Shown piece after piece: positions 1 to 64,000 of a DNA stretch of 64,000 nucleotides. Numbering within the stretch: the first letter of the stretch is position 1; each line of letters starts with the position of its first letter. Under the pieces are notes generated by a model. The model had not been told where the DNA came from and searched no databases. It saw only the letters and a program-made list of their open reading frames with translations. A program made the translations under genes and the position numbers. Source of the stretch: Gammaproteobacteria bacterium (lineage in GTDB: Bacteria; Pseudomonadota; Gammaproteobacteria; Xanthomonadales; SZUA-36); assembly GCA_021772935.1 (NCBI GenBank), contig JAJFLA010000046.1:248001-312000 (forward strand), given 5' to 3'.

Positions 1-764
1 ATTAAACCACGTATACGTTCCAGGTCATCCTGTGTATCAATACCTGTTGGTATGAATTCACAAGCGCGGGCCATGGCAATTCGACCACCCTGCTCCATGA
101 TACGAAGTTGCTCGAGGCGTTCTGTCTGCTCCAAAGGTGTTGGCTCACTTGCGGTGTAATGGCGAAGTGCAGCCAAACGGTAAGCGTACAAGCCCAGATG
201 CCGTTTCCATTCGATCCCGGCCAGCATTGCAGCATCAATATCCGGATAATCACGTGCAAATGGGATTACGGCACGACTGAAACACAAGGCACGGTTTTCA
301 GTGTCAGTGATGACTTTCACGACGTTAGGATTCCGTACTTCAGTGGCATCCGTAATCGGCCAGTAGAGGCTTGCCACCTCGCAATCAGCCTGTGCGTGCA
401 AAAGTGCGGCTACCTGGTCAAGACAGGCCGCGGGCATCAGTGGTTCGTCGCCTTGTAGATTGACCACCAACTGATCATCTGGCCAACCCAACTGTAGCGC
501 ACACTCTGCAACCCGGTCGCTACCACTTTGATGCTCAGAGTTTGTCAGTACCGCTTGCGCACCAAATGACCTGGCCACGGCTACAATTCGTTCATCATCC
601 GCAGCAATGACGACGGATTCCGCTGATGATTCGGTTGCACGCTGCCAAACGTGTTGCAACATAGGCCGACCGGCCAAATCCAGCAAGACCTTGCCTGGCA
701 AGCGTTGAGACGCAAAACGCGCAGGAATTACAATGTGAAAGGCGATGGGACTATTCCTATTCAT
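1..764 (-). CDS. kdsB: 3-deoxy-manno-octulosonate cytidylyltransferase (CMP-Kdo synthetase), cut by the window edge
   Basis: Activates Kdo with CTP to give CMP-Kdo for the lipopolysaccharide inner core; a cytosolic enzyme. The frame reads from an ATG at 764 down to base 1, about 254 codons, close to the usual 245-255 residues, so only the last few residues or the stop are missing. Visible are the nucleotide-binding signature PARFASQRLPGK (residues 14-25) and the NLQGDEP motif (about 102-108) that binds nucleotide and metal. The ATG overlaps the TGA of lpxK (ATGA), so the two are probably translationally coupled. Identification is firm from the motifs and the lpxK neighbour. Confidence 0.95.
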   Translation of the reverse strand, partial: MNRNSPIAFHIVIPARFASQRLPGKVLLDLAGRPMLQHVWQRATESSAESVVIAADDERIVAVARSFGAQAVLTNSEHQSGSDRVAECALQLGWPDDQLVVNLQGDEPLMPAACLDQVAALLHAQADCEVASLYWPITDATEVRNPNVVKVITDTENRALCFSRAVIPFARDYPDIDAAMLAGIEWKRHLGLYAYRLAALRHYTASEPTPLEQTERLEQLRIMEQGGRIAMARACEFIPTGIDTQDDLERIRGL

Positions 765-1783
765 TTTCTGTCTTTAATCAACTTCGTCAACTGCGCGGTA
801 AATACCTGTTCCAATACATCAGGTAAATGTGTTTCAACCGGAATATACCAGGCATTCTCAAGCCCTAAGGAGCGGCACTTAACTGCATCTTTCTCGGTCA
901 TGATAATGGTTGCGCCTGCTGTTATCGAATCAAAATCTTTGCGCGTAAATGCATGATGATCGGGAAACCCCTGTGATATCACCGTAAAACCCAAAAACTT
1001 GAGCATTTTAAAGAATCGATTTGGATGACCTATACCTGCTATCGCATGTATTATATTTCCGGTATATTTATGCCGGAACTCAACTAGCGGATAGACACAT
1101 GTATCATCAATTGAACGTACCTCGTTCGCCCGCAAGCGCATTACACTCACAGGCACATCATCCGGTTTGTCAGCCCACTCACCGTTGCTAACCACATGGT
1201 CAACCTGTCGAAGACGTGCTGCTGGTTCACGCAAAGGCCCTGCCGGTATCAGATGCCCATTGCCGAGACCCCGTTCGCCATCCACTACACAAAACTCAAG
1301 GTCACGATCCAGGTCAGCTTGCTGAAGACCATCATCAGAAAAAATCAAATCAAGGTTCATTCTGCCCAACCTTTTCACAGCATCAAGCCGCTTGGCCGCA
1401 ACCACGACTGGCACACCGGTTCGTAATGACATCAATACCGGCTCATCGCCACAAATACGCGTATCACCGTCAGCCTGAACAACGATAGTCTCCTCGCTCT
1501 GACGCCCATAACCGGTGCTGGCAATTCCGGGTTTGAAATTCATATCAAGGGCGAGCTGGCACAAGTGCATCACCAGTGGCGTCTTACCGCTGCCACCTGC
1601 CGTGATATTACCTACCACGACTAACGGTAATGCTGATCGGTGTTGACACGCTCCAACTCTTTTTTTGTTTTGGATACGTCGATACGCTGCAGCATATACC
1701 GGTTTCAGCACACGCAGATACCAGGGTGGCTGTTGGCTACCATACCAGTGTCGCAGGAGCCAGTTTTCAATACCTGCACGCAT
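761..1783 (-). CDS. lpxK: Tetraacyldisaccharide 4'-kinase
   Basis: Phosphorylates the 4' position of tetraacyldisaccharide-1-phosphate to give lipid IVA, on the inner face of the cytoplasmic membrane. At 340 residues it is of normal family length. A hydrophobic N-terminal region precedes the Walker A motif GNITAGGSGKTPL (58-70). The catalytic DDGLQ (150-154) and the downstream RGLGNG...PAGPLREP signature are intact. It follows msbA by 113 bp, a gap filled by a dispersed repeat, and its stop overlaps kdsB. msbA-lpxK-kdsB is a common gammaproteobacterial lipid A order. Confidence 0.96.
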   Translation of the reverse strand: MRAGIENWLLRHWYGSQQPPWYLRVLKPVYAAAYRRIQNKKRVGACQHRSALPLVVVGNITAGGSGKTPLVMHLCQLALDMNFKPGIASTGYGRQSEETIVVQADGDTRICGDEPVLMSLRTGVPVVVAAKRLDAVKRLGRMNLDLIFSDDGLQQADLDRDLEFCVVDGERGLGNGHLIPAGPLREPAARLRQVDHVVSNGEWADKPDDVPVSVMRLRANEVRSIDDTCVYPLVEFRHKYTGNIIHAIAGIGHPNRFFKMLKFLGFTVISQGFPDHHAFTRKDFDSITAGATIIMTEKDAVKCRSLGLENAWYIPVETHLPDVLEQVFTAQLTKLIKDRK

Positions 1784-1795
1784 CGTATTTGACTA

Positions 1796-1899
1796 GTGCA
1801 CCTCTTGCCAAGGACTAAGGTCATTACCTGCGAGGTACGCCTCGCCATGAACACTGACAAACCAACTACATCCGTAATTATCACATTGAAGAAGCACTA
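1796..1899. repeat. Dispersed intergenic repeat, copy 1 (between msbA and lpxK)
   Basis: Shares the core TCCGTAATTATCACATTGAA (from about 1871) with copies near 9.6 and 16.6 kb. It begins with tagtgc and ends with gcacta, so its ends are inverted relative to each other. The terminal cta (1897-1899) is the TAG stop of msbA on the minus strand. The middle is diverged from the other copies. Confidence 0.6.
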
Positions 1900-3654
1900 T
1901 TCCTCAGCCTCGAACTGGGTCTGATACAAACGTGCATAGGCCTTGCCCCTTGCCATCAGTTCTGTGTGCCTACCCTGCTCTATTACCTTGCCTCGATGCA
2001 ATACGATAACCTGATCTGCATTCTCAATCGTTGACAGGCGATGAGCAATAACCAGGGTTGTACGGTCCTTCATAACTTCCTTAAATGCGTGTTGAATAGC
2101 GCGTTCCGACTCCGTATCAAGTGCAGAGGTTGCCTCATCAAGTATTAACACCGGTGCATCTTTGAGCAAAGCCCGGGCGATCGCCAGACGCTGGCGTTGA
2201 CCACCGGATAACATGCTGCCGTTTTCACCTAACCGGGTATCCAGACCTTCAGGAAGTTGTTCGATGAACTCCATGGCATGAGCCGCCCGTGCGGCTCGAA
2301 TAATGGCTTCACGATCAGTCTCCGCTAGCGCACCATAAGCAATATTACCCGCAATTGTGTCGTTGAATAACACCACATCCTGAGTCACGAGTGCAATCTG
2401 TTGCCGCAGATTATCCAGTTTGTAATCTGACAGCTCACGTCCATCAAGCAGAATCTGACCCTGGCTCTGAGTGTAGAAACGTGGCAGTAATCCAGCCAGC
2501 GTGGTTTTGCCACTGCCACTGTGACCAACTAAAGCTGTCACGCTACCTGCCGGAAAGTGTAAAGTGATATTTTCGAGCACGGCCTGTGGGCCGTTGTCAT
2601 ATTGGAAGCTGACGTTCTGGAACTCAATTTCACCACGGACTCGTTCGATGCGGTACGCACCGTTGTCGATTTCCTTATCCGTGTCGATGACAACAAAAAT
2701 ACTTTCCGCCGCAGCGATGCCCTTTTGCATTTGCGCCTGAACTGTCGTCAGCCTCTTCAGCGGTGGGATGGTTGCGACCATGGCGAAGAATATCGAGGTG
2801 AAAGCACCCGCTGTAATCTGATCCAGCATGGATGGGCGGGTAGCGATCAACATCAGCGTCACCATCGCAATACCGGCAGCCAGTTGGACCATGGAAGAAC
2901 TGAGCATATGTGTGGCAACCATACGCATATGTAATCGACGGGTTCGTTCGTTGACGCGCTCGAATCGTTTATTTTCAGTCTCCTGGCCAGCAAACACCTT
3001 GACCACAAGCTGTCCGACAACCGCTTCTTCTGTCACATGAGCAACATCACCCATAGACTCCTGAATATTTCGGCTGATTTTGCGAAACTTGCGACTGATC
3101 GTTGTCACGACCAGTGCAACCACCGGCACCAGCATCAATAAAACAGCCGTCAAACGAGCATTGATGCTAAGCATCACAATGACCAGATAAAACAACAACA
3201 TGATGTCGCGAAATGCTGAAATTACGGCCTTGGTAGCGGCATGTGCAACCTGTTCACTGTTGTAGGCCAATTTTGAAATCAGTTGACCGGCGGAGTTCTG
3301 GTCAAAAAAAGTTGCGGGTAAGTGCAGGTAACTCGCAAACAATTCTCTGCGCAGGTCGGCCACCACGCGCCTACCGGTCCATTCCATACCATATGCACCG
3401 GAAAAATGACCAATGATACGCAGCAGCACGACCCCTAATATGCCTACAGCCAACCACATACCATATGTCGCGTCCTTGGCTACAAAAACACGATCTATCA
3501 AGGGTTCAACAAATCGAATGAAAACCGCCTGCATTCCCGCATCCAGGCTGACACCGATAATACCGATGACAAACATCAGCCAATATTTACTGGTGTAAGC
3601 CCAGAGGCGCCGGTAAACGGCACCTGCTGTATAGCCAATCTTGTCGAGGGACAT
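1897..3654 (-). CDS. msbA: Lipid A export ATP-binding/permease protein
   Basis: Homodimeric ABC exporter that flips the lipid A core across the inner membrane. At 585 residues it has the normal size. The N-terminal half holds about six membrane segments (ABC type-1 exporter fold). The C-terminal half has Walker A GHSGSGKTT (around 376), the LSGGQRQR signature, Walker B with ILDEATSALD, and the switch His in IAHRLST. The start codon overlaps the stop of the exbD-type gene (TAATG), so translation is coupled. The stop codon lies within the end of a dispersed repeat. Nearest alternative is a generic multidrug ABC exporter, but lpxK-kdsB downstream favours MsbA. Confidence 0.94.
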   Translation of the reverse strand: MSLDKIGYTAGAVYRRLWAYTSKYWLMFVIGIIGVSLDAGMQAVFIRFVEPLIDRVFVAKDATYGMWLAVGILGVVLLRIIGHFSGAYGMEWTGRRVVADLRRELFASYLHLPATFFDQNSAGQLISKLAYNSEQVAHAATKAVISAFRDIMLLFYLVIVMLSINARLTAVLLMLVPVVALVVTTISRKFRKISRNIQESMGDVAHVTEEAVVGQLVVKVFAGQETENKRFERVNERTRRLHMRMVATHMLSSSMVQLAAGIAMVTLMLIATRPSMLDQITAGAFTSIFFAMVATIPPLKRLTTVQAQMQKGIAAAESIFVVIDTDKEIDNGAYRIERVRGEIEFQNVSFQYDNGPQAVLENITLHFPAGSVTALVGHSGSGKTTLAGLLPRFYTQSQGQILLDGRELSDYKLDNLRQQIALVTQDVVLFNDTIAGNIAYGALAETDREAIIRAARAAHAMEFIEQLPEGLDTRLGENGSMLSGGQRQRLAIARALLKDAPVLILDEATSALDTESERAIQHAFKEVMKDRTTLVIAHRLSTIENADQVIVLHRGKVIEQGRHTELMARGKAYARLYQTQFEAEE

Positions 3655-4085
3655 TATTCGTCCTCTACGATTCTCTCGGTTGCAATAGACAGTCGGGAAA
3701 AACCGAGCTGTGCCGTCACATCCATTGCGGTCACTACAAAGTGATGAGGGGTCTGAGCATCCGCTCTCAAGATGACCGGTATATTACGATCCTCACCCGC
3801 AGCCTCCATAAATGCGGCCCGTATTGTTGTGGGTTCTCCATTGAGCAGTTGCCGATCATTGAGATAAAACTGGCCATTTTGATCGATCACCAATTCAAAA
3901 CTATTAGGCTGATCCTCAGGAGAATCGACATTTTTAGCTTCTGGCAGATCGACTTTCAACACAGCCTGGTGTTCGAAAGTGGTGCTCACCATGAAAAATA
4001 TTAACAACAGGAATACCACATCAATCAAACCAGTCAGGCTGATTTCTGGATCTTCAGTGCGAGATGCTCTTAGTTGCACAATCAA
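3654..4085 (-). CDS. exbD: ExbD/TolR-family biopolymer transport protein
   Basis: Inner-membrane subunit of an ExbB-ExbD proton channel that energises TonB-type or Tol-type envelope work. The 143 residues contain one membrane helix (about 20-37) with the proton-carrying Asp at position 22 in LIDVVFLLLIFFM, followed by a periplasmic domain. The start is TTG at 4085, overlapping the TGA of exbB (TTGA); a GTG two codons in (4079) is an alternative. ExbB/ExbD pairs just upstream of msbA-lpxK-kdsB are known from other gammaproteobacteria; no tonB gene is visible here. Confidence 0.93.
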   Translation of the reverse strand: MIVQLRASRTEDPEISLTGLIDVVFLLLIFFMVSTTFEHQAVLKVDLPEAKNVDSPEDQPNSFELVIDQNGQFYLNDRQLLNGEPTTIRAAFMEAAGEDRNIPVILRADAQTPHHFVVTAMDVTAQLGFSRLSIATERIVEDE

Positions 4086-4720
4086 GCTCCGACGGTTGAA
4101 TAAACGGCCGGTTGTACATTGCCGCGCTCAATGCAGTCGATCAGACTGATCGCTTTTTCTTCCATCGAGATAACGTATTCCGCCACCATTCCACGAAAAA
4201 ACCGATAGAAGAAATAGCTGGGTATCGCAACTGTCAACCCGGCAGCAGTGGTAATCAAAGCTTCCGAAATACCACCCGCCAGCACATTGGCATCACCAAC
4301 GCCGCTAATCATAATGGCGGAAAATACTTTGATCATACCAATCACGGTACCCAGCAAACCCAGAAGTGGGGATATGCCAGCGATGGTGCCAAGTGTGTTC
4401 AGGAACCGTTCCAGATCATGAACAACATGACGGCCGGTATCTTCAACGGCTTCCTTGATGACCTCTCTGGAGCGAGTTCGGTTACTTAAAGCAGACGCAT
4501 AAATGCGACCTAAGGGTGATTCGGTACGTAGTTGATTTAAATGACGTTGGTCCAGTTCATGCCTGGCTGCCCAGTCTTCAACTTTGCCGCCCAAGCCTTC
4601 CGGTGTCACTTTGCTTCGGCGCAATGTCCAGAAGCGTTCGATGATGATGGCGACCGACAAAGTCGAGCACAGCAAGATGGGTGCCATCAGCCAGCCACCG
4701 GCAAGAATAATTTCCAGCAC
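4082..4720 (-). CDS. exbB: ExbB/TolQ-family proton channel protein
   Basis: Multipass partner of the ExbD protein; together they form a PMF-driven channel in the inner membrane. The 212 residues show an N-terminal helix, a cytoplasmic loop, then the paired helices with LLGLLGTVIGMIKVF and ALITTAAGLTVAIPSYFFY typical of the MotA/TolQ/ExbB family. The GTG start at 4720 sits 9 bases after a good AAAGGAG ribosome site. The gene overlaps exbD and heads the exbB-exbD-msbA-lpxK-kdsB transcription unit. Upstream lies a tandem repeat rather than another gene. Confidence 0.93.
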   Translation of the reverse strand: MLEIILAGGWLMAPILLCSTLSVAIIIERFWTLRRSKVTPEGLGGKVEDWAARHELDQRHLNQLRTESPLGRIYASALSNRTRSREVIKEAVEDTGRHVVHDLERFLNTLGTIAGISPLLGLLGTVIGMIKVFSAIMISGVGDANVLAGGISEALITTAAGLTVAIPSYFFYRFFRGMVAEYVISMEEKAISLIDCIERGNVQPAVYSTVGA

Positions 4721-5177
4721 GCAGTTTCACTCCTTTGATTAATCTGTGCAGAATAATACCTTATGTTCAGGATGAACGGTACGCCGCGGGCGCAAGGATG
4801 CGCAAGAGCGGTGCATGTTCAGGAGGCGGTGAGACCAGGAACTGGTCGAGAGGCTGGCCTGGGCCATGAACGGTACGCCGCGGGCGCAAGGATGCGCAAG
4901 AGCGGTGCATGTTCAGGAGGAGGTGAGACCAGGAACTGGTCGAGAGGCTGGCCTGGGCCATGAACGGTACGCCGCGGGCGCAGGGATGTGCTCGACTGCA
5001 AGGAAGCAGGAGGTACTAGCCCATGGATGGGCGAAGGTAGAACAATGCAGGAGCAATTGTCGAGAGCACCAAAAGTAGGCGCTCTAGGCGACGCAGGAGC
5101 AGTTGCCGAGGAACGGTGCATGTCAGGCTCGCTCGGCATCACCAGGGTGCCGAACATTATTTAATGCAAGAGGAAAT
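4721..5177. other. Intergenic region between exbB and comEC, no gene seen
   Basis: Beyond the 94-bp tandem repeat it holds a weaker duplication (gcaggagcaattgtcgag near 5045 and gcaggagcagttgccgag near 5093). Open frames here are repeat artefacts with no family resemblance. The exbB ribosome site is at 4731-4737. Confidence 0.7.
4772..4988. repeat. 94-bp tandem repeat, about 2.3 copies
   Basis: Units begin at 4772, 4866 and 4960 with atgaacggtacgccgcgggc; the third is cut off around 4988. The first two are nearly identical (one visible difference is aggcggtg versus aggaggtg). 94 is not a multiple of 3, so the reading frames that cross it are not conserved and it is not treated as coding. Confidence 0.9.
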
Positions 5178-7502
5178 TCACCTATATTTTAGGCAGTTTT
5201 CGTCAGCAGGCCACCTCCAGATCGCTCTGCGACCTACACGGGCAGACTTAATCTTGAAGTCACCATTCACAGTTGTTGTAATCCTGATGCCTCCACATTC
5301 TGCAGTATTTATTGTAGGGATATGTGCCTGAGAGTAACGCTTGATGACATCTTTGCGCGGGAAACCAAAGCGGTTGTTTGTACCTGCAGAAATTAACACC
5401 CACGACGGCATGACAGCATCGATCAATGCCTGTGAAGATGATGTCGAACTACCATGGTGAGGTGCTGTCAGGATATTGTGTTGTTCAAGCCCACGATCGA
5501 CCAGACGTTGTTCAACAACCCTGCTGATATCACCACTTAACAACAGACTCAAACCCGGGCCGTTGACACTGATCACACAAGAACTGTCGTTCCCAAGATA
5601 AGGCAAGCCGGTTGAGGGGTGTAAAACCCTGAACTTTAAGTCTCCTCCCATCCATGTCAATGGTGCCTTACAGAAAGGAGTATTGGCACGTTTTCGAGGT
5701 AGGTTGGCAAGATAACGGGCACTGGGATAGCCTGCGTTTAACCGCTCCAGCCCACCGGCATGGTCAAGGTCTGCGTGACTGACAACTATCAGATCCGGCG
5801 ACTTGCCGGTGGCCTTTATCATTGGTCGAATGGTTCCAGCAACCATATCCCAACCCGCTTTGCTAATCAGACCGTTGCCTGGCCCGGTGTCGTAGACCAT
5901 CAGGTAGTCCTGATTACTTAGCAACACCGCAAGCCCCTGCCCTACATCCAGAAAATCAATTTGTGTTTCAGTCCTGCCATGGGAGTACCCGTTAGGAAGC
6001 AACATGGGCAGTATCAGAAGCCAGGCCGCAGGTCGGCCTGGTGTTCCTCGCGGCAACATGATGATAGCGGCACCTGACATCGCTAGCAGTGTCGCAGCTA
6101 GGCCTGGAACACGGGTTGAGCTGAAAACCAGGGGCTGTAGCGATGATAAGTGTTCCAGCATCAGCAACAACCAGTGTGCAGAATAAGCTGCCACTGTAAG
6201 CAACCCACCAGCTACAGGCCCCGGCAGCCACAACACCAGCAAGGCCATCAGTATGAGTGGCACTATCAACATGCTAATCACCGGGATAGCAATCAGGTTG
6301 GCCAACAACCCGGGTAAACTGGCTTGTTGAAACCAGTACATACCTAATGGCGCCATGACCAGGGATATACCAAGCTGAGCGTATATAATTTTCCGCCAAA
6401 ACGGCATGGGTCCATGCCGTGGCACGAATACCATCATCAATACAGCTACAGCAATAAACGAGAACCAGAAGCCTGCACGTAAGGGTGCAAAAGGGTCTGC
6501 CACCAGCACCAGGGCCATTGCGACCAGCCACGCCAATAGCGGGTGAACGTTGCGTCTGCTTAAGGTTACGATGGTTGCGACCGTTAACATGATCAGTGCA
6601 CGCTGGGTGGAAACCCCAAAGCCCGATAAGGCAGCGTACGCCATGGCTGCCAACCACGCTGTCAGCCATGGCAACACGATGGCAAAACGTTGTTTGAAAC
6701 CAACCGTCAGAAACAGCAAACCGAATCTTCCAAAGTAAAAACCCATGGCCGCAGCCAGCCCAATGTGCAAGCCTGAAATCGCCAGTAGATGTCCCGTTCC
6801 TGTGGCGTTCAAAATCTTTTTGTCATGGGCAAGCATGCCGCGACGATCAGCAATGGCCAGTGCGGCCACTACCCCGAATGCGGGTGTGTCACCGGCTTTT
6901 TCGATGAGTTGATCAAGTAGCGACTCCCGCCAGTGTTGTAGGTTGAAAAACCCCGGGCCCGCGAGACGGGTATTTTTTCCAGCCTGTACATATCCTAATG
7001 CACCAACGCCCTGGGTGAAGTACCACCGCTCTGCGTCTACACCCAGAAAATTAATCCGACCCCGAGCAGGGCGTAATTTCAACTGCAGTCGCCAGTGGTC
7101 CCCCGCACGTAGTGCTGGCACATTATTGCTTTTTGCCTTTGCAGCACGTCTGTCTGTGTACCAGTACACACGTATTTTTGACGGGATTGGTGTTACAACA
7201 ACATCAGGTAGAAACACAAAACGCACCACATCACCCGTCGACTCCGGCAGACTACCAATCACACCCTCAATCTCGTAACTCATGTTGCGGTCTGAAAACG
7301 ACAGACGTTTGCTTAAACGGTCATTGATGGTCAGTGTTGTAATTAAGAAGAATACTGGTAAGACACAAAAGACCCTGAAGCCAGGCCTCAAGGCAAGCAG
7401 TGCGGTCAACAACAGAAGTAACAGTGCACGATTTGACGACAACGTTGATACAAACAGGAATGGCAACACCATGCCACTAATGAGCAGAGCCCAAAATCTC
7501 AA
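5178..7502 (-). CDS. comEC: DNA internalization-related competence protein ComEC/Rec2
   Basis: Inner-membrane channel for uptake of single-stranded DNA during natural transformation. The 774 residues follow the family plan: N-terminal helices and an OB-like DUF4131 region, a central multipass competence domain with HLLAISGLHIGL, and a C-terminal metallo-beta-lactamase-like domain with SHADLDHAGG (about residue 580) and APHHGS. The proposed start is TTG at 7502, only 4 bases after a run of nine G; the frame is closed just upstream by TAG. A later ATG at codon 11 (7472) is an alternative. It lies 28 bp downstream of lolD. Whether the organism is competent cannot be told from this gene alone. 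Confidence 0.93.
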   Translation of the reverse strand: MRFWALLISGMVLPFLFVSTLSSNRALLLLLLTALLALRPGFRVFCVLPVFFLITTLTINDRLSKRLSFSDRNMSYEIEGVIGSLPESTGDVVRFVFLPDVVVTPIPSKIRVYWYTDRRAAKAKSNNVPALRAGDHWRLQLKLRPARGRINFLGVDAERWYFTQGVGALGYVQAGKNTRLAGPGFFNLQHWRESLLDQLIEKAGDTPAFGVVAALAIADRRGMLAHDKKILNATGTGHLLAISGLHIGLAAAMGFYFGRFGLLFLTVGFKQRFAIVLPWLTAWLAAMAYAALSGFGVSTQRALIMLTVATIVTLSRRNVHPLLAWLVAMALVLVADPFAPLRAGFWFSFIAVAVLMMVFVPRHGPMPFWRKIIYAQLGISLVMAPLGMYWFQQASLPGLLANLIAIPVISMLIVPLILMALLVLWLPGPVAGGLLTVAAYSAHWLLLMLEHLSSLQPLVFSSTRVPGLAATLLAMSGAAIIMLPRGTPGRPAAWLLILPMLLPNGYSHGRTETQIDFLDVGQGLAVLLSNQDYLMVYDTGPGNGLISKAGWDMVAGTIRPMIKATGKSPDLIVVSHADLDHAGGLERLNAGYPSARYLANLPRKRANTPFCKAPLTWMGGDLKFRVLHPSTGLPYLGNDSSCVISVNGPGLSLLLSGDISRVVEQRLVDRGLEQHNILTAPHHGSSTSSSQALIDAVMPSWVLISAGTNNRFGFPRKDVIKRYSQAHIPTINTAECGGIRITTTVNGDFKIKSARVGRRAIWRWPADENCLKYR

Positions 7503-7506
7503 TGAT

Positions 7507-7515
7507 CCCCCCCCC
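7507..7515 (-). promoter_or_regulatory. Nine-G run acting as the apparent ribosome site of comEC
   Basis: Nine C on the plus strand, read as nine G on the minus strand, end 4 bases before the TTG start of comEC. The run is the only purine-rich Shine-Dalgarno candidate there. Its length could vary by slippage. Confidence 0.5.
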
Positions 7516-7530
7516 TATCAATTAGTCACT

Positions 7531-8220
7531 CTAAAAAGGTTTCAGGCTCCCCATGTGTAGTTCAAATCGTTGATCCATCCTGGCGGCCAGACGCATATCG
7601 TGTGTTACCAGTATTAAGCTGGTATTGAGTGCAGTATTGAGTTCGAGCAATTGATCAAACACCTGGTTGGCGGTGCGTTCGTCAAGGTTACCAGTAGGTT
7701 CATCACCCAGTATACAGCCGGGGTTGCCAACCAGCGCCCGAGCCACTGCAGATCGTTGCCGCTCTCCACCTGATAGCTCACCGGGCTTATGATCCAGACG
7801 TTGACCCAGGCCCACTTTTTCCAGCAAATCAGTCGCCCGTTTGGTTGCTACTGTTATCGTTTCACCACGAATCAACAAGGGCATAGCCACGTTTTCCAGA
7901 GCCGTAAACTCAGGCAATAAATGGTGAAACTGGTAGACAAAACCCATACGGGAATTGCGTAAATTACTGCGTTCACGGTCGCTCATTTCCCATAACGACT
8001 GACCACCTACAAAAACCTCTCCCTCATCCGGCCTGTCCAGCCCGCCCAAAATATGCAGTAAGGTACTTTTACCGGCACCCGATGCACCGACAATGGCCAT
8101 CGACGTTCCCGCTGGCACCTGCAAGTTGACATGCTTCAACACCTGGATCCGTTTGGGACCCTGCCGGAACCCTCGACTGATGTCTGTTGTCCTGATTACC
8201 ATGCTGCCCTGCTCATTCAT
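7531..8220 (-). CDS. lolD: Lipoprotein-releasing system ATP-binding protein
   Basis: ATPase of the LolCDE complex, which extracts outer-membrane lipoproteins from the inner membrane and passes them to LolA. The 229 residues contain Walker A GASGAGKST (45-53), signature LSGGERQR, Walker B with ILGDEPTGNLD and the switch His in THD. It overlaps the upstream lolC/E gene by 8 bp, so the two are coupled. Only one permease gene accompanies it, so the complex may be built from one permease type (LolF-like) or the second may be elsewhere. Confidence 0.95.
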   Translation of the reverse strand: MNEQGSMVIRTTDISRGFRQGPKRIQVLKHVNLQVPAGTSMAIVGASGAGKSTLLHILGGLDRPDEGEVFVGGQSLWEMSDRERSNLRNSRMGFVYQFHHLLPEFTALENVAMPLLIRGETITVATKRATDLLEKVGLGQRLDHKPGELSGGERQRSAVARALVGNPGCILGDEPTGNLDERTANQVFDQLLELNTALNTSLILVTHDMRLAARMDQRFELHMGSLKPF

Positions 8221-9460
8221 AACGCAAGGCCTCAGCCGGATCGGTTTTGGACGCCCGCCACGCCGGGTAAAGCGTTGAAAGCAACGACATAGCCAGTGAC
8301 ATCAAAGTAAACGCGAAAACGTCTGCACGGCGTAAATCGGAAGGTAGCTCTGTAATGTAATAAATATCTGCCGGGAACAGGGCAAAGCCAAAAATTCGTT
8401 CCAGGAAGGGTACGACGGTGGCTATGTTTTGAGCCAGCAAAATGCCGCCAACCACACCCAAAGCTGTGCCAATAACACCGATCAGACTACCCTGAACCAC
8501 AAAAACCCGCATGATGGTACCCGCGTGCGCCCCCATGGTTTTAAGGATGGCGATATCAGACTGTTTGTCTGTTACAACCATCACCAGCATGGAAATGATA
8601 TTAAATGCCGCGACCGCAATTATTAATGACAAAATGACCCACATCACAGTCTTTTCAGTACGCACAGCCTGAAACAGATTGCCACGTTCCTGGCTCCAGT
8701 CCCTGACGCGGTAATTGCCCTCGAGTTGTTGCGAGATTTCACGCGCTACCCACCAGGCAGAGTCCAGATCTACCAGTTTCAGCCGGATACCTCCAATGGA
8801 CGCTTCTGGCATACGTAACAAGCGAGCAGCATCATTGATGTGCACCATGGCCAGTCCACTGTCATTCTCGTATTCACCAAACTCGAACATACCCACAACG
8901 GTAAAACGCCGCATCAGTGGACTGGCACCGAAAGGGCTGGCTTTTAGTCGCGGCGCAATGATCGTCACCTTGTCACCCAACCCAACCTGTAGTTTTATGG
9001 CCAGGCCGATACCAAGCACAATCCCATATTCACCACTATGTAAATCAGTCAGCTTTCCACTAACCATACTCGTGTCAACATCTGACACGGCGGTCTCATA
9101 AGCTGGTGCAATGCCACGCACCAACGCAGCACTCGAGCCGTTGGCCTGCAACCAGGCACCGACCTCAATGTAAGGTGCTGACGCAACCACGTCATCGCGA
9201 ACATTGACCCGTGCAATAAGCTCACGCCATTCATCCAGCGGCTTATCAAGCGGCTGGATGGTGGCATGGGAGATCGCACCCAGAATACGTGCACGTAGTT
9301 CTTTTTCAAAACCATTCATCACTGAGATCACCGTAATCAGCGTGGTCACACCCAGCGCAATACCCAACATGGATGTCAGGGAAATGAATGAAATAAAATG
9401 GTTTTGTCTTTTGGCCCCCAGGTAGCGCAGACCAATAAAGGCAGAAAGTGGTTTATACAT
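8213..9460 (-). CDS. lolC: Lipoprotein-releasing system permease, LolC/LolE family
   Basis: Transmembrane subunit of the lipoprotein-sorting exporter. The 415 residues show one N-terminal helix (about 24-46, in FISLTSMLGIALGVTTLI), a large periplasmic MacB-like domain, then three C-terminal helices, ending in YPAWRASKTDPAEALRYE, the normal family ending. The start is ATG at 9460. It precedes and overlaps lolD. The LolC versus LolE choice is not decidable by eye; the symbol follows usual practice for the gene next to lolD. Confidence 0.92.
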   Translation of the reverse strand: MYKPLSAFIGLRYLGAKRQNHFISFISLTSMLGIALGVTTLITVISVMNGFEKELRARILGAISHATIQPLDKPLDEWRELIARVNVRDDVVASAPYIEVGAWLQANGSSAALVRGIAPAYETAVSDVDTSMVSGKLTDLHSGEYGIVLGIGLAIKLQVGLGDKVTIIAPRLKASPFGASPLMRRFTVVGMFEFGEYENDSGLAMVHINDAARLLRMPEASIGGIRLKLVDLDSAWWVAREISQQLEGNYRVRDWSQERGNLFQAVRTEKTVMWVILSLIIAVAAFNIISMLVMVVTDKQSDIAILKTMGAHAGTIMRVFVVQGSLIGVIGTALGVVGGILLAQNIATVVPFLERIFGFALFPADIYYITELPSDLRRADVFAFTLMSLAMSLLSTLYPAWRASKTDPAEALRYE

Positions 9461-9556
9461 GTGTGGATTAGACCATAACGCAAAACCGGCAACCAGTTGA
9501 ATTTACCCGCTGGCGTGTAAGCATTTGTTGTCAACTCTCGCAATCGTAGGGTGAAC

Positions 9557-9623
9557 TAGTGCTCCTTACGGCAAAACCCCACTGGAGCGCTGAATCCGTA
9601 ATTATCATGTTGAAGGAGCACTA
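9557..9623. repeat. Dispersed intergenic repeat, copy 2, with perfect 11-bp inverted ends
   Basis: The left end TAGTGCTCCTT (9557-9567) is the exact inverse of the right end AAGGAGCACTA (9613-9623), 45 bp apart. The interior contains GGAGCGCTGAATCCGTAATT shared with copy 3 and, in part, with copy 1. The last three bases are the TAG stop of the rluC-type gene on the minus strand. The rest of the 9461-9620 gap shows no gene. Confidence 0.75.
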
Positions 9624-10550
9624 CACCAGTTTCTCAAGCAAATCATGTAATACCTGAGGTAGTTGTGAACTAACCAACTGTTGCTCCCCATCGCTGGTAT
9701 AAAACCGTAGCTGGTGAGCATGTAAAAACATTCGCTTGGCACCTTCTGCTTTCCAATGTTTCTGACGGGAAGCTGATGCATAACGGCTGTCAGCGACCAG
9801 TGGCGTACCCAGGTGAGCAGCGTGTACGCGAATTTGATGGGTACGCCCGGTATGCAATTGGGCTTCTGCAAAGCTGTAATCAGCATAATTTTGCAATAAC
9901 CGGAAGGTGGTGTGAGCAGGTTTACCCTCCGGGTCCACCCGCATCAAGCGTTGACCTGAGCGTTCGAATTTACCAATCGGCTCGTTCACTTCAAGCAAAT
10001 CCTGCTTTAGTTTCCCATCCATCAGGCACAGGTAACGCTTTTCAACCTGATTTTCCTTAATTTGTGTATTCAGTTCCCGTAAAGCATCGCCGTTAAGCGC
10101 CAATAGCAAACAACCACTGGTTTCACGGTCAAGGCGGTGGACAAGGTCCACGTTCATACCCGGTCGCATTTTGCGCACCACATCAACAACCCCCCAGGAA
10201 AGACCACTACCAGCATGAACCGCCATACCAGCAGGTTTATCGATAACCATGATTCCCTGGCTTTCATAGCATATTGACTGGCTAAGTAATTGCAGAACGG
10301 CTGGTGGTATAACTCCAGCTTTGTTCTCACGAACAGAAGCCGGTGGGATGCGAACACTGTCTCCCGTTTCAAGACGAGTAGCTGGCTTTGCTCTGCCACC
10401 ATTCACACGAACCTGACCGGTGCGTATCATTCTGTAAATAGCCGACCGCGGCGGCCCTTTTAGCTGCGCCATGAGGAAATTATCCAGTCGCTGGCCATCG
10501 CGATCCTGTGAAACTTCAACATGACTGACGGTTGAAATAACCTTATTCAT
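9621..10550 (-). CDS. rluC: Ribosomal large subunit pseudouridine synthase, RluC type
   Basis: Makes pseudouridines in 23S rRNA (positions 955, 2504 and 2580 in E. coli). An N-terminal S4 RNA-binding domain (RLDNFLMAQLKGPPRSAIYRMIRTGQVRVN) is followed by the RluA-family catalytic domain with HRLDRETSG carrying the catalytic Asp, and HTGRTHQIRVH. I start it at the ATG at 10550, giving 309 residues; an in-frame extension to 10571 adds seven residues unlike the family. It is divergent from rne, an arrangement shared with E. coli, which supports RluC over RluA or RluD. Confidence 0.93.
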   Translation of the reverse strand: MNKVISTVSHVEVSQDRDGQRLDNFLMAQLKGPPRSAIYRMIRTGQVRVNGGRAKPATRLETGDSVRIPPASVRENKAGVIPPAVLQLLSQSICYESQGIMVIDKPAGMAVHAGSGLSWGVVDVVRKMRPGMNVDLVHRLDRETSGCLLLALNGDALRELNTQIKENQVEKRYLCLMDGKLKQDLLEVNEPIGKFERSGQRLMRVDPEGKPAHTTFRLLQNYADYSFAEAQLHTGRTHQIRVHAAHLGTPLVADSRYASASRQKHWKAEGAKRMFLHAHQLRFYTSDGEQQLVSSQLPQVLHDLLEKLV

Positions 10551-10570
10551 TGCCAATAGACCCCAACTCA

Positions 10571-10606
10571 TTGATAGAAAATGAAAAGACTGCTATATTG
10601 TCGTGG
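10571..10606 (+). promoter_or_regulatory. Predicted sigma70 promoter of rne
   Basis: TTGATA (10571-10576) and TATATT (10594-10599) are separated by exactly 17 bp, giving a predicted transcript start near 10606, about 365 bases before the rne ATG. The -35 overlaps the possible extended start of rluC. Confidence 0.6.
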
Positions 10607-10971
10607 CAAGGAATTCGTCCTGCCTAATTTGTTCTCCGGAACCGCCTGATTATCTCACTTAGTCGTGCTTTAAAAAGGTTGGACCGCATAGACACAGCGA
10701 CAGTTTACATGTTGTTTCACAGGTAGATAAACTCGAATTTCTCCTGCTGACCGGGAATCTGGTGGCAGGAAAGACATAATTTTTGATGGTAGACCGACAA
10801 GCTTCCATCTAAGGACCAGACCAAAAAATAAATTGGTCTGGCTATGAAAACAATTTTTGGTACCCCCGGCAAAGATGCAAGGCATCGCCGGGTCAGCTCA
10901 GTGGGAATATGGTTTAGAAAAGCCATATCGTTCCACCGCCGCCCCGTACCGGGGTGCCTGAGGAATTTATA
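10607..10971 (+). promoter_or_regulatory. Long 5' leader of rne
   Basis: About 365 untranslated bases separate the predicted promoter from the rne start; no convincing gene lies here. E. coli rne has a leader of about 360 bases through which RNase E autoregulates its mRNA, so the same control is inferred. A strong hairpin CCCCG-TAC-CGGGG lies at about 10942-10954, just before the GAGG ribosome site. Whether an hp2-like structure is present needs folding and comparison. Confidence 0.55.
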
Positions 10972-13848
10972 ATGAAAAGAATGCTGATTAATGCAACTCA
11001 GCCAGAAGAGTTGCGCGTGGCAATTGCCGAGGGTCAACATCTGTTTGACCTTGATATAGAAGTACCCTCCCAAGAACAAAAGAAATCAAACGTTTACAAG
11101 GGTAAAATCACCCGGGTTGAGCCATCACTGGAGGCATGTTTTGTTGAGTTTGGCTCTTCACGACATGGCTTCCTGCCACTTAAAGAAATTTGCCCAGGCT
11201 GTTATATAAAAGATGCACCCAAAAAAGGTGGCAAAGTAGCCATCCGTGATGCGGTTCGCGAAGGTCAGGAAATCATCGTCCAGGTTGAGAAAGAAGAACG
11301 TGGCAATAAAGGTGCCGCCCTCACAACCTATATCTCACTGGCAGGTCGTTACCTGGTTTTGATGCCCACCAACCCCACCGCGGGTGGTGTGTCGCGCCGC
11401 ATTACCGGCAACGATCGCGACCATCTGCGCGAGCAACTACAAAAAGTCACCACCCCGGACAATGTCGGCATTATCGTGCGCACCGCTGGAGTTGGACGAG
11501 AGGCTGACGAATTGCAGTGGGATCTCGATTATCTGCTGCAATTGTGGTCGGCCATCGAACAAGCCGCAGCCAAGCGTCCGGCTCCTTTTCTGGTTTACCA
11601 GGAAAGTAATCTGTTTATCCGTGCCTTGCGTGATCACCTCAGAAATGATATCGGTGAAATATTGATCGATAATGAGAGTGTTTATAACGATGCACGTGAA
11701 TTTATGCAGCAGGTGATGCCGCATAACCTTAACAAGCTTAAGCTCTACAGTGATCAGGTACCGCTTTTTAACCGCTACCAGATTGAAAGCCAGATCGAAT
11801 CGGCCTTTGCGCGTACCGTACACCTGCCTTCAGGTGGTGCGGTTGTGTTCGATCATACCGAGGCCTTGCTCTCCATCGATATCAACTCAGCCCGTGCAAC
11901 CAAGGGCTCTGATATCGAAGAAACGGCTTACAACACTAATATGGAGTCCGCCAAAGAAATAGCCAGACAACTGCGTTTGCGTGATCTCGGTGGACTCATC
12001 GTAATCGATTTTATCGATATGACCAGTCGCAAACATCAACGTGAAGTTGAAGAATGTTTACGCCACGCTATGCAAATTGATAAGGCCCGTGTACAAATTG
12101 GACGTATTTCACGTTTTGGTTTACTGGAAATGTCACGGCAAAGGTTAAGGCCGTCATTGGGTGAGTCCAGCCAGGATACCTGTCCACGCTGTGAAGGTCA
12201 CGGCACCATCCGAAGCGTCGAATCTCTCGCATTGTCCATTCTCCGGCTCGTCGAAGAAGAGGTCATGAAGGATCACACCGGGCAGATGATCGTACAGGCG
12301 CCCACGGAAGTGGTAAATTTTCTGCATAACGAGAAGCGTGCTGCACTGGCAGAAGTGGAACTGCGCCACCATGTTCCGATTGTGTTGCTCGCCAACCAAT
12401 ACCTGGTTACACCACATTTTGAAATCCTCCGTATAAAGAAATCTGACGTTTCCGAAGAAGTAAGTTACACACGGGTAGCTGAACCTCTGACAGAAGTGGT
12501 AGCTAGTAAACGTGAGCAGGCCAACGCCGTTGTACTAGCCACTCCTGCCGTCAAACGGATAGTACCTGAGCGTCCGGCACCGACCCGTAGTGAAGAAAAA
12601 GCACCAGGTTTATTTACGCGTCTGGCCAACAAACTTTTCTCACACCCGAAAGAGGAAGAAAAGAGCGAACCGGCACAAGGTAAAAAAGCTGCGGAAAGGC
12701 CCAACAGACAACGCAGAAGGAACCAAAACAGAACAAGAACCACACAATCTTCCTCTCAACAGCCAAACCGGCGAACCAGCAAGAAACGTGGTGGTAGGAG
12801 AGCTCAGACCGGTGAGCAGCAACAACAACAGCAACAACAGACCGGTAAAAAACGTACATCAAAGAAAACACAGGCCAAGACCCAACAAAGTAAAGCAGAC
12901 CAACAACAAGCCGGGCAAAGCCGCGCTGCAACGAAGAAAGACCCGCGACCACAGGCCAAAAAGGAAACCAGTCCGACACCAAGCGATACAACTTCTCAAA
13001 CCTCTGTCCAGCCTGACGCAAACAACAGTGTAAATACTGGGAAAGACAATCCCGAGCAAAAGGAAGGGGGTAACCGCAGGGGCAGCCGCAGGAGACGTTC
13101 ACCGTACAAGACAGGTGGGTCAAAACCGCGTCCCGAACATAATGAATCACTGCTTGAATCAGCAGCAGGTTCCGACGCCAGACAGCCAGCACCTGTCACC
13201 GACAAGCAAGCTGTAACAGAGAAAACCAAGCCAACAGCTCAAGACCAGACGCAATCTTCAAAACCAGTAACAGGTGAAGCTTCAACTGCCCAAGTTGCAG
13301 CTAAGGAGCCAACACCGACCACGTCAACAATGGCAGACACACAGCCTTCCGAGCCCAAAGCTGCTGAACCCAAGCCTACTGAAGCAAGGTCATCTGAAGC
13401 AAAGCCTTCTAAACCAAGGGCGTCTAAACCAAGGGCGTCTAAACCGAAACCTTCTGAACCAAGGGCATCTGAACCGAAACCTTCTGAACCGAAATCCGTT
13501 AGCGCAAAGTCTATTGATTCAACAGAAACTGGCCCTGCTAAAACAGATTCAAAATCAACAGACCCTATTCCCACTGAAAGCACTGCAACTGCAGTCGTGG
13601 CAAAAAATGATGACACTAAAACGTCAGTGTCATCACAGCTACCATCTGCTGATCAGCTTACAAGCGATGCTAATAAGCCAGCTAAGACTACAAAACGCCA
13701 ACCAAGGAAGAAAGCCGCAAGTAAAAAAGTTAGTAAAAAAACGACGGCCAGCAGCAAGCTTGCAGAAAAGCCCAAACAGCCCTCGGCAACAGCACCAAAG
13801 AAAGATTCAAAAGGAATCTACACGCTAACGCCGCCGCCATCGGAATAG
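10972..13848 (+). CDS. rne: Ribonuclease E
   Basis: Endoribonuclease that starts mRNA decay and processes rRNA and tRNA; it also scaffolds the RNA degradosome at the inner membrane. I start it at the ATG at 10972, which has GAGG 9 bases upstream and gives the canonical [10 protein letters not shown]; the frame runs further up to a GTG at 10954. 958 residues. The catalytic half (about 1-500) has the S1 domain, the DNase I-like region with [11 protein letters not shown] and [12 protein letters not shown], and the zinc-link CPRC with Cys404 and Cys407 at the same numbers as in E. coli. The C-terminal half is low-complexity, rich in Lys, Gln, Ser and Pro, including a run of Q and S-K/E-P-R/K repeats (about 13.40-13.50 kb); this is normal for the unstructured scaffold. 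Confidence 0.97.
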
Positions 13849-13888
13849 GTATTTTTAGTTAACACTGATAGTAGAATAAAACCTGTGT

Positions 13889-13924
13889 TGTGTAGCCAGC
13901 CACTACTGGCTACACACAGATTTT
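13889..13924 (+). terminator. Rho-independent terminator of rne
   Basis: An 11-bp stem TGTGTAGCCAG / CTGGCTACACA (13889-13899 with 13906-13916) with a 6-base loop is followed by a short T run at 13921-13924, 40 bp after the rne stop. It also lies downstream of the converging response-regulator gene. Confidence 0.8.
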
Positions 13925-13969
13925 AGCCTTGCTCTGCTGCCGCGACCTCTGGACTACAATAGTGGCAAC

Positions 13970-14611
13970 TCAAGTGTTTTCCACCAGACCGTAACGCATC
14001 GCCATACGCACCAACTCAACCTCGCTGCGGGCACCCAGCTTTCCCAATATTCTATATTTGTAAGTCGATACGGTCTTCGGACTCAAACACATCAACGATG
14101 CTATATCCGGTACGCGACGGCCATCCGTTATCTTTAGCAAAACTTCCATTTCACGCGCAGATAGATCTTCAAAAGGCGACTCACTTGCAGACCCGGAAAA
14201 CATGGATAATGCCAGTTGCTTGGCTGCATCGCTGCCAATGTAGAGTTGACCCCCTGCCACTGTTTTAACTGCTTGAAGCAGTTCTTCAGCATCACAATCA
14301 AGGGTCAGATAACCGCTTGCGCCCGCATCCATCAACCGTGCCGGATAAGGTGGCTTGGCATGTGCCGCCAGCACAATAACGCCTGCTTTGGGGTAAATAC
14401 GCTTGAGTTTCCGGGTGACTTCAAAACCGGTTAAGCCAGCTAAATTAATACTGAGTAAAATAACATCCGGGCATTTCTTTTTGCATTGTCTGAGCGCCGC
14501 TTCCCCGGACGAAGCCTCTGTAACCTTCGTCACTTCATGACTTTGATCAAAAATATGCCGCAAACCCGTACGGACCAGTTCCTGGTCGTCTATGATGAGT
14601 ATTTGAATCAT
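13970..14611 (-). CDS. GacA/UvrY-like response regulator with a degenerate receiver
   Basis: DNA-binding regulator: receiver domain (about 1-120) and LuxR-type helix-turn-helix (about 148-205) with LSPKTVSTYKYRILGKL, closest by eye to the GacA/UvrY family; 213 residues, full length. The acidic pair Asp8-Asp9 is present, but the phosphorylated Asp is replaced by Ser54 (context ILLSINL), the switch Thr/Ser by Ala82 and the conserved Lys by Leu104 (YLTLD). It is therefore unlikely to be activated by phosphorylation. No histidine kinase is adjacent. It converges on rne and is followed upstream by an unknown kinase-like gene on the same strand. Targets are unknown. Confidence 0.88.
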   Translation of the reverse strand: MIQILIIDDQELVRTGLRHIFDQSHEVTKVTEASSGEAALRQCKKKCPDVILLSINLAGLTGFEVTRKLKRIYPKAGVIVLAAHAKPPYPARLMDAGASGYLTLDCDAEELLQAVKTVAGGQLYIGSDAAKQLALSMFSGSASESPFEDLSAREMEVLLKITDGRRVPDIASLMCLSPKTVSTYKYRILGKLGARSEVELVRMAMRYGLVENT

Positions 14612-14744
14612 GTTTCCCCCCTCAGGTTAGATTCTATTTTATTTTGATTTCGTTCCTTCGCCCCTGACCCGTTCCCTTGATAAAAAAGCCATGTTCATTT
14701 CGTGAGTAAAATGACCCAAGGCTTGTTCATTAACTATAGACACA

Positions 14745-14822
14745 GAATTTGCGTACGTCGACCGTAGATTGGAACAAATTCAAATTCAAGCTGATTTCCT
14801 ACGTGGTTTTCATCTATTGTGA
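14745..14822. repeat. Diverged direct repeat, copy A
   Basis: Resembles 16715-16794 in the same orientation, strongest over GCTGATTTC...TGGTTTTCATCTAT. In one frame both would encode a similar string (WNK..., then LISY-VFIY with synonymous changes), but here that frame is closed upstream by TAG. It may be a decayed coding fragment or a shared control region upstream of the response regulator. Confidence 0.4.
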
Positions 14823-14829
14823 CGATTTT

Positions 14830-16428
14830 TCATTCGGTGGTCCTGGTCAGAGACCCAGACAGTGTACGCACAATCACATCACAACCACGATTAAAAAAGT
14901 GTTCCACCTGTGAATCAGAACCGCCCCAAATGGGAACTGCCCTACCGATCGTAGCTGCGATATCATAAACAATAAATCGGGCCAGACCACCTGCTTTTTC
15001 CGTGCTGCTGTGAATCAACTGCACAGGGTAAGCGGCATTCCCCACCATCGGCAATAAACCAATCAGTAACGCCACCCAGGGTAGTCGCTGACCTATGAGC
15101 AAAGACTGTAGCAAGCGACTAGACGTATAAAGTGTGCGCGCAATCGAACCACCCATCATCAGTAAAACAGCGAATGTCACTTCAGATATCACACCACTAA
15201 CTAACAAAGCAGGTAACAACCCCCATTGTGTGACTTTGACCAAGGGTTTTATAACAATGTGTACACTAAAATCTGTCAGGTAACCACTCGCTTCATCCTG
15301 CTTCAGTTCAGACCGTAAACGACACGCCACATCAGGTTCTATAAAACCCCTTTTGAGCCATGTCCTGATCGAACGCGCAACTAACCAACGTGCGACACCC
15401 CAGCGATAACGGGACGACACAATATAGCGAAGGGATCTCCTTGCAGTGTAGCGATATGGGAATGTCCTTAGCCAATGGGTCATGCGTGTCACAGCCTTTC
15501 CCATAGCAGCAAATACGCGCATAAATGTGACGGGGATGATGTACACATACCACCGTAGCGGGTGGGCCCCATACCACTCGACCTGCTCATTACTCAGACG
15601 TTGTTGACTATGCTCGTAGGCAATATTTCGCTGATAACGTCGCAACGAGCGCCAGGCAGTCTGGTGCTTCTCCAATTGCGTGACATCCTGTAGCAAAGCA
15701 GCATAAGCCTCGGCATCACTAAGCTCGATGATCTGATCATGATGGTCGAGGATATAAGTTTGTAATTTATTCGTATCAACATCATCAAACAACCAACGTC
15801 TATGCTGCAACGACTTTGGAAGATAGTAGGCAATCGTGGTTATCGGGTTCATTGCAAATAATGCTGGCACGCCGGATTCCAGATCGATCCATGCCCAACG
15901 CAACCCATCCGGTGATTTGCTCTCCAGCATAAAATTATTGGCAGCAACCGGATTACCTTTACCCGCTTGCCACACAAGGCCATCAAAACCTGCTTCCTTA
16001 AGGTGTTGTTGCAAAGGTTTCATGACCTTGTCACGCAACACCTTAAAGTAATCAAACTTTCCAGTGTCTCCCGGGTATCGCAACGGCGCATGGTGTCCGT
16101 TGATAAGCTCAGAACGCAATTCAAATGCACGGTAATGCTCGTTCCATCCCCAGCCGTCGTGACGTGGAAGTTTCAAATGCACACCAAACCAGACCCTTGT
16201 GAGAGTGGTTAGTATTCTGCGGCGAATGACCGCACAAACCATCGCGTCCTCGCACCACGTATACGGATTTGCAGAGCCTGTCAGCAGGTAAAGAATCAGC
16301 TTGCTGGCGGTATCACCGGTAAAAACCTTGCGGGCGATCGGCCTGCCCTGCTGGTCATGACCAAGGTAAACGACCGCTGATCGGCCCTCCCCGACCCAGC
16401 TTTCGGAGACTGTACTGACCTCAGACAT
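14830..16428 (-). CDS. Unknown membrane protein with a kinase-like N-terminal domain
   Basis: I do not recognise a named family. The first 190 residues look like a protein-kinase-like fold: a glycine-rich loop GEGRSAVVYLG (13-23), a Lys at 34 in RKVF, a catalytic-loop-like GKGNPVAANNF (156-166) and a metal-site-like WIDLESG (180-186). The HRD sequence of classical kinases is not present. The rest is basic and amphipathic, with hydrophobic segments near 293-308, 416-437 and 461-481, so it is probably anchored in the inner membrane. 532 residues, ATG at 16428. It sits between the response regulator and the large accessory operon and may belong with them. A lipid or small-molecule kinase, or a pseudokinase, are both possible. 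Confidence 0.6.
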   Translation of the reverse strand: MSEVSTVSESWVGEGRSAVVYLGHDQQGRPIARKVFTGDTASKLILYLLTGSANPYTWCEDAMVCAVIRRRILTTLTRVWFGVHLKLPRHDGWGWNEHYRAFELRSELINGHHAPLRYPGDTGKFDYFKVLRDKVMKPLQQHLKEAGFDGLVWQAGKGNPVAANNFMLESKSPDGLRWAWIDLESGVPALFAMNPITTIAYYLPKSLQHRRWLFDDVDTNKLQTYILDHHDQIIELSDAEAYAALLQDVTQLEKHQTAWRSLRRYQRNIAYEHSQQRLSNEQVEWYGAHPLRWYVYIIPVTFMRVFAAMGKAVTRMTHWLRTFPYRYTARRSLRYIVSSRYRWGVARWLVARSIRTWLKRGFIEPDVACRLRSELKQDEASGYLTDFSVHIVIKPLVKVTQWGLLPALLVSGVISEVTFAVLLMMGGSIARTLYTSSRLLQSLLIGQRLPWVALLIGLLPMVGNAAYPVQLIHSSTEKAGGLARFIVYDIAATIGRAVPIWGGSDSQVEHFFNRGCDVIVRTLSGSLTRTTE

Positions 16429-16540
16429 ACTTTGTATTCATCTTCATTTCAGCATCCCCGATCATTCGGAGCCCAAGAGGCTGGCCTGGGCCATTCACTG
16501 CACCCTGCGCCTCGCCTCAAGCGCCTACTCGTGGTACTGC

Positions 16541-16591
16541 GAAATCCCACAGGAGCGCTGAATCCGTAATTATCACATTGAAGGAGCATTA
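16541..16591. repeat. Dispersed intergenic repeat, copy 3
   Basis: Contains GGAGCGCTGAATCCGTAATT and then ATCACATTGAAGGAGCATTA, matching copy 2 almost base for base on its right side. The left inverted end is diverged. Unlike copies 1 and 2 it does not supply a stop codon. Confidence 0.7.
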
Positions 16592-16714
16592 GCTATCCGG
16601 GAAGTGAGGTGTAGAAAGGATAATGGTTGTATTCTCCGAAATCCATCGGTATTGAGCGGCCCGTCGCTGGATGCATGATTAAGATGACACATGGACTCTA
16701 CAACTACAAACATA

Positions 16715-16794
16715 GCGGTTACCTACATCGGTCATACAAGTGGAATAAATACACATTCTGGCTGATTTCTTATCTGGTTTTCATCTATCTCCTA
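16715..16794. repeat. Diverged direct repeat, copy B
   Basis: Partner of 14745-14822; the pair flanks the kinase-like gene at a spacing of about 1,970 bp. Function unknown. Confidence 0.4.
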
Positions 16795-17018
16795 AGCTGT
16801 TGTGTGGTTTTTCACATTATTCCGGTCTGTACATAGATACATGTGATTTTAGGAGATTGCTTGTCCTTTTGGGAGAGCTTAATAAATGAATTAAAAGAGC
16901 TCCCTGAGTTCCCGTGGGAGTCCTGGTCTTCAGGATGGATGAAGGAAAATACTTGTTAAACGGTTCACACGGGTCACCTAACTTTAATCATAAATCCATT
17001 GCTTTGGTGGAGAATCAG

Positions 17019-18233
17019 ATGAGCTACAGCTCGCGTGGGTTTGGCATACGCGGCTTACTACTCGCAGTGCTGGTCAACAGCCTGCTTATCGAGGCTCAAG
17101 CCCAGCAAGAAACTGTATCATTGGCACGCGCCGCAGAAGAAAGTAGAGGTATCACGGCGTTTCAGGATGCGCTTGATACGATTGAGTCCGAGCACGGTGC
17201 CTACGCAGATGCACTGGCCGAACCGCTTTATAGTCTTGCTTCGAGATTCCAACAAAATGACCGGCATAAAGAAGCGATCACAGCATTCAAACGGGGTCTC
17301 CACCTGACACGTATTAACCAGGGCCTCTTCAGCCTGGCACAAATCCCTTTCATCCAGGGTGAAATCACCAGTCATTTCGCCCTCAGCGAACTTCAGGCGG
17401 TTGACCAACGCCAGCGTTACCTGCTGAAGGTACAGCAACACAGTCTGCCCAGTGGTGAACCCCTTATTCAAGCACTGATGCAGCACGCCGACTGGCAGCA
17501 AAAAGCCTATGAACTTGGCCTCGATAACTTTGAGGACAGCATTATTCGTTTGCATGGCATGTGGGACCTGTATGGCGCAGCGATTGAAGACATTTTGAAA
17601 AATGATGGACCCGTTTCACTCAGGCTGTTGGCACCGCTCAACGGCTTAATGAAAACCCAATACATGATCTCCATCTATAATGCTGAAAAAATCAGAATTA
17701 ACCCAACAGTCAGCGCCCGTCAGGATGGGCTTGAAAGAGCTTTTTCACCCACTTATGTGCCGGGCAAATCAATTATCTGGTCAATCTATGAAGTGGAATT
17801 AAAACACCACGGGCAATACAGTCTGGAAGTCGCACAAACACTGGTGATGTTGGCGGACTGGATGCTATGGAGTAACAAGCCCGACTCAGCGCAGGAGACA
17901 TATACCAACGCGATAGAGGTACTTGCCAAACTTGATGACGCCGCCATACTGAAAGAACGTATATTCGGTTCGCCCATGTCGTTGCCGGATATTGATGGTT
18001 TACACGGCCTGCCCACCGCAGTGGCGACTGCTAAAGGTAAACTCCTTTTAGAATTCGGGGTTAACGCCCGTGGAAAAGTCTTCGGGATGAAACGACTGGA
18101 TCAAGTCGAGTTTAAAAAAAAGGAAGCGCAGCGATTGATGCGGAAAATCCGTAAAACGAAATTTCGGCCCCGTTATGTAGGTTTGGAAGCGGTCACTACG
18201 GAAAAGATTCAAAGGGCATATAGTGTTGAATAA
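17019..18233 (+). CDS. Secreted helical-repeat protein with TonB-like C-terminus, first gene of the accessory operon
   Basis: Not a recognised named protein. The ATG at 17019 follows a GGTGGAGA ribosome site and opens a clear signal peptide (GIRGLLLAVLVNSLLIEAQA), so the product is periplasmic; the frame stays open to 16914 but the extra residues are not signal-like. 404 residues. The body is alpha-helical with TPR-like pairs (for example EAITAFKRGLHLTRINQG). The last 55 residues (VNARGKVFGMKRL...RKIRKTKFRPRYV) resemble the C-terminal domain of TonB-type energy transducers. It overlaps the next gene by 11 bp. The TonB-like ending fits an operon that also encodes a TolQ-like protein. Confidence 0.7.
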   Translation: MSYSSRGFGIRGLLLAVLVNSLLIEAQAQQETVSLARAAEESRGITAFQDALDTIESEHGAYADALAEPLYSLASRFQQNDRHKEAITAFKRGLHLTRINQGLFSLAQIPFIQGEITSHFALSELQAVDQRQRYLLKVQQHSLPSGEPLIQALMQHADWQQKAYELGLDNFEDSIIRLHGMWDLYGAAIEDILKNDGPVSLRLLAPLNGLMKTQYMISIYNAEKIRINPTVSARQDGLERAFSPTYVPGKSIIWSIYEVELKHHGQYSLEVAQTLVMLADWMLWSNKPDSAQETYTNAIEVLAKLDDAAILKERIFGSPMSLPDIDGLHGLPTAVATAKGKLLLEFGVNARGKVFGMKRLDQVEFKKKEAQRLMRKIRKTKFRPRYVGLEAVTTEKIQRAYSVE

Positions 18234-19311
18234 ATTCATCAACGATGTGTTGAGCCACAGCCAACTAAGGTATGTTGGATTGATCATAAACTGTTTGCTA
18301 CTGAACGCCTGTGTCAGCGTAACTAAACCATCGAGTCCTTCCATACCATCGATTCCCAGTGCTTCACCGTCGAGTCCATCAAGTTCTCCAGCCAGCCCGC
18401 CTGGTTCACCGTCCAACCCGTCGAGTCCCTCACCATCCAACTCGCCACCTGCGTCTTCTAGCCCACGGCCTTCACCTCCAGCACCCCCCAGCGCTGCTAG
18501 CCCCGGGGCAATGGGTGACTTCCCACAAGGTGAAGCAGAACCGAACACACAAGATGATGACGAAGTACCAGACAACCAGGGGGACCCGGGTGCTGAGAAT
18601 CCGGATGGTAGCGTAGAAGAGTCAAACGGCAGCGAACTTGAGCCGGGTTTTGGAAGTGAGAGTGGCGATAATGACGGTTTGCCGGATCTTAGAGACGAAC
18701 CTTCACTGGAGGATACACTGGAATCTTTTGAGCATTCTACGGATCAAGCAGCTGGAGATGCTGGTGACTCAGGTGAGTCCAACAGCGGCAGCACAGGTAC
18801 AACCGGTGTGCAGAATAGGAGCTTAGAGACCAGACCGGGTGGGACCGCCGAAACTGGAAGCCGCGCTGGTGATGGATACGCTACCGGTGCGCGGACTTCG
18901 GCAGAGCAAACCAAAATCTTAAGTGATGAGTTGGAACGTCAAACCGGTGAATTTGACGCTATGATCCGTGATCAACAGGCAGCCCAGCGACGTGCAACAC
19001 GCCAGCAAACAACCATTCCTGACATGGCGACTGCCAGCGCTCAAAGTGATTCAGGGGACAGCACAGAAATAGATATCGATACCCATGAAACCAGCAGTGG
19101 TGGTGGTTTGGGTGGTCGTTCTGACACCACCGGCGGTGCAGGAATCCCTCAAAATACCGCCAAGTACCCGCCACCATCTGATATTCCTATGGGCAATGAC
19201 GATGACGTTGTTGCACGCCAGTTGCGAGAAGCGGCGATGCGCGAACCGGACCCTGAGCTTCGTCAAAAATTATGGCAGGAATATCGCAAGTACAAGGGCG
19301 TAAGTCATTGA
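18223..19311 (+). CDS. Lipoprotein with long Pro/Ser-rich and acidic linkers
   Basis: 362 residues with a lipoprotein signal ending at the lipobox LLNAC (Cys30), followed by about 60 residues almost entirely Ser and Pro, then an acidic Gly/Glu/Asp-rich stretch. The only folded-looking part is the C-terminal 50 residues (DDDVVARQLREAAMRE...LRQKLWQEYRKYK), which is helical and charged. It is likely a flexible tether from a membrane lipid to a partner in or across the periplasm. The ATG at 18223 lies inside the end of the preceding gene. Function unknown. Confidence 0.7.
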   Translation: MLNKFINDVLSHSQLRYVGLIINCLLLNACVSVTKPSSPSIPSIPSASPSSPSSSPASPPGSPSNPSSPSPSNSPPASSSPRPSPPAPPSAASPGAMGDFPQGEAEPNTQDDDEVPDNQGDPGAENPDGSVEESNGSELEPGFGSESGDNDGLPDLRDEPSLEDTLESFEHSTDQAAGDAGDSGESNSGSTGTTGVQNRSLETRPGGTAETGSRAGDGYATGARTSAEQTKILSDELERQTGEFDAMIRDQQAAQRRATRQQTTIPDMATASAQSDSGDSTEIDIDTHETSSGGGLGGRSDTTGGAGIPQNTAKYPPPSDIPMGNDDDVVARQLREAAMREPDPELRQKLWQEYRKYKGVSH

Positions 19312-20516
19312 TAACACCCTACCGCATACTAGCGTTGATAATGATCTGTGCCACACTATCAGGCTGTGTCAGCCAGACCGTTAACAGCAATTCTGTAAGC
19401 AACATAAAAACCGCAGCCAGCAACATCGAAGAAGACCTGTTGCTTGATGTCGATATAGCCATTTTCGACCCGGGCCTGGAAAACTATGAAGAGGGCCAAC
19501 AGGTATACCCGGAAGTCCGCAACGCGGAAGCCAATTATCTACCTAAGTTGCTCGCAGAAACTTTGCAAAATAGCGCTGCCTGGGGTGCAGTGCGTGTGGT
19601 ATCTGTTGCCAACAAGATCGCTGATCTGGTGATTCAAAGTAAAATTCTTTACTCCGACGGTGAAACCATACGGTTACACGTCTCCGCGACTGACTCGCGG
19701 GGTCAACTATGGCTGAACAAGGAATATCAGGGCCATGCCAGCCGTTATGCCTATACAGAGACCAGCCGGGTTCACCAGGACCCCTTCCTTTCCGTTTACA
19801 ACAATATTGCCAATGACCTTTTTGACATCCAGCAACAACTGTCGCCCGAGAATCGGAAAAACATCCGGCTGATCAGTGAGTTGTTATTTGCCCGTAGTTT
19901 TTCAGCGGATGCTTTCGATGCCTACCTTGCCCAAAATCGTAAAGGCTTGTACCAGATTAAACGTCTACCAGCAGAGGATGATCCTATGCTCGAAAGAGTC
20001 CGTAGTATCCGCGACCGGGATCTGTTGTTCATTGATACCATGCAGGAGTTCTTCATCAGTTTTAACGAAGAAATGCTCGAACCCTACCAGGAATGGCGCA
20101 AACTGAGTTATGAAGAGGCCATCGCGCTACGAGAGCTGAAAACCGAGAGCAGACGTCGTTTGATCGGTGGCGGTCTTGCCGTATTGGCAGGAATTGTCGG
20201 CGCTAGCGGCAATAGCAATGTCGGTCGTGTGGCGAGCAGCGTTGCCATTGTCGGTGGTGGCATGATGCTCAAAAGTGGCATGGAAAAACGCAACGAAGCT
20301 GAAATGCATGCAGAGTCACTGGAGGAATTAGGACAATCTTTAGGCGCGGAGATCACACCACAGGTCATAGAGCTACAAGACCGCACCGTTACTCTAAGTG
20401 GTACCGTGGAAGACCAATACACCCAGTGGCGCGAACTATTGGCTGAAATATATCGTTCGGAAATGGGCGATTTGGAACGACCCGACACAGTTGTCGATAC
20501 AGCCAATCCACGTTAA
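19308..20516 (+). CDS. Periplasmic lipoprotein, unknown function
   Basis: I propose the TTG at 19308 as start: AAGGG lies 9 bases upstream, TTG overlaps the TGA of the previous gene, and it gives a compact lipoprotein signal (MITPYRILALIMICATLSGC, Cys20). An ATG at 19272 would add 12 unlikely residues. About 402 residues. The first domain (about 35-150) looks like proteins that sense or modify envelope stress by a small alpha/beta fold, but I cannot name it. A Gly-rich hydrophobic stretch (GGGLAVLAGIVGASG and following) lies in the last third. The neighbours suggest a structural part of one envelope complex. Confidence 0.65.
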   Translation: MITPYRILALIMICATLSGCVSQTVNSNSVSNIKTAASNIEEDLLLDVDIAIFDPGLENYEEGQQVYPEVRNAEANYLPKLLAETLQNSAAWGAVRVVSVANKIADLVIQSKILYSDGETIRLHVSATDSRGQLWLNKEYQGHASRYAYTETSRVHQDPFLSVYNNIANDLFDIQQQLSPENRKNIRLISELLFARSFSADAFDAYLAQNRKGLYQIKRLPAEDDPMLERVRSIRDRDLLFIDTMQEFFISFNEEMLEPYQEWRKLSYEEAIALRELKTESRRRLIGGGLAVLAGIVGASGNSNVGRVASSVAIVGGGMMLKSGMEKRNEAEMHAESLEELGQSLGAEITPQVIELQDRTVTLSGTVEDQYTQWRELLAEIYRSEMGDLERPDTVVDTANPR

Positions 20517-20546
20517 AGCTAAATACCCTGATTCGCTGATTAATAT

Positions 20547-22076
20547 ATGTCTTCCCACAACGAGCAAATAGAACCCACCGGATTTGATACCCCGGATAAT
20601 TCCATTCCAGGTTCACTATCGGCCAGCTCGGGTAGTCGTACGAATGGAACGCCAGCCTGGGTATTGCCGATGCTGATGGTGCTGCTGGTGGCGGTTATTG
20701 GTGTTGTGTTCTGGCTACCGGGTCGTTTCAACCAGCAACCGATAGTTACATCGTCTAGTGCTGAACCTGTGTCTTCAACTTCTGTGGCAACAACTGACAG
20801 ACGTCAGGTAGCTGAGGTGGAGACCTCGCCGTGGTCAGACGCGCAAATGGCCAAACTACGCAAACAGGCCCAGGATGTCCTGACCGAGTTATTGGAAGCG
20901 CAATCCACATTGGAACAGCTTGAGGTAGTGCAATGGGCCGCAGAGGACTTTGCAGATGCAGGGGCACACGCTGCTGCTGGAGATATTGACTATCGTGAAC
21001 GGCGTTTTGAAGCAGCTCGTGTGAACTATGAAAAAGGCCTTGACGAACTACGAACCTTGCTAGAAATGTTTCCGCAGGTATTGAGAGATAATCTGGCTCG
21101 TGCGCATCAGGCGATAGATGCCGGTCAGAAAGAGACGGCTCAAGCCGCCTTGTTGATTGCAACTGCAATCGAAGCAGACAACGCAGAACTAGCCAGCTTG
21201 AAACAACGTGCGGCAGTAATGGAACAACTGTTGTCCTTATTGGCGCAGGCTGAGGAAGCAACAGCATCCTCTGAGCTCGCACTGGCTGTGCAATTATTGC
21301 AACAAGCCGTTGCACTGGATCCCCAATCCCATGCGGCCCAGTCTGAATTGGAGGTTGTGAGCAAGGCGTATACCAGGCAACGCTTCAATAAGGCGATGAG
21401 TGATGGCTACCTGGCGCTTAATATGACTCAATTTGATCGGGCAAGGTCAGCCTTCAAACAGGCGGCACAATTGGTAACTAATTCGGCAGTGGCAGCAAGC
21501 GCCCTGGATGATGTAAATACGGCCGAGACAACACAACGCCTTTCAGATCTGCAAGCCAAAGGCCAAGGCCATGTATCACAAGAGCAATGGGCAAAAGCAG
21601 TATCTGTTTTCGAACAAGCTTTGCAAATTGATGCCGGTCTGATGTTCGCCCAACAAGGTTTGAAAAGCAGCCAGGTACGTAACCATCTGGGTCAACAACT
21701 TCAGAGTGCGATTGAACAGCCCGAACGTCTGTCTGAAAAGGGCGTAGCAGAAGCCATTGCAAAATTGTTACGCTCGGCGGCCGAAATCAGTCCTCGTGGC
21801 CCTTTATTACAACAACGAATAACACAGTTGGAACTTGTGCTTAGAAGAGCCAACACACCCATTCATGTGAGCTTGCGTTCAGATATGGAAACCGAGGTAA
21901 GCTTACGCAAAGTTACTCACCTGGGTCGATTTCAGGAACATGAGTTGAGTCTGCGACCAGGCACCTACACCGCCGTTGGCAGCCGCGATGGCTACCGTGA
22001 CGTGCGGGTTACTTTTACTATCCAGCACGACACCGAGACAGCCACCGTAACCATCACCTGTACGGAACAGATATAG
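20547..22076 (+). CDS. Single-pass membrane protein with TPR-like repeats and PEGA-like tail
   Basis: 509 residues. A cytoplasmic Pro/Ser-rich N-terminus of about 36 residues is followed by one helix (37-57, WVLPMLMVLLVAVIGVVFWL), placing the rest in the periplasm. Residues about 85-410 are Ala/Gln/Leu-rich helical repeats with TPR character (for example QEQWAKAVSVFEQALQIDAG). The last 80 residues (HVSLRSDMETEVSL...LRPGTYTAVGSRDGYRDVRV) look like a PEGA beta domain. It ends 7 bp before the PEGA/FGE gene. Probably a periplasmic scaffold that binds peptidoglycan or partner proteins; no enzyme motif is visible. Confidence 0.72.
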   Translation: MSSHNEQIEPTGFDTPDNSIPGSLSASSGSRTNGTPAWVLPMLMVLLVAVIGVVFWLPGRFNQQPIVTSSSAEPVSSTSVATTDRRQVAEVETSPWSDAQMAKLRKQAQDVLTELLEAQSTLEQLEVVQWAAEDFADAGAHAAAGDIDYRERRFEAARVNYEKGLDELRTLLEMFPQVLRDNLARAHQAIDAGQKETAQAALLIATAIEADNAELASLKQRAAVMEQLLSLLAQAEEATASSELALAVQLLQQAVALDPQSHAAQSELEVVSKAYTRQRFNKAMSDGYLALNMTQFDRARSAFKQAAQLVTNSAVAASALDDVNTAETTQRLSDLQAKGQGHVSQEQWAKAVSVFEQALQIDAGLMFAQQGLKSSQVRNHLGQQLQSAIEQPERLSEKGVAEAIAKLLRSAAEISPRGPLLQQRITQLELVLRRANTPIHVSLRSDMETEVSLRKVTHLGRFQEHELSLRPGTYTAVGSRDGYRDVRVTFTIQHDTETATVTITCTEQI

Positions 22077-22083
22077 ACCGGCA

Positions 22084-24138
22084 ATGACGGATCAATCCCC
22101 TCTGACGGAACCCATCGAGCCACTGGCCTTCGAGCCACTGGCAGTCGGTAATGACAAGCGACGACGCGGCTTCAATCCATGGCGCTGGCTCCTGTTGGCA
22201 ACTGTTTTGGCCTTTGTTGCCATCATGAGTTTTCTGTTGAGTGCTCGATCAGTTCAAATAACAGTTCAGGCTGAGAGCGATGTTGACATCACACTTGACG
22301 GCGGCTGGTATCTGTCATTTGGTGAGCGCTATCTGTTACATCGCGGCCGTTACCAGGCCTCGGTTACCGCAGCAGGTTATTACCCTATTGATAGCGTCAT
22401 TAATGTCAGCGCTGAAGAGACACAGCTGGTACAACTGACGTTACGCCCGCTACCTGGCAGGCTGGATGTCGCTTCGCAACCCAGTGACGCAAAAGTGCTC
22501 ATTGACGGTGATCTGATTGGGAAAACACCAGTAAAAGCCAAGCCGGTACAGGCTGGACAACATCATTTGCGTATCGACAAAGCACGCTACCTGCCGCTGG
22601 AAAAGGAAATATCGATCCATGGGCGTGATATACAGCAGCAATTGGTGCTTCCACTTGAGCCCGCGTGGGCGGAGATCAGCATCGATAGTCAGCCACAAGG
22701 TGCGATCATACTGGTTGATGGTGAGGTTCAGGGGCGCACACCCGCAGTGGTGGAAATGCTGCAAGGAGAGCGTCAGCTAATATTGCAAAAAGAAACCTAT
22801 TCCGATTCACAACAAACGCTGATCATCGTTGCCAGTGAGAAGCAGGATCTGGGTAGACTGACACTACAAGCGGCCGCCGGTACGGTTCACTTGGTGAGTG
22901 TTCCAGGCCAGGCAAATGTGACCGTAGATGGTGAGTTTCGTGGTCAGACACCACTCAAGCTGACACTTAGCCCAGGACAACAACACACGCTGGCTGTATT
23001 TAAACCGGGTTACCAGCACTACACCAGCGAACTTGAACTAAGCGCTGGTACCCACCACAACCGTCGTGTTGAGCTGTTGCCACACCTGGGGGAGGTGCAC
23101 TTCAATATTGAGCCTCAAACAGCCATATTGATGATCGATGGTCAAGCACAGGGACAGGGCTCACGTCGTCTGGAATTGCCCGCAACTGAGCACAGCGTGG
23201 AAGTAGTATTAGAAGGCTATGCCAGCGTACATCGAAAGGTCACACCCCGTACCGGCCTGCAACAGGTGGTAACGGTCACGCTGGTGACTGAGCGTGAGGC
23301 ACAATTGTCAAAGCTCAAGCCAGAAGTGAACACTTTATTGGGTCAAACCTTGTTATTGTTCACACCGGACGACTTCATCATGGGAGCTTCGCGCCGGGAA
23401 CCTGGTCGCCGCCCCAATGAAGTGTTGCACCCGGTTTCTCTCAGCCGTATGTTTTACCTGCAGACAACCGAAATCACCAATGCAGAATTTCGTATTTTCC
23501 TGGCATCGCACAGTTCCGGTCAAATTGAAGCCAACAGCCTGAACCGTGAGCACCAACCCGTGGTGCAAGTCAGCTGGCAACAGGCAGCACAGTTCTGTAA
23601 CTGGCTTAGTACGAAAGAAGGGCTGACACCCTTTTACAGACAAGCCAAAGGAATCGTGACCGGTTACAACCGCGATGCTATCGGTTATCGCCTGCCGACC
23701 GAAGCTGAATGGGCATGGGCAGCAAGAGTACAAGCAGACCTGCTGTTGAAGTTTCCCTGGGGCGAATCCTTCCCACCGACCGAGGCTGTCGAAAACTATG
23801 CCGACAGAGGTTCGGCCCATGTCACTGGTCGTGTTCTGAATAAGTATCAGGACGGGCATGTGGTGAGTGCCACTGTAGGATCTTATCCAGCCAACAAAAA
23901 AGGCCTCTACGATATGGGTGGCAATGTGGCCGAATGGGTCCACGATGTATATCTCACAGCCTCGAGTGATGCGATCGGTCCGGCAGACCCAACCGGACCA
24001 CAATCCGGTGACAATTACGTCATACGTGGTGCTAGTTGGGCACATAGCAGAATTTCTGAATTACGTCTGTCGTTCCGTGATTACGGGCAAGCCGGTCGTG
24101 ATGACGTAGGCTTTCGTATTGCACGGTATGTGGAGTAA
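22084..24138 (+). CDS. PEGA-repeat membrane protein with C-terminal sulfatase-modifying-factor (FGE) fold
   Basis: 684 residues: short cytoplasmic tail, one helix (34-53), about four PEGA repeats (about 125-410; each has an IDG or VDG turn followed by GKTP, GRTP or GQTP), then an FGE/SUMF1-type domain (about 422-684) with FIMGASRREPGRRPNE, RLPTEAEWAWAAR, GGNVAEWVHD and a GFRIARY ending. The catalytic Cys pair of formylglycine-generating enzymes is absent from the ending region (RGASWAHSRISELRLSFRD), so I expect a binding role rather than sulfatase activation. The whole domain architecture faces the periplasm and follows the TPR/PEGA gene directly. Confidence 0.85.
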   Translation: MTDQSPLTEPIEPLAFEPLAVGNDKRRRGFNPWRWLLLATVLAFVAIMSFLLSARSVQITVQAESDVDITLDGGWYLSFGERYLLHRGRYQASVTAAGYYPIDSVINVSAEETQLVQLTLRPLPGRLDVASQPSDAKVLIDGDLIGKTPVKAKPVQAGQHHLRIDKARYLPLEKEISIHGRDIQQQLVLPLEPAWAEISIDSQPQGAIILVDGEVQGRTPAVVEMLQGERQLILQKETYSDSQQTLIIVASEKQDLGRLTLQAAAGTVHLVSVPGQANVTVDGEFRGQTPLKLTLSPGQQHTLAVFKPGYQHYTSELELSAGTHHNRRVELLPHLGEVHFNIEPQTAILMIDGQAQGQGSRRLELPATEHSVEVVLEGYASVHRKVTPRTGLQQVVTVTLVTEREAQLSKLKPEVNTLLGQTLLLFTPDDFIMGASRREPGRRPNEVLHPVSLSRMFYLQTTEITNAEFRIFLASHSSGQIEANSLNREHQPVVQVSWQQAAQFCNWLSTKEGLTPFYRQAKGIVTGYNRDAIGYRLPTEAEWAWAARVQADLLLKFPWGESFPPTEAVENYADRGSAHVTGRVLNKYQDGHVVSATVGSYPANKKGLYDMGGNVAEWVHDVYLTASSDAIGPADPTGPQSGDNYVIRGASWAHSRISELRLSFRDYGQAGRDDVGFRIARYVE

Positions 24139-24141
24139 AAC

Positions 24142-24441
24142 ATGCACAGCTCATCCAGATTTAAACATCCACTCAGCCTTATCCTGTTGATACTGCTATT
24201 GACTGTAGGTGGCTTGTCACTGGCAGCACAAAAGGCTGAAGATCCGGCTGACAGCGAGCAGACGCCTGCCAGTCAACAGCAATACAATGAGAATACGCCA
24301 ACCATGCCGTCTGTCCCTGATGCCGACAACGACCCCGCTGCGGCTCCCGAAGTCAAAAAAGCAGACAGCGATGTTTTCGATTACCAGCCTTCGGAGAAAA
24401 TCTCCGAAGACCTGTCAGTATCGTTCCCTGTAGATATTTAG
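24142..24441 (+). CDS. Small secreted protein
   Basis: 99 residues: a signal peptide (about 1-30, with LSLILLILLLTVGGLSLAAQ) and an acidic Gln/Ala/Pro-rich mature part without Cys. It starts 3 bp after the PEGA/FGE stop and ends just before the channel-subunit gene. Not recognised. Its place suggests a small accessory of the MotA/TolQ-like protein. Confidence 0.6.
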   Translation: MHSSSRFKHPLSLILLILLLTVGGLSLAAQKAEDPADSEQTPASQQQYNENTPTMPSVPDADNDPAAAPEVKKADSDVFDYQPSEKISEDLSVSFPVDI

Positions 24442-24450
24442 GACATGAAC

Positions 24451-25248
24451 ATGAAACACAATCTGTCTTCCGAATTTATTTTTCAGCTATTTGCACTGCT
24501 GATTACGATCGTTGTTGTGCACGCTGTTTACGTCGGGATCATCCGACCAAGTGCGAATGCACAGTTGCAGCATCAAATGGAACGACAGCTTGCCGGCGAA
24601 GACTTCGTGCCTGAACGCAGCCTGGCCGTAGTGGTTCGTGATTACGAGCAGGAGACCTGTTTTATCTTGTTATTTTGGGCCTTGGCCATTATGGGCTACA
24701 AAGGCCGCCTGTCCCTGCAGGAGAAAGCCATTCATCGTCAGGGCCTGCTGGAGATACCCGACGGAACCAGTGTATTACCACAGGATGCGCGCGAGTACAG
24801 CCGTTCATTGGAGGCATTGCCGCGTACAGAGCAAAACTTTCTATTGCCGAGAACATTGCTTTCAGGTTTGCAACGTTTTGCCACCACGGCAAGTATCCAG
24901 GCGGTGTCCACCACCATCAAGGAACAATGTGAGCTGGAATCGGACCGTCTCGATTCGGAGTTATCGATGGTCCGCTACATCGCGTGGGCAATCCCATCTA
25001 TCGGTTTCATCGGTACTGTACGTGGTATCGGTGATGCCCTGGGTCAAGCTTATAAGGCTGTCGAGGGGGATATCACCGGTGTGACAATCAGCCTTGGTGT
25101 GGCCTTTAATAGCACCTTTGTTGCACTGGTTCTGAGCATCATCATCATGTTTTGTCTGCATCAGTTGCAGTTGTCACAAGAGCGCGTTGTGCTGGATTGC
25201 CAGCGTTATGCTGATCAACGTCTTTTAAGTCACCTGGAGGTCCATTGA
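24451..25248 (+). CDS. MotA/TolQ/ExbB-like proton channel subunit
   Basis: Predicted inner-membrane stator-type channel protein. I choose the ATG at 24451, 7 bases after AGGA; another ATG at 24445 has almost no spacing. About 265 residues. From the upstream ATG, helices lie near 12-33, 70-85, 176-194 and 212-239. The last two match the family core: SIGFIGTVRGIGDALG corresponds to the LGTVxGI motif and GVTISLGVAFNSTFVALVLSI to the second pore helix. A roughly 90-residue cytoplasmic loop with Arg and Glu lies between helices 2 and 3. Its likely partners are the two VWA proteins encoded downstream, which carry ExbD/MotB-like helices. Confidence 0.82.
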   Translation: MKHNLSSEFIFQLFALLITIVVVHAVYVGIIRPSANAQLQHQMERQLAGEDFVPERSLAVVVRDYEQETCFILLFWALAIMGYKGRLSLQEKAIHRQGLLEIPDGTSVLPQDAREYSRSLEALPRTEQNFLLPRTLLSGLQRFATTASIQAVSTTIKEQCELESDRLDSELSMVRYIAWAIPSIGFIGTVRGIGDALGQAYKAVEGDITGVTISLGVAFNSTFVALVLSIIIMFCLHQLQLSQERVVLDCQRYADQRLLSHLEVH

Positions 25249-25250
25249 AC

Positions 25251-26516
25251 ATGAGTGTAGCCTTGCTCGACATCAATGACTGCAACCTGCAGTTGTGGCA
25301 TGGCGAGCAATTGTTGCAAAGCCCTGGGTACGCATTACTGGAGGGCGAACAATACCGTTTTGGCATGCCAGCCTGCAGTGTGGCAAGACTACGCCCCAGG
25401 GATATTAATAGCCGTTACTGGTGGCAACTCAATACCAAAGCCCTGAAAAACTCACTGGGCCCGGCCAGACACACAGCAGATCTCGTGCATGCCCACTTGC
25501 TGGAAATTCACGAACTAGCCGGACAACCAGAAGAACTGATACTTGTAGCCCCCTCCAGTATGCAACGAGAACAACTGTCCCTGTTGCTCGGTATTATTCA
25601 GCAATGTCCGTTCAACGCCGTGGGTCTGATCAACCGGAGCGTTGCCCTGGCGAGCCTATATGGCGGGCCAGGTAAGTTCTATCACCTTGAGATTCAGTTA
25701 CACCAAGCCGTCATTTCCGAGTTGAGCAACGATAATGGCAGGGTCGAACTGCAAAAGGTGTCGCCCTTGCCTGGTTGCGGATGGTTGCAACTTCAAGAGC
25801 ATTTGGTGGGCATCATTGCCCGGGTTTTTATCCGCCAAACCCGCTTCGACCCACGCCGCAAAGCAGAAACCGAGCAGTGCTTGTATGACCAGGTACCTGG
25901 CCTGCTGGGTGCTCTGGAAAACCAGGGGGAATACCAGCTGGAAATAGCGGGTTACCGCGCATCTGTCAGCCGCAGTGATTTGCTGGCCGCGACCGAGTCC
26001 TTGCGACAAAGTATCACCGTTGCCATCGGTACCCCAGATCCAGATGAGCGTATCATTCTGGAGCCACTGGCAGGATCTTTACCCGGCTTTTTTGAACAGT
26101 TTTCAGCAGCGGAGCGAATCGCTGACCAAGCCTTGTTGCAGGCGGTAAAACAGCACCAACCCTTGCTCTTACAACGCGAGCAGACACTAAATTTCGTTAC
26201 TTCGCTACCAAGTTTGACCCCGGTAACGTCACCACCAAGCGTAAGCTTGATCGCAGATAAGCACCCGCACCAGGCAGTGACACCAACCCACATGCTGGAG
26301 TGTGGCCGTGCAACACTGTTGACCGTCGATGGCATGAAGGTGGACTTGAAATGTGAATTGTACTGCCACGATGGTCATTGGCAACTGCGTGGTGACAAGC
26401 TAGAGACTGTGCGTGTCAATGGCCTTGCCTATGAGTCCGGCCAGGTATTGTATAGCGGCGATAAACTATCCACGGCGACAGGTCGTGACATTTCCCTGAT
26501 CGAAGTAGTGGGCTGA
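25251..26516 (+). CDS. Degenerate Hsp70/actin-like protein with FHA-like C-terminus
   Basis: About 421 residues from the ATG at 25251 (GGAGG 10 bases upstream); a TTG at 25245 overlapping the previous stop is an alternative. No signal peptide, so cytoplasmic. The start (VALLDINDCNLQLWHG...SPGYALL) and the middle (FYHLEIQLHQAVISEL...DPRRKAETEQCLYDQVP) fit an Hsp70-like ATPase fold, but the usual acidic and Gly-rich phosphate motifs are eroded, so ATP binding is doubtful. The last 75 residues (CELYCHDGHWQLRG...VRVNG...GQVLYSGDKLS) resemble an FHA beta sandwich. It may be the cytoplasmic regulator of the channel and VWA proteins. Function inferred only from fold impressions. Confidence 0.6.
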   Translation: MSVALLDINDCNLQLWHGEQLLQSPGYALLEGEQYRFGMPACSVARLRPRDINSRYWWQLNTKALKNSLGPARHTADLVHAHLLEIHELAGQPEELILVAPSSMQREQLSLLLGIIQQCPFNAVGLINRSVALASLYGGPGKFYHLEIQLHQAVISELSNDNGRVELQKVSPLPGCGWLQLQEHLVGIIARVFIRQTRFDPRRKAETEQCLYDQVPGLLGALENQGEYQLEIAGYRASVSRSDLLAATESLRQSITVAIGTPDPDERIILEPLAGSLPGFFEQFSAAERIADQALLQAVKQHQPLLLQREQTLNFVTSLPSLTPVTSPPSVSLIADKHPHQAVTPTHMLECGRATLLTVDGMKVDLKCELYCHDGHWQLRGDKLETVRVNGLAYESGQVLYSGDKLSTATGRDISLIEVVG

Positions 26517-26518
26517 TT

Positions 26519-27610
26519 ATGGCCCGGAAAAAGCGTTCATTCACGAATTTCAGTCTGAGCTTTCTGGACATCATGGCCTGTGGTTTCGGTGCCATTATCC
26601 TGGTTTTTTTGTTAATCGATCACTCCATCGAAGTGGTTTCAAATGATATTAACCAACACCTTTTATCCGAGGTAAACCTGCTCAAAGAGGACATTACCCT
26701 GGGCCAGAAAAATCTTGTGCGTTTACGCAACACACTTTCAGAAGTTGATTTGCAAATGGTCGATGCGTACGGCCGCGCCACACGTATCAACGAAGAACTG
26801 GAGAGTTTTGAGGCCCTGATCAAAGCCTTGCAGCGGGACGGACTAACTGATCAGGCTGACATTGAAGCCCTTAAGGCTGAAATTCAATCCCTGCAAGAGG
26901 AACTGACCAAGCTGCAACTAAACGCCGAGCAAGACACAGGTAACAGCGCCCGCAGCTTTATCGGTGAAGGTAATCGCCAATACCTGACTGGTCTCAATCT
27001 CGGTGGTCGATACATTGTAATTCTGCTCGATGTATCTGCCAGTATGTTGGATGATAAACTAATTAATATCATTCGTTTACGTAATATGTCTGAGGATATA
27101 CAACGTCAATCCAGCAAATGGAACCGTACATTGAATAGCGTTAACTGGTTAACCGCTCAGTTGCCGCTTGCCAGCCATTACCAGGTGATCACTTTTAATA
27201 CTCAGGCTGCTCCCGTGCTACCGGCAACACAGGGAAAGTGGCTCGAAGTTGCCGACAAGAATCAGTTGGAAAAAGTATCAACTAAATTACGCAAGCTGAC
27301 GCCGAGCGGTGGCACCAGTCTTGAAAATGCCTTTCGTGCCCTGGGCGAATTGTCACCCAGCCCCGACAATATTTTTCTTATTACTGACGGACTACCTACC
27401 CAGGGTGCCAGTCAGCCTCGGGGTACGACCATCAGCGGCCGTGAGCGGCAAAAGTTATACCGGCAGGCAATCAAACTGTTACCACGCAATGTACCCGTCA
27501 ATATCATCCTTGCCCCGATGGAAGGAGACCCCATGGCTGCCTCCGAATTCTGGCAACTCGCCCAGGTGAGCAAGGGTTCTTTCATGAGCCCCTCAAGAGA
27601 TTGGCCCTGA
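26519..27610 (+). CDS. Membrane-anchored VWA protein 1 with ExbD/MotB-like helix
   Basis: 363 residues. A short basic N-terminus leads into one helix (about 13-33) with Asp17 at its start in SFLDIMACGFGAIIL; an Asp at this spot is the proton carrier in ExbD, TolR and MotB. Residues about 44-136 form a coiled coil. The C-terminal half is a von Willebrand factor A domain with an intact metal site: DVSAS (171-175), the Thr in SGGTSL, and ITDG. It should be periplasmic. It starts 2 bp after the Hsp70-like gene and overlaps the second VWA gene (TGATG). Proposed role: the B-type subunit of a stator, with VWA in place of a peptidoglycan-binding domain. Confidence 0.82.
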   Translation: MARKKRSFTNFSLSFLDIMACGFGAIILVFLLIDHSIEVVSNDINQHLLSEVNLLKEDITLGQKNLVRLRNTLSEVDLQMVDAYGRATRINEELESFEALIKALQRDGLTDQADIEALKAEIQSLQEELTKLQLNAEQDTGNSARSFIGEGNRQYLTGLNLGGRYIVILLDVSASMLDDKLINIIRLRNMSEDIQRQSSKWNRTLNSVNWLTAQLPLASHYQVITFNTQAAPVLPATQGKWLEVADKNQLEKVSTKLRKLTPSGGTSLENAFRALGELSPSPDNIFLITDGLPTQGASQPRGTTISGRERQKLYRQAIKLLPRNVPVNIILAPMEGDPMAASEFWQLAQVSKGSFMSPSRDWP

Positions 27611-28605
27611 TGTCCAGGCGCACCACACCTGAAGTGTTTGGTCTGTCGTTTCTCGATGTGATCTCTTGTGGTTTCGGTGCGATCATCTTGTTACTGATCA
27701 TTACCAAGACGGTTCAGCCGCAAATTATTGAGGCTTCGACAGTCCGACTGGACGGTCGGGTCGCAGCTTTGCGGGAGCAGTTGATGGAGATCAGGGGCGA
27801 AACCAAAGTCCTCAACCGTGATTTGAATGCAAAACACGAGCAGTTATCCCAGCAGCAACAGCGGATTGCAATTTTAAGAGGCCATCTGGCCAGCGCCAGA
27901 TCTCAGCATGACACTCTGAACCTCAATACCAATGCTAATGACATTATTACCGGTCAATTGGCGATTGCCAGACAAGCGCTATCGGAAGAGATGAAACGCC
28001 TGCTAGGGACCCAGTACATGTCGAAAAATAATCTGATAGGTGGCATACCGGTCGACAGCGAATACATTATTTTTGTAATAGATACCTCCGGTTCCATGTT
28101 CTCTTATAGTTGGGAACGTATGTTGCAGGAATTGGAGGCGACATTGAGAATATATCCAAAGGTCAAGGGAATCCAGGTACTCAATGACATGGGTAAGTAC
28201 ATGTTCAGTCGTTACCGCGGTAAATGGATTCCAGATACACCCGGCCGCCGCCAGGTCATTTTACAAACCCTGCGCACCTGGAACGTGTTCAGTAACTCCA
28301 GCCCGGTCGAAGGTATCACCCAGGCCATCAGGAGTTTCCACGAACCGGGTAAAAAAATCAGTGTTTATGTTTTTGGTGACGAGTTTACCGGGGATTCCAT
28401 CGCCGATGTCGTCAACACGGTGGACCGGATTAACCAGGCTGACGCCGAAGGTAACCGGCTGGTACGCATACATGCCGTGGGCTTCCCGGTACAGTTTATC
28501 CGGGCTCCGCATATGCAAACTACAGGTATTCGCTTTGCCACACTGATGCGAGAACTCACTTATCGTAATGGAGGAACTTTTGTTGGCCTTAATGATTTTC
28601 GCTAA
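27610..28605 (+). CDS. Membrane-anchored VWA protein 2 with ExbD/MotB-like helix
   Basis: 332 residues from the ATG at 27610, which overlaps the stop of VWA 1. Same plan: helix about 12-32 with Asp16 in SFLDVISCGFGAIILLLI, coiled coil about 45-130, and a VWA domain with DTSGS (158-162). The Thr of the metal site is less clear than in protein 1 (NSSPVEG in place of GGTSL), so metal binding may be weaker. The N-terminal 30 residues closely resemble protein 1, while the VWA domains have diverged, which argues for an old duplication and possibly a heterodimer. Confidence 0.82.
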   Translation: MSRRTTPEVFGLSFLDVISCGFGAIILLLIITKTVQPQIIEASTVRLDGRVAALREQLMEIRGETKVLNRDLNAKHEQLSQQQQRIAILRGHLASARSQHDTLNLNTNANDIITGQLAIARQALSEEMKRLLGTQYMSKNNLIGGIPVDSEYIIFVIDTSGSMFSYSWERMLQELEATLRIYPKVKGIQVLNDMGKYMFSRYRGKWIPDTPGRRQVILQTLRTWNVFSNSSPVEGITQAIRSFHEPGKKISVYVFGDEFTGDSIADVVNTVDRINQADAEGNRLVRIHAVGFPVQFIRAPHMQTTGIRFATLMRELTYRNGGTFVGLNDFR

Positions 28606-29239
28606 AACTCGAACGCTGGCAGCCACAACAACCTGGCTAAGTATCCTGTTATTGATCAGCGCGTGTGGTACCAGACAAGTACTGGTACAGGGTCAGTTTC
28701 CAACACCCGTGATGGATAGAGTGCCAATAACGCTCGGTGTTTGGTATGAGGATGAATTTTCAAACCATGTGTTTTTCGATGAAACAAAAAGCAAATCCGA
28801 GGCGGATTGGATTGTGGAAACAGGTCCGGCCCAGGTGGCCATGTGGAATACGCTGCTTGCTGGAATGTTTGAAAACCTGGTCCATATACAAGCTCGCCCC
28901 AGTGCTGACAGTCAGAGCCCTTTAGTCGATGCAATACTAATCCCCCATGTTGAGGAGTTACAGTACACTCTTCCCAGTCAGACCAATGTCAACGTATACG
29001 AAATCTGGTTGCGTTACCGTTTTGAAGTGGTCAGCACTCGTGGTGAGGCAATTGCTGAGTTATCCATGACCGCCTACGGCAAGACCCCTACCGCCTTTTT
29101 AAAAAATAGCGAAAAAGCCATTAATCTCGCGGCAATCATGGCCCTTCGGGATGCTGGCGCCCATTTTGCACTCAATTTTTCCCATGAGCCGGCACTTCAG
29201 CAATGGTTACATCAATTTGGGACGACAGAGCTTGATTAA
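28592..29239 (+). CDS. Lipoprotein, unknown function
   Basis: About 215 residues. The signal peptide ends in the lipobox LLISAC. Start choice is uncertain: GGAGGA at 28569-28574 favours a TTG at 28583, while the ATG at 28592 gives a normal signal; an ATG at 28568 overlaps the previous gene by 38 bp. The mature part begins with VPITLGVWYEDEFSNHVF, has a two-layer alpha/beta look, and contains EIWLRYRFEVVSTRGEAIAEL, a pattern seen in several outer-membrane-linked lipoproteins. I cannot name the family. Fifth from last domain type of the operon that is anchored by lipid. Confidence 0.62.
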   Translation: MIFAKTRTLAATTTWLSILLLISACGTRQVLVQGQFPTPVMDRVPITLGVWYEDEFSNHVFFDETKSKSEADWIVETGPAQVAMWNTLLAGMFENLVHIQARPSADSQSPLVDAILIPHVEELQYTLPSQTNVNVYEIWLRYRFEVVSTRGEAIAELSMTAYGKTPTAFLKNSEKAINLAAIMALRDAGAHFALNFSHEPALQQWLHQFGTTELD

Positions 29240-29900
29240 TCCACCTCACAGACTGCTGCCAATTACCACTACGATCATGCTACTCAGCGGTTGTGTGACC
29301 GCAACTGTCGATGAGATGGTTTTCAACGAACCCACTGCCGGTATTGGAAATTCAACCGTGGTCATCCTGGGCCGGCGTCAAGCCAGTGACCAGGATACTG
29401 AACTGAGCTTTGTCGAGTGTGTCGGCAAACACATATCAAGTCGGGATAAATCCATCATCGTATTGGGAGAGTTGGATTTTATTGACGCGCTGTACCCCTG
29501 GTTTGAACCACGCACTGCACCCTTGCGCCCTACAGCACTTAAAAAGTTGATGCAACGCCGACCGGTGGCACAAAAAATGGCTGAGCTCAATACCGAATAC
29601 ATGATCTGGATTAATGGCAACACCGAACGGACCCATTCAATGAGTTCTATGTCTTGCACCCTGAGTCCTGCTGGTGGTGGCTGTTTCGGTTTTTCACATT
29701 GGAGCGACGAATCTAATTATGAAGCCGTGATCTGGAACTTTACAGATATGGCTGAGGTCGGTCGTGTTAGCACCAACGCCAGCGGTCAGTCTTATATGCC
29801 TGCAATTTTCATCCCCATTCCCATTATTGCGCCGGTCAAGGGAACTGCCTGTAATGGTATTGGAGATCAACTGCTGAAGTTCCTGTCCGCTCATTATTGA
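29232..29900 (+). CDS. Lipoprotein, unknown function
   Basis: I favour the TTG at 29232, which overlaps the end of the preceding gene and gives a short lipoprotein signal (MINPPHRLLPITTTIMLLSGC, Cys21). The frame is open up to an ATG at 29151, but that would put 27 non-signal residues in front. About 222 residues. Mature region: FNEPTAGIGNSTVVILGRRQ, one Cys pair region (SMSCTLSPAGGGCFGFS) that could form a disulfide, and a Pro/Ile-rich ending. Not recognised. Third case in this operon of a lipoprotein start nested in the upstream stop. Confidence 0.58.
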   Translation: MINPPHRLLPITTTIMLLSGCVTATVDEMVFNEPTAGIGNSTVVILGRRQASDQDTELSFVECVGKHISSRDKSIIVLGELDFIDALYPWFEPRTAPLRPTALKKLMQRRPVAQKMAELNTEYMIWINGNTERTHSMSSMSCTLSPAGGGCFGFSHWSDESNYEAVIWNFTDMAEVGRVSTNASGQSYMPAIFIPIPIIAPVKGTACNGIGDQLLKFLSAHY

Positions 29901-29911
29901 TGGAGGTAAAC

Positions 29912-31351
29912 ATGGACAGAATCGGCAACAGGTTTTCTGGGTTTCCAGGCATGCTATGCAAACTTGCTGTGATGGTTGCCTGTGTCAGTCAGCCACTGAT
30001 AGGTGATGCGGATGCTTTGTTGTTCTCAGCCAAAAAAGAAAAGTCCGTTGGCCGTGAAATGCACAATGAAATGATGGCCGAAGGTGCAGCCTACGACAAT
30101 CAGGCTTTACAGGATTATGTAAATCGCATCGGTCAGAGCCTGGTAGCCAATAGTGACCGCCCCAAGTTTCCGTTTACCTTTACCGTTCTTGATAATCCAG
30201 ATATCAACGCGTTCGCAACCCCGGGTGGATATATCTATATCAATCGGGGTCTGATGGCCTATCTGGATAATGAGGCAGAGCTGGCGGGTGTAATTTCTCA
30301 CGAAATTGGCCATATTACCGCTCGCCACCCATCACGTCAGAAGACAGCCAATGTAAGCAATAAAACTTTGGGCTTCCTGGCCTATGTTTTCACTGGCAGC
30401 CGGGATGTCGCGGAGGCAGCCTCCATGGCAGGTACTGCGCTGGTTCGGGGTTACGGTAGAGAACACGAACTGGAAGCCGATGGTCTGGGTGCCCGTTATA
30501 TGCACGCGACCGGATATGATCCCTACGTGTTGCTGGACGTGATCGGAGTGCTCAAACGCCAGGAACAGTTCCAACGCCTGAAAGCCAGGTCTTCTGGTAA
30601 GCAGCTCGGTAGTTATCATGGTCTGTACTCGACCCATCCAAGGAATGATGCCCGTCTGCAACAGGTGATTCGAACCTCGGGAGAATTGGATCAAACCACA
30701 CAGGACCCTTCACGCCCTGGTGAGTTCAAGCAACAAATGGAAGGTCTGGCCTGGGGCGCGAGTTCCCAGAATCAACGATCAGATGATCGCTATTACCATA
30801 ACAAGCTGGGTTTCACTTTGATCCAACCGCAAGGCTGGGATGTGAAGGCGGGTTCAAAGGCTATCGTGGCAAGTTCCAGTGCCGCTGATAGCTCTCTGAC
30901 CATTAGTGTACGTAAGCTTGATAACAGTATTAAACTGCGTAAAGTGTTGGAAAACAATGTAACCGGCAGTTTATCCGCCGGTAAAGAACTCGACCAGACT
31001 GGATTGCTTGGATATACCGCCGTTGCCAGCATCAATACTGATTCCCGACGGGTGGCTGCGATAAACTACAAAAACATCACCTATCTGTTTGAAGGCAAAG
31101 CCTCTGATTTTGCCAACGCGGACAAAACCCTTTTAAGTATGGTCGAAAGTTTCCGTCCCATACACCCGAATGAACGGCAAACCGGTAAACCCCATTTCAT
31201 CCACTACATTCAGGTTCCACGTGGTGCCACACTGGCGAGTCTTGCGGTCGGTATCCGCATCCCTGATGCAGAAAGCCGTTTACGTTTATTAAATGGTTTT
31301 TATCCACGTGGAGAGCCTCGAACCGGGGACTGGATCAAGGTGATTCGTTAA
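29912..31351 (+). CDS. M48-family periplasmic metalloprotease
   Basis: Zinc metallopeptidase related to BepA/LoiP-type proteases of outer-membrane quality control. The ATG at 29912 has GGAGG 7 bases upstream; 479 residues. Signal peptide about 1-35; zinc motif HEIGH (130-134) in VISHEIGHITARHP; third ligand in the REHELEADGLGARY segment. The second half carries a domain with GFTLIQPQGWDVK and a C-terminal LysM-like stretch (PRGATLASLAVGI...LRLLNGFYP...GDWIKVI). Last gene of the operon, so it may mature or proofread the complex built by the upstream genes. Confidence 0.88.
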   Translation: MDRIGNRFSGFPGMLCKLAVMVACVSQPLIGDADALLFSAKKEKSVGREMHNEMMAEGAAYDNQALQDYVNRIGQSLVANSDRPKFPFTFTVLDNPDINAFATPGGYIYINRGLMAYLDNEAELAGVISHEIGHITARHPSRQKTANVSNKTLGFLAYVFTGSRDVAEAASMAGTALVRGYGREHELEADGLGARYMHATGYDPYVLLDVIGVLKRQEQFQRLKARSSGKQLGSYHGLYSTHPRNDARLQQVIRTSGELDQTTQDPSRPGEFKQQMEGLAWGASSQNQRSDDRYYHNKLGFTLIQPQGWDVKAGSKAIVASSSAADSSLTISVRKLDNSIKLRKVLENNVTGSLSAGKELDQTGLLGYTAVASINTDSRRVAAINYKNITYLFEGKASDFANADKTLLSMVESFRPIHPNERQTGKPHFIHYIQVPRGATLASLAVGIRIPDAESRLRLLNGFYPRGEPRTGDWIKVIR

Positions 31352-31364
31352 AAAACATGAATAA

Positions 31365-31520
31365 AATGGAGGCGATGTCAGGATCATCGCCAGTATCGAA
31401 GACCCAGCAGTTATTCAGAAGATACTTCCTCACCTGGGTGGCAAAGCATTTTCTGCAACAACTGGTCTGCTACCGGATTACCGGGCCCCGCCAAACCTAC
31501 CAATGGGCCTGTTTGTTTGA
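31365..31520 (+). pseudogene. C-terminal remnant of an IS91-like (Y2) transposase
   Basis: The frame reads NGGDVRIIASIEDPAVIQKI, then LPHLG, a gap and RAPPNLPMGLFV before a TGA at 31518-31520. This matches the end of rolling-circle transposases: a zinc-site remnant GG, then RIIA-IEDP-VI-KIL-HLG and a RAPP segment. Everything upstream of the GG is missing; the fragment begins 14 bp after the M48 stop. Its last 25 bases are also the first bases of the 256-bp direct repeat. Confidence 0.65.
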
Positions 31521-31751
31521 AGGAATGAACCCAACCACAACACTGATTTGCCGCTCCCAATTTGGTAGCGGTATGACTCATTTCGCCTGGGCTTCGGAAT
31601 TGGCATGAAATAGAGCGTTAATCGGGCAAGTTTCAGTCCTAGCCAATCAACCAGTGAAATCATTCGCAGCGAGCCATGCAAAAAACTGAAGTAAAGCGAG
31701 GTCTAATATACGCAGTTTTTTGGCAATATAGCTTTAATGCTGCCTATACTC
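31496..31751. repeat. 256-bp direct repeat, left copy, bounding the island
   Basis: Matches 36850-37105 with three single-base differences, all G/A. It starts inside the transposase 3' end (CCTACCAATGGGCCTG) and runs about 230 bp past its stop to GCTGCCTATACTC. It has the position of the origin end of an IS91-like element. Confidence 0.95.
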
Positions 31752-31767
31752 ATTGATCTATTGCTTT

Positions 31768-32730
31768 CTAATCGCCATTTGAGTTTAAACAGACAGGCAA
31801 TACAGCATGAATACTTGCTCTTTTTTCTTGAAGTTTCTTGGCGATATTGAAAGTTAAAGGATCAAAGTTTTTAATTGATTCAATTGGCACATAACCTTCT
31901 TCAGGTTTTTCCAAAACACTTGTCCGATCCCGCAAGAAGGTTTCATCCTTTTCATGCAGGTATTCCCAACCACCATTAGCAAAAGAATACCCAATATCAG
32001 ATATTTTAACTTTTAGATTGTTGTGCCTAGAGAGACTTAAAGCACACTGAATAACCTCAGAATAGTGATCTTCTGAGCAGCTTGAGCCCACGGGATCATC
32101 AGAAAGCAATGAGTCAAAAGCATACAGATCGGAGAGCAGAAAACTGATTTTTAATGGCACAATTTGTTCAGCTTTACCTTTCAACGAAACCAAAAGAAAA
32201 ATCTCTCTAAACAGACTTTCCTTAATCACTGTAAGATCAATTGAGAAATATAGTTTTTTAAAGAATGAATCAAAATCATCCATGATAAACAGATTCGATG
32301 AATCTTTAATAATGAGATCAACTTCACTGCAAACACTGAGATATTTTTTAACCTTTTTGTTCTTCAAACCAATTGTTTCTTGTAATCCTTCCAATCTTTT
32401 TCGAATTGTTGGCAGTTTGTGAATTATTGCTTTGGTTGTAGCAATCTCTTCATCATTTTCATCAATCAGTGTAATGTCATCTACAGAAATGGAGCCTTTA
32501 TCTTTGAGGTGAATATTTTGTCTGCCATCAAGTAGATCATCTGAATAATTGTCTAGCTTTCTTAGTTTCGCTTCTGTTTGATTTGAAAATGATTCTGTGA
32601 CCTCCACCCCCAGTATGAAATCCTTTTCTCCTTCAATAAAAAAATCTGGTGATTCATGAGCAATAGGTTCAACGGAAAACTTCCCCCCATATACCATTTG
32701 GAAGAGCTCTTTCTCTTCGTCTTTATTCAT
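31768..32730 (-). CDS. Island protein with PD-(D/E)xK-like motif, unknown
   Basis: 320 residues, acidic, Asp/Ser/Lys-rich, no signal or membrane segment. Near the N-terminus SPDF (27-30) and VEVTE (42-46) are spaced like the PD...(D/E)xK core of restriction-type nucleases, but Thr stands where Lys is usual. The stop lies 17 bp from the left direct repeat. It overlaps the upstream island gene by 8 bp, so the two are made together. Base composition is far more AT-rich than the surrounding chromosome. A nuclease role is only an inference. Confidence 0.55.
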   Translation of the reverse strand: MNKDEEKELFQMVYGGKFSVEPIAHESPDFFIEGEKDFILGVEVTESFSNQTEAKLRKLDNYSDDLLDGRQNIHLKDKGSISVDDITLIDENDEEIATTKAIIHKLPTIRKRLEGLQETIGLKNKKVKKYLSVCSEVDLIIKDSSNLFIMDDFDSFFKKLYFSIDLTVIKESLFREIFLLVSLKGKAEQIVPLKISFLLSDLYAFDSLLSDDPVGSSCSEDHYSEVIQCALSLSRHNNLKVKISDIGYSFANGGWEYLHEKDETFLRDRTSVLEKPEEGYVPIESIKNFDPLTFNIAKKLQEKRASIHAVLPVCLNSNGD

Positions 32731-33748
32731 CAGATTTTAAATCAACAAACTTTGAGATATTCTCACGGTTAATATGCTTACCAAAATTTTTCATATCAAA
32801 CCCTCGGAAATTTGCTTCAGCAATGAAATCCCCGAACACTAAAGTCTGTTCACCTAGAACTTCTACTGGTACTTTTATCCCACCTTTAATCATCGCTGGA
32901 GCAGTCTCCTCAAAAACTTTGGCACCAAATTTCATAACTTCTTCATCGGTCCATCCTCTCATATACGGATTTTGTTGATACCAGATCGTTCTTGCTTCAT
33001 GCCGTTTTAAAGGGCTTTTCTGAATTTCCTCTTTCTGTACAAACTCATCCCATGAAAAGTTATCCGGGTGAACATATTCAACTCCGCTACCATTAAACTG
33101 ACCCCATGCGAGAACTAAGTAGTTCAAGTACTCTTCAACCTTTCTTGGCACTGGACTAGGCCCGTCAATTCTCAAAACTGATGAAGCTCTATTTTTATAT
33201 TGGTGTGTTTCTGTTATTAGAATTACTAAATTAACCTCATTGAACCTCCTAGAAAAGTCTTCTCTCGTTTGTTTGAGGCGTGCTTGAATCCTATGAGACA
33301 GTATTTCAGGGGATAGGACACTGACTGAATCATTGAGGATTACCAATATTCCTATAGAATCAGGGATATTGAAAATCATTTTAGTAGCTGAGATTTGTGA
33401 ATTTGAGTTCTTAAAATAATACTCAATAAGTTGTGTAGTTTTCGAAATTATTTTCTTCTGTATTTCTTCTTTATTGGGTGCATGGTCAAGAATTTTGTTG
33501 ATATCCATTCCTCCAAAAAACATCGGATACCAATCTTCTTTCTCATGTTCATCCATGAATCCTTGAATCTTCTGGGCTTGGTCTTGGGTTATACATTTCT
33601 GTTCGAAGACTACATTTCTTCCAAGACCAAAATAGTCTGCTTTTTTACTACCAGAAAGACCACCCAGATCAAGATCATCAATTAACTCCACTGAAGGCAG
33701 GGTTTTCATGAATTGTTCAAATCTGTTTTCTATTGAAGTCACTGCCAT
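32723..33748 (-). CDS. Island protein with D-x10-ExK motif, putative nuclease
   Basis: 341 residues. KKADYFGLGRNVVFEQK has Asp38, then a hydrophobic strand, then Glu49-Gln-Lys51, the layout of the PD-(D/E)xK catalytic core. The middle holds two hydrophobic strands (IGILVILND, VNLVILITE) that would suit the same fold. No membrane segment. It lies 5' of, and overlaps, the other nuclease-like gene, suggesting a two-subunit effector. Upstream are 160 bp before the next gene. No named family recognised; AT-rich composition points to acquisition with the island. Confidence 0.58.
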   Translation of the reverse strand: MAVTSIENRFEQFMKTLPSVELIDDLDLGGLSGSKKADYFGLGRNVVFEQKCITQDQAQKIQGFMDEHEKEDWYPMFFGGMDINKILDHAPNKEEIQKKIISKTTQLIEYYFKNSNSQISATKMIFNIPDSIGILVILNDSVSVLSPEILSHRIQARLKQTREDFSRRFNEVNLVILITETHQYKNRASSVLRIDGPSPVPRKVEEYLNYLVLAWGQFNGSGVEYVHPDNFSWDEFVQKEEIQKSPLKRHEARTIWYQQNPYMRGWTDEEVMKFGAKVFEETAPAMIKGGIKVPVEVLGEQTLVFGDFIAEANFRGFDMKNFGKHINRENISKFVDLKSDE

Positions 33749-33907
33749 TATTACCTGCTTTTTTTACTATGGGATTACTCAAAGCTCAGTGAAGTTATCC
33801 TGTACGATCTTTCGGAGTTACTCCAATCATGACTGTACAAAAATGGTGAAAGAGCAGATAGCCCTTTCACCTTAGCGAAACAAATCTCACATTAGTTGAG
33901 ACTGCTG

Positions 33908-34150
33908 TCAATGCTTCCTGTCTTTTGGAGGATGCGGATCGTTACCATAACTATCCTTATCTCTGATGCGACCATCCGGTCTGTGAATGACCACCTCAGC
34001 ACGTCCCCGGATTGCTTGATCACGAGCCTGCTCAATGGCTTTACCTTGCGTGGAATGTGTTGACCCAACCTTGCTCGCACCTTCTTTTCGAGTTGCCCAA
34101 CCCTTGGTTGGATGCGGTACTACATGAATATTTTTTTTACCACTCATCAT
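33908..34150 (-). CDS. DUF2188-like small protein
   Basis: 80 residues from ATG at 34150, with GGAG 4 bases upstream (or the next ATG at 34147, spacing 7). The sequence KKNIHVVPHPTKGWATRKEG...SKVGSTHSTQGKAIEQARDQA...EVVIHRPDGRIRDKDSYG fits the small DUF2188 family; its function is unknown. The frame extends to 34264 but those residues cross the divergent promoter region. It is divergent from the XRE regulator gene. Confidence 0.75.
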   Translation of the reverse strand: MMSGKKNIHVVPHPTKGWATRKEGASKVGSTHSTQGKAIEQARDQAIRGRAEVVIHRPDGRIRDKDSYGNDPHPPKDRKH

Positions 34151-34201
34151 CGTTCTCCAAAATATAAAATACTTGCACAATACGTTTATGTAAACTAATA
34201 T

Positions 34202-34275
34202 CACTACGCTTTGTATAGTACTTGGTTCAAAAAAATCCCACAACGTGGGCGTTAAGATAAACACTACGCTTTGTA
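34202..34275. promoter_or_regulatory. Repeated operator-like sequence between divergent island genes
   Basis: CACTACGCTTTGTA occurs at 34202-34215 and again at 34262-34275, exactly 60 bp apart, in the space between the DUF2188-like gene and the XRE gene. Sixty bp is near six helical turns. These are candidate binding sites for the XRE regulator made next to them. Confidence 0.5.
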
Positions 34276-34289
34276 AGGATGAATGTCAA

Positions 34290-34631
34290 ATGAAAAACGA
34301 CAGCCTATTCTGTTCACGCATGATTTCCACTCGGAAGAAACTAAAACTGAGCCAAGAACAATTGGCTAAAAACGCTAAAATGGCTCCTGCCGCAATCTCT
34401 CATTTTGAAACAGGCGCAAGAAAACCGTCTTTTGATAATCTGAGACGTTTAGCAGATGTTTTGAGTGTTACCGCTGATTATTTACTTGGTCGGACTGCTG
34501 ACCCTCATGGATTTGTAGAAGCTGATGCAGCTCTTCGCCATGGAATTAATGCTCTTTCACAGGAGCAAAAGGATTTTGCCATGGAAGTAATTCAATCATT
34601 AGGGAAGAAAAATCTAGCGAGTTCGTCTTAG
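34290..34631 (+). CDS. XRE-family transcriptional regulator
   Basis: 113 residues from ATG at 34290 with AAGG 11 bases upstream; the longer frame to 34245 runs into the operator repeat. Helix-turn-helix at about 11-65 (LSQEQLAKNAKMAPAAISHFETGARKPS...YLLGR), then a helical tail. It lies 9 bp before an ImmA/IrrE-type peptidase gene; such pairs regulate mobile elements and stress genes, with the peptidase cleaving the repressor. Likely a repressor of itself and perhaps of the divergent gene. Confidence 0.88.
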   Translation: MKNDSLFCSRMISTRKKLKLSQEQLAKNAKMAPAAISHFETGARKPSFDNLRRLADVLSVTADYLLGRTADPHGFVEADAALRHGINALSQEQKDFAMEVIQSLGKKNLASSS

Positions 34632-34640
34632 TTTGCGACG

Positions 34641-35495
34641 ATGGGTGATTTTCCTTCCCGCCTTGCGGAACAATTGCTGAGAGAACGGTTCTTTGTAAGA
34701 GAACTACCAGTTAACCTAAATTCTATCGCTGACTCTCTCAGTATAGATTTGAAACCCATGCCCTCATCTGCTGACGGCGTTTCGGGGATGCTGCTGAGAC
34801 TAAATAATCAATTTGCGATTTGCTATGCAACTCACATTAAGAGCAGAGGATTCCAGAGATTTTCAATTGCCCATGAATTGGGGCACTATTTCCTTCCGAG
34901 TCACCCCGAAAGAGTTTTCATAAATGGTATTCACTTATCAAATGCAGGGTTTGAAAGCAATAAGGTTTTGGAACAAGAAGCTGATCAATTTGCGGCTAGT
35001 TTTCTTATGCCTGCTTATTTGTTTGATGCTGCTATTGACAGCTTAGACATCAGTATAGACAACGTAAAGAATTTAGCAGACCTTTGTGAAACTTCTTTGA
35101 TTGCAACAGCAATTCGGTTAATACAAAGAACAAGTGAGCCTGCGGCTGTAATAGTCAGTTCAGGAGTAAATATTGACTACGCTTTTCTTTCTGATGCTCT
35201 GAAAGAGTTTCCAAAACTCACATGGCTGAAGAAAGGGCAACCTTTACCGAGAGCAAGCGTGACCCATGACATTCTCAGTCATCGACAATCCAACAAAAAT
35301 CGTGATGAGGCCACGGGAGACTTTCAGGAATGGTTTGGCGGGTCAATACAAGGTGAAATCTATGAAGAGGTCATCAAATTGGGGACGTATGGCAAAACGC
35401 TGACGATTCTGGATTGCTCTGATCTACCAACACTGGATGAGTTGGGTGAGGAACATGATTTAATTGAATCATGGACACCTAGATTTCGGCGGTGA
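34641..35495 (+). CDS. ImmA/IrrE-family metallopeptidase
   Basis: 284 residues. The zinc motif HELGH (78-82) in RFSIAHELGHYFLPS and the following EQEADQFAASFLMP are typical of ImmA/IrrE peptidases, which cut or release XRE repressors. The C-terminal part (about 170-284) is longer than in the simplest members and carries DHDILSHRQSNK-like polar sequence; its role is unclear. It shares an operon with the XRE gene and overlaps the tail of the next, opposite-strand gene by 17 bp. Confidence 0.88.
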   Translation: MGDFPSRLAEQLLRERFFVRELPVNLNSIADSLSIDLKPMPSSADGVSGMLLRLNNQFAICYATHIKSRGFQRFSIAHELGHYFLPSHPERVFINGIHLSNAGFESNKVLEQEADQFAASFLMPAYLFDAAIDSLDISIDNVKNLADLCETSLIATAIRLIQRTSEPAAVIVSSGVNIDYAFLSDALKEFPKLTWLKKGQPLPRASVTHDILSHRQSNKNRDEATGDFQEWFGGSIQGEIYEEVIKLGTYGKTLTILDCSDLPTLDELGEEHDLIESWTPRFRR

Positions 35496-35739
35496 TTTGG
35501 TCAAATCGAGACTGTAGAAGTTCGGATTTGATCTGACACATTACCAAATAAGTGACCCCGCCTTGTGCAACCGATTCTTCAAACCCGAGTTCAAATAATT
35601 CAGATGGCAATCCCCAATACCCTAAGTAGGCACCCCTAAATGCCTCTCCGTGAATGTATAGAAGCCCCACAAATACTGGAATAAGAATCGCCATGTTCTT
35701 AAAGAACTGACCGAATTTATCTTTGGTTGTTGTATTCAC
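35479..35739 (-). CDS. Small membrane protein of the island
   Basis: 86 residues with one clear helix (about 15-30, MAILIPVFVGLLYIHG) and a second part AYLGYWGLPSELFELGFEESVAQGG. It follows the next upstream gene by 8 bp, so they are probably co-transcribed. The stop overlaps the ImmA gene end to end. It could be a truncated form of a longer membrane protein. Not recognised. Confidence 0.55.
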   Translation of the reverse strand: MNTTTKDKFGQFFKNMAILIPVFVGLLYIHGEAFRGAYLGYWGLPSELFELGFEESVAQGGVTYLVMCQIKSELLQSRFDQITAEI

Positions 35740-35747
35740 AATTTCTA

Positions 35748-36740
35748 CTATCCTATAATTTCCAATTTGTCAGCCTTCATTGCTTGTCTAATTGCATGTT
35801 CTTTCTGAGCTAACCATTCTTTGGCTTTATCTTTTCCCCCAACAAGCCCTTCTCTTTGCATTGCCATTTTTGCGGCTTTGAAACGCTCTGTTTTGTCATC
35901 AACTAGAAAGCAAAAAAGAGAAAAATCATTTCTTTGAAAATCCTGAGCCGATTTAAGTAAATGCTCCGTTTGTCTGGCTACAGACTCAAATTGATTGAGC
36001 TGACCTGTTAAGCGGTCAATCTCTTTATTGGAAACATCATCCATAATGCTCTCAACTTCCTGATATGTGGATTCAACCGCATTTAATTCAGAGTGGACAT
36101 TCCTAAACATCTTGGTGCTGAAGACTGCCACACCATTGATTGAACCAATTGAAGTTTGTGTTCTGGTTATTTCTTGCTGGTCATCACCGTCTTCATCAAC
36201 ATACTTATTGATATACACTAGCCCCACATTGACTACACCAGACCCAGTTCGTGACATATCAATCAGCTTGCGGTTCATCAGGTTTCCAACTCCTTGCAGG
36301 AAGGATTTAGTCAGAATGGAAGCGTCTTGGAGTTTGTTTCTATATTCGCTAATGGCGGATAACCGCTCACTTTTTTCAGCCAGCAGTTTCTTGACTGTCT
36401 TGATTCGCTGCAAACGCTTTTTTTCATTCAAGTACCTACGGCGATCTACTTTAATTTGATCATTTGCATCAAATTTGTCTCTAGCACAACAGTTTCCAAG
36501 GATTGTGACTGTGTCATCTTTTAATTGCGCTACAAAACCGAAGTTATGTTCTGTATTGCACATGTTTCCATTTTCTTTTTTAAGACAACACTTCAATTTT
36601 TCCTCAACGTAATAGTCACCAATTAGGTGTTTGTAGTTTGTTTTATCAATGGGATTTTCACTTTTAAATCCATCCAAGGAACTGATCCCTTCAAACGATA
36701 TAAAAGTTCGAATAACAACTGCTTCTTTCTTATTGCTCAT
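35748..36740 (-). CDS. Cys-rich, coiled-coil island protein, unknown
   Basis: 330 residues. Cys51, Cys52, Cys61, His65, Cys84 and Cys85 (context KCCLKKENGNMC...H...GNCCARDKF) suggest a zinc-binding domain near the N-terminus. Residues about 92-130 and 210-300 are strongly helical and charged, probably coiled coil. No enzyme motif seen. It starts about 110 bp from the right direct repeat and reads toward the island centre, paired with the small membrane protein. Confidence 0.6.
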   Translation of the reverse strand: MSNKKEAVVIRTFISFEGISSLDGFKSENPIDKTNYKHLIGDYYVEEKLKCCLKKENGNMCNTEHNFGFVAQLKDDTVTILGNCCARDKFDANDQIKVDRRRYLNEKKRLQRIKTVKKLLAEKSERLSAISEYRNKLQDASILTKSFLQGVGNLMNRKLIDMSRTGSGVVNVGLVYINKYVDEDGDDQQEITRTQTSIGSINGVAVFSTKMFRNVHSELNAVESTYQEVESIMDDVSNKEIDRLTGQLNQFESVARQTEHLLKSAQDFQRNDFSLFCFLVDDKTERFKAAKMAMQREGLVGGKDKAKEWLAQKEHAIRQAMKADKLEIIG

Positions 36741-36849
36741 ATGGGTCAGTCAACCTGAATGCCATTTCGGTAGTTGAAGGAACTCTTAATATATGAACTC
36801 TAAAAGAAAGATTTCTCAAAACATGAGAACTTCGCAAAAAAAGCGTTAG

Positions 36850-37105
36850 CCTACCAATGGGCCTGTTTGTTTGAAGAAATGAACCCAACCACAACACTGA
36901 TTTGCCGCTCCCAATTTAGTAGCGGTATGACTCATTTCGCCTGGGCTTCGGAATTGGCATGAAATAGAGCGTTAATCGGGCAAGTTTCAGTCCTAGCCAA
37001 TCAACCAGTGAGATCATTCGCAGCGAGCCATGCAAAAAACTGAAGTAAAGCGAGGTCTAATATACGCAGTTTTTTGGCAATATAGCTTTAATGCTGCCTA
37101 TACTC
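36850..37105. repeat. 256-bp direct repeat, right copy, bounding the island
   Basis: Same sequence as 31496-31751 (three mismatches), beginning with the last codons of the transposase (LPMGLFV and stop) with nothing of the gene before it. It ends 28 bp from the 3' end of tRNA-Cys. The stretch 36741-36849 between gene and repeat shows no gene. Confidence 0.95.
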
Positions 37106-37132
37106 TCTATGGGGCGGCATGAGAAGGGTGAT

Positions 37133-37206
37133 TGGAGGCCAGGGTCGGAATCGAACCGGCGTAGACGGCTTTGCAGGCCGCAGCATGACCACTCTGCCAC
37201 CTGGCC
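37133..37206 (-). tRNA. tRNA-Cys (GCA)
   Basis: 74 bases including an encoded CCA. Acceptor arms GGCCAGG/CCTGGCC pair fully, the anticodon loop is CTGCAAA (anticodon GCA), and the T arm has GGTTCGATTCC. Transcribed with the neighbouring tRNA-Gly, probably from upstream of it. Confidence 0.96.
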
Positions 37207-37314
37207 TCAGGGAAGAGTTCCCAGGCAATTGCCCAGAAGCGCGGTATTCTACTATCCACCGAGTCACAATGCTATGTGTTAGATCATGAAAAACCCGGTT
37301 ATTTATGCCACACA

Positions 37315-37352
37315 ATAAAAAACCCGGCGGTGGATTTGGGCCACGCCGGGTT
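37315..37352 (-). terminator. Rho-independent terminator after tRNA-Gly
   Basis: On the minus strand, AACCCGGCG and CGCCGGGTT form a 9-bp GC-rich stem (37344-37352 with 37321-37329) followed by six T. It lies just downstream of tRNA-Gly, so tRNA-Cys may need readthrough or its own promoter. Confidence 0.8.
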
Positions 37353-37360
37353 CAGAAATT

Positions 37361-37436
<76 letters not shown>

Positions 37437-37554
37437 TTTGAGGGGGCGTATTTTAAGCATATAGCCGGTTGTGTCAATGTTAATTTGCCTTAACCCCTTT
37501 CGCACCAAGCCGGTGGGTGGCACAATACCGCCACCTGACTAAGGCATGGGACTC

Positions 37555-37773
37555 ATGGCAAAAGAAGATGTAATCGAAATGGAAGGCAAGGTGCTGGAAA
37601 CCTTACCAAATACCTTGTTTAAAGTTGAGCTTGAAAACGGTCACGTCGTTACTGCTCATATCTCCGGACGAATGCGTAAGCACTATATCCGGATTTTGAC
37701 CGGTGACGGGGTCAAAGTTGAACTCACTCCCTATGATCTTTCCAAAGGGCGTATAACTTACCGTATGAAATAA
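37555..37773 (+). CDS. infA: Translation initiation factor IF-1
   Basis: Single S1/OB-fold factor that binds the ribosomal A site during initiation. Start is the ATG at 37555 ([11 protein letters not shown]), giving exactly 72 residues, the family standard; an ATG three codons earlier adds MGL and is not needed. It is convergent with clpA, as infA lies next to clpA in many gammaproteobacteria. A terminator hairpin follows 10 bp after its stop. Confidence 0.98.
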
Positions 37774-37783
37774 GCTGTTGTTC

Positions 37784-37823
37784 CCGGCAGCTCAGCTTTC
37801 TGTTGCTGCCGGTAGTGCTTTTT
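37784..37823 (+). terminator. Rho-independent terminator of infA, overlapping the clpA 3' end
   Basis: A perfect 8-bp stem CCGGCAGC/GCTGCCGG (37784-37791, 37805-37812) is followed within 7 bases by five T (37819-37823). From 37792 on, the hairpin is inside the last codons of clpA on the other strand. Confidence 0.75.
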
Positions 37824-40089
37824 GTGGCTCCTGCTTCGCTCGGGTACGAATATTCAGCAGCTTACCTTTCTTCTTCGACAGCGTAATATCGACGTCGCCA
37901 CCTTCTGCCAAGGCACCAAATAACAGGTCGTCCGCCAGTGGACGTTTGATTTTATTCTGAATCACACGTTTCATCGGCCGCGCACCCATTTCAGGATCAA
38001 AGCCCTGCTCTGCCAACCATTCCCGCGCAGGTGTTGATACCGAGATACTGACATCCTTTAAGGCCAGTTGTGCTTCAAGTTCAAGAATGAACTTGTCTAC
38101 GATCAGCAACACCACACTGAAATCAAGCGCACCGAACTGGATCGTAGCATCCAGGCGGTTGCGGAATTCTGGTGTGAAGGTTCTGCGGATTGCTTCGCTG
38201 GAATCGGGAACATGGTCCTGCTCAGTAAAGCCAATGGAGCGTCGCGAGCTTTGTTGTGCGCCCGCATTGGTGGTCATGACCAGGATAACGTTGCGAAAAT
38301 CAGCCTCACGACCATTGGTGTCCGTTAGTTGGCCGTGGTCCATGATCTGTAACAGAATGTTGTAGACATCCGGGTGGGCTTTTTCAATCTCATCCAGCAG
38401 CAATACAGCGTGTGGATTACGAGTGACGGCTTCTGTCAGCAAGCCACCCTGATCAAAACCAACGTAACCCGGTGGTGCACCAACCAATCGTGATACGGAA
38501 TGCGCTTCCATGTATTCCGACATATCGAAACGGATCAATTCAATACCCATGACCATGGCTAGCTGACGCGTCACTTCAGTCTTACCGACGCCGGTGGGCC
38601 CAGCGAACAGGAAGGAACCGATGGGTTTCTCTTCTTCACCCAGGCCTGAACGGGACATTTTGATGGCTGTAGCCAACGCGTCAATGGCCTCATTCTGACC
38701 GAAGACTGTCAGTTTCAAATCACGTTCCAGAGTGCGTAGTGCATCCCGGTCTGAACGCGATACCTGTTTCGCTGGAATACGCGCCATGTGGGCGACAATG
38801 GCTTCAATGTCGTGTTCGTCCAGGAGCTTTTTGCGCTCGGCTTCAGGCAACATCCGTTGCCGTGCACCAGCTTCATCAATGACGTCTATGGCCTTGTCCG
38901 GCAGATGACGATCATTGATATGACGACCGGCCAGTTCTGCGGCTGCACATATTGCCTCATCGGTATATTCAACCTCGTGATGATCTTCAAAACGCGATTT
39001 GAGACCACGCAAGATTTCGATCGTTTCAGGAATGCTGGGTTCTACGATGTCAATTTTCTGGAAGCGCCGTGCCAATGCACGGTCTTTTTCGAATACACCA
39101 CGAAATTCCTGGTAAGTGGTAGAGCCAATACAACGTAATTCACCTGATGCCAATACCGGTTTAATCAGATTGGACGCATCCATGACCCCGCCGGAAGCAG
39201 CACCTGCACCAATAATTGTATGGATTTCATCGATAAACAGTACAGCACCCTCAATCTGGTACAGTTCAGCCAGCACCGCTTTGAGCCTTTTTTCAAAATC
39301 ACCACGATACTTGGTACCCGCCAGTAATGCGCCGAGATCTAGCGAATACAGGGTAGCATCAGCCAACACTTCCGGTACTTCACCTTCAGTGATTCTCAAT
39401 GCCAGGCCTTCAGCCATGGCCGTCTTTCCGACCCCAGCCTCACCTACAAAAAGCGGATTGTTTTTACGTCTGCGGCACAACACCTGAATGGTTCTTTCAA
39501 CTTCACTATCACGTCCAATCAGCGGGTCAATCTTGCCTTCTTTTGCACGCTCATTCAGATTGCTGGTAAAGCTGTCCAGTGCGCTGTTACCGGTATCCGC
39601 GCCTTCTTCCAGAGTTTCAGCCGTGGTTTCTTCGTCAGCACCTGTACTATTTTGATGCAAAGGTGAAATCCCATGGGAAATATAATCCACCACTTCGAGC
39701 CGGCTAACGTCAAATTTGTTCAGTAGATAAATCGCATAGGAATCTTTTTCACTGAATATTGCCACCAGCACGTTGGAACCAATGACCTCCGGCTTACCGG
39801 CCGATTGGACATGATACAAGGCTCTTTGTAATACCCGCTGGAAACCAATGGTGGGTTGGGTGTCACGGTTATCTTCATCAACCAGTACCGGAACGGTATC
39901 ACGCAGGGCTTTTCGCAACTCTGCTTCCAAACCAGTGAGATTAGCACCACAAGCACTGAGTATTGATAGAGCCGAACCATTATCCAGTAATGCCAACAGT
40001 AAATGTTCAACGGTCAGGAATTCGTGACGGGCACTACGTGCCTCCTGATAAGCCTGGCTAATGGTTGCTTCCAGCTCTTTGCTAAACAT
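37792..40089 (-). CDS. clpA: ATP-dependent Clp protease ATP-binding subunit ClpA
   Basis: Unfoldase that feeds substrates to ClpP. 765 residues, normal length. N-terminal double Clp repeat domain (1-145), first AAA+ module with GEAGVGKTAM and FIDEIH, second with GPTGVGKTEV, LLDEIEKAHPD and the sensor region; ClpB-type middle coiled coil is absent, as expected. It lies 65 bp downstream of clpS, the adaptor that delivers N-degron substrates to it. Its last codons overlap the infA terminator. Confidence 0.97.
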   Translation of the reverse strand: MFSKELEATISQAYQEARSARHEFLTVEHLLLALLDNGSALSILSACGANLTGLEAELRKALRDTVPVLVDEDNRDTQPTIGFQRVLQRALYHVQSAGKPEVIGSNVLVAIFSEKDSYAIYLLNKFDVSRLEVVDYISHGISPLHQNSTGADEETTAETLEEGADTGNSALDSFTSNLNERAKEGKIDPLIGRDSEVERTIQVLCRRRKNNPLFVGEAGVGKTAMAEGLALRITEGEVPEVLADATLYSLDLGALLAGTKYRGDFEKRLKAVLAELYQIEGAVLFIDEIHTIIGAGAASGGVMDASNLIKPVLASGELRCIGSTTYQEFRGVFEKDRALARRFQKIDIVEPSIPETIEILRGLKSRFEDHHEVEYTDEAICAAAELAGRHINDRHLPDKAIDVIDEAGARQRMLPEAERKKLLDEHDIEAIVAHMARIPAKQVSRSDRDALRTLERDLKLTVFGQNEAIDALATAIKMSRSGLGEEEKPIGSFLFAGPTGVGKTEVTRQLAMVMGIELIRFDMSEYMEAHSVSRLVGAPPGYVGFDQGGLLTEAVTRNPHAVLLLDEIEKAHPDVYNILLQIMDHGQLTDTNGREADFRNVILVMTTNAGAQQSSRRSIGFTEQDHVPDSSEAIRRTFTPEFRNRLDATIQFGALDFSVVLLIVDKFILELEAQLALKDVSISVSTPAREWLAEQGFDPEMGARPMKRVIQNKIKRPLADDLLFGALAEGGDVDITLSKKKGKLLNIRTRAKQEPQKALPAATES

Positions 40090-40154
40090 TTAAATATTCC
40101 GTGTTTTTCATACTGCTCTGACCGGCTTCAACCATTCTGGTTCATCGGCGTTGT

Positions 40155-40475
40155 TCAGGCTTTTTCCAGTGCACACTTGAGTGGGTGCTCGTTCTGGCGT
40201 GCATAGTCATTGACCTGGGCCACTTTGGTTTCGGCAATTTCAAAGGTGAAAATGCCACAGATGCCTTTACCCCTGGTGTGTACGTGCAACATGATTTGTG
40301 TGGCCTGGTCATGGCCAAGCGCAAAAAAAGTCTGGATTACATCCACCACAAAATCCATCGGTGTGAAATCATCGTTCAGTAATACAACCTTGTACATGGG
40401 TGGCGGTTTGACTTCCGGACGGGCCTCCTCCAGCGCAATACCGCGGTCATGTTGTGATTCCAGCTCGTTACTCAT
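40155..40475 (-). CDS. clpS: ATP-dependent Clp protease adaptor ClpS
   Basis: Adaptor that binds N-degron proteins and the ClpA N-domain. 106 residues; disordered acidic N-terminus, then the core [22 protein letters not shown] with the substrate-binding Asn-Asp-Asp and the TMxxH-like region ([17 protein letters not shown]). Directly upstream of clpA. Divergent from mnmA with about 75 bp between the starts, which should hold both promoters. Confidence 0.97.
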
Positions 40476-40550
40476 ACAAACAATTGTATTACATCTGTGT
40501 ATCGATGTTGAGCCAATTGACGTTCATCGTTTTGACCCCATCTTAATGGC

Positions 40551-41696
40551 ATGAACAGAACCAGTGGCAAAATCATGGTAGCCATGTCCGGCGGTGTAGA
40601 CTCAGCAGTCTCAGCCTTGCTATTGCAAAGACAAGGCTCGGACATTGCCGGCATGTTCATGAAGAACTGGGAAGAAGATGACCGCTTCGGTGCCTGTTCT
40701 GCGGCTGAGGACGTCGCCGATGCTGAGGCCATCGCAACATCCATGGGTATGACCTTGCACACACGCAATTTTGCAAGCGAATACTGGGAGAATGTGTTTG
40801 AAGAGTTTCTCAGTGAGTACCAAGCTGGCCGCACCCCCAACCCTGATATCCTGTGTAACCGTGAAATTAAATTCAAGACATTTCTGGAGCACGCAGAAGT
40901 ACTTGGTGCTGAAAAAATAGCGACCGGCCATTACGTTCGCACAGACTGCAAAGATGGCATGCACCGCTTATTGCGAGGTGTGGACCACAACAAGGATCAA
41001 AGTTACTTTTTGTACGCCGTTGGCCATCAGCAACTGGCCAAGACGCTTTTTCCTGTTGGAGAACTGGAAAAACCCAAGGTGCGCGAGCTGGCTCAACAGG
41101 CTGGTTTTAATATTTTTGATAAAAAAGACAGCACCGGTATCTGTTTTATCGGAGAACGCAATTTTACAAAGTTTCTGGCCGAATACCTGCCCGCCCAACC
41201 CGGTGAGGTTCAAACCACGGACGGCCACGTTATCGGTGAGCACCAGGGCTTGATGTTTCATACCCTTGGTCAGCGCCAGGGACTCGGGATTGGTGGTGTT
41301 AAAGGCTACCCAGAAGCACCCTGGTACGTATTGCATAAAGACCTGGACAACAACATACTTTACGTTGGCCAGGGGCATGAACACCCGTGGTTGCTCTCCA
41401 CCCGACTTGAAGCCGGTCAATTGGCCTGGGTATCAGGGACTGCGCCGACGGCAGCTTGTTCGCTTACAGCCAAGGTCAGGTATCGTCAGCAGGACCAGGC
41501 GGTGTGTATCGAGCAGATCAATGAAGATTGTATACAACTTAAATTCCGGCAAGATCAGCGTGCTGTCACGCCAGGTCAGTCGGTGGTCCTTTATGATGGC
41601 GATGTTTGCCTGGGTGGTGGCATCATAGAAACCATGAACACACCACCGATGAGCCTGCAACCTAAACTTACAGCAACCAAAATGGTAAACACATGA
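40551..41696 (+). CDS. mnmA: tRNA-specific 2-thiouridylase
   Basis: Thiolates U34 of tRNAs for Lys, Glu and Gln. 381 residues. PP-loop [10 protein letters not shown] (11-20), catalytic Cys102 in [12 protein letters not shown] and Cys198 in [10 protein letters not shown], matching the E. coli pair at 102 and 199. The C-terminal 20 residues extend slightly past the usual end. The stop overlaps the start of hflD (ATGA), the usual mnmA-hflD pair. Confidence 0.97.
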
Positions 41697-42307
41697 AAGA
41701 ACGCATAATGGCATTGGCGGGCGTATTTCAGGCCACAGAACTGGTCAGGCAAGCTGCCAACCACGGCACCTGGTCCGGCTACGCTGCAGATACCTGTATT
41801 GAAAGTCTGTTGGCTATCGAGGCAGAGACCGTGGAAGATATATACGGTGGCGCTGAAAGATTACGACTGGGTGCAGAAACACTCATTGCGGTACTTCAAG
41901 GTGACCAGCATTACATGGAATGCCTGCGTTATGCAGTCTCCGTCATGCAACTGGAAAACAATTTTCGCAAAAAGTCTGAAATTCAAGCGCAAATAGGTTC
42001 AGAACTACTGACTTTCAACCACGTCGATGATGACACTGAACTTGAACTACATGAGATCAAAGATCTGCAGGCAGAAAAAATCGCAAAGCTTTACACCAGC
42101 ACCATCAGCACACTTTCTCCACGTATTGTCATCAATGGCAGGCCACAATATCTTCAGGTAGATCGTACGGTTAACTGGATACGCACACTTTTATTTGCCG
42201 GTTTACGCTCAGCAGTGCTATGGAGACAAATGGGAGGTGGCCGTTTCAACCTGATGTTCGGACGCAAAAAAATGATCGAACAGGCACAAACACTATTACC
42301 TGGGTAG
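41693..42307 (+). CDS. hflD: High frequency lysogenization protein HflD homolog
   Basis: 204 residues, helical, membrane-associated family linked in E. coli to control of lambda CII. Recognised by [17 protein letters not shown], the loop [17 protein letters not shown] and the ending [16 protein letters not shown]. It overlaps mnmA. purB, the usual next gene, is not present; acnA follows after about 150 bp. Confidence 0.94.
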
Positions 42308-42455
42308 AACCGCCCTTCCCGATTAAGCCCCAACTTGCAATACTATTTGGGAAATGGGGTTCCTATAAGCGATAATATCCAACTTCCCGGATACATACTC
42401 AACATAACATCGCCCGCCCCTTGCCGGGGCAGGACAAAGGTCAATGGAGGCCAGC

Positions 42456-45125
42456 ATGCAAGATTCATTTTCCGTTCGCAGAACACTCTCCGTTAACGAT
42501 AAAAACTACAGTTATTTCAGCCTGCCCTCCTTAAGTGACAGCATTGATATTTCACGTTTACCCTTTTCTTTAAAAATTCTTTTAGAAAACCTGCTACGTC
42601 ACGAAGATGGTGTAGATATTACCCACAGCGATATTAAAGCGCTTGTTAACTGGGATCCGCAAGCTAAACCAGAAACAGAAATCGCGTTTACACCTTCACG
42701 AGTTGTATTACAGGATTTTACAGGCGTACCCGGTGTCGTTGACCTCGCAGCGATGCGTGATGCGATGAAACGGCTTGGTGGTGATCCGGAATTGATTAAT
42801 CCCCTGTCCCCCGCTGAGCTGGTCATTGACCATTCAGTACAGGTGGATCGCTACGGCAGCTCAGATGCCTTGGCAATTAATAACGAAATTGAATTTGGAC
42901 GCAACCAGGAACGCTACAGCTTTCTGAAATGGGGAAAAAGTGCGTTCAGTAATTTCAATGTGGTACCACCCAACACCGGTATTGTGCACCAGGTTAACCT
43001 TGAACATCTTGCACGTGTTATTTTCGGCGCTGAACGTAACGGCGAATTGATGGCCTATCCGGATACGGTGGTGGGTACCGATTCCCACACCACCATGATC
43101 AATGGTATTGGCGTGCTGGGCTGGGGTGTCGGTGGCATTGAAGCCGAGGCCGCCATGCTGGGACAGGCCATTACCATGCTAATCCCACAGGTTGTTGGTT
43201 TCAAATTAACGGGTGAATTACCGGAAGGTGCAACCGCAACCGATCTGGTACTGACCGTGGTGCAGATGTTGCGTGGATTGGGTGTCGTCGGAAAATTTGT
43301 AGAATTCTTTGGTGATGGCCTGCCGAAACTACCACTGGCCGATCGTGCAACTTTGGCTAATATGGCACCTGAGTACGGCGCCACCTGCGGCATATTCCCG
43401 ATTGATGAAGAAAGCCTGAATTATCTGCGCTTATCGGGTCGTTCAGAAGAACAAGTCAAGCTGGTTGAGGCTTATACCCGTGCACAGGGCATGTTCCACA
43501 CCGTTGATTCTCCAACAGCACAGTACTCTGATGTGCTGGAACTGGATATGTCTACAGTTCTACCCAGCCTTGCCGGTCCGATTCGCCCCCAGGACAGGAT
43601 ATTGCTGACCGAAGCCAAGCAGACTTACTTAAAAGACAAAGATGTCTTCACCAAAGGACGTGACGGTGTCGGCACTGCTGATGTGAGCTACAACAACGAG
43701 CAGTTTGCGCTGGAAGATGGCGCGGTGGTGATTGCAGCGATTACATCCTGCACCAATACATCCAACCCAGCGGTCATGCTGGGTGCTGGTTTACTGGCCC
43801 GGAATGCAGCAGCAAAAGGGCTGAGTGCCAAACCATGGGTTAAAACCTCACTCGGCCCCGGTTCACGCGTGGTCACTGATTATCTCAATAAAGCAGGCTT
43901 GATGGATGACCTCGAAACCATGGGCTTTTACACCGTTGGTTATGGTTGCACCACCTGTATCGGTAATTCCGGCCCCTTGCCTGAACCGATTGGCAATGCC
44001 ATTCGCGAGAATGACCTGGTGGCCTGTTCAGTACTTTCCGGCAACCGCAATTTTGAAGGCCGTATCCACGCCAATATCAAGATGAATTACCTGGCCTCGC
44101 CACCGCTGGTGGTTGCCTATGCCATCGCTGGTAATCTGAATATCGATATTACCAGCGAATCGCTTGGTGATGACCATGATGGTAACCCGGTTTATCTGCG
44201 CGATATTTGGCCCAGCAGTCATGAAGTCCAGCAGTGCATTGCCGATAGCGTCACTGCCGATATGTTCAAACAAAGCTACAGCAGTGTATTTGAAGGTGAT
44301 GAACGCTGGCAGAGTGTTGAGTCACCCGTGGGCGAAATGTTTGATTGGCAAGATGACTCGACCTATATCCGTAACCCGCCGTATTTTGATGGCATGAGTA
44401 TGGATGTGCCACCGGTTAATGATATTCGGAACGCACGCTGTCTGGCCCGCCTGGGTGATTCCATCACCACCGACCACATATCCCCGGCTGGTGCAATTGC
44501 CGAGAATTCACCCGCAGGTGATTACCTCAAATCTAAAGGTGTTCAAAGGGATCAATTTAACTCTTATGGCTCCCGCCGTGGTAATCATGAGGTCATGATG
44601 CGCGGCACCTTTGCCAATGTACGTTTGCGTAACCAACTGGCACCTGGCACTGAAGGCGGATGGACTACATTCCAGCCTGATGGCGAAGAAATGACCATAT
44701 TTGAAGCCTCCAGCCGTTACCAGCAGGAAAACACACCATTGGTGGTTGTGGCTGGCAAGGAATATGGCACCGGCTCATCCCGTGACTGGGCAGCCAAGGG
44801 CACGCAACTGCTGGGTGTTAAAGCGGTCATCACGGCCAGCTTTGAACGTATCCACCGCTCCAACCTGATTGGTATGGGTGTTTTGCCTCTTAACTTTATT
44901 GATGGTGAAAGCGCTGACAGCCTCGGTCTGGATGGCACTGAAACCTACGACATTGAAGGTCTGGGTGATGGTTCGGCAAAACAGGTAACCGTGACGGCTA
45001 CCGCTGCTGATGGAAGCAGCAAACAGTTTCAGGCCAAAAGTCGACTGGATACCCCCAAAGAAGTCGATTATTACCGCCACGGTGGTATTTTGAACTTCGT
45101 ATTGCGGCAGTTAGCCAGCCAATAA
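42456..45125 (+). CDS. acnA: Aconitate hydratase A
   Basis: Fe-S aconitase of the TCA cycle, IRP/AcnA class. I start at the ATG at 42456, which has TGGAGG 5 bases upstream; an ATG at 42444 is possible but overlaps that site. 889 residues, close to E. coli AcnA. Cluster ligands lie in [10 protein letters not shown] and in the [12 protein letters not shown] segment; the swivelling C-terminal domain has the substrate loop [13 protein letters not shown] and [12 protein letters not shown]. The GNAT gene starts directly at its end. Confidence 0.97.
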
Positions 45126-45611
45126 ATGCCAGCAGTCATAGACATTCGTCCAGCAAAGGCTGAAGACGCCGCCCTGTTGATCAGGTTTATCACTGAACTT
45201 GCCATTTATGAGAAAGCAGAAAACGAAGTCGTCGCCACAGAATTGGATATTAAAAATTCAATCTTCGGCGACGACTCAACGACCTCTGCTCTTATTTGTA
45301 GTATCAATAATGAAGCGGTTGGTTTTGCAGTTTATTTTTTCAACTACTCAACCTGGCTGGGTCAACATGGGCTTTATCTTGAAGATTTGTACGTCTCTCC
45401 CCAACACAGGGGAAGCGGCGCTGGCAAAGCACTTTTAAAACATTTAGCCAAAATTGCACTATCCAGGAACTGCGGTCGTCTCGAGTGGAGTGTTATCGAC
45501 TGGAATGAACCAGCGATAAAATTCTACCAGTCACTGGGCGCAAAACCACAAGATGAGTGGGTCGCTTACCGTTTAACCGATAAGGCCCTGGTGGATCTGG
45601 CCAGTAGCTGA
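45126..45611 (+). CDS. GNAT N-acetyltransferase, diamine acetyltransferase-like
   Basis: 161 residues. The acetyl-CoA loop is EDLYVSPQHRGSGAGKALLKHL and the C-terminal part has WSVIDWNEPAIKFYQSLGA. The pattern, including YEKAENEVVAT near residue 28, resembles the SAT1/SAT2 diamine acetyltransferase branch, but the substrate is not determined by sequence. It starts one base after the acnA stop, so it may be co-expressed with aconitase. Confidence 0.85.
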   Translation: MPAVIDIRPAKAEDAALLIRFITELAIYEKAENEVVATELDIKNSIFGDDSTTSALICSINNEAVGFAVYFFNYSTWLGQHGLYLEDLYVSPQHRGSGAGKALLKHLAKIALSRNCGRLEWSVIDWNEPAIKFYQSLGAKPQDEWVAYRLTDKALVDLASS

Positions 45612-45688
45612 CGATAGCAACGATTAAATCTGTATACTTTTTCCTCATAGCTATAGTTAAGCAGCTTAAACAAAGCTCGCAGGACCCA

Positions 45689-45904
45689 ATGAAAAGGAGC
45701 TATATTTTGACTTCAGATTCAAACAATAAAGAGAACCCAAAACCCCAGAAAAATATGATTGGTGTCGGCCTCGCAATAGGCATTGGTGTTGGCGTTGCTA
45801 TTGGCTCCGCAATGGATAATGTAGGCGCGGGTATAGCCATTGGCGTTGCCTTCGGAATCAGTCTCGGTGCCGGTTTAAAGAATAAGAAAAAACCTGAGGA
45901 ATAG
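45689..45904 (+). CDS. Small glycine-zipper membrane protein
   Basis: 71 residues from ATG at 45689. AAGGAG at 45694-45699 lies inside this frame and 7 bases before a TTG at 45707, which may be the true start (65 residues). The body is two Gly/Ala/Ile-rich stretches (MIGVGLAIGIGVGVAIGSAM and VGAGIAIGVAFGISLGAGL) with GxxxG spacing, ending in a basic KNKKKPEE. Likely an inner-membrane or membrane-perturbing peptide. Not recognised as a specific family. Confidence 0.6.
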   Translation: MKRSYILTSDSNNKENPKPQKNMIGVGLAIGIGVGVAIGSAMDNVGAGIAIGVAFGISLGAGLKNKKKPEE

Positions 45905-45918
45905 GACCATCAGTTTTT

Positions 45919-46464
45919 GTGAAAACACAGTCCCAAAATTTACTTAAGCGGAAACATCCGCTTAATTCAAAAGTTGATAGGAAGCCCCCCTTCTCAATTC
46001 GCCTCGCTCAGCAGACTGATGCAAAGGCTGTAAGCGCACTGATCATTGGACTCTCCGACTTTTTTGCGATCAGTTCTTCGACTCAAAACGCGGATAAATT
46101 TTGGCAATCGGTTTCGCCCAAGGCAGTAGCGGAACGAATCAGTTCTGACAGTTATGTTTGTTATGTTGCCGAAAACCCTTCTGGTCTGTGTGGCTTCGTC
46201 GCATTACGGGGTCGCTCTCACTTGTATCACTTGTTCGTCGCAGAGCATTCACATCGCCAAGGCCTTGCTCGCTTGCTCTGGCGAAAAATTTTAGACCACG
46301 CAAACAAACCCAAAATCACTGTAAATTCATCTGTATATGCGGTACCCGTATATGAGCGGTTAGGGTTTATAAAAACTGAGCCCGAAAGATGCGAAGATGG
46401 CATCACATTCGTACCAATGGTGTTTAAAACTGAAAACTGGCAAAGCATTCAACCAGATGTGTAA
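45919..46464 (+). CDS. GNAT N-acetyltransferase
   Basis: 181 residues from a GTG at 45919 with only a weak ribosome site; the frame has no obvious better start before the conserved part (FSIRLAQQTDAKAVSALI). The acetyl-CoA loop is FVAEHSHRQGLARLLWRKIL, followed by SVYAVPVYERLGF. Substrate unknown. It lies 15 bp after the glycine-zipper gene. Confidence 0.75.
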   Translation: MKTQSQNLLKRKHPLNSKVDRKPPFSIRLAQQTDAKAVSALIIGLSDFFAISSSTQNADKFWQSVSPKAVAERISSDSYVCYVAENPSGLCGFVALRGRSHLYHLFVAEHSHRQGLARLLWRKILDHANKPKITVNSSVYAVPVYERLGFIKTEPERCEDGITFVPMVFKTENWQSIQPDV

Positions 46465-46547
46465 AATGAAGCATGTCAATATTGGCCATGGTTACACCGG
46501 TCATGCAATCTTCAATGCCAGCGTTATCTTTCAGGGGGAGGTTTTTT

Positions 46548-46841
46548 GTGACGACAGAGAAAATGGATTTTTCAGGCTACTCCAAGGAACAATTACTCGA
46601 CTCTTTTGAAGGAGTGGATGATCAAAAGTATCCTGAGAATGCTTTGGAGATATACACCCTGCTACAGTCAAAATCGGAGTCCGTATCAACATTGATAGAA
46701 GATCGATACAGCGAAAGTAGTGGCCTGCTTAAAACTATCGCCGGGTTTATTTTCTTTCCTTTTTTTACAGATACGGCGCTTAAAAGATCAGATATGCAGG
46801 AGAAGCGGTTACGTGTTAAAAAGCGAACGGTAGATCAATAA
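46548..46841 (+). CDS. Small hypothetical protein
   Basis: I choose the GTG at 46548, 6 bases after a strong GGGGGAGG; the frame is open to 46473 but overlaps nothing useful. 97 residues: an acidic helical start (YSKEQLLDSFEGVDDQKYPENALEIYTLL), then a hydrophobic piece (LLKTIAGFIFFPFFTD) that could lie in the membrane, and a basic tail. Function unknown. Confidence 0.55.
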   Translation: MTTEKMDFSGYSKEQLLDSFEGVDDQKYPENALEIYTLLQSKSESVSTLIEDRYSESSGLLKTIAGFIFFPFFTDTALKRSDMQEKRLRVKKRTVDQ

Positions 46842-46901
46842 ACTTACAAACTGTTAAAGTTCGATCTTCCCGCAAGCTGGCGCCACTGCCAAGGATCGCA
46901 A

Positions 46902-47486
46902 ATGACTGAAATACCATTAAAATGTGACTGTGGCAAAGTACTAGGTGTCGCAAGCCATGTGACTGCTCGTTCTGGTACGAGGGTGGTATGCCACTGTGAT
47001 GACTGTCAGGCTTTCGCTCGTTATCTGGATCAAGAAGACCAGGTGCTGGACCAGTACGGCGGCACTGATATATTTCAAATGCCCATGGCGCATGTCAAAA
47101 TCGCCGAAGGTTTCGAGCAAATTAGTTGTCTGCGACTGAGTCCAAAAGGTTTGTTTCGTTGGTATACCGATTGTTGTAAAACCCCAATAGGTAATACATT
47201 GGCTGCAGGCATGCCATTTGTTGGTGTAATCCACAATTTCATGGATGATGCTGGCTGCCGTGATGAAAACCTCGGACCGGTCAACAGCTACCTGCATACG
47301 AAATGTGCCAAAACGCTCCCGGCTGATCCAAATCACGCCGCTGTTCCCGTGAGAGTATTGATACGAATTTTTTCCAAATTAATGATCTGGAAATTAAAAG
47401 GACTCAATAAGCCCTCGTCCTTTTTCGATTCAAACGATCAGCCTGTCGCAGAGCCTTTCATTGTTGAACCTGAAATTGAAAATTAA
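46902..47486 (+). CDS. GFA/CENP-V-fold zinc protein
   Basis: 194 residues. The Cys pairs in LKCDCGK and CHCDDC, then a later Cys near the C-terminal part (YTDCCKTPIG), match the zinc fold of glutathione-dependent formaldehyde-activating enzymes. Members of this fold often have other or unknown functions, so no reaction is assigned. A hydrophobic Pro/Ile-rich tail extends beyond the usual domain. Stands alone, 87 bp before the crotonase gene. Confidence 0.75.
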   Translation: MTEIPLKCDCGKVLGVASHVTARSGTRVVCHCDDCQAFARYLDQEDQVLDQYGGTDIFQMPMAHVKIAEGFEQISCLRLSPKGLFRWYTDCCKTPIGNTLAAGMPFVGVIHNFMDDAGCRDENLGPVNSYLHTKCAKTLPADPNHAAVPVRVLIRIFSKLMIWKLKGLNKPSSFFDSNDQPVAEPFIVEPEIEN

Positions 47487-47573
47487 TGCAGTCGCAATAA
47501 CACAATGATTCACTCATGCTATCTTCGGCCTATTTTGAGACTTAGTATGATTCTGATTAAATTGGATTAACTA

Positions 47574-48380
47574 ATGAATAAACAACGTGTTACCTTGGCA
47601 ATAGATAACAATTTTGCATTTGTTACGCTCAACCGCGGTGAAAAACATAACGCCCTTGATATGGCGATGTTTAAAGCCATCGACAGAATCTCCCGCCAAT
47701 TAAAGAAAAACCGAAACATTCGGGCCATCATCGTACAAGCAGAGGGTGAAGATTTTTGTACGGGTCTGGATATAAAGTCCGTGATGAGTAACAAGTTTTC
47801 AGCACTGTCATTATTGGCTAAATGGTTTCCAGGGCAAGCCAACCTGGCACAACGTGTCTGCTATAACTGGCGCAAGATACCGGTACCGGTGATCATGGTG
47901 ATCCAGGGGCGTTGCTGGGGCGGTGGTTTACAGATTGTACTCGGTGCTGATTTCAGGTTTGCAACACACGATGCAAGCTTTTCCATCATGGAAGGTAAAT
48001 GGGGTTTGATCCCGGACATGGGTGGAAATTTAGTTTTACGTGAATTGGTCGCAAAAGATGTCGCTTTAAAACTGACGATGAGTGCTGAAATCATCTCGGC
48101 TCAAACCGCTTTGGACTATGGTTTGATCACCCAGGTAAGTGATGAGCCATTGCAACAAGCCATGCAATTGGCCAAGCAAATCACTGAACGCTCACCCGAT
48201 GCAGTTGCCGCTGTTAAAAAACTTTATCAACAAAACTGGTTTAAGGCAGAGTGGCTTATTCTCGCCAAGGAAAGTTATTACCAGATCAAAATATTGCTGG
48301 GCAAAAATCAAAACAGAGCTGTAAAAAAGCAATTAAATCCAAAAGAAGATGTAAGTTATCTGTCACGAAAGAAATGGTAA
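47574..48380 (+). CDS. Enoyl-CoA hydratase/isomerase family protein
   Basis: 268 residues of the crotonase superfamily. The CoA and oxyanion motifs are EGEDFCTGLDIKSV and GRCWGGGLQIVLGADFR. At the second catalytic position (EGKWGLIPDMGGN) a Glu is present, followed by the usual D-x-G-GN. It lacks neighbours that would tell the pathway, so hydratase and isomerase cannot be told apart. Confidence 0.88.
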   Translation: MNKQRVTLAIDNNFAFVTLNRGEKHNALDMAMFKAIDRISRQLKKNRNIRAIIVQAEGEDFCTGLDIKSVMSNKFSALSLLAKWFPGQANLAQRVCYNWRKIPVPVIMVIQGRCWGGGLQIVLGADFRFATHDASFSIMEGKWGLIPDMGGNLVLRELVAKDVALKLTMSAEIISAQTALDYGLITQVSDEPLQQAMQLAKQITERSPDAVAAVKKLYQQNWFKAEWLILAKESYYQIKILLGKNQNRAVKKQLNPKEDVSYLSRKKW

Positions 48381-48500
48381 ATATGGACCGATGTATTAAT
48401 TTCAAAGCAAGGCTTGACCTGACTATAACTTCATAGTTCAGAATTGGTTTTGACAGTTGACATACTGTCTGCATAAATCAATTTAATCAGGAGATACAAC

Positions 48501-48683
48501 ATGAGTAGTGATGTGATGAACAAAGAGAAATGGGTCTTATTATTTCGCGAGATTGGGCTTGATGAAGCGACAATGGTTAAATGGCATCAGGTGTTTGAAA
48601 CCAGGTACCCCAATGAGCACCAGTCGTTTCTGGAATGGCTGGAAATACCAAAAGCTGAAATCAGTTCAATTCGAGCGCTGTAG
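48501..48683 (+). CDS. Stand-alone copy of the MerR regulator's C-terminal domain
   Basis: 60 residues from ATG at 48501, with GGAG about 8 bases upstream. Residues 6-60 align without gaps with the end of the MerR protein encoded next (28 of 55 identical by my count: pattern KEKW-LL-E-GLDEA-M-KWH-FE...P-EHQ-FLE...IP-AEI-SIRA). It has no DNA-binding part. It may bind the same ligand or partner as the regulator, or act as an inhibitor of it. Other members of the family are known only as regulator tails to me. Confidence 0.72.
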   Translation: MSSDVMNKEKWVLLFREIGLDEATMVKWHQVFETRYPNEHQSFLEWLEIPKAEISSIRAL

Positions 48684-48754
48684 TAACAGATAGTACCGGG
48701 GTGGTTGGTCTTGTTCAGGCCAACCACTCCACCTTATCAATTAAGGAAAACCAG

Positions 48755-49282
48755 ATGTTTACCATTGGCCAAGTGGCAAAGAAATATTCTCTTTCAAGAA
48801 GCACGCTTCTTTATTACGACAACATCGGGGTTTTAAAACCCAGTGGCAGAAGTGAATCAAACTACAGACTATATTCCGCAAGTGATTTGGAAAAGATGGA
48901 TAGAATATTTCTTTTTCGCAGCGCAGGATTATCTTTAAATTCCATACCTTCACTTCTTGATAAAAAAGGCAATGATCTGAATACCGCACTTGAGAACAGA
49001 TTGTTTTCTATCAATACCGAAATTCAAGCTATGAGAACCCAGCAAAAAGTCATTCTTAAACTATTGGAGAATGAAAGCGCCGTAAAAGACTCCAGAGTTG
49101 TCACCAAAGAAATATGGGTGTCCCTGCTCAAAGCTGCCGGCCTTGATGATGCGGGCATGAAAAACTGGCATGTTGAATTTGAAAAAACGTCACCTGAAGC
49201 CCATCAGGATTTTCTTGAATCAATAGGTATCGAAAAAGACGAGATAAATTCGATACGTGCGTGGTCAAAAACTACCAGGTGA
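48755..49282 (+). CDS. MerR-family transcriptional regulator
   Basis: 175 residues from ATG at 48755 with AAGG 9 bases upstream; the frame is open to 48701 but the family begins at MFTIGQVAKKYSLSRSTLLYY. N-terminal winged helix (1-70), coiled-coil dimer helix (75-115), then a ligand-type domain (122-175) shared with the 60-residue gene upstream. No metal-binding Cys are present in that domain, so an organic ligand is more likely. It is the only regulator in this stretch; its target may be the small gene itself. Confidence 0.85.
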   Translation: MFTIGQVAKKYSLSRSTLLYYDNIGVLKPSGRSESNYRLYSASDLEKMDRIFLFRSAGLSLNSIPSLLDKKGNDLNTALENRLFSINTEIQAMRTQQKVILKLLENESAVKDSRVVTKEIWVSLLKAAGLDDAGMKNWHVEFEKTSPEAHQDFLESIGIEKDEINSIRAWSKTTR

Positions 49283-49303
49283 CCTGTTTTCATTAAGTGA
49301 CAG

Positions 49304-49921
49304 TCAATTCGGCCTGACATGGACGGTCATTAAACCCCAGAACCAGTCGATCTTGTTTTTGCTCTTACTCTGGACCTTAAAACCTGCATGCATCAGACTT
49401 TGCTCCAGTTCATCTAAAGTGAAGCTGCGCTCATGGGCGTGCTGAGTCCAGGGTAATATGCGATTCAGCCATCGCATCCAGAGGTAATCGCGACACCAGT
49501 CTGTAATAACCAAATGACCGTTCGCTGTTATTACTCGCCGAAATTCCCGCAAGGCGGCATCAACATCGGGGAAATAATGCAAGGCATTGGTACTGGTTAT
49601 AAGCTGAAAATATGCATCAGCGAACGGTAACTGGGCCGCTTCACCTTCCAGCAAAGTCGCGCGTTGGCCCAATCTCTGTCTGGCCACATCCAGCATAGCT
49701 GGCACGCGATCGATTCCGACCAGTTCCGAAGTGTCCGATCGTTCCGCCAGTACCTGCAATAACTGCCCGGTGCCACAGCCTACATCCAGCACCTGTTCTG
49801 CGGCTAACTTGTCCAGATTGTCAAAAGTCATGCGCAAGGAAGCATCAAGATAGGCTGACCAGCGCTGGTCATAGGCAGATGCCAACGCCGTGTACTCCCT
49901 GAGAAGTTTATCGATCTTCAT
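49304..49921 (-). CDS. Class I SAM-dependent methyltransferase
   Basis: 205 residues. VLDVGCGTGQLLQVLAE is motif I; LVGIDRVPAMLDVARQR, LPFADAYFQLITSTNALHYF (motif II with the FxxV/I-like step) and ANGHLVITDWCRD complete a Methyltransf_11-type core. The substrate is unknown. It starts 4 bp inside the end of the gamma-carbonic anhydrase-like gene, so the two are co-translated. Confidence 0.85.
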   Translation of the reverse strand: MKIDKLLREYTALASAYDQRWSAYLDASLRMTFDNLDKLAAEQVLDVGCGTGQLLQVLAERSDTSELVGIDRVPAMLDVARQRLGQRATLLEGEAAQLPFADAYFQLITSTNALHYFPDVDAALREFRRVITANGHLVITDWCRDYLWMRWLNRILPWTQHAHERSFTLDELEQSLMHAGFKVQSKSKNKIDWFWGLMTVHVRPN

Positions 49922-50451
49922 ATTTCAAGCAGATACGCCGCAGCCAGTTCGACATAACGTTTGGCAGTGTAATGAAAGTACTTCAGTTCTTTGTCGGTAA
50001 GAGGTCGCACCTGACGCACTGGGCTACCCATATAAAGGTATCCACTTTCAAGCACCTTGTCAGGTGGCACCAGTGTGCCAGCGGCAACAACAACTTCGTC
50101 ATTGACGACCGCTCCATCCATGATCACAGCTGCCATTCCAATCAGAATACGGTTACCCAGGGTGCAACCATGCAACATGACCTTGTGTCCAATAGTGACA
50201 TCATCACCAATGATCAATGGATACCCATCCGGGTTATAAGGACCCGCGTGCGTGACATGCAAAACACTACCATCCTGCACGCTGGTTCTTTCGCCGATAC
50301 GAATCCGATGAATATCGCCTCTGATCACCGTCATCGGCCAAACTGAACTGCCTGTACCAATCTCAACGTCACCAATGATTACCGAGGCAGGGTCTACATA
50401 AACACTATCGGCGATCCTGGGGTGCAGGCCGGCGTGGCTGCGTATACTCAT
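49918..50451 (-). CDS. Gamma-carbonic anhydrase-like left-handed beta-helix protein
   Basis: 177 residues from ATG at 50451 (GGAG 8 bases upstream); a longer frame to 50496 adds a non-homologous Cys-rich piece. Hexapeptide repeats run through most of the protein (for example VIIGDVEIGTGSSVWPMTVIRGD). His residues in VLHVTH and IGHKVMLH fit the trimer zinc site of the YrdA/gamma-CA family. Many members have no proven carbonic anhydrase activity. Confidence 0.87.
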   Translation of the reverse strand: MSIRSHAGLHPRIADSVYVDPASVIIGDVEIGTGSSVWPMTVIRGDIHRIRIGERTSVQDGSVLHVTHAGPYNPDGYPLIIGDDVTIGHKVMLHGCTLGNRILIGMAAVIMDGAVVNDEVVVAAGTLVPPDKVLESGYLYMGSPVRQVRPLTDKELKYFHYTAKRYVELAAAYLLEI

Positions 50452-50768
50452 TGAATTACTCCATCTGCAACAAACACAATATAACCAAATCATCATCCAT
50501 CTGTCCCCCTCCCCACTGGCATTCGCCAGTTTGATGGGTGATAGGTAATCCCCTCGATAATAAACTGACTAAAAAAGGGGGTATTACCGATTGAGCTCAC
50601 TCATTGAATTTGCGTTTCACACACTCACGTCCGATCCTTAACGTAAAAACAAGAAAAGCCCACACTTGGTGGGCGACCGTCGCCGCGGTTAAAGTTCGGG
50701 CTGATTCGTAATTAAGTGGGACAGCAGTGGGCCGAATACGTTTAATTTGGCTTGTTACACCTTCTTGC
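50452..50768. other. Intergenic region with no gene
   Basis: Contains a short hairpin CTGGC-ATTC-GCCAG near 50516-50529 and the terminator of the ABC exporter operon. No other feature seen. Confidence 0.6.
50644..50674 (-). terminator. Rho-independent terminator of the ABC exporter operon
   Basis: GCCCAC/GTGGGC stem (50658-50663, 50669-50674) with a 5-base loop; on the minus strand it is followed by TTTTCTTGTTTTT. It lies about 95 bp past the permease stop. Confidence 0.7.
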
Positions 50769-52364
50769 TTATTGTGAACCCCTAATTAACTGCCAGCGCC
50801 GAAACACGATGGCGCCGAGCAGGAGCACGACCGAAATGCCAAGATAGACCTGTGAAACCACACTGCTGATCGCTGTGCTGGCAGCGCCCAGAAAATCCAA
50901 CTGGGGAAGATGGTTAATCGCACCTACGTACCAGATTATCAGATAGGTCACTTCGAAGAGCTTTTTCGTACCGCTCACAACCCCAAGAAACAGAGCCAGG
51001 TTCACAATGAAGAAAGCACCGACGAGTAATGCCGCCAGGTGCTCAAACTCGCCTGCTACGAACGCCCGCATGATCATTCCACTGCCGGTAAGCATTGCGA
51101 TTGTCAGACCCCCAGCCCACATGGCAGGAAGTTGGCGTTTTTCCGGGTAGGGTGACGAAAAGACGAGCTGTCCGGTATTGAAACGGGTCTCCCGTGTGCC
51201 CATCGAAGACCACATTGCCAGTGGCCAAATCCAGGCCATCGGCAATGCGTAGGCTCGTGCGTATTCATACGGCACCGCCAATTCCACCACGAGAAGCCCG
51301 ATGGCGACCACATACCAAGACCAGTGACTACCCTTGACCAATAGTCTGATCTCAGCCTGCCACATCCTCAGGAAACTGAAGTTGAATGTCACCGGTTCAA
51401 GCTCACTCCAGCTAATCAAAGAGATTTTCGGGTCACCGGGAGACTCAGTGAGCGGTGGCTTGTTGTTTGTGCGTTTACCCGCTTTCAGCCGTCTCGTGCG
51501 CGCCGGGTCAAATCGGTCGAAAAACACGGTTGCAAGACCGGCTAATCCAACCGCCGCGCCCATCCACAACAGGCGCAACGGCATCATTCCAGGCGACCAG
51601 CTTATACCGTCCCAATGAAAGAGATGCATCGTCGCATGGGAGGTGCCAGGCACAAATCCGACAAAACCCATCTCGAAACCAAGTTTTGCATCCGGATACA
51701 CGGCAAGCGCCGCCTCCTGCATGCTTGGCAAGAACAAGCCCAAACCACTGAAATCCAACCAGGGTATGTTCACCAGAAAACTGCTTACAATGACGACTTC
51801 GGCAGCCATGAAGTAAAGGATGTTTCCAAAGGTACCGCGTAGCACCCGGATCGACTCGAACAGAACACCGGCAGCAGCTACAAGTGTCAATACCGGCAGA
51901 CAAATAAACAGAAAAGGCGCCAGCAACGCCCACAGGTTGAATCCACCTTCAACCGCACTGATCAACTGCATCAGGACTGCGGCGACCGCCATGGCCGCAG
52001 CCATCAGCATGAGGACCGCGTAGTTGCTAATAAATTTACTCGCAATGTATAGGCGATTACTAAGAGGTGTGGCGGCTAGAATTTCTCCCACTCGGGTACG
52101 GCGATCACGGCTCAAAGAATTCTTGATCAGGAAGAAACCAATCATGCCCAGCATGATGGTGCAGGCGCTACCCATGAGACTCCCCACCCAGGCGGAGTTG
52201 TACTCTCCCCGGTATTCACCCAGACGCAAAGCCCACTTGCCGGTGATGACCAGGAAACCAAAGAAAAGTGTTCCCAACAGGGTGATCAGGAAGGAATACC
52301 GCCGTGTTCGTTCGCGAAAGTCTCCCAATGTCAGCTGAAAGAGCAGAGCAGCTGTTTGCATCAT
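50769..52364 (-). CDS. ABC-2-type transporter permease
   Basis: 531 residues with about twelve hydrophobic segments in two halves separated by a polar linker (about 290-320, with RRLKAGKRTNNKPPLTESPGD). The N-terminal part includes SRDRRTRVGEILAATPLSNRLYIASKF, a common ABC-2 loop. It forms a heteromeric exporter with the ATPase encoded upstream, which it overlaps by 4 bp. Substrate unknown; there is no resistance or lantibiotic gene beside it. Confidence 0.85.
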   Translation of the reverse strand: MMQTAALLFQLTLGDFRERTRRYSFLITLLGTLFFGFLVITGKWALRLGEYRGEYNSAWVGSLMGSACTIMLGMIGFFLIKNSLSRDRRTRVGEILAATPLSNRLYIASKFISNYAVLMLMAAAMAVAAVLMQLISAVEGGFNLWALLAPFLFICLPVLTLVAAAGVLFESIRVLRGTFGNILYFMAAEVVIVSSFLVNIPWLDFSGLGLFLPSMQEAALAVYPDAKLGFEMGFVGFVPGTSHATMHLFHWDGISWSPGMMPLRLLWMGAAVGLAGLATVFFDRFDPARTRRLKAGKRTNNKPPLTESPGDPKISLISWSELEPVTFNFSFLRMWQAEIRLLVKGSHWSWYVVAIGLLVVELAVPYEYARAYALPMAWIWPLAMWSSMGTRETRFNTGQLVFSSPYPEKRQLPAMWAGGLTIAMLTGSGMIMRAFVAGEFEHLAALLVGAFFIVNLALFLGVVSGTKKLFEVTYLIIWYVGAINHLPQLDFLGAASTAISSVVSQVYLGISVVLLLGAIVFRRWQLIRGSQ

Positions 52365-53242
52365 GCACCCCTGTCGCCAGCACCTGCGAGGAGATACAGG
52401 TAAGCGTCTTCTAACGTTGGAGGCAGGGGCCGTGCGCCCTGCCCCGGTTGCTCATCCGCAACCACCCTGACCCGAACTCCCTCGCCGGTCCTGACCGTCC
52501 CGCTGAGAATGAACTCCTGCCTGACAGCTGCTAGTTCACCACTCGAAACGATCAGCTCCCAGACCTTTCCATCCACGCCAGCCAGCAGGTTCTCAGGAAC
52601 ACCGTGAAATTGAAGAAACCCCTTCTTAATGATCGCAATCGAAGTGGCCACTGCTTCAATATCCGAAACGATATGGGAAGACAGGATCACGATGCGATCC
52701 CCGGCCAACTCTGCAAGCAGGCTCCGGAAACGAACTCTCTCTTCCGGGTCAAGACCCGCCGTCGGTTCATCAACGATCAGGAGTTGCGGGTCGTTTAGCA
52801 GGGCTTGCGCGATCCCGACGCGTTGCTTCATACCGCCGGACAAGGAGCCAAGCGGCCGCTTGGCCGCGTCCGTGAGATTGACCAGTTCCAGCAGTTGTTC
52901 GATTCGCTTGTTGGCCGATTTACCACTGATTCCGCGTGCGGCTGCCAGGTATGTGAGAAATTCAATGGCGTTCAAATTGGGATAAATACCGAAGTCCTGG
53001 GGAAGATATCCCAGGACTTTTCGGACGGTGTTCGGCGCTGTCGCGATGTCGACACCGTTCCACTTTACGGAGCCGGTCGTTGCCTTGGTGACAGTGGACA
53101 GTATTCGCATCAAGGTCGACTTGCCCGCCCCATTCGGGCCCAGTAAGCCCAGCACCCCGGTCCCGACATCGAGACTGAGATTGGATATCCCCCAAAGATC
53201 AGTCCCGTAACATTTTCCGACTTCACAAATCTCGAGATTCAT
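52361..53242 (-). CDS. ABC transporter ATP-binding protein (ABC-2 exporter)
   Basis: 293 residues, with Walker A GLLGPNGAGKSTLMRIL (about 32-48), signature LSGGMKQRVGIAQALL, Walker B with LIVDEPTAGLDPEE, and switch SSHIVSD. The C-terminal 80 residues are the extra domain found in drug- and peptide-exporter ATPases. The start is ATG at 53242; the upstream 53243-53976 region holds no gene except an antitoxin remnant. Confidence 0.9.
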   Translation of the reverse strand: MNLEICEVGKCYGTDLWGISNLSLDVGTGVLGLLGPNGAGKSTLMRILSTVTKATTGSVKWNGVDIATAPNTVRKVLGYLPQDFGIYPNLNAIEFLTYLAAARGISGKSANKRIEQLLELVNLTDAAKRPLGSLSGGMKQRVGIAQALLNDPQLLIVDEPTAGLDPEERVRFRSLLAELAGDRIVILSSHIVSDIEAVATSIAIIKKGFLQFHGVPENLLAGVDGKVWELIVSSGELAAVRQEFILSGTVRTGEGVRVRVVADEQPGQGARPLPPTLEDAYLYLLAGAGDRGA

Positions 53243-53976
53243 TTCACCCTCACGCCTGGTTGCAGGATCCTATTATAGATGAGCGAACAAAGTGGCCGGG
53301 CACATTTAGTTTGTAAGAGCATAAGACGAATAAAAGCTATTTTTCCAGAAATCAAAGGTTATGCAGAAACCTGACAATCCAGTTTTTCTCCCCATTTCTT
53401 TCGGAATAATACAAAACTTAAGTTCCCATGGCTCCGAAATAACAGAACTCAGTGTGTGCCGATTGATTTAGCAAGTTTTTGTGTCGCACCCCTTGGTCGG
53501 TGTACAACGAAAAAATCAATCGCAGAATGACTCTCACAAGTTGAGACCCTCCGATAATTGCTATGATGTGACCCTCCTTATTGCAAGGATCAAAGATGAC
53601 TCTGAAATTGACACATCTCATGAGAATGGCTTCTTGCCTGTTACTGAGCATCATATCTATCAGCTTCGCCCATGGCAGAGATGAACAGGCTTTACCCAGG
53701 AACAGATGGCCAGGGCGCTGAAAACGCAAAAAAGCAATATCTTCAGGCTGGAAAACGTGGATTCAAGAGTCTCACCGACGCTTTCGACTATCGAACGCTA
53801 TGCCCACGCAGCTGGTTACCGGCTAGAAATAAAGTTTTTGCCTGAAACCCATCAGAAATAACCCCTTAAACGCTACGGTGATACAATCAAACACACCGAA
53901 TGGACCGGGTCATTGAAGAAAAACCAGGTCAATGAGTGACCTGTGCTGATGGCCGCAAAAAAACAAAGAGCATGAA
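53243..53976. other. Long stretch with only gene remnants
   Basis: Contains the HTH remnant at 53685-53861. The rest is AT-rich and shows only short open frames without family resemblance. A promoter for the following gene is not obvious. Confidence 0.55.
53685..53861 (+). pseudogene. XRE-type antitoxin remnant
   Basis: Reads TGFTQEQMARALKTQKSNIF, then RLENVDSRVSPTLSTIERYA and a hydrophobic tail (YRLEIKFLPE) ending in TAA at 53859-53861. It is the helix-turn-helix end of a HigA/RelB-type antitoxin. The frame is closed by TGA right at its 5' side and no start codon is seen, so the N-terminal part and any toxin are lost. Confidence 0.65.
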
Positions 53977-54699
53977 ATGAGTGTCAACAAACAGATTGAT
54001 CAATCGCGCATAATGGGCACTGCCGCATTCAAGAAAGAAATCAATCACCTGCTTTATGCCAATAGCCAAACCGGCAGTGATGGTGAATTTGATGCGGGCT
54101 GGAATTGCCGCGACCACGCGCTGGTCATGGCTTTGATGTTAAAGAGTGGAGATAACTACCCAAAGATAGCCAGTGGCAAGTGCATGTTTGTGCAAGGACC
54201 CGTTGCCGGCAATGCCGCATTTGTAATCGGCCAGGAAGACCATTACAAAAGTGGACACAACTGGCTCATCCATTCAAAGTTTGGGCTCATTGATGTCAGT
54301 CCATCTTTACAATCAAGAGAGCATCGCTTCAGGGCATTGTTTAATGGAATCTTCAACCGTGTCTGGCTGCCCCTGGGTAAAGAGAGGGCTAGTGTAGTTG
54401 TGTGTCGTGATCCCCATGATTATGTAGTAGAGATCGAAAAAGCCAATCACGCGATGGCCCACTCAACCGCAGTGTATTTGCATTTGGGTGAACAGGAAGT
54501 TACCGAAAAGTTAATCGAGAGTCCCTTCAAGTTTCTGAATTCCCGGTTTTCGACAGAGATAAAGAGCCGTTTTGGTTCAGATTTTTATCCTGCCGTGGCA
54601 AAACATCTGCATGACTTCGTTGTTGGCAAAAAGAACTCATTAATGAGTCAGGGAAGAGTAAAAGCCTGGGGTATTGTTGTTGATGAGTTTTCTGGTTGA
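53977..54699 (+). CDS. Predicted papain/transglutaminase-like cysteine hydrolase-fold protein
   Basis: 240 residues, no signal peptide. A Cys in GWNCRDHALVMALML, a His in HNWLIHSKFGLI and an Asp in LIDVSP are ordered Cys-His-Asp as in transglutaminase- and papain-like enzymes. The rest is not recognised. It lies downstream of the antitoxin remnant in a region of small, scattered genes. A hydrolase or a protein-modifying role is inferred only from that triad order. Confidence 0.5.
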   Translation: MSVNKQIDQSRIMGTAAFKKEINHLLYANSQTGSDGEFDAGWNCRDHALVMALMLKSGDNYPKIASGKCMFVQGPVAGNAAFVIGQEDHYKSGHNWLIHSKFGLIDVSPSLQSREHRFRALFNGIFNRVWLPLGKERASVVVCRDPHDYVVEIEKANHAMAHSTAVYLHLGEQEVTEKLIESPFKFLNSRFSTEIKSRFGSDFYPAVAKHLHDFVVGKKNSLMSQGRVKAWGIVVDEFSG

Positions 54700-55000
54700 T
54701 GCTGACCTTTTGGTCCGTGATGGGTTGTTGTCAATGAAGCTCAAGGCCTACGTGCCTGTAGCGCAGGAAATCAATGACCTGCGCAGCCTGCTAAACCGGC
54801 TTGATGTGTTGGAACGCAACCTGTGAATGATGTGATTGCTCTGGTTGCTGCCTGACCGCTTTGCTGTAGATAACACCTGACCCATTTTGTTGGTGGGGAG
54901 GCCGCCTATCGTCATTAATAAAATAACCCTTGAAAACTTACTTGTAATCGAAGACGGTATCTATACCCTATCAAATACAAAGCAATATGCTCCACTCTTC

Positions 55001-55570
55001 ATGAATCCCGTACTTCACCTTACTAACCGAAAAGACTGGCGCTTATGGTTAAGTGAGAACCACAGGTCGGAAAAGGAAATCTGGCTGGTCTATTACAAAA
55101 AACACACCGGCAAGCCACGGGTTCCGTATGGCGATGCGGTAGAAGAGGCATTATGTTTTGGCTGGATTGATAGCATCGTCAAAACAATTGATAACGAACG
55201 ATATATGCAAAAGTTCACGCCCCGAAAAGCAAAAAGCAACTGGTCTGATTCAAATATCAGACGTGTTGAAAAATTGATTGGAAATGGGAAAATGACAGAG
55301 GCTGGGTTGGAGAAAATCAGAGCCGCTAAAACCAATGGGTCCTGGGATAAAATCATTACATCAACAAAGCCGTTTGAAATGCCTGTTGAGTTGGAAAAAG
55401 CCCTGGCTACCAACAAGAGCGCTAGAGACTTCTTTGCCAGCCTATCTCCTTCATGTCGGCGTCAATACATTGGGTGGATCGATAGCGCAAAAAAAGAAGA
55501 AACAATACAAAAACGAGTAAAAGAAGCAATAGGTCTGCTCAGAAAAAACCAAAAACTTGGTATGAAATGA
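55001..55570 (+). CDS. YdeI/OmpD-associated family protein
   Basis: 189 residues from ATG at 55001; the longer frame to 54887 adds 38 residues upstream of the usual family start. Family landmarks: WLSENHRSEKEIWLVYYKK, EEALCFGWIDSI and KFTPRKAKSNWSDSNIRRVEKLI, with a C-terminal DUF1905-like helical part. Cytoplasmic, function unknown. Confidence 0.8.
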   Translation: MNPVLHLTNRKDWRLWLSENHRSEKEIWLVYYKKHTGKPRVPYGDAVEEALCFGWIDSIVKTIDNERYMQKFTPRKAKSNWSDSNIRRVEKLIGNGKMTEAGLEKIRAAKTNGSWDKIITSTKPFEMPVELEKALATNKSARDFFASLSPSCRRQYIGWIDSAKKEETIQKRVKEAIGLLRKNQKLGMK

Positions 55571-55641
55571 ATTTTTATCTCGACCCATAGAATAGTCCAC
55601 GAAATCGTTTCTGATACCCTAAGCTAAGCAACAGTGGATCT

Positions 55642-58600
55642 TCAGAAAGAACTTGTAGGCACGCCCAAGAGAGGGCCAGACCAGGGTCTTACCACTAACA
55701 AGTGCTGCCGGGCTTCACGGCTTGCCTGAAGATTTATCCCTGGAAATTCCTCTAACTCATTAGCCATGACCCTCGCTACCGGCAGGCCGTTTTCAAGCAA
55801 TATACGGTTACCGATGATTGCCGGGGTTTTTGCACCTGGTGTGATCAATCCACCCAGGTTTAACGGGTCGCAGGCACTGATGATGGTGAATATGGGCTTG
55901 TGATCCGTATCTTTGGGCTGCCGAAGCAGGCCTAATGCTTCTGGTAATGCAAACTGCTCACCTGAAAAACCATCAACGAAACGCCCACCACGCACCTCAC
56001 CACGATCTTCCATTCGTCTCAGATAAGCCAACAACTCCCGCCATGGTGGTAACAGGCTCTCTCTTTGCACGACTGCGCGGAATACCACACCGTATCGACG
56101 TAACAGGGATTGACAGATTACCACCAGCTTTTTTTGTTGCTTGTCGTGGCTCGTGGTCGGTATGCTCCATCGACCCACAGGCAAATTGATCGTGTGATGT
56201 CCACGCTGCCTGGAGCGACGCAGTTTTTGTGCTTCGGGCCGTAGCAACCAGCGTACGGGTGAAAATGCATCGGACGTGATCGCAGCAGCCGCGATCAGGG
56301 TTTTTAAAGCCTGCTCCAGTTGTGGGCGCAGCAAACCGGATTCCTGTTCAAGGTCTGAGGTAAACATTGCACCATTCTTTTCCAGCAGGATCAGTATTTT
56401 GCTGGCCAGAGAGTCTGAAATGGCATCTGCGTCCGGCCTTTTGTTTTGCCATTGGGGAATATTGGTGCGAGGCACAATCGCGAGCGGTGTTGCCGAGACT
56501 ATCGTGCTTGTTTGTTCTGGTACACATTGGGGTCGGAACCAGGCAAGTTGCCCGCTGAGGAAGCGTTGATCCAGTTGTTCGGGTGAATAATCCTTGCAAC
56601 GCGCAGCCAGCAAAGCGTGTTCCCATATTGCTGCGGGTGCAGACCAGCCTTGTAATAAGGACAGGGCCTGATCCAGATCAGCGCTGGCATCATCCATAGC
56701 ATGCCAATTAACCAGGAAATTCATAAATGTCGCCGGTGAGACCGGTTTTACCGCACGTCGACGTTGTTCGCGGCTATAGCGGTGTATTCTGGCCAGCAGG
56801 CGGCGTTCGCACCACAGGTTTTCGGTCACAGCGTCGTGCATCAGGATGGCAAATCCCTGGTTTTGTAAGCTCAGCAGAGCCCGCTGCAGGGTCTCTTCTT
56901 TCAACCCGAAGTCCGTGGCAAGCTGAGAGCGAGTAACGGGCCCCAGCCCAATCATGCGGCTTCTTAGCAAGCCAACCAGGGCTTCTTCCTGCTCGCAGTT
57001 CGGAGCATCAGGCAGCATTGCAGACGGATCAGGTAAAAATTCAGAATCAGGGTGTATAGCTAACCACTCTGGCAGTCTTTCAGAGGCTATCCACCAACGG
57101 CTCATTCCGCCCTGCCCACCTTTGATGCTGCAAACCCGGAATTCATCAGCCAGCCCTGAAAACCAGTGTCCCCATTTGCCCGCGTTGCCTGGCGCTTCTG
57201 AACTTGAGTTGCCGCTGCTAAACTCTGCCTGTGTCAGAAAACCCAGTTGCAACAGGCCGTCATGCAGTTCATCGGCGTTACGGGGTTGAATCCAGGCTTC
57301 ATCACGGACCTGTGTGCGTGCTTCGATACTGATGATACTCAATGTGGCTGCCGATGAAAGGTCATCAGGATCGTTACTGATTGCACGTGTGCGGCGGTTC
57401 TCGGCCTCACCGTCATCCAGAAACGCGTACGGACGAGCGTTGATGATCTCGCGTGATAAAGGTGATGGGCCGACCAGATCGAGACAGTGTATTTCGATCT
57501 CACCGGCGGTCATTTTTAACAACAGGTTTTCAAGACCGTCGATATCCATGGTATCGGTCAGGCAATCCGCAATAGTCTGGTTGACTAGCGGGTGATCAGG
57601 AATTTCACGTGATCCACGAATATTTTCAAAACAGGCTATCTGGTCAGGGAATACCACCGCGACCAGGTCTTCAGCCTGGTTTCTTTGCCATTGTGGTGGT
57701 AATTTTTTGCCATTACGCATACGTTGCACAGCCAAAGCAATGGTCGCATTCCAGCGCCAGCGTAGTTCGAACATGGGTGCATCCAGTAACGCCTGAATTA
57801 ATACATCACGTACCGTTTCTGATTTTAAATAAGTTGCAACATCAGCAATCTCGAAACTATGTGTTTCGCCCAATGAAAGTATCAGCGAATCTTCCAGTGC
57901 GGATGCCTGTAGCTCAAAATTAAACTGCCGACAGAATCGCTTACGTAGTGCCAATCCCCAGGCACGCATCAAACGTGATCCAAGTGGTGCGTGTACAACC
58001 AGATGCATATCACCTGAATCGTCGAAAAAACGTTCCATGATAATTTTGCTCTGGGTTGGCAATAAGCCCAGTGCCTGTAAAGACGCATGCAGGTATTCAA
58101 CCAGTTGTACGGCAGCGCTTCGGCTTATGCCCTCATCACATAACTTTTCAATAACCACCGCCGGATCTTGTTCTTTGAGCTGTTGTTCAATTTCACTACG
58201 CAGTCTGGAAACAGCTGCGGACAATTCATCGCTACGACCAGGTTTGTCACCGGTCCAGAAGGGGATATTGGGCGGTTGGCCATGTGCGTCTTCGACCAGC
58301 ACCCTGCCCTGTTCAATTTTCAGCATGCGGTAGCTGGTATTACCCAGCTGGAAAATATCACCGGGAATGCTTTCAAAAGCAAAATCTTCGTTCAGGGTTC
58401 CGATGCGGTGGCCCTGCGGTAACATGATAACTTCATAGTCAAAGTGATCAGGAATGGCGCCACCATTTTGTAAAGCGGTCAAACGGGCTGCCGGGCGAGC
58501 ACGCAATTGGCCGTTAATGGCATCGTAAAATATCAGTGCTGAACGTCTGCCACGACGGGTGGAATAACCATCTGCAAGCATTCTGACAACCGCCAGAAAC

Positions 58601-59967
58601 TGTTCCTTTTGCAAATCACGATATGGCCAGGCGCTACACACTGTCTGATGCAGATCGTCTACCTGCCAATCGCGTGCCGCCACTTCTGCTACCAACTGCT
58701 GTGCCAGCACATCGAGTGGTGCTTCTGGTATGACGATGGCGTCAAGCTCGCCGGACTCAAGCGCCTTTTGTAGTGCTACACATTCCACCAGGTCATCCCG
58801 GCTGAGTGGAAACAGGCGCCCTTTGGGTGTTTCACCTACTGCATGACCGGATCTGCCGATACGTTGCAGCAAAGCGGCAATACTTCCGGGAGTACCCATC
58901 TGGCAAACCAGATCCACATGACCGATATCAATACCCAATTCCAGCGATGCTGTGGCCACGAGGGCTTTCAATTGACCGGATTTAAGTGCCTGCTCTGCTT
59001 CCAGGCGGTGTTTGCGTGACAAGCTGCCATGATGAGCGGTCACTGCAGCTTCACCCAGTCTCTCCGCCAGATGACGGGCAAGACGCTCTGCCAGACGGCG
59101 GGTATTGACAAATATCAGCGTGGTGCGATGATCAGCAATGTACGCAACCAACTGCTCATAAAGCTCCTCCCAGACCTCGTTGGATAATATCGGTGCCAAC
59201 GGCGAATCCGGTAGTTGTAGCTGGATATCCATGTGCCGCTTGTGGCCGGTATCGACAATGGCACATTCCAGACCACCGCAAAGATAATCTGCAATTTTGC
59301 GGATGGGTTTTTGCGTCGCTGATAAGCCTATGCGCGCCGGTGGAGACCCACACATAGCATCCAGTCTTGCAAGCGACAGGGACAAGTGGCTGCCACGTTT
59401 ATTGCCTGCCAGCGCGTGGATTTCATCCACGATCAGCGTAGAGACGCCTGCAAGCATGTTTCTACCCGATACCGAGGTTAGTAGCAGATATAGGGATTCA
59501 GGTGTGGTGACGAGTATATGCGGCGGTCGTTTGACCATTTTTACACGCTCACCCGGTGGTGTATCCCCGGTTCTGACCGCTGCGCGGATATTGTGGGGCG
59601 ATTCACCCTTGCTAGCCAATTCTTCAGTGATGCCTTGCAAAGGTGCCTGCAAGTTTTTTTCTATATCGTTGGAAAGCGCTTTAAGGGGTGAGATATAAAG
59701 AACATGGACCTTGTCCTCCAGTACACCACAGCGGCTTTGCAGAACCAGTTCATTGATGGCACACAAAAAAGCAGCCAGGGTTTTTCCGCTTCCTGTTGGT
59801 GCGGCAATTAAGACACGATTTTTCGTTGCAATTTCTGGCCAGGCTGTGATTTGTACGGCGGTGGCAGCATCAAACGTCTGCTCAAACCATGCAGCCACAG
59901 CCGGGTGAAACCGGGCAGAGAAATTGTCGTTTATGAGTTTTGCTGGCACATATTGATTGTAAACCAC
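55642..59967 (-). CDS. lhr: Lhr-family large ATP-dependent helicase
   Basis: 1441 residues, somewhat shorter than E. coli Lhr (about 1540). The helicase core at the N-terminus has AAPTGSGKT (55-63), VDEIHAL, a SATQK step and VATASLELGIDIG with QRIGRSGH. A Lhr-type winged-helix and DEAD-associated region follow, then a long C-terminal domain typical of bacterial Lhr (around 900-1441). Members unwind DNA or RNA:DNA hybrids and are linked to DNA repair. The short linker and the C-terminal part could merit comparison with Lhr-core-only proteins, but all helicase motifs are intact. Confidence 0.92.
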   Translation of the reverse strand: MVYNQYVPAKLINDNFSARFHPAVAAWFEQTFDAATAVQITAWPEIATKNRVLIAAPTGSGKTLAAFLCAINELVLQSRCGVLEDKVHVLYISPLKALSNDIEKNLQAPLQGITEELASKGESPHNIRAAVRTGDTPPGERVKMVKRPPHILVTTPESLYLLLTSVSGRNMLAGVSTLIVDEIHALAGNKRGSHLSLSLARLDAMCGSPPARIGLSATQKPIRKIADYLCGGLECAIVDTGHKRHMDIQLQLPDSPLAPILSNEVWEELYEQLVAYIADHRTTLIFVNTRRLAERLARHLAERLGEAAVTAHHGSLSRKHRLEAEQALKSGQLKALVATASLELGIDIGHVDLVCQMGTPGSIAALLQRIGRSGHAVGETPKGRLFPLSRDDLVECVALQKALESGELDAIVIPEAPLDVLAQQLVAEVAARDWQVDDLHQTVCSAWPYRDLQKEQFLAVVRMLADGYSTRRGRRSALIFYDAINGQLRARPAARLTALQNGGAIPDHFDYEVIMLPQGHRIGTLNEDFAFESIPGDIFQLGNTSYRMLKIEQGRVLVEDAHGQPPNIPFWTGDKPGRSDELSAAVSRLRSEIEQQLKEQDPAVVIEKLCDEGISRSAAVQLVEYLHASLQALGLLPTQSKIIMERFFDDSGDMHLVVHAPLGSRLMRAWGLALRKRFCRQFNFELQASALEDSLILSLGETHSFEIADVATYLKSETVRDVLIQALLDAPMFELRWRWNATIALAVQRMRNGKKLPPQWQRNQAEDLVAVVFPDQIACFENIRGSREIPDHPLVNQTIADCLTDTMDIDGLENLLLKMTAGEIEIHCLDLVGPSPLSREIINARPYAFLDDGEAENRRTRAISNDPDDLSSAATLSIISIEARTQVRDEAWIQPRNADELHDGLLQLGFLTQAEFSSGNSSSEAPGNAGKWGHWFSGLADEFRVCSIKGGQGGMSRWWIASERLPEWLAIHPDSEFLPDPSAMLPDAPNCEQEEALVGLLRSRMIGLGPVTRSQLATDFGLKEETLQRALLSLQNQGFAILMHDAVTENLWCERRLLARIHRYSREQRRRAVKPVSPATFMNFLVNWHAMDDASADLDQALSLLQGWSAPAAIWEHALLAARCKDYSPEQLDQRFLSGQLAWFRPQCVPEQTSTIVSATPLAIVPRTNIPQWQNKRPDADAISDSLASKILILLEKNGAMFTSDLEQESGLLRPQLEQALKTLIAAAAITSDAFSPVRWLLRPEAQKLRRSRQRGHHTINLPVGRWSIPTTSHDKQQKKLVVICQSLLRRYGVVFRAVVQRESLLPPWRELLAYLRRMEDRGEVRGGRFVDGFSGEQFALPEALGLLRQPKDTDHKPIFTIISACDPLNLGGLITPGAKTPAIIGNRILLENGLPVARVMANELEEFPGINLQASREARQHLLVVRPWSGPLLGVPTSSF

Positions 59968-60112
59968 GTCTTCTCATTATTTGAGAATTTGACGGTAATG
60001 TGTCTCCAAAGCCCTTGTGAAGTTCTTTTCGTCCCGTAATGAAGACTGTTCAAACTGGTTTCTGAGTTCACTACAATAAGAGATTAATCTATTCTGATCA
60101 TTGCACGAAGCG

Positions 60113-60556
60113 TTAACGGTTCGGTAGTTGTACTGCTTCCCATTCGGCCTTGTTCAGCATCCAATCACCACCTGTCTGGATCCACTGTGTTTCCACCTCA
60201 AATAATTGACCCCTTTCCGGTAAAAGATTGCCTCCACCGGTCACTAATAAACGAAAATGTGCGGTAGCCAGACCAGTGGCTGATTCCTGAACGTGGATGG
60301 GGAAGAACTGTGCATGCAAGCGCCGGTTCTGGTTGATTTGGAAAATCATAAAGCGGTGAAAATCACGACGTTCCATCGAGCCATGTTGAGCCCTGAACTC
60401 ATCCGCGACGTATCCCATAAACTTACGATGCTCGCCGTTTTCAGCAGCGTCTTCCATGTCCCGCAAAGTTGCAATGATCTGTTGCTCTACACTGATGGTT
60501 TCCGCACATGCTAGCAACAACAAAACGACAAGCGTTGTGCCCAGAGCAAGCCTCAT
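60113..60556 (-). CDS. Small lipoprotein, unknown function
   Basis: 147 residues from ATG at 60556; the longer frame to 60622 overlaps the neighbouring gene and adds non-signal residues. The signal ends at the lipobox LLLAC (Cys17). The mature part is helical then beta (RDMEDAAENGEHRKFMGYVAD, WIQTGGDWMLNKAEWEA), which looks like the NTF2/SnoaL fold, but this is only an impression. It follows the GCS2-CBS gene by 7 bp, so the two are probably co-transcribed. Confidence 0.7.
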   Translation of the reverse strand: MRLALGTTLVVLLLLACAETISVEQQIIATLRDMEDAAENGEHRKFMGYVADEFRAQHGSMERRDFHRFMIFQINQNRRLHAQFFPIHVQESATGLATAHFRLLVTGGGNLLPERGQLFEVETQWIQTGGDWMLNKAEWEAVQLPNR

Positions 60557-60563
60557 TCTTGCC

Positions 60564-62480
60564 TCATGAATCCTCTTCCAGGTATCTCTCAAGCAGATGG
60601 GAAGACACCACCAACAGGTCATGCTCGGTGATCAGGCCCGTTAATTTACCATCGTCAACTACCGGCAGGCATGCGGCTTTTGTTTCCCGCATCAAGCGTA
60701 TCGCTTCTACCGTTGTAGCATCGGAATTCAACGTAACCGGATCTATTGTCATGATCTCTTTTACGGTGACCTTATTTTCACCACCAACCCGACCTTCGGC
60801 TACAAGCTTCAACAATGAACGGTGCGAAACCAGGCCAACCAGCTCACCATCATCACCTTCTACGGGAACATGACGCACATGACGCCAATCCATCAAGGTG
60901 GCGGCAAAATCGACAATATCATCCGGACGTACAGTAAACAGATCCGTGGCCATGAACTGGGATACTTTCCGGTAGCTTTCCCGCCAATTTTGTTGTTCGC
61001 AGAAATCAGCGAGAACCCATTTTGATATCGGCTGACCGTTGGATTGTTGATCAACCATGCTTCTTACAAGACAACGCAAACGCTGATCATCTGTTCCACG
61101 ACCACCCATCTCATTCAAGGACTCCAGCGCCCAGCGCGCACCATTCCTACGCGTCGACACACGCTCTCGCAAGACCCCGAGATACAATTCTATGTCCTTT
61201 TCATCAAGATTGTATTTTCTTAAGCCATGCTCAGCCAATGGCAACAGCTCATCAAGAATCAATTCTCTGGCTGGCATATGCGTGTCGCCAAACCAGTTCA
61301 TCTGTGCACGGATACCATCCCTTGCAGCAGCCATGAAGTTTGCTTTAACGTCGTCAAATGGTATCAGTTCACGAACATCATCATACTTGTCCGCCATGCC
61401 AGCCATCATGCCGACAAAAAAAGCCGTATTGGCAATTTCATCAATGATCGTTGGACCGGCAGGTATAACGCGGTTCTCAATTCTAAGATGCGGAATACCA
61501 TTATGTACGCCGTAGCACGCCCGATTCCAGCGGTACACGGTACCGTTGTGCAGGCATAATGCTTTTAATTTAGGCGCAATACCCTGAGCCACCATCGCCA
61601 GAGGATCATCTTCGGTTTCAGTCGTCAGAATTACCCGGAAGCGTGCGATGTCTTCTTTGAATATCTCGGTAACGGATTCATCAACCCAGTGATCGCCAAA
61701 ATGAACACGTGGCTTTTGCCCCCGTGTCTGGTGTGTTGTCGAGCGCGCATCGACGGAGTATTCGAAAACAGATATACGGGTCTCATGCCAGAGTCGTTTG
61801 CCTAATAAGATGGGTGAATTGACCGCCGCGGCCAACAAAGGACCGGTAATCAATTGCGCGATATTGTACAGACGGGAAAAATCGTTGGGACTGACCTGAA
61901 AGTGTACCTGGAAACTGGTATTGCAGGCTTCAAGCATCAGGTTGTCGTGCTGGACAGTCAACTTGTCAATACCGTCGATAGTGAACTGCAAATCATCACC
62001 ACGCAGCGCCATGATAGCGTCATTCAGGGCGAAATAGCGCGGGGTTGGCACCATCGAATCAAGACCCAGGTTTTCCTTGCTTAGTGTCGGCAATATACCC
62101 ACCAACGCAATTTCGCTGTCACATTGATGCGCTGCTTTGCGCGCCTTGGCGTAAACTATCTGTGCTTCAGCCTCCATGCGGCTCAGGCAGTTTGTATTAA
62201 ATTCCTGCACTGAAAGGTTAGCTTCAATATTGAATAAACCAAGCTCATGTGTAAATCTTTCATCATCCAGTTGCTTTAAAACCTCGAGCGCTGTCAGGGC
62301 CGGTTTCTGCCCCTGGTCGATCAGGAACATCTCCTGTTCTGCTCCGATACGGCTCACGCCTGATTCCACCATACCCTTGTCCAGCATAGCGTCCAGCGCC
62401 CTCACCTCATCAAGAAGTGACTTCATGAAAGCCTGGCGACTTGTTTCGTCGGCGTATTCTTCTATGTTTTGTTCACCCAT
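60564..62480 (-). CDS. Glutamate-cysteine ligase-like (GCS2) protein fused to two CBS domains
   Basis: 638 residues from ATG at 62480; an ATG at 62546 would add 22 residues. The N-terminal domain (about 30-480) fits the GCS2-type carboxylate-amine ligase family, with GAEQEMFLI, NIEANLSVQ and HLRIENRVIPAGPTI. The C-terminal part has two CBS domains, ATDLFTVRPDDI...LMDWRHVRHVPVEGDDG and IMTIDPVTLNSDATTVEAIRLM...LPVVDDGKLTGLI, which commonly bind adenine nucleotides. The fusion suggests an amine-ligase activity controlled by energy state; the actual substrates are not evident. Confidence 0.85.
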   Translation of the reverse strand: MGEQNIEEYADETSRQAFMKSLLDEVRALDAMLDKGMVESGVSRIGAEQEMFLIDQGQKPALTALEVLKQLDDERFTHELGLFNIEANLSVQEFNTNCLSRMEAEAQIVYAKARKAAHQCDSEIALVGILPTLSKENLGLDSMVPTPRYFALNDAIMALRGDDLQFTIDGIDKLTVQHDNLMLEACNTSFQVHFQVSPNDFSRLYNIAQLITGPLLAAAVNSPILLGKRLWHETRISVFEYSVDARSTTHQTRGQKPRVHFGDHWVDESVTEIFKEDIARFRVILTTETEDDPLAMVAQGIAPKLKALCLHNGTVYRWNRACYGVHNGIPHLRIENRVIPAGPTIIDEIANTAFFVGMMAGMADKYDDVRELIPFDDVKANFMAAARDGIRAQMNWFGDTHMPARELILDELLPLAEHGLRKYNLDEKDIELYLGVLRERVSTRRNGARWALESLNEMGGRGTDDQRLRCLVRSMVDQQSNGQPISKWVLADFCEQQNWRESYRKVSQFMATDLFTVRPDDIVDFAATLMDWRHVRHVPVEGDDGELVGLVSHRSLLKLVAEGRVGGENKVTVKEIMTIDPVTLNSDATTVEAIRLMRETKAACLPVVDDGKLTGLITEHDLLVVSSHLLERYLEEDS

Positions 62481-62647
62481 AACGCAGTGCCTTGAACCAT
62501 TATCCCTGTGCTGATAATAAACACAGCCATTGAGGTCGGCAAACAAAAACTACAAAACAGCTGCGCCAGGTCATTTAACATGTAAAGATAATAACTCAAT
62601 ATTATTCTGCTAATTAACACGATCGACCACTCTGGAGAGGTTTCATT

Positions 62648-64000
62648 ATGATGGATAAACCCTGGCTCAAAAGTTACCCCCCAGGCGTACCTGCAAACAT
62701 AGATCTGGGTGCCTATCACTCCATCGTAGATTTACTGGAACAAAGTTGTAATAAGTACAAAGACCGAATGGCCTTTCACAATATGGGCGCTGAACTGAGC
62801 TACTCCGAACTCGATTACCTCACCAGGAATTTTGCTGCGGCCTTGCAAGGCATGGGTTTACAACCCGGTGATCGCATCGCACTGATGATGCCAAACATAC
62901 TGCAATACCCTGTGACTCTGTTCGGTGCATTGAAAGCAGGTCTTATCATTGTTAATACCAATCCGATGTACACGGCGCGCGAATTGCGACATCAACTGGT
63001 TGATTCAGGTGCCAAGGCCATTGTTGTTGTTGAAAATTTTGCATCTGTACTCGCCAGCGTACTTGATGAGGTTCCACTGGAGCACGTGATAACAACAGGT
63101 GTAGGTGATTTACTCGATTTCCCGAAATCGCTGATGGTTAATTTTGTATTGCGACATATTAAAAAAAGCATCCCAAAGTGGTTTTTACCGGGTTCAGAAA
63201 AGTTTCAGGATGTACTGGATAAAGGTGCAAAACTACCATTACGTCCGGTCAATATCACCTTCGAAGACGTGGCGTTTCTACAATATACCGGCGGTACTAC
63301 CGGAGTTGCCAAAGGGGCCATGCTGACGCATAGAAATATCGTCGCAAACCTGCTGCAATCGAGAACATGGCTTGCCCAGATGGACAACTCGCAGGAAATA
63401 ATTATCACCGCCTTACCGCTTTATCACATTTTTGCCCTGACCGCGAATTGCCTTACATTTATTTATCTCGGTGGCAGCAATGTTCTGATTACTGATCCTC
63501 GTGATATGCCAGGTTTCGTCAAGGAACTGAGCCACCACCCGTTTACGGCCCTCACCGGGGTCAACACCTTATTTAATGCGTTGTTGCATACCGATGGTTT
63601 TGCGGAGCTGGATTTTTCAAGCCTAAAAATGACGCTGGGTGGTGGCATGGCTGTGCAAAAGGCGGTTGCTGAGCAATGGAAACAGGTCACCGGTGTCACA
63701 CTGCTTGAAGCCTATGGCCTGACCGAAACATCCCCCGCCGCGTGTATTAACCCGGTGACACTGGAAGACTACAACGGCTATATCGGCTTACCTATTTCAT
63801 CCACAGAGGCCGCTATCAAGAGTGATGACGGCCAGTTTCTGGCCGCCGGTGAAACTGGTGAATTATGCATTCGCGGCCCACAGGTTATGAAGGGTTACTG
63901 GCAACGCCCAAATGCCACCGATGAGGTACTTGATGCAGATGGCTGGTTGCATACCGGAGACATTGCCATCATGACAGAAGATGGTTACTTCAAAATCGTC
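62648..64000 (+). CDS. fadD: Long-chain fatty acid-CoA ligase, cut by the window edge
   Basis: ATP-dependent activation of fatty acids to acyl-CoA at the cytoplasmic membrane. 451 codons are present from ATG at 62648 (GAGAGG upstream; a second ATG follows at once). The AMP-binding motif YTGGTTGVAKGAMLTHRN, then GLTETSP and GWLHTGDIA at the cut end, are intact. About 100 residues are missing. Acyl-CoA ligase is secure; long-chain preference rests on similarity to FadD. It is divergent from the GCS2-CBS gene, with about 165 bp between. Confidence 0.92.
   Translation, partial: MMDKPWLKSYPPGVPANIDLGAYHSIVDLLEQSCNKYKDRMAFHNMGAELSYSELDYLTRNFAAALQGMGLQPGDRIALMMPNILQYPVTLFGALKAGLIIVNTNPMYTARELRHQLVDSGAKAIVVVENFASVLASVLDEVPLEHVITTGVGDLLDFPKSLMVNFVLRHIKKSIPKWFLPGSEKFQDVLDKGAKLPLRPVNITFEDVAFLQYTGGTTGVAKGAMLTHRNIVANLLQSRTWLAQMDNSQEIIITALPLYHIFALTANCLTFIYLGGSNVLITDPRDMPGFVKELSHHPFTALTGVNTLFNALLHTDGFAELDFSSLKMTLGGGMAVQKAVAEQWKQVTGVTLLEAYGLTETSPAACINPVTLEDYNGYIGLPISSTEAAIKSDDGQFLAAGETGELCIRGPQVMKGYWQRPNATDEVLDADGWLHTGDIAIMTEDGYFKIV

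Follow-up and report, generated by a model that had tools for sequence, protein, structure and literature searches.

A GacA/UvrY-type regulator gene beside rne

The window, i.e. the 64,000-nucleotide stretch of DNA analysed here, carries on its minus strand a two-domain response regulator gene, hereafter gacA, with the following features.

13970 to 14611, minus strand: gene of an aspartate-less GacA/UvrY-type response regulator (P0001), 213 amino acids (open reading frame and translation, Pfam, NCBIfam)
14264 to 14602, minus strand: pseudo-receiver domain, residues 4-116, with D8, D9 and Y101 kept (Pfam and alignment)
14000 to 14164, minus strand: LuxR/GerE-type helix-turn-helix (HTH), residues 150-204, the best-conserved part of the gene in the genus (Pfam and alignment)

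Pfam detects Response_reg at 87.6 bits over residues 4-116 and GerE at 57.9 bits over residues 150-204. The top NCBIfam model is NF007018 (UvrY/SirA/GacA), which scores 225.5 bits and does not reach its cut-off of 280. This shortfall reflects distance and not the lost site described below, since relatives with an intact D/[TS]/K site also stay under the cut-off: three of them reach 236.7, 251.9 and 242.5 bits, all eight relatives scored (these three included) fall below 280, and only E. coli UvrY passes, at 450.9 bits. The 213-residue protein and E. coli UvrY are reciprocal best matches in a comparison of four regulators per side (42% identity, 190 bits; next 115 and 100). A single GacA-class match was found in the source genome (completeness 98%, contamination 2.3%), the next regulators being 27-31% identical, and an order-wide tree, in which the long branches of EvgA and RcsB are unreliably placed, puts the protein among GacA-class sequences. 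Judged from these sequence comparisons, the gene is a GacA/UvrY orthologue and so encodes the Gac/Bar output regulator. Features shared with GacA/UvrY/SirA (NF007018) are the full-length alignment, the NarL/FixJ architecture and a near-identical HTH recognition stretch, SPKTV..Y.YR; the protein differs from them in the absence of Asp54, Thr82 and Lys104, in a score under the equivalog cut-off, in the absence of a BarA-type sensor domain from 61 genomes, and in a gene position beside rne rather than uvrC.

The AlphaFold model (pLDDT 86.2) adopts the fold of NarL-type regulators, and full-length structures of the NarL family, such as EvgA (Z 23.4, rmsd 2.3 over 203 residues), are among the PDB matches listed. 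The receiver fold is accordingly predicted to be preserved in this single-chain model, in which active and inactive states are indistinguishable.

Upstream of gacA the window contains two further elements.

14830 to 16428, minus strand: gene of a 532-residue protein, directly upstream of gacA and codirectional
16914 to 26516, plus strand: accessory run of TPR proteins, proline/serine-rich and lipoprotein-like ORFs, a PEGA and FGE-sulfatase protein and a MotA/ExbB-type channel protein

The 532-residue protein has no match in Pfam or NCBIfam. As in the source genome, rne adjoins gacA in 18 of 20 loci from relatives; of the remaining two, one holds a gacA fragment only and the other lies on a contig that ends before rne is recognised. 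Neither the 532-residue gene nor the operon from 16914 was detected in any of these 20 loci, some of which are short on that side. Since rne is kept beside gacA while the operon and the 532-residue gene were not seen in the relatives' loci, gacA is read as a stand-alone gene whose closeness to the accessory operon looks accidental, and the initial annotation's proposal that the regulator may control this operon was not borne out. On the other side of gacA, eight of ten genes in the relatives have family matches (seven kinds), one has TPR repeats only and one is without a match. No GAC-box-like site with up to three mismatches lies between 14612 and 17019. An exact GAC box occurs once in 61 genomes, inside a coding ORF, and boxes with up to three mismatches are not enriched in the window, numbering 16 against 22.65 expected; on these counts the idea that gacA regulates itself or the operon through GAC boxes was rejected.

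Loss of the phosphorylation site

Three codons of the receiver, identified from the sequence and the alignment, depart from the canonical site.

14450 to 14452, minus strand: codon 54, AGT (Ser), where the phosphoacceptor Asp is missing
14366 to 14368, minus strand: codon 82, GCG (Ala), replacing the conserved Thr/Ser
14300 to 14302, minus strand: codon 104, CTT (Leu), replacing the conserved Lys

The initial annotation had described, at the correct coordinates but with no strand given, a GacA/UvrY-like regulator devoid of its phosphorylation site through Ser54, Ala82 and Leu104, with the acidic pair and the DNA-binding half retained, and both statements hold, D8/D9 and the HTH being intact (Pfam Response_reg and GerE). 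The aspartate has not merely shifted position, which the initial annotation had named as the refuting case: the alignment is gapless around the site, and positions 50-57 of the protein contain no acidic residue. Assembly error is excluded as the cause of the missing Asp54, because all 10 genomes of the genus examined are without it. The proline at D+4 is also gone from the 213-residue protein (A58), and is kept in eight of the nine full genus members. The protein is seen as a receiver by Pfam and lacks the residues for phosphotransfer, i.e. it is a pseudo-receiver. Phosphorylation of GacA at the canonical site is hence predicted to be impossible in this genus, and, going by receiver chemistry as outlined in a recent review (PMC12632262), losing the phosphoacceptor along with the two remaining phosphate contacts rules out the standard switch. 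For Shewanella UvrY carrying D54N, phosphotransfer from BarA was not seen, according to the portion of PMC3171408 that deals with it.

Another residue could in principle have taken over as acceptor, namely D8, D9, Ser54 via a serine kinase, or D56. The candidates are present to a varying extent: D9 in 9/9 and D8 in 8/9 full genus members, Ser54 in nine of the ten genomes, and D56, two residues beyond the canonical position, in two of nine (L025 and L026), where column 54 is still Ser or Asn. However, one genus member has Asn and g9 has Ala at position 54, residue 56 is Asn in the 213-residue protein, and A82 together with R, L or M at 104 takes away the two other phosphate contacts, so that we regard alternative phosphorylation as very improbable.

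Distribution and order of the changes

The family comprises 39 genomes in our sample, of which ten belong to the source genus (g1). Asp54 is absent from all ten, with Ser in nine and Asn in one; the set consists of nine full genes (eight Ser, one Asn) and a 74-residue fragment at a contig end (Ser). All nine full genes encode Ala82, and residue 104 is Arg in seven, Leu in the source genome and Met in one. A single species outside the genus (g9, L029) combines Ala54, Ala82 and Arg104. Across the order, D54/[TS]82/K104 is intact in 130 of 149 GacA-class sequences, a set made up of 32 family sequences, 20 order sequences and other matches at E <= 1e-38 in 141 genomes, with weaker matches such as G060 and second copies left out. 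Every one of the 19 exceptions carries Ala82, while 10 are without Asp54 and 11 without Lys104; nine keep Asp54, one of them with Arg104. In two Asp54-bearing relatives with Ala82 from g11 (L034 and L187), the second acidic residue is gone as well, with D-S for D-D at positions 8-9, which is another route of active-site decay.

In a tree computed without columns 54, 82 and 104 the 19 exceptions form a single clade (support 100/97), on which residue 82 changed once, residue 54 at least twice and residue 104 at least three times. Since all 19 have Ala82 and only 10 lack Asp54, Ala82 arose first and Asp54 was lost later. This succession suggests that the protein could already do without phosphorylation by the time Asp54 disappeared. 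The aspartate was perhaps lost twice, in genus g1 and in genus g9; the placement of g9 that implies two losses has moderate support (89/90), and one common loss in g1 and g9 is not rejected (p-AU 0.134).

Selection on the receiver and on the DNA-binding half

The gene is under purifying selection in the genus. Nei-Gojobori counting in the genus, where synonymous sites are close to saturated (median pS 0.76), yields a pN/pS of 0.204 over the whole gene, with the receiver at 0.262 and the HTH at 0.096. The corresponding values in relatives with an intact site are 0.184, 0.196 and 0.143; the neighbouring genes of the genus give 0.077 (rne), 0.145 (lolC) and 0.279 (rluC). Receiver constraint dropped stepwise relative to the DNA-binding half: two intact groups show a receiver/HTH divergence ratio of 1.26 and 1.19, the D54/A82 group one of 2.27 and the genus one of 3.44. 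These values are descriptive, carry no p value and derive from non-independent pairs. In the HTH, 49 of 65 columns are invariant among nine genus members versus 39 of 65 in intact relatives.

These figures bear on the notion of a decaying gene, in which the phosphorelay has been lost and the regulator drifts though it is still present. The falling receiver constraint and the loss of the proline at D+4 in the 213-residue protein would fit such decay. However, the ORF is intact in 9/9 full genus genes, the whole-gene pN/pS stays at 0.204 with synonymous sites near saturation, the upstream region is conserved, and the HTH is stricter than in intact relatives, which is not expected of a decaying gene; decay is therefore quite improbable.

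The same data address a receiver that is still gated, with a small molecule or a partner acting on the old pocket region or on the alpha4-beta5-alpha5 face in place of the phosphorylation input. Ligand-gated pseudo-receivers do exist, as noted in the review cited above (PMC12632262), and some receiver elements are well kept in the genus: beta5 is invariant (4/4 columns, where relatives with an intact site have 2/4), and conservation of the beta4-alpha4 loop (3/6 against 1/6) and of alpha4 (4/7 against 3/7) at least equals that in these relatives. On the other hand, the receiver as a whole has lost constraint versus the HTH (ratio 3.44 versus about 1.2), R, L or M has taken the place of K104 with no new invariant pocket residue found, and D54-bearing relatives already have the conserved HAK.PYP stretch. 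Gating of this kind thus appears rather unlikely, and of the two mechanisms covered by the initial annotation, action without a kinase and ligand binding, the first is favoured because the receiver lost constraint stepwise while the HTH did not.

Kinase and Csr components

The sensor domain of BarA/GacS, sCache_4, was detected in none of the 61 genomes of the order sample (G000-G060), the E. coli control being positive, and no candidate exceeded the cut-off of the BarA model when the best 12 per genome were scored; the matches to this model are generic hybrid kinases. Most of the 61 genomes, though without sCache_4, carry CsrA as well as a GacA whose D/[TS]/K site is intact. Kinase loss alone thus does not explain the loss of the site, because sCache_4 is also missing where GacA is intact, and another kinase presumably acts on the intact GacA proteins of the order. 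CsrA is encoded in the source genome, in nine of ten genus genomes and in 50 of the 61 genomes searched. In 31 genomes no Csr-type RNA (RsmZ, CsrB) scored high enough to pass the Rfam cut-off. RsmZ matches below threshold (29.4 bits at most, where 44 is required) were discarded; the six loci compared have no flanking genes in common and the matches look like chance.

The upstream region of gacA

The region preceding gacA contains recurring elements.

14612 to 14803, minus strand: upstream region and leader of gacA, which in the family show a recurring TGTAGGAAAT-like box, CTATAGT and the leader element GGGTCA
14733 to 14761, minus strand: promoter-like pair TCGACG - 17 nt - TATAGT (upstream alignment; putative promoter)
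14794 to 14803, minus strand: CGTAGGAAAT, the source-genome copy of the TGTAGGAAAT-like motif that recurs before the gacA genes of relatives (upstream alignment)

CTATAGT is invariant in 9/9 genus members in the alignment of upstream regions. A regulon defined by the upstream motif TGTAGGAAATTTGCCCG was rejected: of 21 sites with at most two mismatches in 39 genomes only three precede gacA, 13 are located inside ORFs and five are scattered between genes. On the five intergenic loci, Rfam returned only a tRNA and an overlapping sub-threshold match. A GGA-rich candidate RNA following the TGTAGGAAATTTGCCCG site in L211 was dropped, its L207 counterpart reading into a gene. Near position 1182 of L207 and near 1501 of L211, a paired TGACATNNATGTC-type repeat occurs beside a TGTAGGAAATTTGCTCG site, with similar neighbour genes. 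Control of the gacA leader by CsrA was likewise rejected: A(N)GGA seemed common on inspection, but it is not enriched over dinucleotide shuffles in nine genus members (lowest p 0.19).

Proposed mode of action

Based on the comparisons above, the reading that we regard as narrowly probable is that of a GacA with an aspartate-less pseudo-receiver, active in the absence of phosphorylation and probably regulated through its quantity. From the initial annotation it keeps the GacA/UvrY type, the unusable canonical site and the preserved DNA-binding half, and it drops the link to the accessory operon. Among the options, constitutive DNA binding regulated by protein quantity agrees best with the data, because the HTH and the upstream region are conserved while the receiver is relaxing. 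GacA of this genus would bind its DNA sites in the unphosphorylated form, with the pseudo-receiver acting chiefly as a scaffold for dimerisation, and its output would be set by the quantity that the cell makes. Against a bare scaffold, the receiver is still selected (pN/pS 0.262), more than a scaffold might need. It also counts against the reading that the searches for GAC boxes, Csr-type RNAs and further upstream-motif sites revealed no target. As for its origin, we tentatively suggest that T82A first uncoupled the receiver in one clade and that the dispensable Asp54 was then lost, probably twice (g1 and g9), yielding a constitutively active GacA set by expression; we hold this history with less than even confidence.

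The regulator may instead depend on a partner, forming a heterodimer with another regulator of the NarL/FixJ type. BldM-WhiI of Streptomyces provides a precedent, as reported in PMC4125116, and among the other NarL-type regulators of the source genome, L002, L003 and L004 are full-length and have an intact D/[TS]/K. These are, however, only 24-31% identical, and none of them emerged as a partner conserved together with GacA, which makes partner dependence improbable.

Both constitutively active pseudo-receivers and regulation through availability are covered in the review PMC12632262, where one recent estimate puts pseudo-receivers at ~6% of bacterial receivers and their on/off switching is called a mystery. 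With ChxR, HP1043, GlnR and RitR, as presented there, the 213-residue protein shares a PF00072 match, missing active-site residues, a predicted receiver fold and, presumably, activity without Asp phosphorylation. Unlike these regulators, it arose inside the GacA lineage, with D54-bearing intermediates extant, and compared with other pseudo-receivers it has lost all three phosphate-contacting residues and kept both acidic ones. Transcription activation independent of phosphorylation is also a feature of SsoR of Shewanella, which, unlike GacA of the present genus, belongs to the OmpR/PhoB family and keeps its Asp and phosphorylation pocket, as far as described in the relevant part of PMC11045786. 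The main text of the pseudo-receiver review (PMC12632262) never uses the word 'GacA', and a literature search at the level of listings, with subscription papers mostly outside its scope, found no report of a GacA/UvrY without the Asp.

Intact, intermediate and phosphosite-free states of one global regulator thus occur in close relatives, and therefore the order of the steps and the function of each state are directly testable, protein versus protein. If the proposed reading is correct, the clade would represent a still-readable natural series of a global two-component regulator freed from its kinase.

Linkage of gacA and uvrC

In E. coli, uvrY adjoins uvrC. In the source genome uvrC is located ~14.5 kb from gacA on the same contig, just outside the window (G000:C41:245661-247457), perhaps a trace of an E. 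coli-like gacA-uvrC neighbourhood. On draft assemblies uvrC is found on a separate contig in G040, G043, G056, G057, G038, G014 and G044, and it lies ~50 kb from gacA in G041; G002, G010, G027, G007 and G054 likewise have the two genes linked, at distances of about 13-24 kb.

Follow-up and report, generated by a model that had tools for sequence, protein, structure and literature searches.

The thirteen genes g01-g13 (Table 1), found within the 64,000-nucleotide stretch of DNA analysed here (the window), are well supported by sequence evidence as encoding one PMF-driven envelope machine, since the same gene order is kept in many families of two classes and the proton path retains its Asp and Thr residues. 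The original prediction of an undescribed machine of this kind thus holds as regards the single machine, and is half right as regards its novelty: going by the part of PMC12204202 that deals with such motors, the combination of tolQ with paired VWA proteins was already predicted in 2025, while for the other parts of the machine, and for what it does, there appears to be no description. Literature searches returned no account of the periplasmic and outer-membrane parts of the operon. The PMF-driven envelope machines known so far are few, and every one of them opened a field; the VWA motor operon described here is widespread in marine gammaproteobacteria and has a clear seven-gene core.

Organization of the Operon

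All thirteen predicted ORFs are present on one strand, and neighbouring genes either overlap or, by their ORF coordinates, are separated by gaps of 2-30 bp, as had been claimed. The ORF of g01 opens with a GTG at 16914, and its signal peptide is read from the ATG at 17019. Scans of the operon for promoters and terminators gave signals no commoner than chance.

Table 1. Genes of the operon, in window coordinates.
Feature	Product	Role	Coordinates	Strand	Basis
g01-g13	operon of thirteen ORFs, one strand		17019-31351	+	
g01	exported TPR protein, TonB_C-like C-terminus	accessory	17019..18233	+	TPR_12, TonB_C in orthologues
g02	Pro/Ser-rich lipoprotein tether, ~40-aa conserved C-terminus	core	18223..19311	+	conserved end, other-class match
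g03	lipoprotein, N-terminal alpha/beta domain and helical hairpin	core	19272..20516	+	AF2, Foldseek
g04	periplasmic TPR protein, inner-membrane anchored, terminal beta domain	core	20547..22076	+	TPR_2, TM 39-57
g05	stalk of 4 PEGA and FGE-fold head, inner-membrane anchored	core	22084..24138	+	Pfam
g06	small exported protein, FPVDI-COOH end		24142..24441	+	orthologue alignment
g07	MotA/TolQ/ExbB-family proton channel	core	24445..25248	+	PF01618
g08	cytoplasmic degenerate Hsp70/actin-fold and FHA-like domain	accessory	25245..26516	+	AF2, Foldseek
g09	VWA1: ExbD-like helix with Asp17, ~95-aa coiled coil, VWA head	core	26519..27610	+	PF13519
g10	VWA2: ExbD-like helix with Asp19 (TTG numbering), coiled coil, VWA head	core	27601..28605	+	VWA_3
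g11	lipoprotein	accessory	28568..29239	+	lipobox ISAC
g12	lipoprotein	accessory	29151..29900	+	lipobox LSGC
g13	exported M48 metalloprotease, HEIGH	accessory	29897..31351	+	PF01435

Most of the predicted parts were likewise recovered. The TolQ/MotA-like channel g07 matches PF01618 at 53.8 bits (cut-off 22.9), and g09 and g10 are the two VWA proteins with an ExbD/MotB-like helix. Pfam confirms the periplasmic TPR/PEGA scaffolds and the FGE fold, with TPR_2 in g04 (E 2e-7) and four PEGA repeats (E 2e-50) and FGE (E 2e-41) in g05. The four lipoproteins have lipobox-like sites, the TonB-like ending is detected as TonB_C in 9 of 18 g01 orthologues (TPR_12 in 17 of 18), and the M48 protease g13 matches PF01435 (E 1e-34) with its HEIGH motif at residue 135. 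Two claims needed qualification. The Hsp70-like part of g08 stands on AlphaFold2 and Foldseek, and its FHA-like C-terminus is weakly supported; the aspartates had been given as Asp16 and Asp17, of which D17 of VWA1 is correct and D16 of VWA2 is correct given an ATG start at 27610, but becomes D19 when counted from the TTG at 27601.

Conservation and Distribution

Gene order had been named beforehand as a check on the idea of a single machine, and the idea withstood it. When loci of named genomes were picked by the channel alone, g01-g12 were found in the same order and on the same strand in 52 of the 53 with enough flanking sequence, far beyond chance expectation, with g13 also present in 37 of these 52; g06 adjoins g07 in 78/78 loci, and g11 adjoins g10 in 65/65. 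In f49, a family that carries the label of a different class within the phylum, all five loci examined contain g02-g03-g04-g05-g07-g09-g10, and g01, g06, g08 and g11-g13 are absent beside these genes. The recurrence of this set in another class defines a core machine of seven genes. Some genomes also lack g08, and others have g11 and g12 divergently upstream. Beyond the thirteen genes no recurrent partner was seen in the flanks, which, with families read by eye, hold only housekeeping-type, lineage-specific neighbours.

Channel homologues occur in 27 of 41 relatives, several of which have only the sibling paralogue. Named genomes contribute at least 562 stretches with a homologue, of which the best 80 were kept for analysis; the carriers are mainly Halieaceae, Microbulbifer, Exilibacterium, Porticoccus and their kin. 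Among 369 genomes sampled from the class, 35 match the VWA2 profile, some 28 with strong scores, and the VWA1 partner usually lies about 1 kb away.

A phage or plasmid origin was rejected, as the channel had no match in the phage collection searched and VWA2 had none in the plasmid collection searched. A defence system was rejected as well: PADLOC returned coiled-coil noise and a weak match of the ZorA model to the channel (E 0.0015), and neither ZorB nor the effectors ZorC/D/E of a Zorya system. That match is what an anti-phage role like that of Zorya would be built on, and we attach very little probability to it, since the operon encodes no effector nuclease or helicase, PADLOC gave no other meaningful match, and this long operon of conserved order had no match in the plasmid and phage collections searched.

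The Channel and the VWA Axle

The assignment of g07, g09 and g10 as the motor is sound. The best solved relatives of the g07 profile are TolQ structures, with a weak E-value of 0.06, and in the profile alignment to a TolQ structure T145/T178 of TolQ align with T191/T224 of g07. It was shown that in TolQR these threonines are a polar ring touching TolR D23 (PMC12583513). T191 and T224 are invariant in 94/94 g07 sequences and are kept in the other class too. The Asp helices of VWA1 and VWA2 read FLDIMACGFGAIILVFLLI and FLDVISCGFGAIILLLIIT, and the canonical ExbD of the same window (3654-4085) reads LIDVVFLLLIFFMV. The VWA heads are recognized by PF13519 in VWA1 (E 5e-9) and, weakly, by VWA_3 in VWA2 (E 3e-3). 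Their MIDAS D/S/S/D residues are complete in the aligned orthologues (85/85 for VWA1, 80/80 for VWA2), with one Thr-to-Ser exception at Thr266 of VWA1, which is Thr in 80 and Ser in 5 of 85.

The helix and the head are joined by a segment of about 95 residues whose hydrophobic period is exactly 3.5 in both g09 and g10, which indicates a coiled coil. The Asp-to-MIDAS distances in g09/g10 range from 135/133 in the other class up to 154/142 in Halieaceae and covary, with a raw correlation of 0.88 over 90 loci; phylogenetic contrasts of rod length give r = 0.70 (25 contrasts non-zero in both, r reached by 0 of 20,000 permutations), and the lengths of the VWA heads, unlike those of the rods, have a correlation of about zero. 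Counted from the membrane Asp, 24 of 39 representatives have the heptads of the two proteins in register, versus 1/7 by chance, a register of which part could come from a common VWA ancestor. The e-g charge pairs favour a mixed dimer in 19 of the 24 in-register representatives by a test that ignores phylogeny. Covariation, register and charges support a heterodimeric shaft, and together suggest that g09 and g10 form one heterodimeric coiled-coil axle.

Alternatively, one channel gene, g07, may serve two motors that reach the same partner, one built with a homodimer of g09 and the other with a homodimer of g10. Two homodimers obliged to span an equal height would produce the rod-length covariation as well, as any shared target height explains it, and the same question stands for AglQ/AglS (PMC9389320). 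It is the heptad register and the charge complementarity that point to a mixed pair, as does the predominance of heterologous pairs among VWA proteins of the TPH-vWA kind in the relevant part of PMC12204202, and we regard two separate motors as unlikely. The operon would allow a clear answer on whether two unlike axle subunits can work in a 5:2 motor, which is described as an open question for AglRQS.

The AglRQS motor of Myxococcus resembles the one described here in that one channel has two different axle proteins, and AglR with its two MotB-like partners AglQ and AglS is a precedent for such an arrangement (PMC9389320). With TPR and VWA parts also present in Agl-Glt, the operon could be read as an engine of gliding or surface motility. 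This reading is improbable, because the operon encodes no adhesin, barrel or polarity GTPase and because its axle bears VWA heads where AglQ/S bear TolR-like domains. Many of the carriers are, to our knowledge, marine planktonic taxa without known gliding, which also counts against it.

A second paired-VWA motor is encoded in the same genome (L043, 4046-12469, minus strand). Its genes specify two VWA proteins with near-equal rods (134 and 131 residues), an FHA protein, a channel, another FHA protein, and a fusion of a Ser/Thr kinase with an FGE fold. Its channel has an orthologue in most members of the genome's own family and no further clear one in 299 sampled genomes of the phylum. The presence of the kinase and FHA proteins suggests that paired-VWA motors may be regulated by phosphorylation and that they form a wider class.

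Scaffold, Lipoproteins and Accessory Proteins

The FGE-fold protein g05 has an N-terminal membrane helix and a single Cys in the whole protein, C505, located outside the C-terminal catalytic region; the catalytic Cys pair of FGE is absent, and g05 is thus not a formylglycine enzyme. In PorK, an FGE fold serves as a structural hub of a PMF-driven machine (PMC12421860). PorK/PorLM thus also joins an FGE fold to a PMF motor, and GldK is the best NCBIfam match of the g05 head (E 4e-33), so type IX-like secretion or surface assembly may be envisaged, in which the axle would drive a periplasmic FGE-fold ring, a product would be exported or displayed, and g13 could process the cargo. However, the head scores 115 bits against GldK, far short of the 350 that the equivalog model requires, and the FGE fold is a common one. 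In addition, g05 is held in the inner membrane and is not a lipoprotein, the operon has no gene for an outer-membrane translocon or secretin, and no cargo gene recurs in its flanks. We therefore doubt that the machine is a secretion system.

The lipoprotein g02 is a low-complexity tether with a conserved end (DDD.vARQ.REAA..E.DP), the last 40 residues of the protein being alike even between classes (E 1e-27 for the counterpart in the other class). The exported protein g06 has FPVDI as its last residues in 69 of 92 orthologues. Because acidic residues are frequent ligands of VWA metal sites, the conserved ends of g02 and g06 are candidate partners of the VWA heads. The AlphaFold2 model of g03 (pLDDT 80) has an N-terminal alpha/beta domain and, after it, a long hairpin of helices whose tip is Gly-rich; Foldseek places the N-terminal domain closest to TolB (D1) and LptE, with E 1.1e-3 and low TM-scores. 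A PDB sequence search with g03 gave nothing credible, and a Pfam scan of 37 orthologues gave no useful family. For g11 and g12 there was neither a Pfam match nor a credible PDB sequence match.

The model of g08 has a mean pLDDT of 94 and matches the nucleotide-binding domains of Hsp70 (Foldseek E 6e-16, TM about 0.55), and a Pfam scan of 45 orthologues again gave no useful family. On inspection, the Gly-rich phosphate loops were not seen, the N-terminus reading LDLND and a later segment HLEIQLHQ without DxGGGT, and g08 is thus probably a pseudo-ATPase. Its C-terminus weakly matches entries such as KIF13B and Ki-67, which we take to be FHA domains.

Proposed Mechanism

We propose that the operon encodes a single machine that spans the envelope and is powered by proton flow. 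In it, g07 would form a TolQ-like wheel, presumably a pentamer, and g09 and g10 would supply its axle through their transmembrane helices, each with a proton-binding Asp. On the periplasmic side the two proteins would run on as a single parallel heterodimeric coiled coil, about 95 residues or roughly 14 nm long, which would raise two unlike VWA heads, each with a metal site, far into the periplasm. The inner-membrane-anchored g04 and g05 would surround it with TPR/PEGA stalks and an enzyme-dead FGE hub. The VWA heads would grip or pull the outer-membrane parts, namely the g02 tether and the g03 hairpin lipoprotein and then g11/g12, so that proton flow would be converted into force or torque at the outer membrane. 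The cytoplasmic g08 may act as a regulator or anchor, and g13 may provide quality control.

This proposal of a proton-driven wheel, a heterodimeric VWA axle and force on outer-membrane parts is, in our estimate, rather probable as a whole. The sequences themselves show the conservation, the key residues and the signals of a coiled coil. We infer the stoichiometry of the machine, the rotation and the action of the VWA heads on the lipoproteins, the link of the heads to g02/g03 being drawn from domain logic. None of the thirteen genes encodes an outer-membrane beta-barrel or an obvious substrate, and the most likely cellular role of the machine would be the tethering or organisation of the outer membrane.

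Relation to Known Systems

The exclusion of Tol-Pal, Zorya and Gld in the original prediction agrees with the gene content. The operon shares with Tol-Pal the channel family, the proton-path residues and outer-membrane lipoprotein partners, and the g03 domain bears a weak likeness to TolB D1. Its axle differs in having a coiled coil and VWA, and no orthologue of TolR, TolA, TolB or Pal is present among the thirteen genes. TolB is encoded on another contig (C54), near the best channel-family match, and the operon is therefore not a replacement of Tol-Pal. The GldLM/PorLM-PorKN machines are similar in their PMF motor, long periplasm-spanning shaft and non-enzymatic FGE-fold partner; the axle domains there are Ig-like and not a coiled coil with VWA, whereas the FGE protein of the operon is inner-membrane anchored and Sov/GldN are absent.

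The closest relatives are the TPH-vWA motors, predicted from tolQ with paired vWA genes of the Idiomarina type (PMC12204202, Mol Biol Evol 2025). As described in the part of that paper on these motors, the vWA proteins are tightly linked to tolQ homologues without tolR/exbD, predominantly in heterologous pairs, and contain a TolR/ExbD-like helix with an Asp, the Asp pair being set in a Thr ring in AF3 models; the function is given there only as probable force transduction. The operon has the same tolQ-like channel, an adjacent heterologous pair (g09/g10), the Asp helix and the Thr ring. There is no ExbD among its thirteen genes, and the transpore Asp is conserved (D17 in 85/85 and D19 in 80/80 orthologues, TTG numbering). 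Thus g07-g09-g10 fit every testable feature of that motor description. No PEGA, FGE, g03-type lipoprotein or Hsp70/FHA component is named in the section on TPH-vWA motors, the comparison with the Idiomarina cluster being one of descriptions. Relative to this section, the evidence for a coiled-coil axle and the seven-gene core are new.

We see an even chance that the operon represents an undescribed nanomachine of two Proteobacteria classes, present besides canonical Tol-Pal, in which an obligately heterodimeric axle with a 14-nm coiled coil and two VWA heads would work outer-membrane lipoproteins via an enzyme-dead FGE/PEGA scaffold. The best reading is that of a putative proton-driven trans-envelope force transducer acting on outer-membrane lipoproteins, which would resemble Tol-Pal and GldLM in its working and be a member of neither.

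Flanking features and a second motor

Strong conservation of the small exported g06 product, encoded between the operon's PEGA/FGE and channel genes, is restricted to its C-terminal FPVDI, a candidate docking peptide that may have a VWA head as its partner. A sibling paired-VWA motor is encoded elsewhere in the same genome (locus L043); one of its VWA proteins has a degenerate MIDAS, and among the samples searched this sibling was confined to the genome's own family. The locus also encodes FHA proteins, plus a protein joining a Ser/Thr kinase with an FGE fold.

Features within and beyond the window
Feature	Position	Strand	Placement
ExbB/ExbD pair	3654-4720	minus	
532-aa protein	14830-16428	minus	divergent from operon
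g06	24142-24441	plus	in operon
320- and 341-aa ORFs	31768-33748	minus	downstream of operon
tRNA genes	37133-37436		
Sibling motor	L043 4046-12469 (contig C41, ~176,000-184,500)	minus	
Degenerate-MIDAS VWA	L043 10590-11543		

The 532-aa protein contains membrane segments, and Pfam yielded no convincing family for it; nothing in Pfam matched the two neighbouring downstream ORFs. An XRE-like regulator lies beside this pair, and the region, near tRNA genes, is perhaps a mobile island.

The ExbB/ExbD pair, adjoined by genes of msbA-like and lpxK-like appearance, is canonical and offers a useful contrast to the ExbD-like axle helices of the VWA proteins g09 and g10.

Follow-up and report, generated by a model that had tools for sequence, protein, structure and literature searches.

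Two neighbouring genes, VWA1 and VWA2, in a 64 000-nucleotide stretch of gammaproteobacterial DNA (the window) probably encode the B subunits, or axle, of a 5:2-type ion-driven inner-membrane motor, the ring of which would be formed by a TolQ-type protein encoded in the same cluster. This reading is favoured because the helix Asp is invariant, a TolQ-type gene lies in the cluster, its product keeps the pore Thr residues, no ExbD gene is near, the core operon is conserved, a second cassette of the same design exists, and published AlphaFold 3 (AF3) models agree with it. The arrangement of the genes, their conservation and their pairing are established for this locus. A prediction published in 2025 had put forward the same idea, and the locus is therefore, by its sequence features, a member of a kind already described, the predicted TPH-vWA pairs (PMC12204202), as far as the published description of these extends.

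Two tandem VWA genes

An earlier note, made from the sequence of the window, had proposed two tandem VWA open reading frames with ExbD/MotB-like Asp helices, and both frames are present (Table 1). The N-terminal membrane helices, SFLDIMACGFGA in VWA1 and SFLDVISCGFGA in VWA2, each begin with Asp (D17 and D16 respectively). The stop codon of VWA1 overlaps the start codon of VWA2 (TGATG), which suggests that the two genes are translationally coupled.

Table 1. Genes and codons of the VWA cluster, in window coordinates.
Feature	Position	Strand	Remarks
LPP20-like lipoprotein-like protein, conserved core partner	19272..20516	+	LPP20-like by appearance only
Membrane-anchored TPR protein, conserved core partner	20547..22076	+	
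Membrane-anchored PEGA-repeat and FGE-like protein (PEGA-FGE), conserved core partner	22084..24138	+	PF08308, PF03781
Small protein, hydrophobic N-terminal stretch	24142..24441	+	no ExbD match
MotA/TolQ/ExbB-family (TolQ-type) protein, proposed ring	24445..25248	+	PF01618, E 2.1e-14, 53.8 bits (cut-off 22.9)
Cytoplasmic-looking protein, Hsp70/actin-type nucleotide-binding fold	25251..26516	+	no Pfam match
VWA1	26519..27610	+	363 aa; Asp helix ~12-34, coiled coil, VWA domain ~165-363
Asp17 codon of VWA1, proposed proton carrier	26567..26569	+	
VWA2	27610..28605	+	331 aa, counted from the ATG overlapping the VWA1 stop; Asp helix, coiled coil, VWA-like domain
Asp16 codon of VWA2, proposed proton carrier	27655..27657	+	
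Two lipoprotein-like genes and M48 peptidase (BepA-like), accessory	28568..31351	+	

The layout claimed for both proteins, with a coiled coil between the Asp helix and the VWA domain, was borne out. VWA1 matched the Pfam family VWA_2 above the cut-off (E 4.6e-9) and VWA2 matched VWA_3 only under the curated cut-off (E 0.0033). The predicted structure of VWA1 (mean pLDDT 73, low in the helical part) consists of a long helix (residues 13-106 and 112-142) and then a head modelled with a VWA fold; a sequence search of the PDB gave matches in the coiled-coil part only. The MIDAS residues of VWA1 are D171, S173, S175, T266 and D290, and the head of VWA2 carries D158, S160, S162, an SSP motif near residue 230 and D257. 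DxSxS is kept in both heads of this version of the pair, hereafter type 1. The copies are also diverged, as had been claimed, with 23% identity across 249 aa, and the type-1 pair is always kept.

Conservation of the Asp helix

The helix Asp was found in 226/226 homologues and is the sole strictly invariant position (184 distinct helices); the count used a pattern requiring Asp, and the number of proteins failing the pattern was zero. The Cys beside it is variable, being Ser, Val or Ala in some homologues. A lipoprotein signal was considered for the VWA proteins and rejected, because this Cys is unconserved and lies ahead of the hydrophobic stretch.

All sampling was restricted to Pseudomonadota. 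A 40-aa helix model gave strong matches (E<1e-6) in 15/398 genomes, exactly two in each, and these lay ~1 kb apart in 14 of the 15 and on separate contigs in the other (G430). Five more genomes of the same search yielded weak, single matches, which look like chance. Judged by these searches the Asp helix itself is no chance match.

The Asp helices have no Pfam match to ExbD or MotB (E<=10), therefore homology to either is not established, and PF02472 (ExbD/TolR) did not match the full VWA proteins (E<=1). The VWA pair is thus not ExbD/TolR by sequence, though a comparable mode of action is proposed for it, and the ExbD/MotB-like reading of the earlier note is supported by the invariant Asp together with the properties of the neighbouring TolQ-type gene.

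The TolQ-type gene and the operon

The genes of Table 1 form a single run on the plus strand. The TolQ-type protein keeps both pore Thr residues, Thr191 and Thr224 aligning with those of the ExbB-type proteins of its own genome (the ExbB rows L002, L004 and L005 of the alignment are disregarded). Five ExbD genes were found in the genome, none of them within 20 kb of the VWA pair. An ordinary ExbB/ExbD pair is located at 3675-4720 of the window on the minus strand, ~20 kb from the VWA pair.

Co-occurrence of the helix motif with a TolQ/MotA homologue was assessed by fetching locus neighbourhoods and scanning them with home-made profiles. Both VWA genes were present in 80/80 GTDB loci, and the TolQ-type gene lay upstream in 71/71 loci reaching far enough (80 loci, named genomes). 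A second set, taken mostly from more distant genomes (L298 repeats one genome of the first), had the TolQ-type gene within the cluster in 45/46 decidable type-1 loci. The motif is therefore not one that occurs mainly without a TolQ-type gene, and the association holds. In two loci (L270 and L271) the gene has moved to the far side of VWA2 and is still in the cluster. The only decidable type-1 exception is L293 (G789:C5:6000-18000), where no TolQ-type gene was found in a contig of 36 kb; L270 and L271, with the gene after VWA2, come from sister genomes of L293.

The core operon conserved across classes comprises the LPP20-like, TPR, PEGA-FGE, TolQ-type, VWA1 and VWA2 genes. Haliea salexigens and Pseudohaliea rubra, both culturable, are among the relatives that carry the operon. 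Profiles of the gene with the Hsp70-type fold and of the three accessory genes of Table 1 matched nothing in the most distant relatives. The Hsp70/actin-type fold rests on a high-confidence model (pLDDT 92), and the phosphate-loop-like start of this protein (LLDINDCN) looks degenerate. PEGA-FGE, with the TPR and LPP20-like proteins, is the likeliest candidate for a partner of the VWA heads, since it is retained in the smallest clusters when other genes are lost.

A second, diverged version of the cassette

The same genome contains a second TolQ-type/VWA-pair cassette ~90 kb away and outside the window (L172, G000:C41:174000-192000; 3246-10451, minus strand), the VWA helices of which are STSAIDLFASALGAF and SLSAIDLFASAMGAF. 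The gene set of this version, type 2, is the VWA pair, FHA, TolQ-type, FHA and Ser/Thr kinase-FGE; in L172 these additional genes encode an FHA protein (recognized by eye), a second protein in which an FHA domain follows a membrane helix, and a fusion of a Ser/Thr kinase with an FGE-like domain. Because a model of the helix derived from just two type-2 sequences matched its own genome alone, searches were made with full-length sequences, and these detected type 2 in 28/200 genomes of the order, mostly as pairs. In a tree the sequences of VWA1, of VWA2 and of either type-2 protein fell into a single group each, type 1 was separated from type 2, and long branches leave the order of duplication unsure.

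A TolQ-type gene was present in 14/16 decidable type-2 loci, and was absent beside the pairs L194 (genome G035) and L201 (genome G176). Each of these genomes carries another type-2 pair, which adjoins a TolQ-type gene in G035 and ends at a contig edge in G176. It is possible that the pairs of L194 and L201 share one ring with the second pair.

The heads of the type-2 pair are asymmetric: the MIDAS motif is invariably kept in one of them and invariably missing from the other (17/17 each). This asymmetry bears on an unlikely alternative, in which the motor is the same and VWA1 and VWA2 are separate homodimeric axles that compete for the ring or share it. Homodimers must be possible in type 2, because there are single-VWA relatives whose cluster includes a TolQ-type gene (L265 and L263), but a type-1 member stands alone only at contig ends, and the MIDAS split fits a division of labour inside one dimer. 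The L265 cluster (4125-8816, minus strand) consists of a TolQ-type gene, an FHA gene, a gene for a PP2C-phosphatase-looking protein, one VWA gene and a gene whose protease-like product has a membrane helix.

A type-2-like helix was also found on proteins with a C-terminal part that has no VWA match (L262:7631-8323 and L268:1041-1769). The surroundings of L262 showed no TolQ-type gene, and the L268 locus is too short to decide on this neighbour. Since single-VWA and non-VWA heads carry a like helix, these sequences suggest that the Asp helix is a module on which heads can be exchanged. More tentatively, a wider class of ion-driven motors may be built on one exchangeable axle module (Asp helix and coiled coil, with paired VWA, single VWA or non-VWA heads); in its type-2 version the pair would be asymmetric, with one MIDAS-competent head, and FHA proteins and a Ser/Thr kinase that bears an FGE-like domain would control the motor.

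The combination of kinase, FHA, VWA and FGE-like domains also occurs in the regulation of type VI secretion, in the PpkA kinase (VWA) and TagR (FGE-like). The type-2 cassette keeps the same domain company, which is a lead only, and adds a TolQ-type ring; no type VI secretion genes were seen in the fetched type-2 region.

Proposed mechanism

In the axle reading, five TolQ-type subunits would encircle two helices, one from VWA1 and one from VWA2. Protons passing via D17 and D16 would turn or displace the pair, the coiled coils would transmit this motion to the two periplasmic VWA heads, and the heads may bind or pull a partner through the MIDAS metal site. The points against it are the missing Pfam match of the helix to ExbD/MotB and the loci without an adjacent TolQ-type gene (L293, L194, L201 and L262).

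Comparison with known systems

Williams-Jones et al. 2025 (PMC12204202, Fig. 4c-d) described TPH-vWA paired genes that adjoin tolQ, with no tolR or exbD; the motor is a prediction from genome comparison and AF3 models, in which the Asp helices sit inside a TolQ pentamer. Compared by this published description, the locus has the same features, namely a VWA domain after an N-terminal helix, an Asp without SHLS, a diverged pair, a TolQ-type neighbour and no tolR/exbD, and the proposal of an axle inside a TolQ pentamer is likewise shared. The text accompanying that description is without operon partners, a type-2 version, MIDAS asymmetry, or single-VWA or non-VWA heads. Added here are the core operon, the second, diverged cassette of this genome, the loss of MIDAS, and the variants with single-VWA or non-VWA heads.

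The same survey describes SHLS vWA transducers (PMC12204202, Fig. 4a-b), which are likewise membrane-tethered VWA proteins beside motor genes. According to the description these have a tolR pair and a His motif that binds the edge of the motor, and neither SHLS nor tolR/exbD is found here. That family, with its SHLS motif and conserved His, and the five ExbD genes of the genome would accord with VWA proteins acting as TolA/TonB-like transducers, the helix lying on the outside of the motor and an ExbD from elsewhere giving the pore helix. Such an arrangement is very improbable, as the Asp of the helix is invariant and the SHLS/His motif is absent from it in the 226 homologues, and the pair has no ExbD gene in its vicinity, nor did the published survey find one. 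Equally improbable is a reading in which the helices serve only to anchor the proteins in the membrane and the TolQ-type gene is a passenger of the operon; the lack of a profile match of the helix to ExbD/MotB speaks for it, but the charged membrane residue is kept in every homologue while the adjacent Cys varies, the TolQ-type gene is retained even when relocated (L270 and L271), and two diverged cassettes share the same combination.

The VWA pair has two likenesses to ExbD, TolR and MotB, the N-terminal Asp helix and a neighbouring ring gene of the MotA/TolQ/ExbB family. The difference lies in the part beyond the helix, an ExbD/TolR periplasmic or OmpA-like domain in those proteins and a VWA head here, with two different B proteins. 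In the type IX secretion system (T9SS) the FGE-like GldK works with a proton motor (PMC12635249). The GldLM/GldK system thus also combines a proton-driven motor with an FGE-like protein, which is an analogy only; the PEGA-FGE protein matched GldK below the cut-off (115 bits, cut-off 350). GldK is a ring lipoprotein, whereas the FGE-like protein here is anchored in the inner membrane, and there is no GldM-like protein.

If the axle reading is true, a VWA domain that binds metal would be driven directly by the proton-driven ring known from flagella, TonB transport and Tol, and one axle would bear two different heads. Concrete partners (PEGA-FGE, FHA and kinase) and natural variants (a lost MIDAS, a single VWA or other heads) are provided by the operon and the second version, and make the published prediction testable.
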